Below, one piece after another: positions 1 through 64,000 of a stretch of DNA of 64,000 nt. The position numbers and the translations under genes were made by a program. Where the stretch lies: positions 2,005,001-2,069,000 of the forward strand of contig JAYKKI010000139.1 in the NCBI GenBank assembly GCA_039881145.1, given 5' to 3'. The notes beneath the pieces are model-generated. The model had not been told where the DNA came from and ran no database searches. It was given only the letters and a program-made list of their open reading frames with translations. Position 1 is the stretch's first letter; each line of letters begins with the position of its first letter. The DNA is from Druceiella hillmani (Eukaryota > Arthropoda > Insecta > Lepidoptera > Hepialidae).

Positions 1-3000
1 CCAACGGCCATCATTTGGATGGCTCACTTTGAGCCAATGTCTTTTTGTTTCATCGGATGGAAGAAATAAAATGAAATGGCATGAGGCATAAGTGGAGCAG
101 AGACAACGAAGGGCTCCATGGAATCCGCAAATATACTTTGTTAAGTCAAGTTCAAGAAGCGAAGGCCCGTGATGAAGTTGCAGATAGAGTTGAAAAATAA
201 ATGAAATACTAAATAAATGAAATATTCTATTTTATGTTTATAAGTATTGTTTTTTGCTCATATTTTGTTTTCTTTCAGTATTTATTTGTGTCTAGAAATG
301 CAGTTTAGCAAGTTGTCTGAAACATTTAAAACCTAACAAATATTAACATTTATATTCTTAATCTTACACAGAAATAGTGGGAATTATTTACCAATTATTA
401 AACTTGCATTTACGTGGTTAGGCTTTGTTAATTTACATTACAATTTGGTTAGAGGTTAGTAAAACAAATGTTCACTGAAATGATGTATTAAACAATGGAA
501 TAGGACTTGAATATTAAAACCCCATTAAGGAATGGTTTGTATTATCCAGTCCAAACTAATTTAATATTATAATATTTATAATTTTGTTTTAGTTATGGGT
601 AAATTGAACTATACATTGCATTTCAATATTAGAATTTATGCTTAATGTAGCTTATAAATGATGACATTTATACTCGAATTCAATTTGTCGGAATTCAATA
701 AGTTTTTGAAACTTTTTATTAAATTACCAAATATGAAGAATAAATATGTATTAATAAATTGCTGAATTAAAAAAATAACTGGCTTATATAATCTATTCCA
801 TACTAATTCAATGCACATTTTAACATTCTGGTTATAGGTAAAATAAAGAATCCAATGCAAACTAATTTTAATGCACATTTTAATACTATGAAATAAAATA
901 AAATAAAAAAGTAACATACAATATTTGTTTTGTAAGAATTTTTTAAATTATCAAATATAAAAAATAAATAAATATTAATAACTTCCTAAATGAAATCAGT
1001 GTTAGGGCAATTTAACTCTGATTTCTAATAGGTGCTACTTTCCTGCAGATACATATAATTATAGAAGTTCTATGGATACAAGTCTGTATTACTATTTATA
1101 CATTTGAAAATGAATTGTAAGTATTGTTAATGTTAGAGGGATGAGATTTTTTCAAAAGAGAAATGTTACAAGTAATACAGTTTCCAAACCTTTCCAATAC
1201 ATATAAATATCAGTTATGGGTGATGTCATTCCAGTCGATATGTAATTAATACAAATCACATAATATGAATAAAAGTATATTATATATAATAGATGCGTTT
1301 ATTTACCTCATTTATCTATTTTATACATTCCAAGACGATCGTACTTGAGGAGTAAACTCCAATTACACGTCGGAGCTGATACGCACAATTTTTTTAATTA
1401 TCTTATTAAGGTATAGGATGAATATGTCAGGGTTAGAAGTACAATATAAAAAGTTTTGCGTTGCGAGTCATATCGACAGCGACCGGCGTGCTAGCGCTAG
1501 GCAGACCGGAATTCTTCTGAAACAACCAACCCTGCCGTTGTTCATATATAGCTATAAGTAACATCGACTCGTTAGAATTGGCCAGTCTAAACGAAATGTC
1601 CAGTGCTAAACGAAATGATATCAAAAATCCAATGAACTTTCAGCTTATTTTGAAACTGGATTTGTGAAACATTTTCACCTGGGCGATGTTTTGCTTCATT
1701 CCAAAGCTGGGTAAATTTAGTATAATTAAAATCAATTAAACAATGGTCTTAATTTCTTGAGAATCAGCGATTCAGATATAATTTTTAAACATCGGTTTTT
1801 AAATATTTCATGTTAACTTTTTTAACTCAGTCGTCCAATAATTTTGATCCACATTTTTTTGTGCTTAAGATTTCTTTGAATTTTGAAATTTTATTGCACG
1901 AAATAATTGCATATTAAAATACTCAATTTATACAAAATTATTTCTAGACTTTTGAATAACTTTATTAAGAAACGGAAAGAATAAATTGAAAAGTGGTTAA
2001 ATAAATCCAAACTTAATTTTAAGGAACTTTGTAAGGATGACCTACCATAAAAAATGAAGAAAGGTAAACACTTACTACATTCTGATTAAGATCTTTAAGG
2101 TGAAATCTATTTTGGAATCTGAAGCCTATGTTGTATTATTTCGTGCAGGTATATCTAAAACTACAGAAACTACGAAAGTATGAAAGACGGATAGCCACAT
2201 GTACGTATATCAAAAAATTATAAGGATTCAATATTTAATTTCGGAATCATAAAAATGAAATAACATCAAGCCAGCGACGTTAATAAATAGCGAATTTTTA
2301 TTTATGTTTGCAAGTACCAATTTTTGGTTTATGTTCGTAAATATTGAATATTTATAAATTTCGTATTGGTTTTAAATAATGTTGCATTTTATTATCACTT
2401 ACGACAGTGACGCTAGTGAGATTCAAAAATGTTTAATTTTATTTCAACACAGTTCTAGTTTCTTCAACATTTTTGGATGCAAAATTCGAATGTCCTTTTC
2501 AGTTCTTCACAGAAGCATCTCATATACATTATGTGATCACATACGGTTACAGCTCACTAGAGAATATTTCCACGCTTTAAGCCGTAAGGCATTATCTATA
2601 CTCTAAACATTACATCAATGTTACAACAGTCTAAATACGAAATAGCGTTATAACATGTACCTCAAATTTGTAATGTCAATATAGTAACAATTTTCCTTAT
2701 TTAAGGCAGCTTAATATAACACTAGTGTATAAACTATACTATAGTAGTAGCCGAAATAAACAATATTATATTGAAACTTATGTCAACTTTACATTTGAAG
2801 TGTGTCCTGTAAGAATTATGATTTTGAAATCCCTACTTTGTCACGAATTTCAATTTTATAATAGGAAGTTACCTCTACAAAGGAAACAGACACTTCCAAA
2901 AGGAGATAGCGGATAAATTCATAAAATTGAGCATATTTTGTATTTACCTAATGAAGATAATTCGAAGGACCAAATAATCCTACGATTCTAAATGTGTTTA

Positions 3001-5834
3001 ATTTCATGCTTTGACGCCTACATGTCGTGTTAAATATCATTGGAGTGTAAATTTCTTGAATTCAATAATTCGTATCTAACATATGACCCCATTTATAGAC
3101 ATATGTCGAATTCATAAAATCAAGCATCATGGATTCAGTCTGTGTACTCTCAGTTCGAGTGTTCTCATTTAAATCTAGTCTTCACTCATTTTTAAAATAT
3201 AAAAATATGGCGGTACTATGTTTCTTTTAAACCTAGTTATTGATATTTGAAATTACCTCGATAGAAAGTGTCGCGATTATCTCCTAACCGATTTCCAATA
3301 CGTCTCATTTTAAATATTTCAAATACTAATATTTTATAAGAACTTCCAAACAAAATGATTTTGATTAAATTGCATCAAAAATTTCAGAAAATGCATTTAG
3401 ACGTCTGTTGTGTATAAATATTTGAAATTAAAACATGAATAATGGCTTAAAAAATCATCTTTTATTCTAGCGACATGAAAGACCGACCTCTGAAATTTAA
3501 TTACTAAAATTTCACAATCGAATCCACCCCAGATTTAACGAAATAAAGAATAAATGTTATAGTTTAAATGTGCGATATAATTAACTTTTAATCGTGCAAA
3601 TTATAGAAGAAAATTAATTTTAAAATTCCGAGTAATTATTGTTCAATTTATATCAAGACAAATCAAGGTGGCTTTGGAATTCCATCAGTCCAAGTGAAGT
3701 TTGTTTACGATTACTTCATTTGAGTATAGTTGACTAAACTCAATAACTAACTATTTCTATTTGCATCGAAAGTATAATCAAAATATTTATTTATTTTTTA
3801 TCTGTCTTACCGATATACATTTTAATAATTTGGAATTTATTCCGAATATTGTTCAAAGTTTTACGTTAATAATTTCAAAGTAATGAAAAAAAAATACTTT
3901 TCACGTCTCTTCCTGAAGCATCCACTTAACAAAATTTCATATAAATAGATATAAAATTGTAGGAGTTGGTACAGATAGACGGATATGAATAATACGTGTC
4001 TTTTTTACTATAACAGCTGATAACTCTGTTAATAAAAGTCATATAATTATAAAAGAATAAACACTTTGTCGCTTATTTGACTTCCAGCATGAATTAACCT
4101 GTCAGAATTCAAAGTGACAACATGGCATAAATCTCCTAAAGAGAATTCGTACTTACAATATTAAAAAGCTTCACAGCGGCTTCTCGCAAACTTTGATAAT
4201 ATTTCATTTAATTTACAATGACGTGGGAGCCTTCTACGTTTCCAGTTTAAATTTTCATTTAATTTCAAATAAATATGCCCTTTGTTTGTCTCACTCCAAT
4301 TTGTTGCAGTTTACTAACGCCAGAAATTTAAGGAGGTTTATATATATGCATAAAAATGCGGAAGGATATATGAAATCTCAAAATGATTTTAAAGTACTTA
4401 AGCAAGACCAACATATTATTTTCTTATAATTGAGATCTTTACATATGAAACATATGCTTGCCAAATTTGAAGTAAATAAATTTGAAACTATTATGGCTGA
4501 CGGACGGAGATTACGAAATATAAAAATCCCTTCTTTCACTACGAAAACCTATAAAGTTTTGGCTGCAAAATAGAAAAACTAATATATTCCTTTTTTAATT
4601 AAAAGGTTCGATACCCAATACAAAACAATGTGTTGCAAAAAAGGCACTGAAGTTGAGTTTGTCAACGACAAAAATTTTAAAATATTTATACAGAACTAAT
4701 CAGGTAAGACATAATAAGTAGATATTTTTTCCTTTTTTATAACTTAACATTATTGTAGTTCATAAAAATAACCAAAAATATACCACATAACACCCTATAG
4801 AAAGTAAAATATTCTTGCTCCTAAACAGCAAATGGACAAAATAATCGCGGATATCATTCAAAAGCAAATGTTTTACATGATACCATTCAAAAGTAAACGT
4901 TTCACGTCTAACAGAAATTCCATTCCTGGTTTGATTTCAGACTATTACTTCCCTATATAATTTGCAGCCCAATTGTAACGGGGTTTATTTTGTCGAATCC
5001 AATGGTCGATGTCATTATGTATGCACTATCCAATATTTCATTATCAGAATTTTGTGCTGAATAATATAAGCCCAAAGCCATACATCTTCCATAAACGGTT
5101 TAAAAATTTCATTATTAATATAAATATTCTAATTAAGGGGTTACTGCCGTTAATTAAGGGGTTACGCGCAGTGAGAGGAGTGAAGAAAAGGCATTTTCAA
5201 AATTTTTTTTTTAAAACTTTTATAATGTTTCTTACTTAATACATAACACCAAGTTTTTGACAATATTTAACTAAAAATTTTAAAAATTTAAAAAAAACTA
5301 AATTTTGGTTCAAGTCGATTGTGATCCTTTCTCTTACGGTTCATCTAAATTAATAAAAAAAATTGTTAATTTGGTAATTCATCTTGAGAATTATCAATGG
5401 ATTTTTTCAAATTTCGCAAAGTGGTGTCCTTTGGAATTTTTTATGAATTTCGAGAAAATAATCACTCGTAAATTATTTATTAAAAAAATTGAATTTTGGT
5501 TGGAAAAAAAATTTCATCAAGCTTAAGATTTAGGACATTCTGTACAAATTTCATGTAAATCCGTCGGGTAAATTTTAAAATAAAGTAGCCACCTTATATT
5601 AGAGCGTAGTTTTGAACGATATATTTAAAGTTTCATTCTTCGATAATTAATGAAAATGTAACATATTAAATTACTTACGTAAAATCTTCTATACCTGAGC
5701 CATATAATAGAATGAATATGCTTTAATTTCACTAATATGCGAGCTTCCAATATCGATTTATTGTTGTCTATGTACCAATCTACCTTCTCTAGTGTTTTCG
5801 GTTACATCTTTGTCTGCAAGCTGTATTCTAAATT

Positions 5835-5887
5835 TGCAAAAGTTTTGCAGGCTAATGGAATACCCATTAGTCTGCAAAAGTTTTGCA
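5835..5887. repeat. Hairpin-forming inverted repeat (left arm)
   Basis: TGCAAAAGTTTTGCAGGCTA.. (5835-5858) pairs with 5864-5887 across a 5-base loop, 24 positions with two mismatches. Each half itself contains the near-palindrome TGCAAAAGTTTTGCA. Confidence 0.7.
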
Positions 5888-6498
5888 ACCTTCTTATCCA
5901 GTCCCTAATATTTTCAATGTATTTTTTCACAATATCCTTGAAATATATTAAGGATATGTAAAAAAATGCAATATTTTTAAAATTGTCACTACACGTTACC
6001 CCTATTCCGTTCAACTACGTCTGTTATGATATGTTTTCAACCACCTTGTGACTAGCATTGAATCCTGGACATCACTCTAAACCAAAAATCTCGCCGAGAA
6101 AAACTGAAATTGTCTTAACACAGCAAATTTGCTGCGCCCCGAATTGAATTATTTTAAACACATTTTAGTATCATCGTTAGACAAAGGAAATAAACGTCTT
6201 ATTAAGATGAATTAAATGCACACATCATGATTAGTTTGCTGCTTGCCTTTAGTAATTTACTACGATCACCATTCAACATTATTAACAGACCTTAGATATT
6301 GAGTGAGGCCATAGGTCTTGCAAACCAATTGAATAAATTAAAATGTGATGGAATTATTACTTGTCGTTTTGTTGTCCATTCTCTATGAAGTTACTGTGAC
6401 CGCCTTTGGTACCGTTATCAAACTATGGATGAAAAACGATGGGTCTATGACTCGTCGTTATGAAATTGTTATGAATACTTTTCGGAACCATTATCAGA

Positions 6499-6587
6499 AC
6501 ACTGACGTCTAACGAAACCTAGGTCGTGCTAAAGAACTTAAAGAAAGTAGAAATAATACTACATCACGTAGTTTCATTTAATTGTGA
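6499..6587 (-). repeat. Hammerhead-TIR family, half element (left arm)
   Basis: One terminal repeat: CGAAACCTAGGTCGTG followed by the shared AAAGAAAGTAGAAATAATAC, ACATCACGTAG and TTTCATTTAATTGTGA end. The hammerhead-like core is damaged (stem II shortened, CTGACG in place of CTGAAGA). No opposite terminus is visible. Confidence 0.75.
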
Positions 6588-7488
6588 CTTTTTTATTCTT
6601 AAAAATTGCACCAGTGCTTCCATATTTAAATCTTTTTTTATATAAATATATATAACCATGATAAATTTTAGCTGCATAAAATTAATATTCTTCAAGTAAA
6701 ACAGCTGTGGTAAAACAGACGAAGAGACAGATAAATGTGGCAAATACTGTAAGCCTTTCTAGTTTGAGTGCGAGCCCTAAAAAGGAGGTGAAGCTTTATA
6801 AACATTATATTATTAAACTAGCACCTCACGACGTCGTTCGCCCAAAATTTATATGACAAGGCATTCTACAGTAGTGAACTAGATCTCACTGAAACATATC
6901 AGTTTTTAATTTTTTTTCATCTGTTTTAATTACAAATATTATTTATATCATATGAAAAACCAAACTTTTGAAAATAATATAAATATAAAAAAGTTCATGT
7001 CAAATATCAAAGTTCATGTCTTATATATAGACAATATAACTTTTTAACAACGAATTTTTAAAATCAGTCCATTCATTTTCGAGTTTATTTTTTACATACA
7101 AATAAATAAAAATGAAATTACACCCTCTCTTTATAATATTAGTGTTTATTTGACATATGTGAAAAAATATGCCACGACCTACACTTATAAAAGTGCAATA
7201 GCCAGCCCACATATATTACTTTGACGAAACCGAGAATATAAATCTAACAAACGTTGTAGCAGAGTTTGTGACACAGGATTAACAAAGGTAGCCCAATTGC
7301 ATGTAACGTCACCTATGTGAATTACAATACTGTGTGACTGCAAAATCATTGATAAAAACTTAATTGTTAACCGCTTATAATACTTTATGTAGTGTGCAAT
7401 ATCTTCAATATTGTTAAGATAATTGAACTATTGATTCGATATTCATCGGTCTAATAAATAAAATTATTAACACTTAATTTTTATCCAC

Positions 7489-7760
7489 CATTAAATGAAA
7501 CTACGTTGAGTAGTATTATATCTACTTTATTTAAATTATTAAAAACAACTTAGGTTTCGTTATATAACAATATCTTCAGGTGGGTAATTTCAAGAGATTG
7601 TCATGTCACCTGAAGATGTTGTCACACAACAAAACCTAGGTCGTGGTTAATAATTTAAGTAAAGTAGATATAATACTACATCATGTAGTTTCATTTAGTT
7701 CTGAAAAAAATTAAAGGATTATGAATTTCTACCAAATTAAAGCCAAATATATTCAATAAT
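7489..7760 (-). repeat. Hammerhead-TIR family, fold-back element (left arm)
   Basis: Two inverted terminal repeats, TAAATGAAACTACGTTGAG.. at 7491 and ..CATCATGTAGTTTCATTTAG ending about 7700, each about 95 bp. Both include the CCTAGGTTTCG / CATCTTCAGGTG motif in opposite orientation. The plus-strand hammerhead core is CTGAAGA at 7610-7616 with the GUC site ending at 7642, but the conserved GAAAC is AAAAC. The one-sided tail (GAATTTCTACC..GCCAAATATATTC) follows to about 7760. Confidence 0.8.
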
Positions 7761-8857
7761 ATAACTAAATTCAAGAAGTTATTACTATTTTGTACACTGA
7801 TGCAATAATTTTCATTACAGCTAGTTTCACATAATAATATGGAGTGACACTAATGTTCTCAGCACGACTCTTTTTAAATAGTCGTTCATAGAATTGATAA
7901 TTTTTTGATATAATTAAGGACAAAATAAAACAACGATAAATAAGACCTGCCAAGCGCGAGTTGTGCTAGTGACATGAGGTTCTCTTAACCATTTAAGACT
8001 CACAAATAGTAACTTAGAAACATTTAAGGATAAATAGTATTTTTACTAAACTATTTACAAATATACATTTTTCAAAACGTAAATTTATTTAGCTTACAGT
8101 TTTGCAGGAGTAAAAAATTTGGTCTGTATTTCTAAAATTGTATAATCGCTATAGTTACCCTTTAATAATCAAATAACATTTTAACAACCTTGTTTTTTCA
8201 TGATTTATAACTCAATGCTTCGAAAATAAGAAAGAGCGAATGCACCATTTTTACATACTTTCTGCAATATATTTTAAATATGAAATTTAAAAATAGGAAA
8301 AAATATTTCCGATTTTCTCAAGCCCTTTCAAAGGATGGCATATAACACATTAAATTTAAAAACTTTTAAGAGATCTATTTACTCACCCTTTAATTCTTAC
8401 GTAAATATTTTTAAAAAATTAGCTGTAAAATTTAAAGTGCAGTATGTGTAAGTCATTAAAATATATTACTTTGCCAAATTTCAATTCTCAACATCGCATT
8501 GTTTCTAAGAAAATTAGTGGTGAATTTAGGATTTAGACTTTCCTGTATCTGTTATCTGCTATATCTTTTTTAGGTGTAAAAACACTGAATATTTCAAAGA
8601 CTGAAATCAAGAATGTGCTAAAATTGTCATCTAACTTGTTCGTGGGCTTGTTAAAACTCATTTTCTTATTATGTTTTGTTAAGTTGTTTCAGAAATAAGA
8701 GAACGCGAAAATATTTTTTTGCAAATTATTCATTATATTTCTTAATATATTATCTACATTTAAAGTAAAGAAAAGATATATTGGTGTTAATCAAGATGTG
8801 TGCAGTTTAATATATTTTATTACAAGTCCAAATTTCAAATGTCTATATGTATATATG

Positions 8858-8860
<3 letters not shown>

Positions 8861-8945
<85 letters not shown>

Positions 8946-8972
8946 TATACATACACACACACACACACACAC
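8861..8972. repeat. (AT)n / (AC)n compound microsatellite
   Basis: Uninterrupted AT dinucleotides of about 74 bases followed by a CA-rich run. The overlapping YIYI-type open frames on both strands are artefacts of this tract. Confidence 0.97.
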
Positions 8973-9631
8973 ATGTATATATATACCACAATTATATATT
9001 ACCTGAAAATTAACGAATACCTGCCAATATGGCTCATTACATTCTTGGTAGTTAATTTCCATTATAAATTATTGATGACTGTAAAACCAAACCGCATACC
9101 GCGTTAAAAAGCATAAACAGGAGAATGACACAATGTAATTAGTTCGTGTCTGTCAGCATATCAATACGTCTGTCATCTCTAACTTGTTTGAATATTTTTC
9201 AATGAAGAGTTCTGACATCAACACAAGTCATGAATGTTTCCATTGAAATTGGTGGCATTATTCAGGCTTATTTGTCGTACGACCTTTACATTTCAATATG
9301 CGCATAAAGAATGTCTTTCGTAATGGACACTAGATTAAAGTCATTTTTGGGTTTTTAGTATAAAACGGATGTTTCTTAACTATCTTTGCCATTTATTTAT
9401 TTGTTCAGTGAGACGAAGTCGATTTAAGCACTTTAAAATTTGTTAATTCGCTTGTGTCTTTTAGACAATTATAACTTACACACTGGTTAGTTATCGCACT
9501 TGAAATAAAATTTCTGTTACGAAATTTCGTAAGACCAGTTATTGTAAAAAGGAACATAATTTTTAAATTTAATTTTTCAAAAATGATACTAAATACTTCC
9601 TGTAACATTTCAGTTTATGATAGTTGTGAAC

Positions 9632-9772
9632 ATGAAGAAATTGACAGTAATACTGGCTGTATTAGTAATAGTTTCCTGCGATATACCAAATCTCAACTTT
9701 GGGGCCGTGGATCCGCTCCAGTACAAAAATGATGTTGCAAAATTAAATTTTTTTCACAGTGACTGCATTTGA
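9632..9772 (+). pseudogene. CSP gene remnant, signal-peptide portion (left arm)
   Basis: An ATG opens a 46-residue frame starting MKKLTVILAVLVIVSC, a good secretory signal peptide (basic start, hydrophobic core, small residue before the likely cleavage site). It continues through IPNLNFGAVDPLQY and stops at TGA 9770-9772. A few bases upstream of that stop is a textbook splice acceptor (T-rich tract then CACAG at 9755-9759), followed by the CSP C-terminal coding segment. Chemosensory proteins are small secreted carriers of hydrophobic ligands in insects, and their first exon normally ends shortly after the signal peptide. No usable GT donor joins this piece in frame to the next. The central part of a CSP, with the first two cysteines, is absent. 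Assignment to the same gene as the downstream segment rests on position. Confidence 0.55.
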
Positions 9773-9918
9773 AATTGTTGTTACATCGTGTGAATTTTGC
9801 GACAAGAACGAGAAGGCAGTTATCCACGATCTTATATCGTTGATAGCCCAAAAACAAACAAAAATCTTGAAGGCAATCTTGAAACGGTACGACCGTAAGT
9901 GTGCGTACAGCCCGTCGT
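9760..9918 (+). pseudogene. CSP (OS-D/A10 family) C-terminal exon, truncated (left arm)
   Basis: After the acceptor at 9759 the frame reads TAFEIVVTSCEFCDKNEKAV and on to KRYDRKCAYSPSY. It has the CSP signature C-x2-C. The distance from the first of these cysteines to the YDP-like motif is the same 33 residues as in typical CSPs, with a trailing aromatic residue. In this arm the P of YDP has become R. Homology with the other arm ends immediately after the SPS residues, and the frame then runs into Tc1-like sequence to 10160, so the apparent 133-codon protein is a chimaera of decayed parts. The N-terminal half with the first cysteine pair is missing. What is seen: motif, spacing, acceptor. Inferred: it is a dead CSP gene. 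Confidence 0.7.
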
Positions 9919-9944
9919 ATAATATTAGCAAAGCTCGTATAATA

Positions 9945-10437
9945 CTAGCTAATATACATATCATTGATCGTCCAAATTTTTTCGTTACAAATATCATATT
10001 TTGGGTAAAAGTAACTTATGAAGATCGTACGGAGTCAGTTTTTGTTGAAAATGGTTCTCTGAATGCACAACGACACATCGAGGAAGTCCTAATTCACCAT
10101 GTACAATCAGCACTAGCCATTCGAGGAGCTGCTGCTGCCTTAATAGACGATAATCCTTAAGGGTGAAAAAGTAGACGCTTATTTGACTGAGGTCGGGATT
10201 TACCGTTTATAATGGCCAGCATAAAGTTTCTACCTCAATCATTTGAGAATCTATGAAACATTCTTAAACAAAGTGTTAAAGCTATTTATGCAGCCCCACG
10301 GTACGTCCGAGAGCTATAAACAGTTACGTCCAATGGGGGTCTATTCCCAAAAACACTTTAAAAACCTCATCCCGGGCATACCATAAAGAATTGCAGCAGT
10401 AATTTTGGTGAAAAGAGGCCACACGCGGTACTTATTT
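9945..10437 (+). pseudogene. Tc1-like (Tc1/mariner superfamily) transposase relic, C-terminal half
   Basis: Three consecutive frames read like the catalytic half of a Tc1-type DDE transposase. First, SVFVENGSLNAQRHIEEVL then ALIDDNP (the second catalytic Asp in its DDN context). Next, from about 10165, AYLTEVGIYRL then WPA, the block that in intact Tc1 proteins leads to SPDLNPIEH. Last, near 10340-10437, KHFKNLIPGIP-stop-RIAAVI and RGHTRY, the normal C-terminal signature. Stops and frameshifts separate the blocks, so it is dead. The N-terminal DNA-binding domain and the terminal inverted repeats were not found. The relic begins within tens of bases of the end of the left palindrome arm. Confidence 0.85.
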
Positions 10438-10812
10438 TTCTTTTTTTTTCTTTTCTCACTCTTATTAAATTATCAATTGAAGGCCAGTTTTGTTGAAAAG
10501 AGTAATTGGAAAACAGTAAAAAAAAACAAACTACGAAATTCTAATTTACAAGTTAAAACTTTTTAACGCTTACTAAATAATATTTTTTTAAAAATGTTGT
10601 TGCATAAAATATAATTTCTTTATACTTTTACACCTAATTTGATAAATCGTAAGTGTCCCTTTTTGGTAAGGAGTGTATTTATTTCATTGAAAATGCAGCT
10701 GTACCTTTCAGGCCGACCAACGAGTGTCTATGCAAAATAACGTTAGTTAGAAGAGTTATATTGATATTTTTTAGATGTGATATAAAGGAAGAAAAAACTG
10801 CCAAGCATTGGT

Positions 10813-10860
10813 ATAACTCGCACTGCGAGGGTTCGATTCACATCAAGGCACATATAAAAA
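10813..10860 (+). repeat. Dispersed repeat with CTCG-CGAG palindrome, copy D
   Basis: Contains CTCGCACTGCGAG at 10817-10829 followed by GGTTCGATTCACATCAAGG. It aligns by eye with copies near 28,213, 35,964 and 36,804, which read CTCGTACTACGAG-like then GGTTCCGTGCACATTTAGG. Both arms of the small palindrome changed together (GTA/TAC to GCA/TGC), so base pairing is kept. Confidence 0.5.
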
Positions 10861-12190
10861 AATTAACATTAAGCGCGAAAATTTACACAAATCATTTTAT
10901 GGTACACCAATGTTTTGTGTGTTGAAAGTCTATTCGATGTATAGCGCTTTAGTATTTGCTCTTCATTTTCCTAAAGAGGCAGTATAAGATTTAAACTTCC
11001 TCAATAAAAAAAGTGAATTTTGTTCTAAGATAAAAATATTCCTTGTGCATTCTATAAGTTACTTGTACGCAAGTTTTTATGAAGATTGGTAAGTAATTTG
11101 GACATGAAAACGAAACAAACAAGTGTAACTTAAGTTAGCTTTCGTACTTATAATATTACAGTTATAAAATCTATAACAATAATATTAATTTTCATAATAT
11201 TACTACTTAGAATTAGGATATTAGTGAAAATAAGTTGATAGGTAAATCGCTTTATAATTTGTTAATATAATAAAAGTAAACGTTGTCTATTTATTTCTTT
11301 AATTTCTTCAAGCTTAAATGGTTTAACGAATTTTAATAAAATTTTCACATAGACTATATGCATCGTACATCGAAAGATAAGGTATACAAAATTACACTAT
11401 TGTTTTCAGAAGAAAAGCACTAACTATAAATGCTTAAAAATGATTCCAAACACTGAATCTTCTTCTACTTATTTCATTTTTAAAATCAGGGGAATGTGTT
11501 TTATTTAACGCGCCAAATTCATGGATCATGCGTTTATAGCACGGCATTATAATCCAGACCACTATCGTATACTAAGCGAGGTTTGACGCTCTGCACCATA
11601 TAAAATGTTGTCACTCCGACAAATTATATTATTTAAAATATTGACATAGTAACTACATAACAATCCTAATTACACTCAATATTCTGCATTTTTCTAATAA
11701 CATGCGAACAAAGTCGCGCGTAGGGCCATGTAGTCATTGTTAGAAATAAAACGATATTGTGAATTTTAAGACATGCAGACATACGTAGTATAGTATTATT
11801 ATTATCATCATCATCATGCTATCAATCATGCAACGAAACTGTCGATTAAAAATTTAATATTTATATGATATTAATAAAAAAATTAAATAAATCCAAGCTG
11901 GATCATTTATTTCAAAGACACAACATTAATTATGTATATAATTATATGTTTATGAATACAATCATCATATTTTTGCGATAAAACAATAATTTGTGTCAAT
12001 ATATGTCAAAATAAAATTATTTTTCAAATACTATATATTATTACCCCAAGCCATAAAAATTAACAGTAAAAGAGGAAGATTCTTTTATTAAGCGAACAGC
12101 GAAACAAAAGAAGCTATGTTTTTTTTTCAATATCCTTATAATCGCCTAATATTAATCATGTTTTTGAATATTATTTAGGTGTAAATCTTG

Positions 12191-12420
12191 TTATTGCTTG
12201 TAAATGTCTGGAATACTGGAAAAATTTGCCTTGGAAGGAAATGCGTTGACATTGCGGATAAACGACGGGCTGTACGCACACTTGGGGTCGTACCGTTTCA
12301 AGATTGCCTTCAAGATTTTTGTTTGTTTTTGGGCTATCAACGATATAAGATCGTGGATAACTGCCTTCTCGTTCTTGTCGCAAAATTCACACGATGTAAC
12401 AACAATTTCAAATGCAGTCA
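12191..12420 (-). pseudogene. CSP (OS-D/A10 family) C-terminal exon (right arm)
   Basis: Mirror copy of the left-arm exon, read on the minus strand from the same T-rich/CACAG acceptor. It keeps the consensus YDP (the left copy has YDR) and the C-x2-C motif. After SPS it continues FIRNVNAFPSKANFSSIP and ends DIYKQ-stop at 12191-12193. This tail is longer than the usual CSP C-terminus and I cannot say whether it is native. Because it lies in non-duplicated DNA beyond the arm edge, this copy may preserve the original 3' side that the left copy lost to Tc1-like sequence. The missing middle of the gene is missing here too. Confidence 0.68.
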
Positions 12421-12548
12421 CTGTGAAAAAAATTTAATTTTGCAACATCATTTTTGTACTGGAGCGGATCCACGGCCCCAAAGTTGAGATTTGGTATATC
12501 GCAGGAAACTATTACTAATACAGCCAGTATTACTGTCAATTTCTTCAT
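12408..12548 (-). pseudogene. CSP gene remnant, signal-peptide portion (right arm)
   Basis: Minus-strand mirror of 9632-9772, with the same start, signal peptide and stop. It overlaps the start of the C-terminal exon by 13 bases because the frame reads through the acceptor. Both arms lack the same central CSP segment, so the break happened before the duplication. The two remnants point toward each other across the spacer. Confidence 0.55.
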
Positions 12549-13206
12549 GTTCACAACTATCATAAACTGAAATGTTACAGGAAGTATTTAGTATCATTTT
12601 TGAAAAATTAAATTTAAAAATTATGTTCCTTTTTACAATAACTGGTCTTACGAAATTTCGTAACAGAAATTTTATTTCAAGTGCGATAACTAACCAGTGT
12701 GTAAGTTATAATTGTCTAAAAGACACAAGCGAATTAACAAATTTTAAAGTGCTTAAATCGACTTCGTCTCACTGAACAAATAAATAAATGGCAAAGATAG
12801 TTAAGAAACATCCGTTTTATACTAAAAACCCAAAAATGACTTTAATCTAGTGTCCATTACGAAAGACATTCTTTATGCGCATATTGAAATGTAAAGGTCG
12901 TACGACAAATAAGCCTGAATAATGCCACCAATTTCAATGGAAACATTCATGACTTGTGTTGATGTCAGAACTCTTCATTGAAAAATATTCAAACAAGTTA
13001 GAGATGACAGACGTATTGATATGCTGACAGACACGAACTAATTACATTGTGTCATTCTCCTGTTTATGCTTTTTAACGCGGTATGCGGTTTGGTTTTACA
13101 GTCATCAATAATTTATAATGGAAATTAACTACCAAGAATGTAATGAGCCATATTGGCAGGTATTCGTTAATTTTCAGGTAATATATAATTGTGGTATATA
13201 TATACA

Positions 13207-13236
13207 TGTGTGTGTGTGTGTGTGTGTGTATGTATA

Positions 13237-13312
<76 letters not shown>
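13207..13312. repeat. (TG)n / (AT)n compound microsatellite
   Basis: Right-arm partner of 8861-8972. The AT run is shorter (about 64 bases) and the TG part has a different length, so the tract has mutated independently in each arm. Confidence 0.97.
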
Positions 13313-13316
<4 letters not shown>

Positions 13317-14414
13317 CATATATACATATAGACATTTGAAATTTGGACTTGTAATAAAATATATTAAACTGCACACATCTTGATTAACACCAATATATCT
13401 TTTCTTTACTTTAAATGTAGATAATATATTAAGAAATATAATGAATAATTTGCAAAAAAATATTTTCGCGTTCTCTTATTTCTGAAACAACTTAACAAAA
13501 CATAATAAGAAAATGAGTTTTAATAAGCCCACGAACAAGTTAGATGACAATTTTAGCACATTCTTGATTTCAGTCTTTGAAATATTCAGTGTTTTTACGC
13601 CTAAAAAAGATATAGCAGATAACAGATACAGGAAAGTCTAAATCCTAAATTCACCACTAATTTTCTTAGAAACAATGCGATGTTGAGAATTGAAATTTGG
13701 CAAAGTAATATATTTTAATGACTTACACATACTGCACTTTAAATTTTACAGCTAATTTTTTAAAAATATTTACGTAAGAATTAAAGGGTGAGTAAATAGA
13801 TCTCTTAAAAGTTTTTAAATTTAATGTGTTATATGCCATCCTTTGAAAGGGCTTGAGAAAATCGGAAATATTTTTTCCTATTTTTAAATTTCATATTTAA
13901 AATATATTGCAGAAAGTATGTAAAAATGGTGCATTCGCTCTTTCTTATTTTCGAAGCATTGAGTTATAAATCATGAAAAAACAAGGTTGTTAAAATGTTA
14001 TTTGATTATTAAAGGGTAACTATAGCGATTATACAATTTTAGAAATACAGACCAAATTTTTTACTCCTGCAAAACTGTAAGCTAAATAAATTTACGTTTT
14101 GAAAAATGTATATTTGTAAATAGTTTAGTAAAAATACTATTTATCCTTAAATGTTTCTAAGTTACTATTTGTGAGTCTTAAATGGTTAAGAGAACCTCAT
14201 GTCACTAGCACAACTCGCGCTTGGCAGGTCTTATTTATCGTTGTTTTATTTTGTCCTTAATTATATCAAAAAATTATCAATTCTATGAACGACTATTTAA
14301 AAAGAGTCGTGCTGAGAACATTAGTGTCACTCCATATTATTATGTGAAACTAGCTGTAATGAAAATTATTGCATCAGTGTACAAAATAGTAATAACTTCT
14401 TGAATTTAGTTATA

Positions 14415-14690
14415 TTATTGAATATATTTGGCTTTAATTTGGTAGAAATTCATAATCCTTTAATTTTTTTCAGAACTAAATGAAACTACATGATGTAGTA
14501 TTATATCTACTTTACTTAAATTATTAACCACGACCTAGGTTTCGTTGTATGACAACATCTTCAAGTGACATGACAATCTCTTCAAATTACCCACCTGAAG
14601 ATATTGTTATATAACGAAACCTAAGTTGTCTTTAATAATTTAAATAAAGTAGATATAATACTACTCAACGTAGTTTCATTTAATGGTGGA
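14415..14690 (+). repeat. Hammerhead-TIR family, fold-back element (right arm)
   Basis: Mirror of 7489-7760 with the same two motif-bearing termini and the tail TTGAATATATTTGGC at its 5' side. Confidence 0.8.
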
Positions 14691-15585
14691 TAAAAATTAA
14701 GTGTTAATAATTTTATTTATTAGACCGATGAATATCGAATCAATAGTTCAATTATCTTAACAATATTGAAGATATTGCACACTACATAAAGTATTTTAAG
14801 CGGTTAACAATTAAGTTTTTATCAATGATTTTGCAGTCACACAGTATTGTAATTCACATAGGTGACGTTACATGCAATTGGGCTACCTTTGTTAATCCTG
14901 TGTCACAAACTCTGCTTCAACGTTTGTTACATTTATATTCTCGGTTTCGTCAAAGTAATATATGTGGGCTGGCTATTGCACTTTTATAAGTGTAGGTCGT
15001 GGCATATTTTTTCACATATGTCAAATGAACACTAATATTATAAAGAGAGGGTGTAATTTCGTTTTTATTTGTTTGTATGAAAAAAATAAACTCGAAAATG
15101 AATGGACTGATTTTAAAAATTCGTTGTAAAAAAGTTATATTTTCTATGTATAAGACATGAACTTTGATATTTGACATGAACTTTTTTACATTTATATTAT
15201 TTTCAAAAATTTGGTTTTTCATATGATATAAATAATATTTATAATTAAAACGGATAAAAAAAAATTAAAAACTGATGTGTTTCAGTGAGATCTAGTTCAC
15301 TACTGTAGAATGCCTTGTCATATAAATTTTGGGCGAACGACGTCGTGAGGTGCTAGTTTAATAATATAATGTTTATAAAGCTTCACCTCCTTTTTAGGAC
15401 TCGCACTCAAACTAGAAAGCTTATAGTATTTGCCACGTTTATCTGTCTCTTCGTTTGTTTTACCACAGCTGTTTTACTTGAAGAATATTAATTTTATGCA
15501 GCTAAAATTTATCATGGTTATACATATTTATATAAAAAAAGATTTAAATATGGAAGCCCTGGTGCAATTTTTAAGAATAAAAAAG

Positions 15586-15675
15586 TCACAATTAAATGAA
15601 ACTACGTGATGTAGTATTATTTCTACTTTCTTTAAGTTCTTTAGCACGACCTAGGTTTCGTTAGACGTCAGTGTT
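15586..15675 (+). repeat. Hammerhead-TIR family, half element (right arm)
   Basis: Mirror of the left-arm copy at 6499-6587, carried along in the inverted duplication. Confidence 0.75.
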
Positions 15676-16285
15676 CTGATAATGGTTCCGAAAAGTATTC
15701 ATAACAATTTCATAACGACGAGTCATAGACCCATCGTTTTTCATCCATAGTTTGATAACGGTACCAAAGGCGGTCACAGCAACTTCATAGAGAATGTACA
15801 ACAAAACGACAAGTAATAATTCCATCACATTTGAATTTATTCAATTGGTTTGCAAGACCTATGGCCTCACTCAATATCTAAGGTCTGTTAATAATGTTGA
15901 ATGGTGATCGTAGTAAATTACTAAAGGCAAGCAGCAAACTAATCATGATGTGTGCATTTAATTCATCTTAATAAGACCTTTATTTCCTTTGTCTGACGAT
16001 GATACTAAAATGTGTTTAAAATAATTCAATTCGGGGCACAGCAAATTTGCTGTGTTAAGACAATTTCAGTTTTTCTCGGCGAGATTTTTGGTTTAGAGTG
16101 ATGTCCAGGATTCAATGCTAGTCACAAGGTGGTTGAAAACATATCATAACAGACGTAGTTGAACGGAATAGGGGTAACGTGTAGTGACAATTTTAAAAAT
16201 ATTGCATTTTTTTACATATCCTTAATATATTTCAAGGATATTGTGAAAAAATACATTGAAAATATTAGGGACTGGATAAGAAGGT

Positions 16286-16338
16286 TGCAAAACTTTTGCA
16301 GACTAATGGGTATTCCATTAGCCTGCAAAACTTTTGCA
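16286..16338. repeat. Hairpin-forming inverted repeat (right arm)
   Basis: Mirror copy of the 5835-5887 hairpin, with stem and loop unchanged. Confidence 0.7.
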
Positions 16339-19140
16339 AATTTAGAATACAGCTTGCAGACAAAGATGTAACCAAAAACACTAGAGAAGGTAGATTGGTA
16401 CATAGACAACAATAAATCGATATTGGAAGCTCGCATATTAGTGAAATTAAAGCATATTCATTCTATTATATGGCTCAGGTATAGAAGATTTTACGTAAGT
16501 AATTTAATATGTTACATTTTCATTAATTATCGAAGAATGAAACTTTAAATATATCGTTCAAAACTACGCTCTAATATAAGGTGGCTACTTTATTTTAAAA
16601 TTTACCCGACGGATTTAAATGAAATTTGTACAGAATGTCCTAAATCTTAAGCTTGATGAAATTTTTTTTCCAACCAAAATTCAATTTTTTTTAAAAATAA
16701 TTTACGAGTGATTATTTTCTCGAAATTCATAAAAAATTCCAAAGGACACCACTTTGCGAAATTTGAAAAAATCCATTGATAATTATCAAGATGAATTACC
16801 AAATTAACAATTTTTTTTATTAATTTAGATGAACCGTAAGAGAAAGAATCACAATCGACTTGAACCAAAATTTAGTTTTTTTTAAATTTTTACAATTTTT
16901 AGTTAAATATTGTCAAAAACTTGGTGTTATGTATTAAGTAAGAAACATTATAAAAGTTTTAAAAAAAAAATTTTGAAAATGCCTTTTCTTCACTCCTCTC
17001 ACTGCGCGTAACCCCTTAATTAACGGCAGTAACCCCTTAATTAAAACCGAGATATTTATATTAATAATGAAATTTTTAAACCGTTTATGGAAGATGTATG
17101 GCTTTGGGCTTATATTATTCAGCACAAAATTCTGATAATGAAATATTGGATAGTGCATACATAATGACATCGACCATTGGATTCGACAAAATAAACCCCG
17201 TTACAATTGGGCTGCAAATTATATAGGGAAGTAATAGTCTGAAATCAAACCAGGAATGGAATTTCTGTTAGACGTGAAACGTTTACTTTTGAATGGTATC
17301 ATGTAAAACATTTGCTTTTGAATGATATCCGCGATTATTTTGTCCATTTGCTGTTTAGGAGCAAGAATATTTTACTTTCTATAGGGTGTTATGTGGTATA
17401 TTTTTGGTTATTTTTATGAACTACAATAATGTTAAGTTATAAAAAAGGAAAAAATATCTACTTATTATGTCTTACCTGATTAGTTCTGTATAACAATTTT
17501 AAAATTTTTGTCGTTGACAAACTCAACTTCAGTGCCTTTTTTGCAACACATTGTTTTGTATTGGGTATCGAACCTTTTAATTAAAAAAGGAATATATTAG
17601 TTTTTCTATTTTGCAGCCAAAACTTTATAGGTTTTCGTAGTGAAAGAAGGGATTTTTATATTTCGTAATCTCCGTCCGTCAGCCATAATAGTTTCAAATT
17701 TATTTACTTCAAATTTGGCAAGCATATGTTTCATATGTAAAGATCTCAATTATAAGAAAATAATATGTTGGTCTTGCTTAAGTACTTTAAAATCATTTTG
17801 AGATTTCATATATCCTTCCGCATTTTTATGCATATATATAAACCTCCTTAAATTTCTGGCGTTAGTAAACTGCAACAAATTGGAGTGAGACAAACAAAGG
17901 GCATATTTATTTGAAATTAAATGAAAATTTAAACTGGAAACGTAGAAGGCTCCCACGTCATTGTAAATTAAATGAAATATTATCAAAGTTTGCGAGAAGC
18001 CGCTGTGAAGCTTTTTAATATTGTAAGTACGAATTCTCTCTAGGAGATTTATGCCATGTTTTCACTTTGAATTCTGACAGGTTAATTCATGCTGGAAGTC
18101 AAATAAGCGACAAAGTGTTTATTCTTTTATAATTATATGACTTTTATTAACATAGTTTTCAGCTGTTATAGTAAAAAAGACACGTTTTATTCATATCCGT
18201 CTATCTGTACCAACTCCTACAATTTTATATCTATTTATATGAAATTTTGTTAAGTGGATGCTTCAGGAAGGGACGTGAAAAATATTTTTTTTTCATTACT
18301 TTGAAATTATTAACGTAAAACTTTGGACAATATTTGGAATAAATTCCAAATTATTCATTAAAATGTATATCGGTAAGACAGATAAAAAATAAATAAATAT
18401 TTTGATTATACTTTCGATACAAATAGAAATTGTTAGTTATTGAGTTTAGTCAACTATACTCAAATGAAGTAATCGTAAACATACTTCACTTGGACTGATG
18501 GAATTCCAAAGCCACCTTGATTTGTCTCGATATAAATTGAACAATAATCACTCGGAATTTTAAAATTAATTTTCTTCTATGATTTGAACGATTTCAAGTT
18601 AATTGTATCGCCCATTTAAACTAAAATATTTATTATTTATTTTGTTAAATCTGGGGTGGATTCGATAGTGAAATTTTAGTAATTAAATTTCAGAGGTCGG
18701 TCTTTCATGTCACTAGAATAAAAGATGATTTTTTAAGCCATTATTCATGTTTTAATTTCAAATATTTATACACAACAGACTTCTAAATGCATTTTCTGAA
18801 ATTTTTGATGCAATTTAATCAAAATCATTTTGTTTGGAAGTTCTTATAAAATATTAGTATTTGAAATATTTAGAATGAGACGTATTGGAAATCGGTTAGG
18901 AGATAATCGCGACACTTTCTATCGAGGTAATTGCAAATATCAATAACTAGATTTAAAAGAAACATAGTACCGCCATATTTTTATATTTTAAAAATGAGTG
19001 AAGACTAGATTGAAATAAGAACAATCGAACTGAGAGTACACAGACTGAATCCATGATGCTTGATTTTATGGATTCGACACATAGACATGTGTCGATGTTA
19101 GATACGATGGGGTCATATGTTAGATACGAATTATTGAATT

Positions 19141-20752
19141 TGAATAAACCAAATGTTGTTTAAAGGATCTACATGTTTTACAACTAGTCTGCTTTATAAT
19201 TCATCCTAAGTTCCGGTGTGTATCTTAAAAAATACGAGAGTGAGATTTTTAAATACTTTTAACATTCTCCAATTTCCCTAACATGTCACTAAATAGTACG
19301 AGCAAAGTTACAAAAATTGATGAATGAAATATTTTAAAAAAAATAAACTTAATGTATAGGACAAAAAGTTTTGAAAATAATGATATCAAAAACCCGTGTC
19401 CTATACCCAAAACTACCGCACAGTATAACCGTGAAAATGAGAAGGGTAAACGCACTCGGACAACTCAGACTACATCTATTGAGTCAAGGCCAAGTATGAA
19501 TGTGGAATTTGTTGCTGATGAAATGGATAATACAGTGGAAGTGAATACAGAATCCACTTGGTATTTATAATATAGATGGGAGGACCTATGTGGGGCTTGA
19601 ATCGGACCAACGACAATTTAAAAACATGCTTAAGTTTTGGCCACAAATTTAATATCTTAATTGTAGTGGTTCAATAATGATCATTGGTGTACTACAAAAA
19701 GAGTTCCTTACGAAGAATGTAGTCTATATCTTCAACATCTTTCCCTCTAGCATCTTACAAATCTTCTAAACGTCCAAAACAACGTTAGGTAAGCTTTGGT
19801 TTGGATATCTGCCAAATATACTTACAGTTTCTGCTTAACTACGAAGATGTATGTTACCCAGATCTTAGTGAGAATCATTTCAAAAAATTAGGACACCTTG
19901 AAAACTTGTGCAATGCCGTGACGTTTTTTGGTTTCAAAAATACGAACATGTTTCTTTATCAAATTGCATCTCAAATGGACGAAAATCTGTGATCGAAGCA
20001 AATATTTAAATAATAATGTTTTCATCATGTAAACATATAAATACTAAATATACCTAGTATGTATTGGAAAAACATAATAAATATAGACTCTGAAATAAAA
20101 TTCATTTTTGCATTTTATTTAATATATTTGTACAGAGCTTCTACGAATTTTTTCAGATCAAATTGTATCTCATGATTTGGTTGGTAGTATTATATACATT
20201 AGTATTATGTTAGCCATAGTGATAGGCAAATTACTACAGAGGCTCTACTAGTTATTCGTAAACTTGCCAACCCTAATTAGCTGCAATTATTATCCTTGGC
20301 AATTTTAAAGCTTAATATTTCGAAAATTATCGAAATATATCGAATAAATGTTCATAATATATCCACAAAATTAACAATACCGTACACAATAGATTATGGG
20401 AAAAAATTAATTCACCCCCTTGTAAAAACAGGGAAAGTATCCTTAACCACCTATTTGAAAAAAATTTTTTTTCAATATACCTGTAAAAATGTGATACTAA
20501 AAACATGAATAAAGGTATTTATGAGACCTTGAGGATGCGATTTCAATGTTAAGTTTAGTTCTCTTCAGAATACGCGGTTGGAAAATCTGGCTGTGTGCTG
20601 TCGTAGGTCATAAACTTAGTTTTGTTTCTAAATTATTCGGATACCTAAAAATCGTCAGAGTCCTTTCAAAAATCGAACAAGAATTCAAAAGTAAACAAAT
20701 AAATACATGGTTCTACAAATGTTTGAAGAAAGTAAATATTAATTAATCTTAC
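19141..20752. other. DNA present only in the right arm
   Basis: About 1.61 kb lies between ATTGAATT and AAGAAATTTACAC. In the left arm these are adjacent (around 3050-3070), so this is either an insertion here or a deletion there. No terminal repeats or clear target duplication were found. Two short frames occur (19352-19570, starting MYRTKSFENNDIKN and rich in T/N/E, and 19801-19992 from a TTG). Neither is recognised. Confidence 0.75.
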
Positions 20753-20845
20753 GGAAGAAATTTACACTCCAATGATATTTAACACGACATGTAGGCGTCA
20801 AAGCATGAAATTAAACACATTTAGAATCGTAGGATTATTTCGTCC

Positions 20846-20925
20846 TTCGAATTATCTTCATTAGGTAAATATAAAATATGCTCAATTCGAATTATCTTCA
20901 TTAGGTAAATACAAAATATGATCAA
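20846..20925 (+). repeat. 40-bp tandem duplication private to the right arm
   Basis: TTCGAATTATCTTCATTAGG begins at 20846 and again at 20886. The left arm has one copy only (about 2935-2975). Confidence 0.85.
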
Positions 20926-23584
20926 TTTTATGAATTTATCCGCTATCTCCTTTTGGAAGTGTCTGTTTCCTTTGTAGAGGTACCTTCCTATTATAAAATT
21001 GAAATTCGTGACAAAGTAGGGATTTCAAAATCATAATTCTTACAGGACACACTTCAAATGTAAAATTGACATAAGTTGCAATATAATATTGTTTATTTCG
21101 GCTACTACATTTGTTGTAACATTAATGTAATGTTTAGAGTATAGATAATGCCTTACGGCTTAAAGCGTGTGAATATTATCTAGTGAGCTGTAACCGTACG
21201 TGATCACATAATGTATATGAGATGCTTCTGTGCAGAACTGAAAAGGACATTCGAATTTTGCATCCAAAAATGTTGAAGAAACTAGAACTGTGTTGAAATA
21301 AAATTAAAAATTTTTGAATCTCACTAGCGTCACTGTCGTAAGTGAGAATAACATGCTACATTATTTAAAACCAATACGAAATTTATCAATAATCAATATT
21401 TACGAACATAAACCAAAAATTGGTACTTGCAAACATAAATAAAAATTCGCTATTTATTAACGTCGCTGGCTTGATGTTATTTCATTTTTATGATTCCGAA
21501 ATTAAATATTGAATCCTTATAATTTTTTGATATACGTACATGTGGCTATCCGTCTTTCATACTTTCGTAGTTTCTGTAGTTTTAGATATACCTGCACGAA
21601 ATAATACAACATAGGCTTCAGATTCCAAAATAGATTTCACCTTAAAGATCTTAATCAGAATGTAGTAAGTGTTTACCTTTCTTCATTTTTTATGGTAGGT
21701 CATCCTTACAAAGTTCTTTATAATTAAGTTTGGATTTATTTAACCACTTTTCAATTTATTCTTTTCATTTCTAAATAAAATTATCCAAAAGTCTAGAAAT
21801 AATTTTGTATAAATTGAGTATTTTAAAATGCAATTATTTCGTGCAATAAAATTTCATGAACTTTCAAACGGTCAAAGAAATCTCAAGCACATAAAAAATG
21901 TAGATCAAAATTATTGGACGACTGAGTAAAAAAAGTTAACATGAAATATTTAAAAACCGATGTTTAAAAATTATATCTGAATCTCTGATTCTCAATAAAT
22001 TAAGACCATTGTTTAATTGATTTTAATTATACTAAATTTACCTAGCTTTGGAATGAAGCAAAACATCGCCCAGGTGAAAATGTTTCACAAATCCAGTTTC
22101 AAAATAAGCTGAATGTTCATTGCATTTTTGATATAATTTCGTTTAGCACTGAGAATTCCGGTCTGCCTAGCGCTAGCACGCCGGTCGCTGTCGACATGAC
22201 TCGCGACGCAAAACTTTTTATATGGTACTTCTAACTCTGACATATTCATCCTATACCTTAATAAGATAATTAACAAATTGTGCGTGTCAGCTCCGACGAG
22301 CAATTGGAGTTTACTCCTTAAGTACGATCGTCTTGGAACGTTTAAAATAGATAAATGAGGTAAATAAACGCATCTATTATGATAGTCAACCCATGAATAT
22401 ACTTTTATTCATATTATTTGATTTGTATTAATTGCTTATCAACTGGAATGTCATCACCCATAACTGATATTTATATGTATTGGAAAGGTTTGGAAACTGT
22501 ACTACTTGTAACATTTCTCCTTTGAAAAAATCTCATCCCTCTAACATTAACAATACTTACAATTCATTTTCAAATGTATAAATAGTAATTCAGACTTGTA
22601 TCCATAGAACTTCTATAATTATATGTATCTGCAGGAAAGTAGCACCAATTAGAAATCAGAGTTAAATTGCCTTAACACTGATTTCATTTAGGGAGTTATT
22701 AACATTTATTTACTTTTTATATTTGATAATTTAAAAAATTCTTACAAAACATATATTGTGTATTTCTTTTTTATTTTATTTTATTTCATAATATTAAAAT
22801 GTGCATTAAAATTAGTTTGCATTGGATTGTTTATTTTACCTATAACCAGAATGTTAAAATGTGCATTGAATTAGTATGGACTAGATTATATAAGGGGGTT
22901 ATTTTTTTAATTCAGAAATTTATTAATACATATTTATTCTTCATATTTGGTAATTTAATAAAAAGTTGCAAAAACTTATTGAATTCCGACAAATTGAATT
23001 CGAGTATAAATGTCATCATTTATAAGCTACATTAAGTATAAATTCTAATATTGAAATGCAATGTATAGTTCAATTTACCCATAACTAAAACAAAATTATA
23101 AATATTATAATATTAAATTAGTTTGGACTGGATAATACAAACCATTCCTTAATGGGGTTTTAATATTCAAGTCCTATTTCATTGGTTAATACATCATTTC
23201 AGTGAACATTTGTTTTACTAACCTCTAACCAAATTGTGATGCAAATTAACAAATCTTAACCACGTAAATGCAAATTTAATAATTAATAAATAATTCCCAA
23301 TATTTTTGTGTAAGATTAAAAATATAAATGTTAATATTTTTTAGGTTTTAAATGTTTCAAACAAAGTGCTACACTGCATTTATAGACACAAATAAATAAT
23401 GAATTAAAACAAAATATGAGCAAAAAACAATACTTAAAATCATAAAATAGAATAAATAGTTTAAAAGAATTTCTTTTATTTTTCAACTCTATCTGCAATT
23501 TCATCACGGGCCTTCGCTTCTCGAACTTGACTTAACAAAGTATATTTGCGGATTCCATGGAGCCCTTCGTTGTCTCTGCTCCAC

Positions 23585-23845
23585 TTATGCCTCATGCCAT
23601 TTCATTTTATTTCTTCCATCCGATGAAACAAATAGACATTGGCTCAAAGTGAGCCGGATATCCGAATGATGGCCGCTGGTGCGTCTCCTGTGTATTGATA
23701 CATTCATGTCCATGTCCAAAATGGTTTTCTGCACCTCACCCCTAGCCAGACCAGCAGGAACATCTTCCGTTGCCTCGAACGATGTAGGCAAAGTTTCCGC
23801 GGCTTCAACAAAAACTTCATTTCTATTCGTCGCATGTTACTCAGA
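23585..23845 (-). pseudogene. Unidentified coding-like frame at outer part of right arm
   Basis: On the minus strand a frame of about 85 codons reads NRNEVFVEAAETLPTSFE and on through VPAGLARGEVQKTILDM to HSDIRLTLSQCLF and NKMKWHEA-stop. Its base composition is clearly richer in G+C than the surroundings and its amino-acid make-up is protein-like. The left-arm partner at 1-92 has a small indel that breaks the frame. Coding-like sequence appears to continue past the stop to about 23,480 in another frame (EAKARDEIADRVEK). I do not recognise the family. It may be a decayed transposon or host exon. Confidence 0.4.
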
Positions 23846-24465
23846 CGGATCTGTAGATAATTGACACTAATTAATTCATTGTCAATTCATGAATTTCACC
23901 AATTTTAAATTTCAACATATTTTTGCATATCACTAGTTTCTTAAATTAATTTTACATTACAATCTACTTTCGTTTGTTATACTGCTTTTTCATGATTAAA
24001 TTTAAATTCGAATAAAATTCACTTCAAATAAATCAATTTAAAAGCTTATTTATTAATCAGTTCCTAAAAACATTATTAATAAAAGATTGAATGTATATTT
24101 ATCAAAATTCGCATTGTTTACCTCAATTGAAATGATGGGCAGAATCGTTTTTTGGAACTTTTACAATTAGCTCTGGCGCTATTATGGAAACGACAGGGTT
24201 AATCTGGAACTCTCTTCTCTGCTTGACTTTCATATTAATTCAAAATCAACACAGTTGACTTCCTTTTGCCTAAAGAAACAAATGAACTACACGTTTCTTA
24301 GCACAACATTAAAAAAGAAATTACATTCGTCCAAAGAAATGAATTCTGTTTTCATAAAAACAAATAAATTTTGACTTCATCTTGAACGATAGGAAAGTAT
24401 ACTATGTAATCTAACTAAAGAGATTTAATTTATTGTCACTAGCTGCACGAAGAAAAGTGCCGATC

Positions 24466-24467
<2 letters not shown>

Positions 24468-24534
<67 letters not shown>

Positions 24535-24540
24535 TATATG
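24468..24540. repeat. (AT)n microsatellite abutting a LINE
   Basis: TA/AT run of about 62 bases, then ACATATATATATG, directly followed by LINE coding sequence. Confidence 0.95.
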
Positions 24541-25590
24541 GCATCCCCATGAAAATGCTCATCATCAAGGAGATGTACACGGACTACCAGTGTCAAGTCT
24601 TGCACGAGGGAATCCTGACGCAGTCCATCAGCGTCAATGCAGACGTAAGACAGAGGTGCATTCTCTCCCCAACACTATTCCTGCTTGTCCTTGACAGGGT
24701 GATGCGGAAATTTATAAATGGCAGAAGGCAAGGAATCCAGTGGGGATTGATAGACAGGCTGGAGGACCTCGACTTCGCTGATGACATTTGTCTTTTGGCG
24801 GGGCGCTTCAGAGACATTTACGACAAGCTGAAGAGGGTGCAAGCCGAAGCAGAGAGAGAGCGGGCCTCAAAATCAACGTCGGAAAGACGAAAGATATGCG
24901 CCTCAATACAACCGTTGATACACCTCTAAAGCTGGGCGACAAGAATGTCGAAAAGGTGACAAGAATGTCAAGAATGTCAAGAGAGCTTTCAGCACCTCGG
25001 AAATATGGTGACGAGGGACGGAAGAGCCGAGGAGGATGTGAAGAGCGGAGTGAGAAAGGCAAATGGAGCGTTTGTCCAGCTATACCCGGTGTGGAGAAGT
25101 GAATTCATTTCCAAAAGACGAAGATCAGACTCTTCAGCACCAACGTCAAATCCGTCCTGATGTAAGGCTGTGAGACGTGGAGGGTCTCCAAAGGTCTCAC
25201 TCACCAACTACAGGTCTTCGTGAACAGATGCCTTCACCGCATCACGAACGTGAGGTGGCCGGAGGTGAAGAGGAACGAGGATCTGTGGGCTGAAACGGAC
25301 CAAAAACCCATCGCAGACCAGATTGGGGAGAGGAAGAGGCGTTGGATTGGCCACACGCTATGAAAGGCTGACGAAGCCATCGAGAAGGCAGCCCTCGACT
25401 GGAACCCCCAAGGAGCAAGACGATGTGGCCGACCAAGAAAAACCTGGCAGAGAACGGTCCAGGAAGAAGCAAAGACAGCTGGAAAGACCTGGAGAGAGGT
25501 TAAGCAACTGGCAGCTGACTGCATCAAATGGAGAAATTTTACGTCTGCCCTATGCTCCGACCGAAGCGACAGAAACTGATGATGATATAT
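24540..25590 (+). pseudogene. Non-LTR retrotransposon reverse transcriptase, 5'-truncated and frameshifted
   Basis: Translation in successive frames matches the C-terminal two thirds of a LINE endonuclease/reverse-transcriptase protein. The blocks are: MLIIKEMYTDYQCQVLHEG; VRQRCILSPTLFLLVLDRV (RQG motif with G changed to R); LEDLDFADDICLLAG with the catalytic F-A-D-D at 24774-24785; GLKINVGKTKDMRLNT in the next frame; then VKSV and GCETWRVSKGL; DLWAETDQKPIADQIGERK; RRWIGHTL; ALDWNPQGARRCGRPRKTW; and a terminal ALCSDRSDRN-stop near 25,580. Frameshifts near 24,860 and 25,100 and stops near 25,160 and 25,362 make it inactive. The endonuclease domain and the first RT motifs are absent, so the copy is truncated at the AT tract. 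The 3' end passes into a TGATGATGATAT tail. The exact clade was not resolved. Confidence 0.93.
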
Positions 25591-25639
25591 ATAGAGAATT
25601 CTGTATAAGGAAAATATTTCAAGAATTGTGATTGAAAAT

Positions 25640-27220
25640 GTATCAATATTTTTTTTAACATTAGGTACACATTAGGACATTGTTCACAACATTAGAAAAA
25701 AAATACTATCGCACTGTCCGCATCATAACTTCTTTCAAAATAAATAAATCTGTAAGTTTCTACTGATACTTTTAATACATTATGGTAGTTGTAATTTAAC
25801 GAACCATATTTTAAAACTATTTTGTTGAACAATTTTTATAAACAATTAAAAACACATAAAAAAATCATATTATTTTTTTAGTACGCTTTGAATGGATTCA
25901 TTGTTTTAAATTGATAAACTTGGTTCGCCAAACTATAATTAAATTTAAAAGAAATGTGAACAAGAGTATTCTTAAGGTTTTCAGATTGACTTGTTTTAAT
26001 AAAATTTGTTTTATTTGAAGCAGTTTTTTCTAATTATATGGATTAGAGGAAAAATAATTTAATAAATTGTTTCTTATGTCTATAGGACCAAAAAATTAAG
26101 TGTTGTGTATATTTTAATTTGTTTTATATTCTCTCTAAACAATACTTCAAAATACCTATTTTTAAAGGTGCTAGATTTACATTACTAATACAAAATATAT
26201 AATATTGAAAGAATTATAGATATGTAGGATTACAGATATCTCAACTTTCAAATCGATGTGATCGCAATATTTAAAGACCGTAACCATAAATATGATTTGA
26301 CAGTAGTTGATCACCGTTTCCTTTTTGTGCTGGTTGTCATTTCCTGCACTTTTAACTTTTCATATTTTCAGACTTACTTTTTTTTAACTGATAAATTTTT
26401 GTTATCATATAAAAATTCCTAATATACGTGTTTAAATTTCATGCATCAGTCTTCCTGCTTTAAGAAAAAACTGCACAAAAAATTGGGTCTACATATTATT
26501 CAGTTTTTGTAATTTTATTATCACCACTTAAGTTATATTGGTCTGTTTGAAGCGATTAATTATACTTTAAAAATTTGCGTGGTAGTTTATGGTTAGTACA
26601 TTGTATTAAGCATTCGAAACATTATTATTGTAATCATAATATTTACAAACAAAACTGAACACTGCTATAATAAAAAGTTAATTTACATTTACCATAAAAC
26701 ACTTCATGGGTAACAGACTCGTACTCACGGGTAACTGACTCGTACTACTTCAAACTTTTTGTTCAAGACGTCGTTTTTTATTCATTGAATGTTACTTTTA
26801 CTGCAGCTTTAACGTAGTTAAATTTTATGCCAGCTGTTTGCATTTTAGTGAGGTGTGAGGAACGTTTTTTCCGTTTTTTTATATTTGATGAAATTACTGC
26901 AACTAATTAACCGCCAATTTTTCGGTAATTTTTTTAAATGTTATAGAAATTTCCGGAACATCTTTTACAGAATCTATAAGGAGTGCGGCGATCGATTTTT
27001 TTTAAGTTAACAATTGCGTTTCAGTGAGTGGAAAACCAAAAAGAAATTAATATTTCAGAAGAAGAATTAGAGTGATTTTGCTTCACGAATTTTATTTTGA
27101 TGGCAAGACAGCTAAGCAATACGCTATGCAGGCATAAAAATGTATATTTCTCATTCCAGGAGGATATCGCAATTTGTTTTGGTAGATAAGAGTCTTAATA
27201 AACGTACCCATACCCGTACA
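25640..27220. other. Non-coding AT-rich interval
   Basis: No open frame or recognisable repeat was seen, apart from a short direct repeat of GGGTAACTGACTCGTACT-like sequence near 26,706-26,750 that recalls the CTCGTACTACGAG family. Confidence 0.5.
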
Positions 27221-27221
27221 G

Positions 27222-27400
27222 TGGGTATTAAAATATGACATTATGACATAAGTGCGTACCTACACGAATATATGATATTATAATATAAGTGTATACGTAC
27301 ACCAAAATATGGTATTATAACATAAATGCATACTTACATCAAAATTTTACATTATGCCATACGTGCGTACCAATATCTAAATATGATCAAAACATGCCAA
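27222..27400 (+). repeat. 37-bp minisatellite, about four units
   Basis: Units begin TACACGAATATATG (27261), TACACCAAAATATGG (27298) and TACATCAAAATTTTAC (27335), each ending ATAAGTG/ATAAATG/ATACGTG plus a CGTACC-like joint. Flanking half units extend both ways. Units are moderately diverged. Confidence 0.8.
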
Positions 27401-28194
27401 AATTGTCTTTCAAGTGTGCGAAGGCATGTAAATGGAATTAGTCACAAACAATTTTTTTTAACTAACAGTAAAGTTTCCACCAACATTTACTTTTAAAAAT
27501 TTAACAAAGTTACTACCAAACTTCCTGCAACGTAATACAAAGTATTGTGTATTTATATGACAATTCTCTACACCATATAGCAGAAATGACGCCTCCAAAG
27601 AATTCCTCAATAAATAAATTGTATCTCTACACACACGTCGGCGACAAAAGATACATAACGATGATGCTTACATATTTGAGGTTTAATTTTATTGACTAAG
27701 TAAAAATATACAATAACTTTGCCAACTTAAATAGTGGCATTATCAGTGGTCGACCTAATGTTTATTTATCGTTGCATTTGAATACGTGTCTAGCGTCTTA
27801 GAGTACAAAATAGTTCTTTATTGTCATTTCCTCACCAGCACAACCGGCTTCGACGAGTATTGTGTGTATGCATTGTTGCGTGTAATTGATTACCGACACT
27901 TCAACCGTACGTTCGTCATGCTTCTTTAGCACCAGAATAAATCGACACCTAAGACTGATGCTAATTTTGAATGATTACCGATTGTAATTTAGTAAATAAC
28001 GCATTGCAGTAGGTCATTATGTAATAATCAGGCAGGATGAATGAATGAGCGGCATGTAACTCCACGCCTCAATGAGCATAACGTTCATCCAAAGGACATT
28101 TAGTTAGACATGGATGTAGTCAGACGTCATATTTTTTCGCATGTATCTATAGTTTGTTTGGTATTTTGTGAAATTATCTCATTGTATAAAAAAC

Positions 28195-28275
28195 TGTCAA
28201 GTACGAGTGGCATTCGTATTACGAGGGTTCCGCGCACATTTAGGCATTTACAAATATTTAGTGGTACACAATATT
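28195..28275 (+). repeat. Dispersed repeat with CTCG-CGAG palindrome, copy A
   Basis: TTCGTATTACGAG at 28213-28225, then GGTTCCGCGCACATTTAGG and a TTTACAAATATT stretch. It shares a 5' CTGTCAAGTACGAGTGG-like lead with copy B. A 60-codon frame across this repeat (28110-28292) is probably fortuitous. Confidence 0.55.
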
Positions 28276-28382
28276 CCTATTCAATTATTTAAAAAATTAT
28301 AGTTTGATAGGACGAATATATATTGCCTACTGTATCTTTCACAGGAACATATTTAATACTTTTTTATGTGATATAACTACAA

Positions 28383-28660
28383 ATAAACGATTTCCTGATT
28401 TTGGAACGAAGTTCCTTATCGCGCGTTGCGAAAGGGGGCTAGACGGAAAAAATTAAGACCAAAAATTGTAACGACACTTTTTGCTATAGTTGCAAGCGGG
28501 CGCGCTGCAAGCCGTGCGGCGTGCGCGTGTTTCTTTGTCTGTCTCTCTCATAGAAAGCGACCCAGTTATTTTCGACTTTCTATTTCGCATTGAACCGTGT
28601 GGTGTCGCTACGATTATTTTTGTTGACTGTATACAGGTTTTTTGTACGTAATAAATAATA
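28383..28660. repeat. GC-richer patch, possible dispersed repeat
   Basis: Starts TTTCCTGATTTTGGAACGAA and contains the inverted repeat GGAAC-GAA-GTTCC, TTATCGCGCGTTGCG, AAAGGGGGCTAGACGG and GCGGGCGCGCTGCAAGCC. It stands out from surrounding DNA of roughly 70% A+T. The 73-codon minus-strand frame (28453-28674) and the plus-strand frames are not recognised. An old mobile-element fragment is the likeliest reading. Confidence 0.4.
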
Positions 28661-28903
28661 AAAAGTAATAACAATAATTATTATTATAACTTAAAAGAAA
28701 TAAAATTGTATTACAATTTTCCTTTATATATGCTGAGTCTTTGCTCCTTACCAAATTTCATGATACGACGAGAATTGCACTATAGGTTTTGATTTATTAG
28801 GGAGTGTCAAAATTTGCGGTATAAATATTAGTATTTTTAGGGTTTGTTTGATTACTTTGGTTAATTTAAAACTTTTTTTTTAAATAGGAACACTTTCATT
28901 GGA

Positions 28904-28908
<5 letters not shown>

Positions 28909-28976
<68 letters not shown>

Positions 28977-28995
28977 GTACATATACATACATACA
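28909..28995. repeat. (AT)n microsatellite
   Basis: About 60 bases of alternating TA with a short GTACATATACATACATACAT extension. Confidence 0.96.
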
Positions 28996-28999
28996 TATA

Positions 29000-30090
29000 T
29001 ATTTAGTGGTCTGAAATATTTTCAAACCTGTTAAAAATAATATTAAAATTTATTTTCAAAAAATCATCAATTATTTTTTAACTCTAAATTAGGAAATTTC
29101 TGAATAGTAAAATTTTACGTAGTATATTATTTAATTTTTAATTCGATTGCAAAAAGTAATACCTGAAAATGTGGCTCGCAAATAAAATGTAGGTATGCAA
29201 TATTTTTTACGATATTATCGTATAAACTTAGCAAAGTTTTTTTTTTAAATATTTTTATCCATTTACAACTTTTTAAAATTTTTCGAAAACCATTTCTTTA
29301 GGTGTATTGTTCATATAAAAAGAAATTATGCGAAAATAATTTTGGTCAAAACACTCGAAGTGAATGGAAAGCTTGGCAATTCCATTCATTGTTTCTGGGT
29401 TCCTAACGAAATTTCACTCCCGACCCATGAGGATTGCCTGTGATCATAAAGAAAATTACAGCTTCGCTTTACGTGCGAATTCATACTAAGAATTGTGTTT
29501 AAGATTCTGTACAGGTTTATCGAGGTATTATTGCATGTTAATGAAGAGAGATATTAATTTACTTTTGGGGCTATAAAAGCAACGCCCACTTCAAGATTAC
29601 GTTTTATTGCCTTCAAATCAAAATTTCGATGAATAATTTACAAATACTAAAGTTACTGTTTAGCAAAGCGTCTCTTCTTAAATATTACAAATTTTGTGGA
29701 TAACCCACAAAGTTTTGTCTTCCAAATCCTCTTTCAAGATTTTGAGAGTTGTAAGCGCGAAACTGTAGCTTTTTTGAGCAAACAGAATAAATATTTTTAA
29801 AATATTTAAAATTATTTCAATTAAATATTATTACAATAAAAAATGAAGGAATTTTGTTATAATCTTTGATGTTTCCTTTACAATTATTTTGATATTTTGG
29901 TAAAGTATAGATAAATGAATCTTCCACTATATTATTAGCTTTAGTTGACTTAAATGTTCATTACTTGATATATTTTAATATCAATATGTTTACTCCGATA
30001 TTTTAGTATCGGAGATAAATATTAATAATGTTTGAAGAGATTAAGTTTATATTGAAATGATTTTTCAATATTTGAAAATGAGGGTTTTAA
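29000..30090. other. Non-coding AT-rich interval
   Basis: Long T and A runs and frequent stops in all frames. Nothing recognisable. Confidence 0.5.
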
Positions 30091-30109
30091 ACATGTTTCA
30101 GTTATCAGT

Positions 30110-30470
30110 GATGATACACAGAACTGAGACGTGGTCCTCCTATTGATCTTGCAAATTTAAGTTCCTCAGTGGGCTGTAGAAATATCTGGACTCAATGTCT
30201 CGTTATGAAATGTGGTTTGTAATGAGAAAATTTGTGCGAAAACTAACGTTACTGATATAGCCGGTTGTATTGGCAGGTTGATGTAATAATGGCAGGTCAT
30301 GATAATCGACGGCTATTGGAGAAGAAAGTTCTTAAATGGCGACGACGTACTGGAGTTTGCAGGATGAGGCACACCCCCATTAGAAGGATAAATGGGAGAG
30401 GTAATAAACCCCATGCATTGATTCGGTAATAAACCCCATGCAGCTAATGATGATGATGAAAATATTTGTT
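30110..30470 (+). pseudogene. LINE reverse-transcriptase C-terminal relic
   Basis: Fragments in different frames follow the order of the tail of insect endonuclease/RT proteins of the 'RVTDIAQR..WAGH..RR' type: TETWS near 30,130; LNVSL-stop-NVVCNEKICAK and TNVTDIAGCIGRL around 30,190-30,290; MAGHDNRRLLEKKVLKWRRR and TGVCRMRHTPIRR to about 30,390. It ends with TAATGATGATGATGA near 30,447-30,461, a common LINE 3' end. Stops and frameshifts show it is dead. It differs from the 24.5 kb copy in these blocks, so it is a different family. Confidence 0.75.
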
Positions 30471-31906
30471 AAGCCACTCGTAAAATTTCTCTTTATCAGA
30501 CATATTATTTTCGATTCCATTTTACGAATTGTTTATATAAAACAAACCACACGTGACCCATCCATATACGTACGTACACGTCCATTAATGGATTCTCGAA
30601 TCGCACGCTTGAGTACGATATTTATTATCGACGTCCCAATTTAAAACACTAACTATTTAACACATTGTCACTTTTTAGGACATAGTGAAACTTGACTCTG
30701 TTCAATTACAGACTAGACGGCACTTCATCTGCAATTGTCCGTAGCAACTATCATTGACATAGCAAATAATTTAAAATATTTCCAGGGAGTAATTGATTTT
30801 AAACTGGACACACTCTTTTTCGTTACCATTTTTGGTTTACTTTTTTCAAATTTTAGTAGAAACTTGAAATAAAAATATGGAAATGTAATGAAAATCACCA
30901 AAATATTATATTGTTAAATTTACAAGCAAAAACAAAGACCAAAGCTTATATTATGAATTAATTCGAATTATACAGGAAAAATAAAATATTCGCGCGCTTT
31001 AACTGGTTAAATAATATATAAATATTTAATGTACGTAACCATTTATTATAATACATCTCTTTCCTGTTAAATACATGCAACTTTGCTGAAAACGTGTAAT
31101 TTTTTTGAAGTTATACCCCTTTAGGCATACGCCTAATGGAAAAATTATGCGAGTTGAGAGAAATTTAAAAAAAACAGGATGAAGTTGGCAACGATACAAC
31201 ACAAAAAGAACGCCATTAAGTTAACCACTAAACAATTATTTTTTATCAGTTTAGTTGTCTGAAGTGCTACGTGTATATGAATAGAAAGGGTTTGTTTGGT
31301 TGTAGCATTGTCAAGTGATTATTTGATTGGCGAAATTTATACCGCGATAGCATTTGTTTGAAATATCGCAGCTATATATAAATTATTAAACACTTAAGAT
31401 TTTCAGCATATTCATTTATATTCATTATTAAACTTTATTTAGTTAGCAATTCAATTTTTGTGTTTAACGCGGCGACATGCCATTAACGTCCAATATTTTA
31501 TTTTTCTACTGGCTTTCATTATTAGTCAGTCATTTGACAGACCATTTTCAAATTATTTCACTTCAATTTTGCTATTCTCTTTTTTAATAATTAAAATTTA
31601 ATAGTGATCCGTATAGTAAAAAAAGCTTTATAACAATATTTGAATTTAATTTTAAAATTATTTTGTATTTAAAATCATTAATTTTAAATTTGACAGATGC
31701 CCATCTGTCAACCATCATACATTAATTTTTTCCCCTGTCTTTTCATTGTTCTTTTACAATTCTAAAGAATTATAACTTGTCACGTGCATACATAAGACAA
31801 CATGATTATTTTTATTGCAAAGTAGTGGATAATTTCAGAATATAATTAATTATATTATGTGCCTTAGGATATCACCAGCGTAGAATTATTTTTAATATAC
31901 TGCACT

Positions 31907-31918
31907 CCCCCCCCCCCC
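31907..31918 (+). repeat. Poly-C tract (C12)
   Basis: Twelve consecutive C in an AT-rich setting. Confidence 0.98.
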
Positions 31919-32636
31919 ACGGTTATTAAACTCCTCTGCATTGTTTAGTAAATGATATCGGTAGTTGTGTTGAAGGAATATTCCCGGGAATACTTGGAAT
32001 GTCCCGTCAATAAATATGGTCTTCTGCTTCTACCTTGCACTGGCAACACCAGTGTTCCCTTATTTCTGTTACCAAAGTAAAGCAATGATAAAAGTCACTG
32101 ATTTACTCTTATGAATTATGCAGTGGTCTTATATAGGCTACAATCCTGTACGATGGCATTCTAAAGTAAAAAAAGAATTTAAAATATGTATATAGTTTTA
32201 AAGATTAGAGTGAACAAACATAACAAAGGAGCAAACTTTTCCGTATAATTTGTATAATAGTGGATAATTGAACAAATAAATAATTGCAGCTTAATTTTGT
32301 CTCCAAAATACTCAATTCTGCTACAGGACAAATGATCTGCGATTGCCAAAGCTTTGAATTTAGTCAAAGAAGAAGAGTACTCCTTAATGTTACTGCTCAC
32401 ACCAATGGTATTAATGAGACTTTTTTTTTTGCTTCTTTGGTTAAGTAATACATATTTCAATGTTACATACATAGTTATTAAACTCTCGTTAAACGTGCGT
32501 CATTAGATACCCCAAGTTGTAATTCCGAGTGGCGTTTGAAGTAACTTCCTCTTAAATTTAGAGAGCGAACGTTAACATTTTCTTTGTAATCATTTGCACA
32601 AAGACATTTGGCGGGTCGTGAAATCTATATATATAT

Positions 32637-32648
32637 ATTGCGTAAACG

Positions 32649-32707
<59 letters not shown>

Positions 32708-32716
32708 CGTAAACGA
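32637..32716. repeat. (AT)n tract bracketed by direct repeat ATTGCGTAAACGA
   Basis: ATTGCGTAAACGA occurs at 32637-32649 and 32704-32716, each preceded by TATATATAT. The two copies enclose about 54 bases of AT dinucleotide. Confidence 0.92.
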
Positions 32717-33199
32717 TCAGCTCCAGTTTCGCACGCATACGCAACATATATTCCGCAAGTTTTAACTTGAAAGCGGAGACACCAATTTGATACGTCTGCA
32801 GCAAAAGAAGAAAACCTGATTAATAGCGTAATTCAACCGGAAAGTCAATAAGAAGTAATCGGTTTAATGAGTGGAAAAGTAATTACGAAAAACTAAGAGG
32901 AAAACACGTCAGCGTAGAAAGAAATATTCCAACTTGATTGTTAGCCAGTACTTCAGTTATACTCTGGAGAAATCTGTTCCTAGTTCACTTAATAAAGATT
33001 AACTTAACATTTTGATTTAACCTTATTTAGCCATTTTTATTTAATTTTTTATCATTTATTTAAATATTGATTATGTAGCCATAAATGATGCAAAACTAAA
33101 ATTTCGGAATTTTAGCTAAACTAAAATTTCGAAAAATTCAGCATCCATTTTTATTGATTTTCTCTCATTTATTTGTATTCGGTTCATTATTAATTTTGC

Positions 33200-33221
33200 A
33201 TAATAATAATAATAATAATAA
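33200..33221 (+). repeat. (TAA)n microsatellite
   Basis: About seven TAA units starting after TTTTGCA. Confidence 0.95.
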
Positions 33222-33414
33222 AATAAAAAATCAAAGTGCACTCTAATGGAAATTTACATCCATTCCAGATACTATTTGCATAAAACGTTTCGAGCCAATT
33301 TTTACCCTTCGTTATCTCATTTCCTATTTGAGATAAATATAAAAAATTAAATCTAATGTATATCCTACTAGTTTCCGACTGAATGGAAATAAGAATATCA
33401 CGTTCTTTTTACAG

Positions 33415-33521
33415 TGTCTTTAGTAGATCCTGAGTCATTGACAAAAAATGCTTACATTTGGCACCCGTTGATTGGCTCGCTCGTTGAGCGGACATCAAAA
33501 ACTTTACGCCGCTTCTCTTAA
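33415..33521 (+). CDS. Possible terminal exon, unidentified
   Basis: A good acceptor (CGTTCTTTTTACAG, ending 33414) is followed by a GC-richer open segment reading SLVDPESLTKNAYIW, HPLIGSLVERT and SKTLRRFS-stop at 33519-33521. Composition and residue make-up look coding against a background rich in stops. It is short, with no recognised family and no visible partner exon upstream, so chance cannot be excluded. Confidence 0.28.
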
Positions 33522-34766
33522 TTCCAGTACCTTAAATTTGATACATAGCAAGTGTGGAGACTAGAAAATAATTATAAAATAAGCAAAGTATGAGTTGGGC
33601 TGGTCGCAATTTTTCGAAAAACCTATTGATGCATTTTCCGATCAGTTTACCACTTGTACGTTCCATCGTAATAAATAACTTTGTTTAGTTTTGATTCATA
33701 TTTACACCCCTAAACCAAAAAAAATTATGAATGCTTTAATTAGATATATCATAAACTACACAATAATTTTATATATTAGGCTATAATTCGGACAAAAATT
33801 CCACTTGTATATCAACTGCGCAAACGTGGCCCTTATGACCTTTTGACAAAGGAATTCAAACATTTTGTTTCTGTTGGATTAATTAAAATAAATACTTGAC
33901 TTCAGACAATTTTGAATTTTATCAGTATTGGTATTTCTGTATCAGGATTTCGAATTCCTTACTTCGGTTTAGTTTTTATTTAGTTATATTTACTTCCTAT
34001 TATTATTCACGTCTGGGTAAATGATGAAGTTACACACTACATAAATTCATTTCTACGCAAAATGTTGGCAGTTTAAGTTTCATGCGATATTTTATGGATT
34101 GCATGATTGCATATATATGCAAAAAAACTGATGGGGCAAACATTCTCAAGGACGTTATATGAAATTAGATCGATTATATTGCCTGGACTTGCAATGAACC
34201 TTCAGTTGAGCTAAAGATTGCAGAGGTATACCTTACAATAATTCAAATTTAATGTCTTGTAGATCATTCTGGTTTCGAAGGTAGTCTTATTCAGGTTTCA
34301 GTACATGAGGGATTATTTACTTGGTCATTACAAAAGATTCTTTTATGTTTTGCTGCGACCAAGCTTATGTTGCGGTTTCTAAAAGTAAAAAAAAAATAAT
34401 CAATCACACTTCATAAATTTAGATCCGAGCCAGATCGAAAGTCTAGAACGTGGTGTAATAAAATACATTGTACTGATGTTAATTAATAGGACAAATTTTT
34501 ACGACATATGTTATAAAATCCTTCTCGATCAAGAACTTTTCTATGCCTTGGATAGGCATAGGGAAAGGCTTTTACGTTCATACCGCTTCAGTTCAGACAG
34601 CTGCTATAAATTTTAACAAAAAACAAAAACAAGCAAGCAAAAACAGAATATTTTCATATCGAAACACATCTTAAGATGGAAGACGATGTCATCGCAAAAT
34701 TTAGCTTTACCCTTGCAGCCGGATGTGTACACATGCAAATTATTAATTTACTGCTGGTGCTCACAG

Positions 34767-34946
34767 CCGCGTTGCGGATGAATATTCATTTGGTGTTGCT
34801 ACTACCTTCCTAAACGAGGCGTTCTATAATCACAAACCGGTTAATTTGTTAACAGAGCTTAGCAACCTTATGCTACGTATATGGTCGTCCAACACGGATT
34901 TGTTTGACGGTAAATTGTTTGTCGGGATAAAATCACATGTCTGGAT
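34767..34946 (+). CDS. Possible internal exon, unidentified
   Basis: 180 bases open in one frame between acceptor GGTGCTCACAG (ending 34766) and donor GGAT/GTAAGG (34947). The translation RVADEYSFGVATTFLNEAF, YNHKPVNLLTELSNLML, RIWSSNTDLFDGKLF, VGIKSHVW uses a balanced set of codons and is about 42% G+C. Both ends are phase 2 (one base completes the first codon, two bases begin the next), as expected for an exon that can be included cleanly. The frame is closed by a stop just 5' of the acceptor and by the TAA inside the donor. The family is not recognised. It does not join in frame directly to the exon-like segment at 38,839. Confidence 0.42.
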
Positions 34947-35139
34947 GTAAGGTTTAATTTATACTTAACATTTAACAAGAACAAATTGAATTGAATATAT
35001 GATTATCTGGATACTTGTAATAAAAACAAAGTATTTTCTTGCACTTGAAGAAGTTAGAAGACAGGTCCATAAATAAGTGTAATAAAAAAATAATGTGTAT
35101 ATCTCTAAGAAATCTTAGCGCAATGACCTACTTTATATT

Positions 35140-35470
35140 ATAATGGAAGCTGTAAAAAGTGAATAATTTAAATATCTGGGAAGTTGGGTCAATGAAAGTA
35201 GAATCCGTACATAACAAATTAATAATCGAATCAAGATCTTTCATCTTTCTTCAAAATGAACAAGTGCGTCTCATAAAAATAATTGTATTTGCCTAAGAAT
35301 GCAGTTGATACGCTGCCATTTTTTTAGTACATGCTAGTATCGAGAGGTGTGAAAACCTAGAATCTGGCACAGAAAACTACAAAGAAACTAATAGCCTTCT
35401 AGATAGCCGGCTTTTCAAATTATTTTGGGGTAACGTAAAAATCAAGAAATTACATAAAAGTTTAAAAGGA
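35140..35470 (+). pseudogene. LINE reverse-transcriptase relic, heavily decayed
   Basis: MEAVKSE-stop-FKYLGSWVNES and then NNRIKIFHLSSK resemble the 'FKYLGS.V..G....EI..RI..A..AF' block after the RT thumb in LINE proteins. Weaker similarity continues to about 35,470. Several stops are present. Confidence 0.5.
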
Positions 35471-35947
35471 TGGGTAAAATTGGAATGTAGTAATTATTTA
35501 ATAAACAAAGAAATATACATTTTGTAAAGATGCAACACAAATAGTTACGTGCAATAATTCGGAAAGGTTTAAAAATATATTTTTATATCTTAAGAGCAAT
35601 ATTCCATAAATGGAAATTTTGTTAATTTCTTACGACTGTGATTTCTACAAAACAAAAACGAATATCCAATAATTTACTTGAAGCAACATCGTTAGTTTTG
35701 CCAAATCTTGTAAATTAGATCAGCTAAAGTTTTGAGACTCCCATATTAATTTTCAGAACTTCTTATATTTATCTCAATTATAAAGAGTCATAATTTCATA
35801 GCAGTAGTTATAAATTTGCTATTCTACGCTGAATATAAAACCTGTGTTAAAAATCATAGCCATATTGCAATATTCGTAAATAATCATAGCAATATTTATA
35901 AAAAATAATTTTATGGAAATAATAAATATTCAATCATATTAAAAACA

Positions 35948-36030
35948 TGTCAAGCAGGAAGGACTCAAACTACGAGTGTTCCTAACACATTTAGGTACTT
36001 ATGAATATTCAAAGGTTCATAGTATTTCTA
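35948..36030 (+). repeat. Dispersed repeat with CTCG-CGAG palindrome, copy B
   Basis: CTCAAACTACGAG at 35964-35976, then TGTTCCTAACACATTTAGG and TATGAATATTCAAAGG. The left half of the palindrome has decayed. Similarity to copy A extends on both sides for about 80 bases. Confidence 0.55.
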
Positions 36031-36785
36031 ACAAACTATTCTAAAATACTAATTTTTCACAACGTAGAAATGTCGGCCACCATATATTTTTAAACATTTC
36101 TTGTCATCATATTAACATCTAAATATACAGCCCGATATATCCTTCATAGGCTTTATTTATTATAAATATTCAAGTTATTTTTGCAGTTCATTTAAATAAT
36201 ATCTATGGAGCCACCATTAATTTTTCAGATCATAAGTTGGTTATTACATATAAACAAGTAAATTCGATGCTACTTCGGTGTGATGATTTTCTTTCAATTT
36301 TATTGTATATTATACGATAGTGAATACTTTTTAGATATTCAGAAATGGCGGTTTAGCTGCTCGGGGATGGAAACTAACAGAAATGAGCATTTTAAAGCTT
36401 AGTATATCTCTAAATGGATCACTGTGTTGAATAAATTTTCATAATGTACCCCAAATACTTTAAAAAAAACTATTCAACCATACTCTATACAGTGTGTACG
36501 TGAAGACTTTATTTCATAATGTTGTAGCATATGTATAACCATGCTATTTTAAATTTATAGTATTAATTGTCTGCGAGTAAAATGGTTGTGATGTATAGAC
36601 CGAATTAACGAAACTAATTTATTGACAGAACGGACCTATTTCAATTTCTGACTTACTTTTTGGCGACATATTTTGTTTAAAAAACTCATTTTATCCCAAA
36701 TAGAAGGAAGCAAAATCGTAGAACAACAAAAAGTTATTCGGTAGGTATAACAATAAATGTAACAGATTTATATTTATCATGAACC

Positions 36786-36845
36786 TGTTAAGTATGAATA
36801 AGACTCGTACTACGATGGATCCGTGCATACTTAGGTAAATATGCA
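36786..36845 (+). repeat. Dispersed repeat with CTCG-CGAG palindrome, copy C
   Basis: CTCGTACTACGAT at 36804-36816, then GGATCCGTGCATACTTAGG and TAAATATG. It lies about 840 bases after copy B in the same orientation. Confidence 0.5.
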
Positions 36846-38298
36846 GCTTGAACGTTGAAGAATAACTGGAATTTCTGTTAACTTTTTCACCATAATATTA
36901 TTTTCCACATATAAATATATTACTTTGTATATTTTTCACTAGTGTTAAATTATAATAAATTTCTCAAAAAGTTTAGAGATCTTAAATCGACGTTGTTGTT
37001 TTTTGGTTAACTTTACGTTAACTTCTTTTAAAATTGAATTAAAAATTAGGTTACTAACCCAATTTTTTCAGAATTTTAGATTTAGCCAGTTCAAAACAGA
37101 AAGATTTAGCAAGTTCTGAAAGCTAGAAAAGAGTGGGACATATGTTTTCTGAACATTTTTGGTTATATTTTTGAATCATGATGCATAAAATTCTGAAAAA
37201 TAGTTTTCGAATCTTTCGGAGTATATTTTCAATTAAAAACTGTCAGAAAAGAGGGTTAAAACCAAACTTTCCTTCCCTAAAATTCCCAGACAAATACAAG
37301 GTTCGATTTTTATTGTTGTGATTTATGTAGATAATAAACTCCATAAAATGAAAAATTTTAAATTTTTACGTCGAACAATTTTTGAAAAAAAAACAGCCAC
37401 ATTTTTACAATCGTTAAGATTTTTCATTTGAGGTATGGTACCGTAATAGTTCGTTTTACAAAACAAAGAAAATTGATTTCAATTTTACATGTAACAAGGT
37501 GGATATATATTTACAGCCTTACTTCATCAACATGAATTTATACTAATATGTAAAGCGGAAATATTTGTTTGTTTCTTCGTTATAATCACAAAAACTACAT
37601 TTTCAATTTCAAAAATGATTTTATTTTAAATCTCATGTACTTTCTAAAATGACTATCAAGTTTATATCCTTATTCTGGAATTACAATTGCCAATGGCAGA
37701 ACCGTGGTACAAAATAAACAGAAATCGGAGAACACTGTTTAAACCGTGAAAGTATTTCCGATGAAATATCGCAATCTTAACTATTTACATTTTGTACAGG
37801 ACAAGGGAATCACTTTATACAAAATATCGAAACATCTCTATTTAAAAATAATTTGGCCCATAAATCTACACGGGTGAATCCACGGAGCACAGTTAGTGTC
37901 GAATCACATAGTAAATATAATGTAAATTATTGTCAAATATCCTATTGCACAAAAAAAGCTCATTGCTTTCGAAGTCGTGTGGGTTATTTTTGAAACATCT
38001 ATTTTTTACAGTATATTTAAAACCAATTAAACGCGATCTCTGTATTTATGATATTATCTTAATTTTCCAAAACGTTACGGTTCGATTGTAATCCATGTTT
38101 GATAAAGTCACCTTCGAATTGTCATTCAGAAGATATTTTACCTGACATAATTTAAGGAATATCTCAGATAATTTTTATTTATATCTTAATGAAAATTTAA
38201 GGCAACGTTAATAAGCTTTTAAACACTTCAAGGATCCTTTTGAATGTCAGACTGGTGACGAAGACGGGCATTAATTTCACTTTTAATTAATCATTCAG

Positions 38299-38340
38299 TA
38301 ATCGCGGCCTTCAACAACACCTCTCAGCTTTTAGTAAAAG
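38299..38340 (+). other. Possible micro-exon with splice signals
   Basis: 42 bases between TTAATTAATCATTCAG and AAAG/GTAAAT (38341), GC-richer than its flanks. In one frame it reads IAAFNNTSQLLVK. It is too short to judge alone and is recorded because it sits 500 bases before the stronger exon candidate. Confidence 0.18.
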
Positions 38341-38838
38341 GTAAATATGATTACAAAATGATAATTTGAAGCGTCATTTGATATGTTCAAAATATTCAAG
38401 TATTATCATATTTATTTTCATTATATGGAATATAATGATATTACCTTTAATAACAGTAATTTTATTAATAATAACAAAAAAATACAGTTATCTGTAATTG
38501 AGTGTGAACTGACTACTACAATATATTTTCAAATAAACTGTTTTCATTGAAATTTGTTAAATGTTCATTCAAATATTTTTTTTAAATATAATTGTATGAT
38601 AATTTCATAAATGGGAATATCTGTCACATAAATATGTCAGCATTTATTTATGTACCGAAGGTTTGGAAACGAAATAGTAATTAGGAAATTTTGGTACGAA
38701 CTAGACCAATGTAATTTATACAATATTGAAACTAGATAGTTTATGTTATTTTATTTACCAAATTTACACATGTGATTTCCAGACTCCGTTAGAAAAAGAG
38801 CTTCTTTTACTACCAGGTTACTCAATTTTTCTTCTCAG

Positions 38839-39056
38839 ATGCGCCGACTTCAACTAGGATCACAATCAGTACTACATCTTCTGACAGACCTGTGCCAAGA
38901 TGTGTTTAACCGGCTAAACATGGCAGAAGCTAGGACAATCCTGTCTAGCGGGGTTACAATGGGGGTGCCGATTGCACATGTAGATTTATTCAGAATACTG
39001 ATATACTTCAACTTGCTTACCACCTGTACCCTTCACAACCTGAAAGAGGTCAATAA
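38839..39056 (+). CDS. Probable internal coding exon, unidentified
   Basis: 218 bases lie between a strong acceptor (CAATTTTTCTTCTCAG, ending 38838) and a strong donor (AATAA/GTAAGC at 39057). One frame is open throughout: MRRLQLGSQSVLHLLTD, LCQDVFNRLNMAEARTI, LSSGVTMGVPIAHVDLF, RILIYFNLLTTCTLHNL, KEVN. The only stop is the TAA inside the donor itself. G+C is about 47%, much above the flanks, and the other two frames are closed. ATG happens to be the first codon after the acceptor, so a first coding exon with a 5' UTR intron is possible, as is an internal phase-0 exon. I recognise no domain. The sequence suggests amphipathic helices and one hydrophobic stretch (FRILIYFNLL). Confidence 0.55.
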
Positions 39057-39059
39057 GTA

Positions 39060-39590
39060 AGCCATCTCCGTGGCTACACACTGCAAGTTCTCGGTTTGAT
39101 GTGGAATTCGGACATGGAAATTAACTGAAATTATATATTGAAAAGTAATTGTCTTGCATAGATTTTATTCCATATAGACGTATTTAGTTAGATGGTTTAT
39201 TATTGTAATTTTATGTCATTTTCTAACAGATTTCATAATTGATTTTTTGGGATCAATATCTGACAGATTGATCTCAGACAAGATGGTGATTAGTATATAA
39301 ATAGGTTTATTGGTGAAATCCCAAAAACTTTAAAAAAAATTCATTTAATTTATTTTTTTAGTTGCGTTAATATGTGATGGGCAGTGATAGATATTCCAAA
39401 AATGAGCTATCTGAAATATCTTATTATCTATTACTTGTAGTCCAGTTTCGTGGAGAACGTCGTTTTAAAATGTAATCTGACAAATCCGCATTTGTTGTTA
39501 TAAAGGAAAAATAAACCTACTTTGTATTAGAGGTGTAGTTTTTTTTTACAATTTTTCAAACATTGAAATCTGCCACCAGCCTGTATATAT
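39060..39590. other. Non-coding interval after the exon candidate
   Basis: Looks like intron: AT-rich, no open frame, no repeat seen. Confidence 0.45.
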
Positions 39591-39591
39591 A

Positions 39592-39651
<60 letters not shown>

Positions 39652-39655
39652 CACA
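39588..39655. repeat. (AT)n microsatellite
   Basis: TA dinucleotides with TATGTACATATA at both ends and a short ACACACAC run after. Confidence 0.96.
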
Positions 39656-39909
39656 CTCTTTTGCATAAAAAGCGGGCGGTTTTGATTTTGTCATATTAAT
39701 AACAAAATATTATTTATTAAGAGGTTATATTTATGATAATTGTTACTGGCAGATCTAGTGTATTCTGACACATAAAACGAATGTCTTAAATTTGAAATTT
39801 ATTCTTTTTGAATGAAAATTCTCTTTCACTGACAAAAACGTATTTTTTGGCGGTAAATGAAATCCAACTCTTATTAAGTTCTTTTCTCAGTAGAGTTGAA
39901 AAAACGATA

Positions 39910-40022
39910 ATAACTAATGAAATTGTTGCGCTGCTTGAAGAAAGCTGTATCCAATGTTATGTGTCTCAGCAGTATAATGTGAACCGTTCAACTATATTAT
40001 CCTTGACTAACATATATGACAT
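39910..40022 (+). pseudogene. Tc1/mariner-type transposase N-terminal HTH relic
   Basis: Within a 75-codon frame (39808-40035) the segment EIVALLEESCIQCYVSQQYN then VNRSTILSLTNIYD follows the helix-turn-helix pattern of Tc1-like transposases (alternating helix with 'G.SQR.VA..F.VSRSTISRL...Y'). No following GRPR linker or catalytic domain was found, so only the DNA-binding start survives. It cannot be the missing half of the 10 kb relic without transposition or rearrangement. Confidence 0.5.
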
Positions 40023-40449
40023 TTTATTTTTATAGAAATAAGTTTTTAGGTTAAAATCTCGACGTTAGTAAATAAAGTTGGAGAAAAAAGAGCTGGTGAC
40101 TATTTCATCGGCGTGAGCTGGCCAAATGGTTGGATATCCGTAAAAAAATGTACTAAACTAGATCTACACTATGGCAGTGATACCATATATCTAAATTAAT
40201 TATTTAATTTGCCATATATCTAGATTCATTCCTTTTTTTTTAAATAAATTGAAATTCATAAGACTATTTTATTTTAATTTTTATATATATTATGAATTGA
40301 GAATAGCTCAGAATTAAGTTCATAGAAATAAATATAATCACATATAATATCAGTACATTTATGAAAAATTTCTGTACGTCCACAAAAATATTAATACACT
40401 TAGGAAAAACAGCGACCATTATACCATATTTATTAGAAATAAAGATAAA

Positions 40450-40620
40450 CTCGCTTTGTCCACGACTCGTGTCTCATTAAGTTAGTATATCTTTTAAATA
40501 CGCATCTACAATAAAATACCGAGTGACTTGCAACAATTATCAGTAAATGAATTCAAAAGCATAAACAAACATACGAACAAAATATTACATCACTTAAAAG
40601 ATAAAAAAACTTGGTACTAA
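40450..40620 (+). pseudogene. LINE protein C-terminal tail relic
   Basis: IRIYNKIPSDLQQLSVNEFK followed by NKILHHLKDKKTWY-stop (40498-40620) matches the usual end of many LINE polyproteins ('Y.G..IYN.LP..L..L....FK..L...L....Y'). A weak SLIKLVYL-like lead precedes it. The rest of the element is not visible upstream. Confidence 0.65.
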
Positions 40621-40830
40621 ATGTATCAAACATAAAATCACTCACGCATAATTGTTTTTATGTAAGTGTGTCTAAAAAGCATATAGTTATTAATTATTTA
40701 GTTGGTGACCTAGACTAGGACATAAGCAAGATATTTGTGGAAAAATATTTTGTCCTCGTGGAAAAATATGAAAATATACAATATATAATTAAATTATTGG
40801 TTGCTAATATTGTTTTACTTTAATGTAATA

Positions 40831-40832
40831 GA

Positions 40833-40880
<48 letters not shown>
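40831..40880. repeat. (AT)n microsatellite
   Basis: AT dinucleotides interrupted once by ATACAT. Confidence 0.96.
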
Positions 40881-40885
<5 letters not shown>

Positions 40886-41089
40886 TATATAAAATAATTT
40901 TTCAAGTCAGTTGTATTTTAAACGGAAATGATAAATGTTTGGTATTAAGAAGTAATTTATACTAATGTCTTTAAAATCCATATCTTGGTATCATTAGACC
41001 TTTCTTCTTTTACAAGGAGCGAGGGAGCGTACAATTATTTCTTTCTGTATGTAAATCAGTATGTATCGCTATGCCAGCAAGTAGTGGGT

Positions 41090-41330
41090 AAAATGGAGTA
41101 AAGGGATATGTCTAAGGTAGGATGCCAGCGTGACAGAAAAATTCTAGTATTAAGACTGGAAACTAGATGAAGAGACGCAGAACGAAAATCAACTCTTTGT
41201 TCGGATGACATAGGTAAAATGTCTGTATATTGATGGATATGAGAAACCCAGGGCCGGAAACTATGCAAATATCACGAGAGACCTGCACCAACCAGTGGAA
41301 TGACGAATACACAAAGCAGTGACAGAATGT
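41090..41330 (+). pseudogene. Possible LINE C-terminal relic, weak
   Basis: RDAERKSTLCSDDIGKM near 41,172-41,222 faintly recalls the 'GR...RW.DDI' block that precedes the end of several LINE proteins, and the patch is GC-richer than its surroundings. The minus-strand 70-76 codon frames over it are probably shadows. Evidence is thin. Confidence 0.28.
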
Positions 41331-41349
41331 TATTTGAAAGTTATGAGCG

Positions 41350-42440
41350 TTCTTTAAGTTTAGGATCGACGGTTTTTTTAAATTTTGGATCAATCTTTTT
41401 CATTTAATTTTAATCTGGCTATAAATTAAAATTAAGTAATAAATTATATGATGCTTCCATTATTTATTGGACAAAACGATCAGTTAATATAACTTTAGTA
41501 CCTTGAAATTCGAAAAAAAAAACTTAAAAATTTCTGCGGGTCGTCAAAATAAACCACGATACGATTTAATTTCTGCGTAAAATAATTGAAATTTGACGCT
41601 TTATGTTTATTTCACACTCTCATGCACATTTTTAAATAAAGTATTTATTTAATTATATCAGTAAAAAGAAATTACGACATTAAATTATTCTGAATACGCA
41701 CGAAGCATTTTTAATTCACGTAAAACTAACTTAGTATAAATCCAGAGTCAATATAAACCATCTGACATGGAACACTAATTGCCAAATTAATAAAATACAA
41801 TAATTCAATATTGCTCTCAATAGACAATTAACACTTGAACTACGATAATGGTAACATAACAGTCCAAGTAACTCAATATTTACTGTCTCAGTTTAACAAT
41901 TATTGGTATCATAAGTCACATTTATTACTCGCAAGTGACTATTAGAGAAAGCCACAATTAGTAATTAACGGGATATTAATTAAGGTAATAAGGTCAAAAT
42001 TATAGATGTTTATAATAGTGTGTTTACAGAATTGTATCCATTATTAATGATTAATTATCCGTAACTGATAAACGTGACTCAACTGTTATTTTAAATGTTT
42101 TTTTTCGTGTACTGTTATTGATGATTGACTTTTGGCTTACGTACATGTACTGTACATGAATGTTGATTTTGAAAGATTCTGTCAGTTTATCAGGTAGGTA
42201 ATATGACTCTTTCCTCCATATTCCGATAATTTATTGGAACACAAAGATTATTCTGCCTACATAAAATATTGCGAGTATCTTAAAGTATATTGAAGTGTTT
42301 CTTTAAGCTAACAAGGCAACTACACAAATTACTTAACATAAGAAATAACAAATGACAGTACGATAATGTTTGCCAATATGAAAAAAATATCAAATTAATC
42401 ATGCAAACGTTACATACGTTTCAATTCCCATAAAATATAT
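41350..42440. other. Non-coding AT-rich interval
   Basis: No open frame or recognisable element. A small palindromic GTACATGTACTGTACATG occurs near 42,141. Confidence 0.5.
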
Positions 42441-42450
42441 ATTTTGAATA

Positions 42451-43432
42451 TTGAATATATTTGCCGTTAAGTTTGTTGAAATTCATTATCACTTAACATT
42501 TGTTAACAAGTAAATGAAACTACGTGATATAGTATTATATCTACTGTGTTGAAATTATTAACAACGACATAGGTTTCCTTGTATGACGACATCTTCCGGT
42601 GGGCAATATGAAGGATATTAACCCGTACAAAATTTCCAATGGTATTTAAATGTTATACAAGACAAGAGCGGGAGTGGGATTTGAGTGAGTTTTCCCTCTT
42701 TTTACATCAGTGACTTTGAAGTGGGTTAGCAATATTATTTATATTATATTTTAGAAAGTTATACAATATACTAATATTTTAGAGAGGGTAATAAATAAAT
42801 TTGATGCTATTTTATGAGGTTCTACAATGTCAAGGATGTCCAATGTGTGGAACAATGTTATATAACTAATTATACATATCTCCCATTTTGTTATCTTTTT
42901 TAATGTATATACTTAGATGTATGACCGGACTGAAACAATTTGAATTGAGCTACAGTATCAATGTTGTTTAACCATAATATGTCTAGTAGATATTGAGTAT
43001 GAGTAATGATATTTTATTGAGTTGTTCATTTAATAATTAACATTGGTGTCGTTTATATGTCTGTATATTTCTAATATTTCTAGGATGTTGAGTTTATTGC
43101 CTTCTGTATTTATTGTTTACCTCACTTAATAACAACAATTGAATTTATTACCCTCACTAAAATACTGGTATATCGTATAAATCTCGGAAATATAATAAAA
43201 CCTACACCGCGCCCCTGCAATAAACTCAGTAACATAAGCAGTGGTAAAACCCGCACAAACCCGGTTTCCGCTATTGTGTTTGAATAATATAAATGCTGTT
43301 GGATATTCCTAAGGGTTAATCTTTGCTAATATCCCACCTGAAAATGTTGTAATACAACGAAACCTAGGTCTTGGTAAAGAAATTATAGAAAGTAGAAATA
43401 ATACTACATCACGCAGTTTCATTTAATTGTGA
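42451..43432 (+). repeat. Hammerhead-TIR family, long copy with internal region
   Basis: Tail TTGAATATATTTGCCG at 42451, left terminal repeat to about 42605, then about 720 bp of internal DNA, and the right terminal repeat about 43325-43432 ending TTTCATTTAATTGTGAG. The right repeat carries CACCTGAAAATG..CGAAACCTAGGTCTTGG, a hammerhead-like core with G8 changed. The interior shows no long open frame. It is the only copy here with a sizeable interior, so it may be closest to a parental element. No clear target duplication was seen. Confidence 0.75.
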
Positions 43433-43823
43433 GTAAATATTTAATGACTTGAATTTATATCACTGAGCGATTTTAAATCCTTTTTTGTACGGTCAAGTAA
43501 AGCTACACTTCTGCTATAATTTTAATACGTAATTTCTAAGGTATCATCACTTATTTTTCCCTTTATTTTATTTTCGTAACTTGGACCAGGTGGCAAATTT
43601 CCCAGAGGATATTTATTCTAATTAGATTTTTATGAACATTGTCAAATTTTGCTCAACTGCTAAGTTTTAGCCCCGGTTAGTCCATTATTAACAACTTTAC
43701 TTTTCTAATTAAAGCTTGATCATTCTGGATTTATTGTTAGGATTACCGAAGTGGAAATTAGGTATGGAAATAAACCACGTTAACTTGGACATATGAAAAC
43801 AGTCAATACTCAACAATTTTCGT

Positions 43824-43826
<3 letters not shown>

Positions 43827-43856
<30 letters not shown>
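43827..43856. repeat. (AT)n microsatellite, short
   Basis: About 30 bases of alternating AT. Confidence 0.95.
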
Positions 43857-43857
<1 letters not shown>

Positions 43858-44328
43858 ACTAGAATTTTGAAGATATTGCTCTCCACGTGGATTTCCACTT
43901 GGGTTGCGTATGTTAGTTCCTATTAACAAAAAATCATGAACGCTGAATAATATATATAAATTGAACCAAAATTAACACTCCCAAAGCGAGAGAAAATGTT
44001 TAATTTGATTCAGTCTTCACGCTTTCTGTTCAGCTCCGTGCGTACGCGATGTAATGTGATATTGGTGTGGCGGACGGTGGTCATATAGTCACATAGGCGG
44101 AGTGCATTATTATTAATATTTCAGAAGGGGACTGAGGGCACGAGACAATAGTTGTGCAATCATGGCTTACACCTCACTTTTTTTGTAAATATATTTTCAC
44201 ATTATACCTCTTATAATGTCCATTACGTCAATATATATCCGGGTGTTAATCTCCATTGTGGGGTTTAAAATACAGGTAGTAACGGTGTATAATACACCAT
44301 ATATTTTTTGTTTTTTTTTGTACTAATG

Positions 44329-46650
<2,322 letters not shown>

Positions 46651-46689
46651 AGGTGGTCTAAAATATAGGCATAAATGATGTGATATCAA

Positions 46690-47200
46690 GACCTATCAGA
46701 GCAAAAGGCTGTCTGACAAGTATGTATTTATCACCTATTAGATTTAACATTTATAAAGATTTCATCATGAGAAAAGTTCTGAAATGATGGAAAGGATTTT
46801 CTTTAACAGGAAATTTACATATGCTAAAGATGCTACATTCTTCGCATCATCAGAGCAGGAACTCACAGAATTTTTCAAAAAAGTGGAGCAAGAGAGCGAA
46901 CAGGTTGGACTCTCGAATAATAGAAAGAAAACCAAAATTTTGATTATTAGATTATAATTATACAGAGGTATCTAACTCTTACCGACCGAGAAACTTATAT
47001 GAGGAAAGTAAAAAACATTACGTCAAAATAAATTAAATTTATTTAGTAAGAATTTAAGTTTATAAGCGAATTAATATATAGTGAATCTGTGATAAGCAAT
47101 TAAGGAAAATACAAAAGAATGATCAAGCAAAGAATTCATATAGCCAAAGCAACAGTGAAGAAGTTCAACAGAAGATGGCAGGATAGGCCACAGTAGAGAT
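46690..47200 (+). pseudogene. LINE reverse-transcriptase relic
   Basis: GCLTSMYLSPIRFNIYKDFI then MRKVLK (46,709-46,776) is the 'RQGC.LSP.LFN.Y.E.I.R' motif. After a frameshift KFTYAKDATFFASSEQELTE, FFKKVEQESEQVGLSNN and RKKTKILII carry the YADD region with the first D changed (YAKD). Around 47,118-47,190 IKQRIHIAKATVKKFNRRW matches the later 'EI..RI..AK..F' block. The catalytic motif is mutated and the frame broken. Confidence 0.78.
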
Positions 47201-47421
47201 TGAGGCAAAATTTTCTTTTCTCCATTTTTCTCTGTGAATTCTTCTCCTGTAAAACAAGAGCAGTAGACAGAAAGAAGATTGATAATTTTAAGATGTGGTT
47301 TTAGAAGAAAATAGTGCCTGTACTATAGACTGCCAAAAAACTAACAAATTCATACACGGCCGTGGTGAATTTTGAAACCAAGTTAATTGAATAAAATGCC
47401 ATTTGTTTAGTCTTCGCTGCA

Positions 47422-47808
47422 CTAGTGCCATAGGTCAGTTTTGACGTAAGAAACGTCTATTCGTACATGGAGAAAATTACTCATGGAGCTCACGAGCAAA
47501 TTTTCTTGTGTTACGAACACTGTTAGATTTAAAACGCGAATAACTACAAGACTTATAACGCGTAAATAATAGTTGATAATACTTACGGTAAATTGATCAT
47601 GTCTCTTCAAATTTGTTGTGCAATATTTATTTTGCCTATAACAGCGTGGAAACGCATTTAGGTATGATTTGAATATAATTTCAAAGAAATAAGATGTATC
47701 ACTACAAAGCAAAACGAAAGAATAAAAATATTTGCAGGGTAAAAATATGTATTGTATATAGGTACAAATCTGTATTAGTTGGAAAATTAAAAACAATAAA
47801 AATCTCAT
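47422..47808 (-). other. 128-codon open frame, unrecognised
   Basis: The longest uninterrupted frame in the window outside repeats: MRFLLFLIFQLIQICTYIQY at the start, a hydrophobic N-terminal third, several cysteines, ending VSYVKTDLWH. Hydrophobic residues and Y/F/I dominate, as expected from translated AT-rich DNA. It shows no domain, no splice signals and no composition shift. I consider it more likely chance than gene. Confidence 0.15.
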
Positions 47809-47839
47809 CTCATATGGAACAGATTAAAAATGCCATCCC

Positions 47840-48330
47840 ATATGAACGAAAATAGGCCCGCAATTGCAGAAATAGCAAATTAGAAAAATTCTTGTCTCAA
47901 AAGGATTTCATAAACCTAAAAAGTCCCAGGCCAAGCAAATGCAAGAGTTAAGTCAGCATAGATAAAGAAATGAAGAAACGACGCAGGCGATTACATTGCG
48001 AGCCCAACGGACTATATGAATCATGCATATGCTTGGAATTATAGAAATCGCAAATAGAAAGAAATCTCGCGTAAAAAAAGGCGAGACCTATGATAGTATT
48101 GAAAAGAAAATGAAAAAGCAAAGCAAAACACGTGATTATTTTGGTGGCTCATAGGTCTCTATGAATTGTAAATATGCTTGGAATTATAGAAAACATAAAT
48201 AAGAAAAAATATCCTATCAAAAGGAATCCAAGAAACCTAAAAATTCTACTATCGAGCAAATGCGAGAGCTACGATAGTACCGAAAATAAAATAAAAAAAT
48301 GACACAAAGCAATTACGCAGCTGGCCTTTA
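47840..48330 (+). repeat. Degenerate tandem repeat, unit about 145-177 bp, three units
   Basis: The block GGAATTATAGAAATCGCAAA (about 48,036) recurs as GGAATTATAGAAAACATAAA (about 48,180) and as an earlier GCAATTGCAGAAATAGCAAA (47,859). Each is followed by AAAGG-rich, CCTAAAAA, GAGCAAATGCGAGAGC-like and ATGAAAAA segments. Units are strongly diverged, with indels. Confidence 0.65.
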
Positions 48331-48339
48331 AACGTAGAA

Positions 48340-50110
48340 GGTCCAGCTACAGTCCAAACGTCTACAGGTATTGTGCAGGCATCCTTAGAAGGCAATACAG
48401 AAAAGAGTAATTATATAGATATAGTAGGTAACTTGATGGCAACGTAACAGCACCGGGAGAGTATGTATTGTGATCACCAAATATCGTTGTTAAGGAAGGG
48501 TATCAATTCGCATACGTCAGTGGAGGTTGTTATGATCGACTATGATGTTATTAAGCACAAAACCGTAAGTGCAATCGAGGCTCGATATGCTACATTTTTA
48601 CTGAACTCCCTTTGCAAGGCGCAGTGCAAAATAGCTATGAAGCGCGACAAACTCAATTGTAAGCAACCGCACTTTCTACTTAGATTGGTAATTAAATAAT
48701 ACGAAATACTTGTCATGATTTTATTCCGACGTTTTCACCAAAACTTGCGTGCATTTGAATTGCGCCTTTCGGTTTTCTTTTGTTTTATTGAAATTAACAC
48801 AATGGTCGCACTGACATAAATACTGCAGATTTTGAGGTTTCTTTTGTAGCGTCAATATCGTCTTTGAAATATATAGTTTGAAAATTACATAAAATAGAAA
48901 AAAATTACCCAATTGCAATTAGGCTTTCATTTTGACGTCTCAAAACAGAGTTAATTTTGTATGATTGTAGTTAAAACTTTACATTCTTTAGTCTTTTTAG
49001 TGACATGGTACCGAATCAAAAGTATTATTACTATACCCAAGGGAACTATCGAAATTATCATGCAGATAGCTATATCTAAAGAACATCATTGATACCCCCA
49101 AAGTATTTATTTAGAGGTAAGTAAAGTATCTATTAAAAGGTAATGAATAAAAAAGTACCGATATGGAAGAAAATGAACCCGATACTTTTACATGTCTAGT
49201 CTTCCTGAAACTGTCGCGCCAGATGATGTTAATGGCAACGTTAAAATGGAATTTACTTATGTAAAATTAGATAACCAAACACGTTGAGACAAAATACTAA
49301 GAAAGTTTCTATAAATAAACTTTACTGAGCTGAGATGGTTTTGATGACTGAGTTGCATGGTTACCATTTAGAGCAAACATTAGTGAATTTGAAACAAAAA
49401 TACTATTGCGTAAAATTAAGTGTATTACGTTCAGCCAAGTTAAAATATTAAAAGGATTATATAAAAGACTACTTTTACTCAGCAAGTTATCAAGTTATAC
49501 AATTTTAAATTTAAATCATAAACTTCTTATTAAAAATATGTTTAAATAAAAAGAAACATTGCTTCGTAATTTTTATTGTAATTTTTTTGTTGACGGCTTT
49601 TGTTATTTTTACCTATTATATCAAACACAAGCACTTTTCTTCAGACTGTCCATTCAATTGGGTATCGTTATGAGACAAATTTCTCCATTATTGGTTGGAA
49701 AATTGCAAAAAACATTTTAATTCTAACATTTTATTTAACATTTAAATTAAAATGATTTTGCTTTTTTAACGTCAACTAATCTAAGAATAATAAATAACCA
49801 CAGAACCCTACTTGACATATTTCATACCGAATGAGTTAAGCCGATTGTAATGTGGTACAGAATATGCATTTCTTCTTTAGATATTAAATAAATTTTAGTA
49901 CTTAAAATTACTGCTAGAATTTTATAACATTTAATATGTTACATTAGCAAGGGTGACATCATTGTTGTGTTTGAAAATATTCTTAATGTTTATTTTATGC
50001 CGTGTCATTATTAAATACAGAAACATTATAAAAGAATGTAGGGAAAATCATTTCCTAATAAAGTCAAGTCAAGTACATAAATCTGTTTTATCTATCATTT
50101 AAAATATATT
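48340..50110. other. Interval without recognised genes
   Basis: A 78-codon plus frame (48463-48699) is unrecognised. The remainder is AT-rich and featureless. Confidence 0.45.
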
Positions 50111-50116
50111 TTTTAC

Positions 50117-50128
50117 ATGTTAAAAATT
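50117..50128 (+). repeat. Target-site duplication, left
   Basis: ATGTTAAAAATT, repeated exactly at 50341-50352 on the other side of the element. Confidence 0.85.
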
Positions 50129-50340
50129 GAATATATTTGGCGTTAATTTTGTAGAAATTCATTATTCACAATTAAATGAAACTACGTGATGTAGTATTAT
50201 TTCTACTTTCTTTAATTTCTTTAACCACGACCTAGGTTTCGTCGTATTACAACATCTTCAGGTGAGATATTGGCAAAGATTTGTCAGAAATTAAAGAAAG
50301 TAGAAATAATACTACATCACGTAGTTTCATTTAATTGTGA
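50129..50340 (+). repeat. Hammerhead-TIR family, best-preserved copy
   Basis: Starts GAATATATTTGGCG (a tail of about 37 bp, on this side only). It then has a 54-bp inverted repeat beginning CACAATTAAATGAAACTACG at 50168, the hammerhead motif on the minus strand, a short linker, and the matching inverted repeat ending TTTCATTTAATTGTGA at 50340. A perfect 12-bp direct repeat ATGTTAAAAATT flanks it (50117-50128 and 50341-50352). Confidence 0.88.
50225..50264 (-). ncRNA. Putative minimal hammerhead ribozyme
   Basis: Read on the minus strand: CAC, CTGAAGA, T, GTTGT-AAT-ACGAC, GAA, ACC-TA-GGT, C, GTGG. This supplies all conserved hammerhead core elements: CUGANGA (50255-50261), GAAA, and a GUC cleavage triplet with scission expected after the C at 50229. 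Stem I is CAC/GUG and stem II has five pairs including one G-U. Stem III is ACC/GGU with a two-base loop, too small to be stable alone but palindromic, so pairing between two copies is plausible. That is the known behaviour of minimal hammerheads in Penelope-like elements. A weakness is one unpaired U between the core and stem II. Confidence 0.6.
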
Positions 50341-50352
50341 ATGTTAAAAATT
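50341..50352 (+). repeat. Target-site duplication, right
   Basis: Exact copy of the 12 bases at 50117-50128. Confidence 0.85.
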
Positions 50353-51319
50353 ATTATACAATTCATATTTATAGACATCCATGAATTTTTCAGATTCCTA
50401 GGTATTAAAATAAATTAGGCAGAAAAGTCGTGCAATCTAAACAATTTATTTGCAAGACCTGTCTTCTTCTCTAGCAAAGAGACAACTCTTTGCTTATAAT
50501 ATGAGTTCTACTGGTTTAATTTTGTTTAGCTTTTCATCTCTCAGATCTTATAGATTGTTTATTTTTATAAGTTTCGCAACACGTGAATGTGTTTAGAATA
50601 CGGAGCTATGTAACTATTTGTGAGGCATTTCTCTTAGCGCAGGAAATATTCCGTCACTAAACTTAAACACGACACTTCTGAGTGAGTAAGACTGCGGGAA
50701 AAAGTCATTATTATGTAAACTTAAGACCTGGAAAAATCAAGGGAGTGGACGGATAATATAAGTGTTCAGATTCATTGTTGAAGCTGATGTTTGACTATAA
50801 ATTTCCTAATTCTGTATCATAAATCGTTGGTATGTTTATCTGGATTATATATATACATATATATAAATATAACTCAAAAATCGACTTAATCATCGTTGAT
50901 AATGAAACTACGTAAAAATTAAAAAAGAATTGTTTTTTTTATTTGTGATATCGAATGCGATATTAATTGGCATAAACGGTATGTATTAAATATACAATAG
51001 ATGTAAGAAAAAAGTTCATGATTAGACTAATAAAATTATAAAGTTTTGTCAGTATGTTAATGTTTCTTTAAATATTTTATAATTTTGGGTTCTTTGGATG
51101 GAATAGAAAACATGGGAAAGTTTATGACTGAAATTTTTTAGCTATGTTTATAATCAAAATTAAGACCAAAGGATTTGCTTATTCACTTCAGTTTAAAAAA
51201 AAGGAAAAAAATTATTATTCCGTTATTCGATCTCAGTACTTTTGAATTTAGAATCTAACGCTTTAACGCTTTGCCAATGGCTTACTGAGAGGAGTGATTA
51301 AGTAAAGAAGTACTTGCTA

Positions 51320-51880
51320 GATACTTCAATGTCAGTGTCAAAATAGCACGATTTCATAATCGTGCAAAATGTTCTCATGCACGTTTCTTATTTTCACAAG
51401 TTCCTAATAATATCAAAATGACAATAGTAAGAACTTTAGTCTTCTCCATTTTCCTGTACGGTTCTGAGTCGTGGAAAATTAGATCGGTGGAGCGCAAGAA
51501 GATAGACGCATTCGAGATGTGGCGTTGGAGACGAATGCTGGGCATATATTGGGTAGCCTGAAAAACAAACGTATTGATTCGACAACAACTCAGAATCAAA
51601 ACAACTCTGTCTACCATCTGATATCAAAGAATTCTCAATTACTTTGGTCACACTTTACGCAAGGAACCAGATAACTTAGAAAAGCTAATCGTAATCGGGA
51701 AAGTCAATGGTATGGAACCCGCGGTAGATTTCCTACCCGATGGACTGTCCAGGTTATTACGCAAACAGGTATCACAATTACATATATTTTTAGGAAAGCG
51801 GAGACATAGTTGAATGGAAACAAAACTTATAAACGCAGCCACCAGGACTTTTTAGGATGGATACGACCCTCAGTAATCAA
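51320..51880 (+). pseudogene. LINE reverse-transcriptase C-terminal relic
   Basis: In largely one frame: TIVRTLVFSIFLYGSESWK, VERKKIDAFEMWRWRRMLG, IYW, then KTNVLIRQQLRIKTTLSTI, RILNYFGHTLRKEPDNLEKL and VIGKVNGMEP, and finally DGYDP. This is the order of conserved blocks after the thumb in many insect LINE proteins ('VFSVLLYG.E.W', 'EAFEMW..RRML.I.W', 'R.L.FFGH..R'). Four or more stops interrupt it. The minus-strand frames overlapping it (51375-51842) are shadows. RT catalytic motifs upstream are lost. Confidence 0.85.
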
Positions 51881-51889
51881 GAATGCGAC

Positions 51890-53370
51890 GTTGAAGAAAA
51901 CTTCACTCTTCATACAGTGCATCGCGCATATTTCTATTTTTTAAATTATAAAATTAAAATAGCTCAATTTAATTTAGAAATAATTTAAGTGACTGATCGG
52001 ATCTACCATTCATTATACTTTAAATAACGCTCCAAGTATACCTTCCACAAAAACACATATCTATGAAAGCCACATCCACAACAAACCCTTTCAGAGTAGT
52101 TTGAAAAAGAATTGTTCTGCAGTATCTTCTTTTCCTCTTCTCGTCTTTTCTAGTTTTCTCTCCTAAATGAATAACCATGAAATGTAATTACTATTTGGAC
52201 TAGTTATTGGACCAATCTTACGTATATAGGGAAAAATTAAATATTGTCTTAGTTGATATTCAAAAAAATTATTAAAATCATGTACATATTTATACTAGCT
52301 ATTAATAGATAATATATAAAACTTTCCCAATATCATCTTTGAGTAATTTGGAACTGATTTCATTAACGACTCTACAATTTTTGTAAAAACAAGAAACAAT
52401 ATTAGACCAAAGTTTATTTAATGGTTTTTTTTCTAAAAGCCATTTTCCTTTTAAACTTTTTCAATTAATTGGGAGCAATGTTTGCAAAAATGTGGGCAAT
52501 GTACACTACAATGTTTTTCAAATACATCCGTTTCCCAATTTGCTTTGATACATCAAATAACATTTCGTGAGGGCGTTCATGCATGAAAAACTCATCAGGC
52601 TCTTATGTGAACGAGTTACGTTAAAATGTAGCAAAATATCATATATTTCTTTAACTGATAGAATTTAAATAAAATTTACCCTTTTAATAAAGTTATTGCG
52701 TATTTCATTTCGAACAGTTTTTCAGAGCAATTAGTGAACTAAATCAACGTCATTACTTTAAGGTGTATATTAAAATCATCAACATTACAGAGTGCACCAT
52801 GTGCTTTATGTACACTCGGTTATATTTAAAAATGTAGCGAAATATCGAAAATCTTTCCTTTCAGAAAACTTTTACTTTCATTTATTAATTTATTAACGCA
52901 AATAAATTTATTATTTTTTTATATGAAGCAGTTTGGCATTATTAACCCGAAGTACATATGAAATCCCTCAAAACTATTGCAACCTATCGAATTATTGTGC
53001 GCTTAAACTAATTTTCGTTCGTTACGATTCGTTGGAATTTTATAAAATGTTTTGGATACTTTAGTATTTACATTCCAATAAAAACGTAACATGTTTCTGT
53101 TCTATAGTTACGCTAGTAAATCAAGTATTGACAAAGTGCATTAGTATCTCTATTGCTATGGGTATAGCAAACTTTCAAATGTTCTTGTGTATTAAACTGC
53201 GGAGAAAATTTTCGAATGAAGGGAAAAATAATACATTTCTGATATAACAGCAAAGTGTCAAATTTTCTTTTGTCTATTTAAAGCAATCGTGTAAGATGTC
53301 AAATATGTGAGAAATTACAAAACTATAAGAAATATAATTATCGTTCATACTAAATTCTAAAAACGTAAAA
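51890..53370. other. Non-coding AT-rich interval
   Basis: No recognisable gene or repeat. Confidence 0.5.
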
Positions 53371-53379
53371 ACTAGACAT

Positions 53380-53628
53380 ATGTTACGAAAACTGAAAGAA
53401 TATAGCCTAATTTTCGAAGCGCTAGATAGAAATAAGTTTATATGGAATAATTTCCCGGAAGTTCCTTTCATGGTTTTCAATACGTATGGAATTTTTTTAT
53501 ATTTACATTCTAATAATACAATAATTCGTAGATTACGAAAATATGCAAAAACGTTTAATTATCTTTTCAAACATTTATTGAGTAATACATTTTTAATTGA
53601 AGCGTTATGTTTTTTTAATTATTTTTAA
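53380..53628 (+). other. 82-codon open frame, unrecognised
   Basis: Starts MLRKLKEYSLIFEALDRNKF, continues WNNFPEVPFMVFNTYGIF and IRRLRKYAKTFNYLF, and ends FFNYF. Mixed charged and aromatic residues look somewhat protein-like. There are no splice signals or neighbours to support a gene, and base composition matches the background. Confidence 0.18.
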
Positions 53629-53859
53629 AAATTATGAGTAAAAATTCGTCTCTCATCGTCTATGTCATAGCCAATAAAAGTCATTGTATCTAAATATATT
53701 ATTTCTAAAAGGTGTTTTTTGGTCGAGCGGCTCGATCTCTTTAACTACTGCACCAAAAAAAATTAAAAAAATACCCACTGAAAGCTTATGTTTTCTACTT
53801 TGGGCGAAAAATATAAAAAGATTCGAAAAAAATCTTTTTGTTAATAAAAAAATTAATTT

Positions 53860-53978
53860 TTATAACAATTGGCATGAGCGCCATCTGTGGGCGACACATC
53901 AAATATCTTAGCCAAATTGTATACTTGGAACACGCTAGATGGCGATATAGTGCGACGACTTTGCACGGGTCAGCTAGT
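53860..53978 (+). mobile_element. Possible Helitron 3' end
   Basis: Ends CGGGTCAGCTAG/T, with CTAG at 53974-53977 followed by T, as at many Helitron 3' termini (CTRR before T). A small hairpin GTGC..GCAC (53950-53966) lies 7 bases before the terminus. CGCCATCT and AGATGGCG form an inverted pair further upstream. No Rep/helicase sequence and no defined 5' TC end were found, so any element would be non-autonomous or a fragment. Confidence 0.4.
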
Positions 53979-54767
53979 TGATATATATTTGCAACGAAAA
54001 ATAATACGGATGAATTTAATCTAATACCATCTTTATACACGTGGATTACTTGGAGATTACGAAAATAAAAAATTAAACTCTAACTGCGGAGAACTTCTAC
54101 CACATTCGGTCAACATCAACCTGAGTCATTATGATAGAAAATATAATAATTCTTTTGAATTTAAACATTTCCAAATACAGTGTATAAACGAACGACACAA
54201 GGTATATTTATTAAGGTTGTCCGATGACGCCGGGTTAAATATATTCTCGTTTACACTCTGTATGAGGGAAACCTTAGATCGAAAAGGACCATCATACTGA
54301 GAAAATATAATAAATTTCAATTACGAAACCATATTTAAGTAATTTAGAGAATAAAATACGTGTACTCCTACGTATAGAAATTAAACTTGTTGTAATGCAA
54401 ATTATGTATTCTTTTTCATTAAAGTAGTTAAATTTCAATGAGAAACGACAGACGTTAATTTCATTAGAGTGTATATAAATGCATTGACGTCAATCATTCG
54501 TCTTTATTTTTTCCTCTTTGCTTTGTCTCGCTTTTCTGGATGCCATCAAACCTGCTTCTCATGACATTTCTTTTGAAAAGTAATCATACAAGACCGCCAA
54601 TCTTGGCTATTCTCACAAACCTATATTAATTTTTAAGTTTTTGTCGTTACGGAGCTCGGTTATCGTAGGCTGGCGATGAAAATTGTACAATCATTATTTG
54701 GTTTAGAGGTGTTTTTATGGAATTTTACTTCTATTAAATTTCAGTCATTTTCAGAAATTTAGTTATA

Positions 54768-54866
54768 TTGAAAGAAGAAATAATACCACAACGCGTAGTG
54801 TCATTTTGTTGTGAATAAAAATTAAGTGATAATGTATTTCTATAAAATTAACGCCAAATATATTCA
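54768..54866 (-). repeat. Hammerhead-TIR family, terminal fragment
   Basis: Decayed terminal repeat (GAAATAATACCACAACGCG..) followed by GTGAATAAAAATTAAGTG and the tail AATTAACGCCAAATATATTC. It shows that the tail and terminal repeat belong together, here on the minus strand. The hammerhead motif is lost. Confidence 0.65.
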
Positions 54867-54869
54867 AAA

Positions 54870-57215
54870 CTTAAACAATGTTAAGAGAATAAAGATTTTT
54901 TTAGCGTGATTATCGTGGGTGACATAGAAATGAACAGAGTTTTAAAATATTTACATCTCAAAATCCGTGGTCTTTATCGCTACAAAATTGGTATTTATTT
55001 CTTTTCAATAATTTTGTTCACTAGGCAAATTATAATATACAAAATTTACCGGTGTTGAGCTCGGTTTCGTTCTATATTTTACATAGATGTTCCAACTAGA
55101 TCTTGTACTCAAATAAGGTTTTTCAAGATGCACGTAAACTTCTATGTCTCAATTCGCTGTTGAATACATTCTTACAATTTCCCATTGTCGACTAACAACC
55201 TAGAATGCTATTGTCTTCGGATGGTTAGAAATTCAATAATAAATTGTACTGTTTTTATTCTCTCTTTAAGTTTGATTATTCAGTAATTAAGTTGTTTGTA
55301 ATACATAAACGCAGAAATAAATTATTTAAATTTTTCATAACTTTTTCTCATCCTCTTAGCCATTTGGCTGAGAGAATGATGTAAAATTAATACTATATTA
55401 TCATCTGCTTTAGCCGATTTTTAAATTAGTTTTATTATTTGCACTATAAAATGGCTCAACAGCATTGAACAAAATATTAAATGCCATAGCTTAGCTTTTA
55501 CTAAAAAAGTTTGTGAAATTTACATACAAATATCATTATTTCTTCATACAGACCTTTCAAAAGTCTGCGTTCACAAGTTGCCAAGGCTCGTTATTTTTAA
55601 TAGCCTGCAAAACTCCTACATTGTTAACTTCCATTTAATTACAATAGGTACAAGATATTTATTTAATTATAAAAGAACACAGTTTACATTCTTCATACTC
55701 AGAAAAGGTTTTTTTCGCCGTATTTATCCTTTGCAAAATAAAATATGAAATCACTTGTTTTTTAAGTCTCTCCGTGCAACATCATTAACGTTATCGTTAG
55801 TTCATGTCTAACGTCTTAACATGAACGCAAACTCAATTTATTTTATAGAACAGACAAGAATTTTTTTCCCATGGGTTGTAAAGTATGAAACATTTTAGCG
55901 AATTTATTCCTTGCTGTCTGAGAAAATGAACTTTAGACTATGTTTACGCCTATACTTGTACTGAGTAATTACACTTAAATGAATATCTGAATTTTCTTCA
56001 ATTCGTTTTCTTTTTCTTTTTCACGATCTTAAGTGTCACTGATGTCAGTTAGAAATATTTAATACCCGCAATCAGTAGCTTAAGTCTCACTGGCGTCGGT
56101 TAGAAATATTTAATAACGCCTAATATAATTAAATAGAACGGACGTATTCGTTATCATTAATATTTCGAAACAATGACATCTGGAATCATTGTTACAGTTT
56201 TCATACCTACCTATCTTTTTCATAATGTTACGTTCAGTAATTTACAAAAAAAGTGGACACGTATTTCTTTGTATAGTTTTCTATATATTTTGGCAGATAT
56301 ACTATAATGATTATAAACAATTTATATAATAATTAGAAAAAATGTCTAAAAAAATATAAAATTTTCTTTCGAGAAATTTTTATTTATTCTTTTTATCTCC
56401 CTTGCCCGTCTAAAATTTTCTAATAAATATTTTCGATTATTAGATATTGAAATATATGTGAGTTAATATACTTTATTATTAAGTCTAAATAACAAATTTC
56501 TGTGTTAAACGCTTTCAGAGAAAAAGACTAACGTGCTTACGAATTATACTATAATGATGTCCGTTCTTCCTTTTTAAGGCACAAATCTTTAGAAAGTAAA
56601 ATTAAACTTTAAATCAGACCATTAGATGAAAATAAATTTTGCATTGACCTCATTTTAAATTGACTTTGTACCATCATTAAATTAAAACTTTCCATTTAAG
56701 TTGCCGAATTTCCTTATCTCTTAGATCAACCATAAATACTTCGAACGAGAAAAACGCCCACGAGAAAATACTTAAATTAATTGATAAAACATTGAAAAAG
56801 CTTTTTATCAGAAAGGAAAATGTTCTGTGTGCCTCGCGTATTTATAACTTAACATTCTTTTCGTTCTCCATCTGCCGTGGTCCTTGAATGTTAAAATTTG
56901 TTTCAAAAAGTTTTTCGTGAATGCCGAGACAAGAAATTAAAATAACTTCTTAAATAACAATGTTTATACATACTATTTTAAAGAATTTTTATGAAATAAA
57001 AGGAAAGTTATTAATGAAAAACCTTCTTAATCTCTTTTCCCAAAATATATTGTAATTGACCGTACCGTAATGGAAATTATTTATCGACATTTATCAGAAA
57101 ATTTTACTAGAAATAGGCGTTTTAACCGCATAACTGTTTCCAAAAAATTATCTGAATATTTTAGAGTGTATTTTTCATAAATATAAAGCATTTTAACTTA
57201 TACATATTTCAATAA
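54870..57215. other. Non-coding interval with a 51-bp tandem duplication
   Basis: Apart from the duplicated block at 56028-56129, nothing is recognisable. Confidence 0.45.
56028..56129 (+). repeat. 51-bp tandem duplication
   Basis: CTTAAGTGTCACTGATGTCA at 56028 and CTTAAGTCTCACTGGCGTCG at 56079, both followed by GTTAGAAATATTTAATA. Confidence 0.85.
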
Positions 57216-57232
57216 CAATATTAACATCTCTT

Positions 57233-57452
57233 GATGTTGAATATATTTGGCGTTAATTTTGTAGAAATTCATTATTCACAATGAAATGAAACTAAGTGAT
57301 GTAGTATTATTTCTACTTTTTTTAATTTCTTCACCACGACCTAGATTTCGTTGTATTACATCTTCAGGTGAGATATTAGCAAAGAATCCTAATTCTTTAA
57401 AATTAAAGAAAGTAGAAATAATACTACATCACGTTGTTTCATTTAATTGTGA
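57233..57452 (+). repeat. Hammerhead-TIR family copy with 12-bp target duplication
   Basis: Same layout as the 50.1 kb copy: tail GAATATATTTGGCG, inverted repeats beginning CACAATGAAATGAAACTAAG and ending TTTCATTTAATTGTGA. TTAACATCTCTT is duplicated at 57221-57232 and 57453-57464. The minus-strand hammerhead motif has lost part of stem II and reads GAAAT, so it is probably inactive. Confidence 0.85.
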
Positions 57453-57469
57453 TTAACATCTCTTTTAAG

Positions 57470-59160
57470 TTAATGTTTTAATTTTTTCATCTGTTTTATG
57501 AAAACAAGAAAATTGTATCCTTTTTCATTTTGGAGAAAAGTGAATATAATTATTAGAAGCAAAAATTTGAAGGTGACTGAACATGAAGTCCCAATTTTTC
57601 TAAAATATGTTAAGTCCCACATGGCCACATTAGCGGGTTTGTTAAATTTATACAAATAACGTACTTAAATAAACCATATAAATAAGCCAAACATTGCTTT
57701 TTATTCTGGTAACAGATTAAAACACTAATTAGTTTTAAATGTGATAAACGAATTATGTGCTCTTATAAACCATTTTTTCCTAAAAACTTTTGTGTTCTTT
57801 CTTTGGTTCAAGATGCTCAACTTTGGATTTCACATCAGATAAAATATATACACATTTTATAAGGTTTCATTTAGAGAACTTTGATTCATCTCGTTTCTCT
57901 TGGATTCCCCGGGTACACTAAAGGGCTACATTTATTTAATCGGTATCAAATGCACCCCCGAAGCCTCAAGAATTTGAGAGGTATTACTACTTAAACGTAA
58001 AAGATTTATCAACGGATTTTATATTATTTTTTACGTTTAAAAAAAAACTAGAGGAACCCTATCAAATTTTAGCCATAATCGTTTACATCAGAAGCAATAG
58101 TGATAATTTATGATCTAATAGAGTCTATCAGAATATCGCGTTGATTTAAGAAAATATTTTATTAGAATTATATTGGGTATGGAGCTGAACATCAACAATA
58201 TGCGAATATTAGAGTTTCAACGTAACGTATCACAGATAATCAATTAATACCCAAAAATAAATGGTGTTTAGTTCATGACTATTTTTTGTTAGGTTATTTA
58301 TTATTGTTAGGTGAATGTCTTAGAATTACTACATGGTTAGGTGGAGATGAAACTTGGTAAAAATATCGTAAACCAATATTTTTTTCAGGATATTTTCAAA
58401 TACAACAAATATAGTGTAAATTTTTTTACTACCCTTGTTAAAAAATGTCCTAAAATCTATTTCAATTTATAATTTCATGATATTTAGGCAACTTAATACA
58501 AAGTCATTTTATTCTGATAAATATTCCTTTGATAAATAATACATTTAAGCCAACTTTCAGGTGGCATAGGTAGATACGCGATCTAAACTAGATAAGTACG
58601 TAGATAACTTCGTACAAGAATATTTACGCCTTATCGTGTTTCTACACGAAAACTGCAATATAATATTTTCTATGAGAAGTCCACAGGATGAGACTGTATT
58701 GTGTTCCAAAATTACTTTTTCACGAATTGTTTACCGCAAATCGCAGTGCCAACTCAAAAGTGGGTTTTTGGACAACCTAACATAACAATATCTTGAGTTC
58801 ATATATTTTCTCCATGGTGCATCACATGACCTACCTACAGCCATTTTATTTTTCCAGATACGTTCTTACAAAGACGTTCGTATAAAAATACATTATAGAG
58901 AAATATTTTTTCTAAAAGAAATAGGCAAACAAAAACTCTATGACATTTAATTTTCAAACTGATGCTTGCCATCGCTATTGGAATTATTAAAGCATTTTAC
59001 CTATTTTAATTAATACTTCAAAATAGAACCCTTTACAATTTACTTTCCATCCACTTTGAAGTTTGACTTTTAAAAAGTAAATATTTACATCACGACTCGC
59101 TATAAGTCGAGATTTACACTTCTGTGTATTTTATCATTTTATATATTTTATCATTTTTTT
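57470..59160. other. Non-coding AT-rich interval
   Basis: No recognisable gene or repeat. Confidence 0.45.
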
Positions 59161-59179
59161 TGTATTTTATCATTTTTTG

Positions 59180-59600
59180 CAGTACGCTGATGATCTGCTT
59201 TTATATATCGGTAATTTGAGTAAATGAGTAAGCGCCCACGGTGTACCCTTGCTCCATCCAATAGAACTACCCTTACCTTTAATAGAAGGCGAATAATTCC
59301 GCCGATTTCTATCTCCAACGACTCTTCAATTATTCTTTTCCATACCAACGTTAAATTCCTTAGCATGTTATTTGATTCGAAACTGTCTCGGAATACTTAC
59401 ATTGAGTATATACTTGTCTGATGCTGGACAAATATGAAAAATTTCTTTGCAGCTTCTGAAGTACAGCAGAGCTCGGACTTGAACATTCTAAAATTAATAT
59501 ACCGTTCTATGATACGCAGTCATCTGAACTATGAGTCATTTCTTCTTGATCCAAATCAGATCTACCATCATACTTTCTCTTTGACCCTAAAGACTTCGTT
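59180..59600 (+). pseudogene. Jockey-like LINE reverse-transcriptase relic
   Basis: QYADDLLLYIGN at 59,180-59,216 has an intact Y-A-D-D catalytic motif. The next frame (59224-59421) gives CTLAPSNRTTLTFNRRR, then PPISISNDSSI and NVKFLSMLFDSKLSRNTYI, matching 'SP.KT..M.FTRR....P.I...G..I......KFLG...D.KLSW..HI'. A third frame gives DLNILKLIYRSMIRSHLNY, the 'L..LY...IRS.LDYG' block. Stops and frameshifts inactivate it. Block order and wording suit the Jockey/I side of the LINE tree better than the copies at 24.5 or 30 kb. Confidence 0.85.
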
Positions 59601-59619
59601 TTCCCTGAATTAAATCTAA

Positions 59620-60400
59620 AAGTACTTTTCCATTACTGTTGAGGCAAGTATGTCGGGAATAAATTTCATTTCTAATTGTTCTCGTAGTCAGAACTTGACG
59701 ACGACATTCATCACAGTATTTTAGTATTTTAGTCATATTACACGTCTTGGAAATAATTAAAATGTTACACAAAAAATCCTTTAATTCAAATCTTTACTTA
59801 AGTTTAAGACTATCCATGGAAACTTGAAAAACGAAAAGTATCTCATAGGATTTTCTGAAATAATATTTCTGAATATTTGAACTATCTATAATCCTCTCTT
59901 ATAATTTCTGAATATTTGAACTCTCTATTTCCACATCTTGCTTTTCATATTTGTATAAAGGTTAAGAAGATAAACAACCACATAATTGTTTTTTTATCTG
60001 GGTTTTTATTACCGATATTAATTTATATTTTAATTACGAAATATTTTTAATATTCAATATTGTCTGCGTCATCATGATATATTTTTTCTTTGTGCGAAAT
60101 TATGATTGTATGACTCAATATTCAAAGTCGATTAAGGCGTTGGTCGCATCACGTTTTGATGAAGCGGCGCAGCGCCCGGTGTGCGCTCACTGCAAGATGT
60201 TTAACTCTTGCGTTAACATTGTTTTAGTATACTTCCAAAACGAGATAAAATTCGCCGCGTTTCCATTGGGAACTTTTATCTCATCCTATACTTAAGTGTC
60301 CATCGAACCTGCTATCATCTACTTATTTTTCAATATTCTTGTTTGATATATTGAACAATTAATTATAAAGTAATGATTCAAAAAGAAATATAGATTGCAT
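59620..60400. other. Interval with a short GC-richer patch
   Basis: A 41-bp-spaced duplication of TTTCTGAATATTTGAACT lies near 59,870-59,925. A GC-richer patch with GAAGCGGCGCAGCGCCCGG occurs near 60,160-60,182. The 73-codon plus frame through it (60074-60295) is unrecognised. Confidence 0.35.
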
Positions 60401-60411
60401 TTAAGATAAAT

Positions 60412-60423
60412 ACATATATATGT

Positions 60424-60472
<49 letters not shown>

Positions 60473-60476
60473 TATA

Positions 60477-60513
<37 letters not shown>
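60412..60513. repeat. (AT)n compound microsatellite
   Basis: Two AT runs separated by TATGTATATATGTATG-like units. Confidence 0.96.
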
Positions 60514-60516
<3 letters not shown>

Positions 60517-60569
60517 TTGTGTAGAATGATGCTACAAATGAAATTTAACTATAAACGCTTCGTTAACAG

Positions 60570-60865
60570 TAAAACAACATTTATGCGAGAGCACCGAATG
60601 TGTAAACATTTGTTTCATCCGCAGTGTTTGCACGCACCAGACGTCAACAAACGGAGAGCCGAGTTCACCGTCGCGCTTTGAATATTAATGAAACGTTATC
60701 AGTCGCGCTATGGACGAGATCACTAATAAATAGAAGCGGGAATGATTTACAGGTAGGGTTCAATAACCTTGTGAAACAGTAATGCGTGTAAATATAAGGG
60801 CGACCACGCAGCCGAGAAAATGCTACATCAGTTTAAAGGAAATTTCGGCGAGTTTACTTAAAAAC
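60570..60865. other. GC-richer island without open frame
   Basis: About 300 bases with CpG-containing words (CGTCGCGC, GGGCGACCACGCAGCCG) in AT-rich DNA. It includes AAATATAAGG followed about 25 bases later by ATGCTACATCAG, a 13-codon frame. It could be a promoter or 5' exon, a conserved regulatory element or an old repeat. Sequence alone does not decide. Confidence 0.3.
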
Positions 60866-60869
60866 TAAA

Positions 60870-62020
60870 CTGTGTTTTTTACAATAAATAAAAATATTTA
60901 AATGTTTTTTTATGATTTTGTAACAAAAAACTTTATACTGTCGACATATTTGTGCTTATTGTTTAATAATTTCTGAATACCTCAAACACATCTTCTTATG
61001 GTCAACCTCCAGTACAGTAAGAATATTTTCATATGTGTTTAAAGTTGATGGGAAATATTTCAACGCATCCTATAAAGAGGAGTGTTACTAGATATGTCTT
61101 TTTAAATATTATTAATTACGTCGCATCACATTTTCTGTTTAGTCTCATTAAGTATTCGGTGTAAGCAAATAAATACTCATATTGCATCAATGGCGCTCTT
61201 GTCACAGATACACTCACAGAAATCTCTTTGATGTGTTACAGTAATGTGAATTGATAGGATAATATAATCATATGTGAAGTAAGGGAAGCATTTCTTCTGC
61301 TATCTGGAGGTGGAGAGTGCATCCAAAGTCTATACGTTGATTAACTATGTTAAAGATTTCCAATTTACTTAATTAGTAGCTTAAATCAGAGCATTTTGGC
61401 GCAACAAGAAAAGGGAAACCAATTCTTAGCAATGTGAAGTGTAATTGGCATCGTAGTAATTGCTAAAAAATATAAAATTTACCTAAACCAAGGTTTATTT
61501 GAATTAATAAATAATTATGAAAAATTGTCCGGTAGACAGGTAAAAAACTTTGTCATATCTGAATATACTATAAAGTATTTATGAACGAAATGTGACAAAA
61601 AATACCAATTTATTTCCATTATGATATAAAGCAATTCCATAAACTTCTTTTTGTATAACTAATTGCCTGGTGATTATATATTTAACTGCTTTTCCTGATA
61701 ACATACATTCGCGTAACCAGCGAAGAAAACCAGCAAATACATTGTAGGTAGAACATGCACCAAAACCTCTTTGAGATTAGATATCAACCTCAGCCCACCG
61801 TCTCTTGTAGAATATTGATTTTAGACTCCTATTACTTTGGCTACCACGTATATGATAATGGAATAAATACAATGCTGATAGTAGTGTCATGTTAGATTAC
61901 TTAATGCTTCATGTCTTTATTGAAGTTCTCAATGACGAACAGGGAAGCTTCCACACATTCTATCATTAGTTAATGCATGTTAGTATATATCTTACGTAAC
62001 GTTAAATGGTTGGGGATCCT
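60870..62020. other. Non-coding AT-rich interval
   Basis: No recognisable gene or repeat. Confidence 0.45.
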
Positions 62021-62022
62021 CG

Positions 62023-62077
62023 ACGAAAGTCATATCGGTGCGACCGTCATGCTTAGGCGCACCAATATGACTTTTGT
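62023..62077. repeat. Strong hairpin, 20-bp stem
   Basis: AAAGTCATATCGGTGCG (62026-62042) pairs with CGCACCAATATGACTTT (62058-62074) across a 15-base loop, with one mismatch. Three more pairs, one of them a wobble, extend the base. It could be a miRNA-like precursor or a small fold-back element. Confidence 0.75.
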
Positions 62078-63325
62078 TTTATTCCAATAAAAAGTAAGCA
62101 ATTTTCCTCATTGAATTATATATTTTTCACTTAAAGTAAAATGAAATATTGTAATTGAAATTAAAATTAAAAAAAGCTCGTTTTGTTTTTTGGAGAAAAA
62201 AGTTACAAAATGCAGATTTTGAACCTAAGAACAGCATTTTGCTAGTCCGTCGAATTATCTTAGCCACATATCACTTAATATTATTTTACCATCTGAAGTA
62301 CACTGTTACTACAGAGGATCGTAGACTGAAATTATTAGAACTTACTGCTGCATATTATTAGCCTTTGCCAGGGGATAGTTTTTTATAAGGCAATTAGAAA
62401 TAAACTAAGTATAATAGTACAATACATAAGTACGATTGTATGAGAACTGGTAGTTTCTAAGGTAAAGTACGTATCACATGGTCACTTCAATATGATATGA
62501 CCATAAATAATAAATTCGTTAAAAATTCTAAATGAATTGTATTTATCTTCCTTCAAAATGTTGTTTAAACAGATGCAGATAGATAATGGGTGAGAAGTGG
62601 AATCCGAATTATTTTGCTGAAGACATGTGCCACATAACGTGTTTTTACCTCAGAATGCAAAATTAACAATTTTCACGTGCCTTACAACAAGAGTCTGCAA
62701 CGTAATGTTGACAAGATCTTTTTTATTTCGTCCGAAGTTTCAACTCCCTCTATGTTGATAATTTCTTTTCCTTCCTGTTTATTACCTATTTATCCCGTTT
62801 AAAATTACTACGTTTTAAAAACATTTGTGTTGGTCGTTATTAAAGTAATACTTAAAGACGGCTTTCCTTGTCTTCATATATTTAAATAACTTGTTCGAAT
62901 CTTCATTAAAATTTGATACAATTTTTAGTGTCCCTTTTTACCACGCAACGTTCGTCACATTGCTTTTAGTTATTATTTAAAAACAGTCAAAATAAGGAAA
63001 TTGATTTAAAATAAATATGTGTGTAAATATGTGTAATATCTAAATTCGTTGTAAGTAAGATATGTAAGGAGTTAATTGGCAGTGTAATGTAACTAACCGA
63101 TGTTGCGATTGGACTACACGCACAGCATAATGCATTTAAAACAGCATTAAAATGAAATTCAGTAATACTGAATTCATGTACGAGTTAGGTTTAAGTACTC
63201 GATAGAAGGTCTGTTATATGGATGCAACTTCTAGCAATAATCAATTAATTTCAAACTTGCAGTTGATTCATTTTTTCTTTCTTCTATATGGTTGTCTAAT
63301 TGCGTTTTAGTAGTCGAATATTTCT

Positions 63326-63573
63326 CTACGTTAAATATGTTGCGTCAATTACGTCGGTTACGTTAAATATATTTCTTCTCAACAGAGGATCGTCCCGTTT
63401 CTTGTAATCCAGGTTTAACACGTCGCCGATGAATTGTTCAAATAAAAACAAGTTTTCCGAATTAACAAAAAGTCGCTCGACAACTACGATTGTCGGATGC
63501 ATACGATTAAGCCAAATATGTTTACCCAAACGACGAGAAGCTTTTTTGAAATAATTTAAGTACTTTATTTACT
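63326..63573 (-). CDS. Unidentified coding-like frame
   Basis: An 82-codon minus-strand frame containing KHIWLNRMHPTIVVVERLFV, NSENLFLFEQFIGDVLNL, DYKKRDDPLLRRNIF and NVTDVIDATYL-stop. Many acidic and basic residues and a fairly balanced codon set make it look more like protein than most frames here, but I cannot name a family. No ATG lies near the start (the first is 10 codons into the TTG-opened stretch), and no convincing acceptor was seen. It may be an exon or a decayed transposon fragment. Confidence 0.28.
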
Positions 63574-63599
63574 TTCGTCAATTGACAAAATAATGTATT

Positions 63600-64000
63600 A
63601 CAGCTGGTGGGTACTTAAAATAATCAATAATTAATTTTGATACATTAACAATTGAAATAAATATAAAGATAAATATAATATTAAACTGAGATAAATAAAC
63701 AAATAAAGGATTTTTTTTGAGATACGGAAAGCAGCTCCGGAGACTCTGGTCAAGTGACGATCAAAGATGACCAGCCATGTGGTTTGGGCCTTTTTTATCC
63801 TCGACTAGGATGTCGTTGTATGGGTGACGATTTTTAATATGATGATGAAAGTATTAACATTAAATTAAAAACTGATGTCTGCCTACTGTCTGAATAGTAC
63901 GTTGAGTCAGCCATTGTGATTGGCATAACCCGTGCGTCTAAACTGCACCGAAACAGCACAGGGATATAATATTCGTGATAATACATTCGCCTGCGGCACA
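63600..64000. other. Window end, no gene recognised
   Basis: Contains a GC-richer patch (GGAAAGCAGCTCCGGAGACT near 63,727) followed by TATGATGATGAAAG, which recalls a LINE 3' end, but no protein blocks are readable. Confidence 0.3.

Follow-up and report, generated by a model that had tools for sequence, protein, structure and literature searches.

The closest described relatives of the repeat analyzed here are Penelope-like elements (PLEs) that encode an endonuclease (EN). For Penelope/Poseidon-type elements such as Adineta vaga Pen2a, Anolis PAc, and D. virilis Penelope, the published accounts describe a reverse transcriptase (RT) with a C-terminal GIY-YIG domain in a single ORF, pLTRs that are often inverted head to head, with an optional tail of 30-40 bp at one end and target duplications, and a hammerhead motif close to where the ORF starts (PMC11167929, PMC3846280). 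A rotifer PLE is reported to possess pLTRs in inverted orientation, one of which has a tail of 31 bp, together with duplications of 8-10 bp, and the same paper proposes self-priming on antisense RNA (PMC3846280). A curation guide mentions that PLEs may have a second copy in tandem, pLTRs in inverted orientation, and a short extension at the 3' end (PMC8969392). The protein of the Anolis element PAc, presented in 2024 as the first PLE active in vitro, is described as cutting the target on both strands and extending each of them; it prefers ATT, reverse transcription begins inside the RNA at two neighboring sites that mark the limits of the tail, and ribozyme mutants still insert (PMC11167929).

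The window, meaning the whole 64,000-nt stretch of Druceiella hillmani DNA that was analyzed, contains at 50117-50352 a repeat (copy D) in which a ~153-nt unit with a hammerhead core is present as two arms placed head to head, with one tail of 39 nt and a target duplication of 12 bp. Positions in the unit are given as U coordinates in ribozyme sense, using as a ruler the long arm (U1-153) of a real copy, L247; L numbers denote loci of the same genome as the window. The left target duplication, ATGTTAAAAATT at 50117-50128, is matched at all 12 positions by the right one at 50341-50352, as the first-pass annotation had reported for its cleanest copy. Between them lie, on the minus strand, the tail with its distal end (U115-153; 50129-50165) and the long arm (U1-114; 50166-50280; L241 arm U1-153, 97.4%), with U1, the presumed transcription start, at 50280, followed by a central filler, ttgtc (50281-50285), and, on the plus strand, the short arm (U60-114; 50286-50340) with its proximal end TTGTGA. 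The minus-strand hammerhead core elements with a GUC site that had been noted earlier are present as CUGAAGA...GAAA...GUC on 50264-50226, with the predicted cut at 50229|50228. The inverted termini, given previously as 54 bp, are real, with an identity that spans 55 bp (50166-50220 versus 50286-50340), and the tail, given as 37 bp, is indeed confined to the left side and measures 39 nt (U115-153), its outermost two bases lying inside the duplication. No frame of at least 65 aa was found across copy D (212 bp), in keeping with the earlier description of the repeat as non-autonomous; the other half of that description, ribozyme-bearing, stands at the level of a motif. Copy F, the second copy for which a separate 12-bp duplication had been claimed, does carry TTAACATCTCTT at 57221-57232 and 57453-57464, and consists of a tail-bearing arm with the core motif (U2-153; 57237-57385, minus strand) and a short arm (U62-114; 57400-57452, plus strand), with four extra bases, GATG, separating the duplication from the tail. 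In a random-pair control for the duplications of D and F, an exact 12-mer occurred at the same shifts in 16 of 20000 pairs.

Besides D and F, the window holds four further independent copies (A, B, C, and E), which the first-pass annotation had not named; two of them, A and B, are also duplicated. Copy A is a single arm (U38-114; 6511-6587, plus strand) for which neither a partner arm nor a duplication was found, and copy B (7461-7757) is an older two-armed copy with a core-like motif on both strands and a degenerate 14-bp duplication (11/14); their duplicates, A' (15586-15662, minus strand) and B' (14417-14713), lie in an inverted segmental duplication. This duplication pairs 3059-9921 with 12259-19140 at 98.2% identity over 6.9 kb and extends outward at 87-96%; 1-3057 also corresponds to 20755-23679. 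Copy E is a single, diverged, tail-bearing arm (U70-153; 54770-54867, plus strand), and no duplication was found for it. Copy C (42441-43436), for which no convincing duplication was found, is a longer two-armed insertion whose left arm (minus) comprises a remnant of an endonuclease C-terminus, a 3' region, a pLTR, and the tail, and whose right arm (plus) is pLTR only. The remnant, 24 aa of Penelope ORF C-terminus at 43036-43107 on the minus strand (tblastn E 3.7e-5), is 71% identical over those 24 aa to the endonuclease frame of L299, described below, and because this end of the parent ORF lies inside it, copy C reads as a longer insertion of the same kind as the short copies. A TATAAA at 43288-43293 (plus strand) stands at -31 of U1 (43319) in its right pLTR. 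Elsewhere in the window, an open frame at 9747-10157 (plus strand) gave a weak match to OS-D, an insect chemosensory protein family (18.9 bits, cut-off 25). LINE-like reverse transcriptase fragments were present at 24429-24926 and 46757-46954 (RVT_1, 17.8 and 20.5 bits, both below the cut-off), the former being 65% identical to a database protein; a protein search with a window LINE fragment returned three RT fragments, and 51298-51558 looks LINE-like by eye, with no Pfam match.

We consider it probable that such insertions form when both strands of the target prime internally at two sites ~39 nt apart on an uncleaved transcript, the resulting cDNAs being joined head to head. The PLE protein would nick an AT-rich target on both strands, with about 12 bp between the nicks, and each target 3' end would prime reverse transcription internally on the PLE transcript, at a distal site (~U153) that leaves the tail and at a proximal site (~U114). 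Both cDNAs would extend toward the RNA 5' end (U1), ending there or before, and would be joined via filler or microhomology. Since only ~150 nt separate U114-153 from the 5' end of the RNA, the products would be short, promoterless, ORF-less inserts from the 5' end of the transcript, and initiation in the downstream pLTR would yield long or coding copies. As the best explanation, each short copy would be the product of one insertion by the resident PLE protein. Read directly from the sequence are the anatomy, the duplications, the single tail, the varying junctions, the parent ORF, the pLTR identity, and the read-through of the cut; priming on both strands, an internal start, transcription from U1, and end joining are what we infer.

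The genome holding the window comprises 2.586 Gb in 181 contigs. With copy D as the query, 40 places were scored among 3123 first-look candidates, and all 40, D and F included, were examined. Such a query favors copies that resemble D in having one long arm with the tail, a short second arm, and a similar gap between them, which we count against the two-strand model, as we do the tail arms of just 33-40 nt in the unselected copies L287 and L291. A less biased sample consisted of 18 segments, each 10 kb long and taken at round coordinates (180 kb in all), in which four copies were found (L285, L287, L288, and L291); four copies per 180 kb would mean a genome copy number of about 50,000 in order of magnitude, with a wide error. 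Further copies came from the window and from the flanks of other loci. The two-armed set thus assembled numbers 48, of which 40 are query-selected and eight unselected (the four just named, the second copies in L269 and L277, and window copies B and C).

Target duplications, defined by at least 10 matches and at most one mismatch (lengths 11-14), were present in 32 of the 40 query-selected copies and in 10 of 1560 mismatched flank pairs, in favor of the two-strand model, a test of the genomic copies that the first-pass annotation had proposed; perfect duplications were found in 24 of 40 versus 3 of 1560 control pairs of unrelated flanks. The unselected copies outside the window passed the same bar in six of six cases, scored with wider shifts and without a control run, and the duplication of L242, once the correct arm is taken, is a perfect 14. 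Against the model, a convincing duplication is missing in eight of the 40, and in the window that of copy B is degenerate and copy C has no convincing one.

The arrangement of the arms was uniform. In 50 of 50 two-hit clusters the RNA-3' sides face outward (left arm minus, right arm plus) and the other order was seen in none, in favor of the two-strand model. One arm ends near the proximal site U114 (...TTGTGA); the other ends near U153, the distal site (...ATTCAA), and the stretch by which it is longer at this end is the tail. When a tail was scored wherever the outer-arm alignment reaches U145 or beyond, a script found exactly one in 39 of the 40 query-selected clusters, which again supports the model; the one cluster flagged as tail-less, L242, holds a copy with one tail inside an older copy. 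As the query is itself one-tailed, the query-selected copies speak against two tails only. The eight unselected copies, with one tail in seven by script and in copy C from its two arms, argue against both the two-tail and the no-tail alternatives. Inverted pLTRs with a 39-nt tail at one outer end are the structure of all 48 two-armed copies, A and E being single-armed. The site boundaries are less tidy in some copies: the alignment of the other arm passes U114, to U122-137, in ten copies, and this stretch is flank in L244, L259, and the first L269 copy (perfect duplication) and, by an 11/12 duplication, in L277, with L261 and L275 supported by 9-bp matches only. Counted against the two-strand model are proximal ends upstream of U114 (U97 in the second L269 copy, U106 in L287, and U107-113 in five others) and the single-armed copies A, E, and one in the flank of L255.

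Each of the 30 copies whose joins were listed has a center of its own, with 0 to about 30 nt of filler at the join, and across the 48 two-armed copies the start of the shorter arm ranges from U1 to U121. As the junctions are copy-specific, the inverted structure seems to be formed anew at each insertion and not inherited, which is in favor of the two-strand model. The earlier term, mobile element family, needs correction to this extent: the copies do not look like a family that propagates itself and hands down its inverted structure. One rival considered was a master element, MITE-like or hairpin, whose inverted repeats would be fixed and which a transposase would move. The copies have a superficial likeness to such an element in their inverted termini and target duplications, yet the junctions are copy-specific, the duplications vary in length (11-14), the tail is one-sided, and the unit is part of the pLTR of an element with RT and GIY-YIG domains; we rejected a MITE or hairpin DNA transposon on the varying junctions and the RT parent, and regard it as scarcely credible. 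The first-pass annotation had likewise set the repeat apart from classical MITEs.

The longer arm begins at U1-3 in 37 of 48 copies, again in favor of the two-strand model, although the query favored copies of this type. U1 is probably a transcription start: TATAAA stands at -31 in three pLTR copies (the right arm of window copy C, L299, and L302), and two other pLTR copies have AATAAA at -31 or TTTAAA at -32. Lacking the TATAAA-bearing stretch, the short copies are probably dead. The clustering of starts at U1-3 also bears on the possibility that both arms were full length at insertion, forming a near-perfect palindrome, and that the short arm resulted from later deletion at an unstable center. 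Both arms do reach U1 in L285, the second L269 copy, and L278, and some short arms keep the 5' end and lack the ribozyme region (L288, L261, and L270); deletion should, however, shift both breakpoints, and one of them sits at U1-3 in those 37 of 48, albeit under the same query bias. We think later deletion unlikely on balance. Short arms with the 5' end and without the ribozyme region (L288:5344-5586, L261, L259, and L270) look as if the enzyme had skipped the folded motif.

A further account of the inverted arms is self-priming, in which one nick gives one cDNA, and fold-back, or a self-primed antisense transcript, copies the second arm from the first. Such a route has been proposed in print for inverted Penelope copies of a rotifer, on the evidence of palindromes at inverted junctions (PMC3846280). 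Palindromic joins occur in L257, L259, and L278; they count against the two-strand model in that self-priming explains them too, and two joined full-length cDNAs would look alike. L272 likewise counts against the two-strand model, since it carries its own left junction repeated in inverted form and an internal tail: at L272:480-850 the inverted left junction, including the target duplication, is followed by another arm, and we read it as a snap-back or template-switch product. At the common variant U64, 24 of 26 copies have arms that agree (~14 expected), which fits the two-strand model and also the copying of one arm from the other. Across six variant sites there are 10 discordant arm pairs versus 21 expected; concordance at U56 and U94 is near random, against the two-strand model, and arm identity is 95.6% within copies versus 94.7% between copies. 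At U94 the two arms differ (C versus A) in L244, L246, L249, L251, and L259. What speaks against self-priming is that snap-back should copy the tail too, and tails at both outer ends were seen in no copy, the one second tail being the internal one of L272; many joins, moreover, consist of truncated arms and filler with no palindrome. Self-priming is thus rather improbable in our estimation, more so than later deletion.

A GIY-YIG search of the genome returned two places, L299 and L300. In L299, an older copy, the GIY-YIG frame spans 121 aa and scored 34.5 bits (cut-off 22.6); the locus also carries the unit downstream of this frame (U1-153, 89.5%) and, on the opposite side, the unit in inverted orientation (86%). 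A protein search with its endonuclease returned one relative, P0004, 50% identical. At L300 (1993-2202, minus strand) a 69-aa GIY-YIG frame scored 35.6 bits with no convincing unit copy nearby, and is perhaps a host nuclease fragment or exon. With the L299 frame as the query, the best 150 of 6151 candidate places included open frames of up to 864 aa, this longest one at C137:533978, of which 553 aa were read. That 553-aa open stretch (L301) matches RVT_1 at 54.5 bits (cut-off 29.6) and continues in the same frame into the start of a GIY-YIG domain, whose score (19.8 bits, cut-off 22.6) stays below the cut-off because the fetched stretch ends inside the domain; the two domains in one frame are in favor of the two-strand model. 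The ORF carries ...GLAMGSPLSPLLAELFMNHLE... and YVDD, and compared by sequence alone with solved structures it gave weak RT matches (best E 0.006). Its downstream pLTR (L302, 301 bp) contains TATAAATG followed by the unit, with U1-87 at 98.9% over 87 nt up to the end of the fetched stretch, a further point for the model. From the domain order (RT then GIY-YIG in one ORF) and the pLTR structure, we assign L301 to the Penelope-like elements, and the shared pLTR sequence points to such an element as the source of the short copies. The first-pass annotation had proposed to look for a parent with a Penelope RT, with or without GIY-YIG; a parent with both is found in the same genome, and the earlier Penelope derivation of the repeat agrees with a parent that joins RVT_1 and GIY-YIG in one frame and has the unit in its pLTR. 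A regular-expression scan of L241-L286 for RT and GIY-YIG motifs gave no match. Among the best 150 endonuclease places, all 25 neighbor pairs less than 8 kb apart are (-,+), head to head, in favor of the two-strand model, and no same-strand neighbors within 8 kb were present; tandem copies, usual in other EN-containing PLEs, were accordingly not seen in this set.

The hammerhead core pattern has nine matches in the window, where shuffled sequence would give 1.7, six of these matches being in three copies of the one family (B with its duplicate, D, and F) and three elsewhere. The covariance-model check proposed in the first-pass annotation came out negative: no Rfam hammerhead model matched the window at its gathering score, and in a permissive scan Hammerhead_1 reached 12.5 bits against a cut-off of 34. 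A loose-threshold Rfam scan gave miRNA-like matches, which we read as reflecting the long hairpin only. Reduced hammerhead forms are reported for PLEs in two reviews, and a missed Rfam threshold might therefore be expected (PMC6155905, PMC7761336). Genomic copies do retain the core residues, with all 12 kept in 39 of the 52 arms that cover the motif and each proposed helix pair formed in 41-52 of 52. Deviations average 1.5 per core position versus 3.9 elsewhere (position permutation p 0.013; within U16-62, p 0.036; earlier 30-arm test, p 0.026), which is modest evidence that the core is under constraint in the source elements, modest because the copies are related. The predicted monomer folds at -1.8 kcal/mol versus -7.2 for the best alternative fold, and the putative ribozyme is so far only a sequence motif. 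Minimal type I hammerhead motifs of PLEs were reportedly described by Cervera and de la Pena in 2014 and by Lunse et al. in 2017, and the motif found here is like them in its core residues, tiny stem III, weak predicted monomer, and pLTR location. Stem III of the unit is ACCUAGGU, which could pair 8 bp between two copies. Pattern scans of viral contigs gave no match at first, and the later matches among those listed were read as chance. An AUG overlapping the core lies 27 nt ahead of the predicted cut, comparable to PAc, which is described as cut 26 bp after its start codon. Unlike in the Anolis element, the frame from this AUG reaches a stop at its third codon in the unit, which counts against the two-strand model; AUGs at U26 (overlapping the core) and at U118 (in the tail) are both possible ORF starts.

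The predicted cut is read through by at least one arm in all 48 two-armed copies, in favor of the two-strand model, and the RNA copied into the inserts was, on this reading of the arms, uncut at the predicted ribozyme site, so that cleavage would not be required to make insert templates. Ribozyme-cut RNA as the usual template of the short arm was also considered and set aside, with starts scattered over U1-121; this argument is weak, as the query biases the distribution. Among the 48 shorter-arm starts, one is at U50, two at U51, one at U53, three at U54, and five at U58, the largest single count. The same read-through bears on a retrozyme origin, in which a ribozyme-processed circular RNA would be reverse transcribed. 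Animal non-LTR retrozymes are, like the copies described here, short and non-coding, carry a hammerhead motif, and probably depend on PLEs; the literature gives sizes of 170-400 nt, names autonomous PLEs as likely mobilizers (PMC7229834, PMC7761336), and describes tandem repeats expressed as circles (PMC7229834). The size range and the type I core motif thus suit a retrozyme. Unlike retrozymes, copies of the window family are inverted, start mostly at one RNA 5' position (U1-3 in 37), and in all 48 two-armed cases include the uncut site within an arm; tandems of whole units were seen in 0 of 48, L272 having two same-strand partial pieces, and the Hammerhead_1 score falls far below its cut-off (12.5 versus 34 bits). 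On account of the copied uncut site we set the circular-RNA route aside as very improbable.

The copies agree with a process in which both strands prime and each of the two start sites serves once per insertion, and the behavior of PAc in vitro also speaks for it. A more specific form of the model would have both 3' ends of the break prime the same transcript, at the distal and proximal sites ~39 nt apart. Two primers cannot share one site, so one RNA would give exactly one tail per insertion. The tail arms of L291 and L287, two copies only, end at U114 and U121, at or near the proximal site, and these stops fit a collision of the trailing reverse transcriptase with the leading one. We offer this one-RNA form tentatively and with some doubt; a dimeric protein with two RNAs and a fixed asymmetry is equally possible.

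In conclusion, the repeat is a Penelope-derived non-autonomous insertion, of a kind that is already known. Unlike known EN-containing PLEs, the window copies are mostly pLTR-only, two-armed, ORF-less, and numerous (4 per 180 kb). In a partial literature search no description was found of pLTR-only copies with the one-tail rule and copy-specific joins, which is not proof of absence. The many short natural insertions allow start, stop, target, and join to be read together, making both the two-strand model and the uncleaved template countable. The role of the ribozyme motif would not lie in making the template of these copies. The findings bear on how Penelope elements insert and on why their copies are inverted with a one-sided tail, and if both primers do share one RNA, the Penelope tail, an oddity remarked on for a long time, would be the footprint of the spacing between two priming sites.
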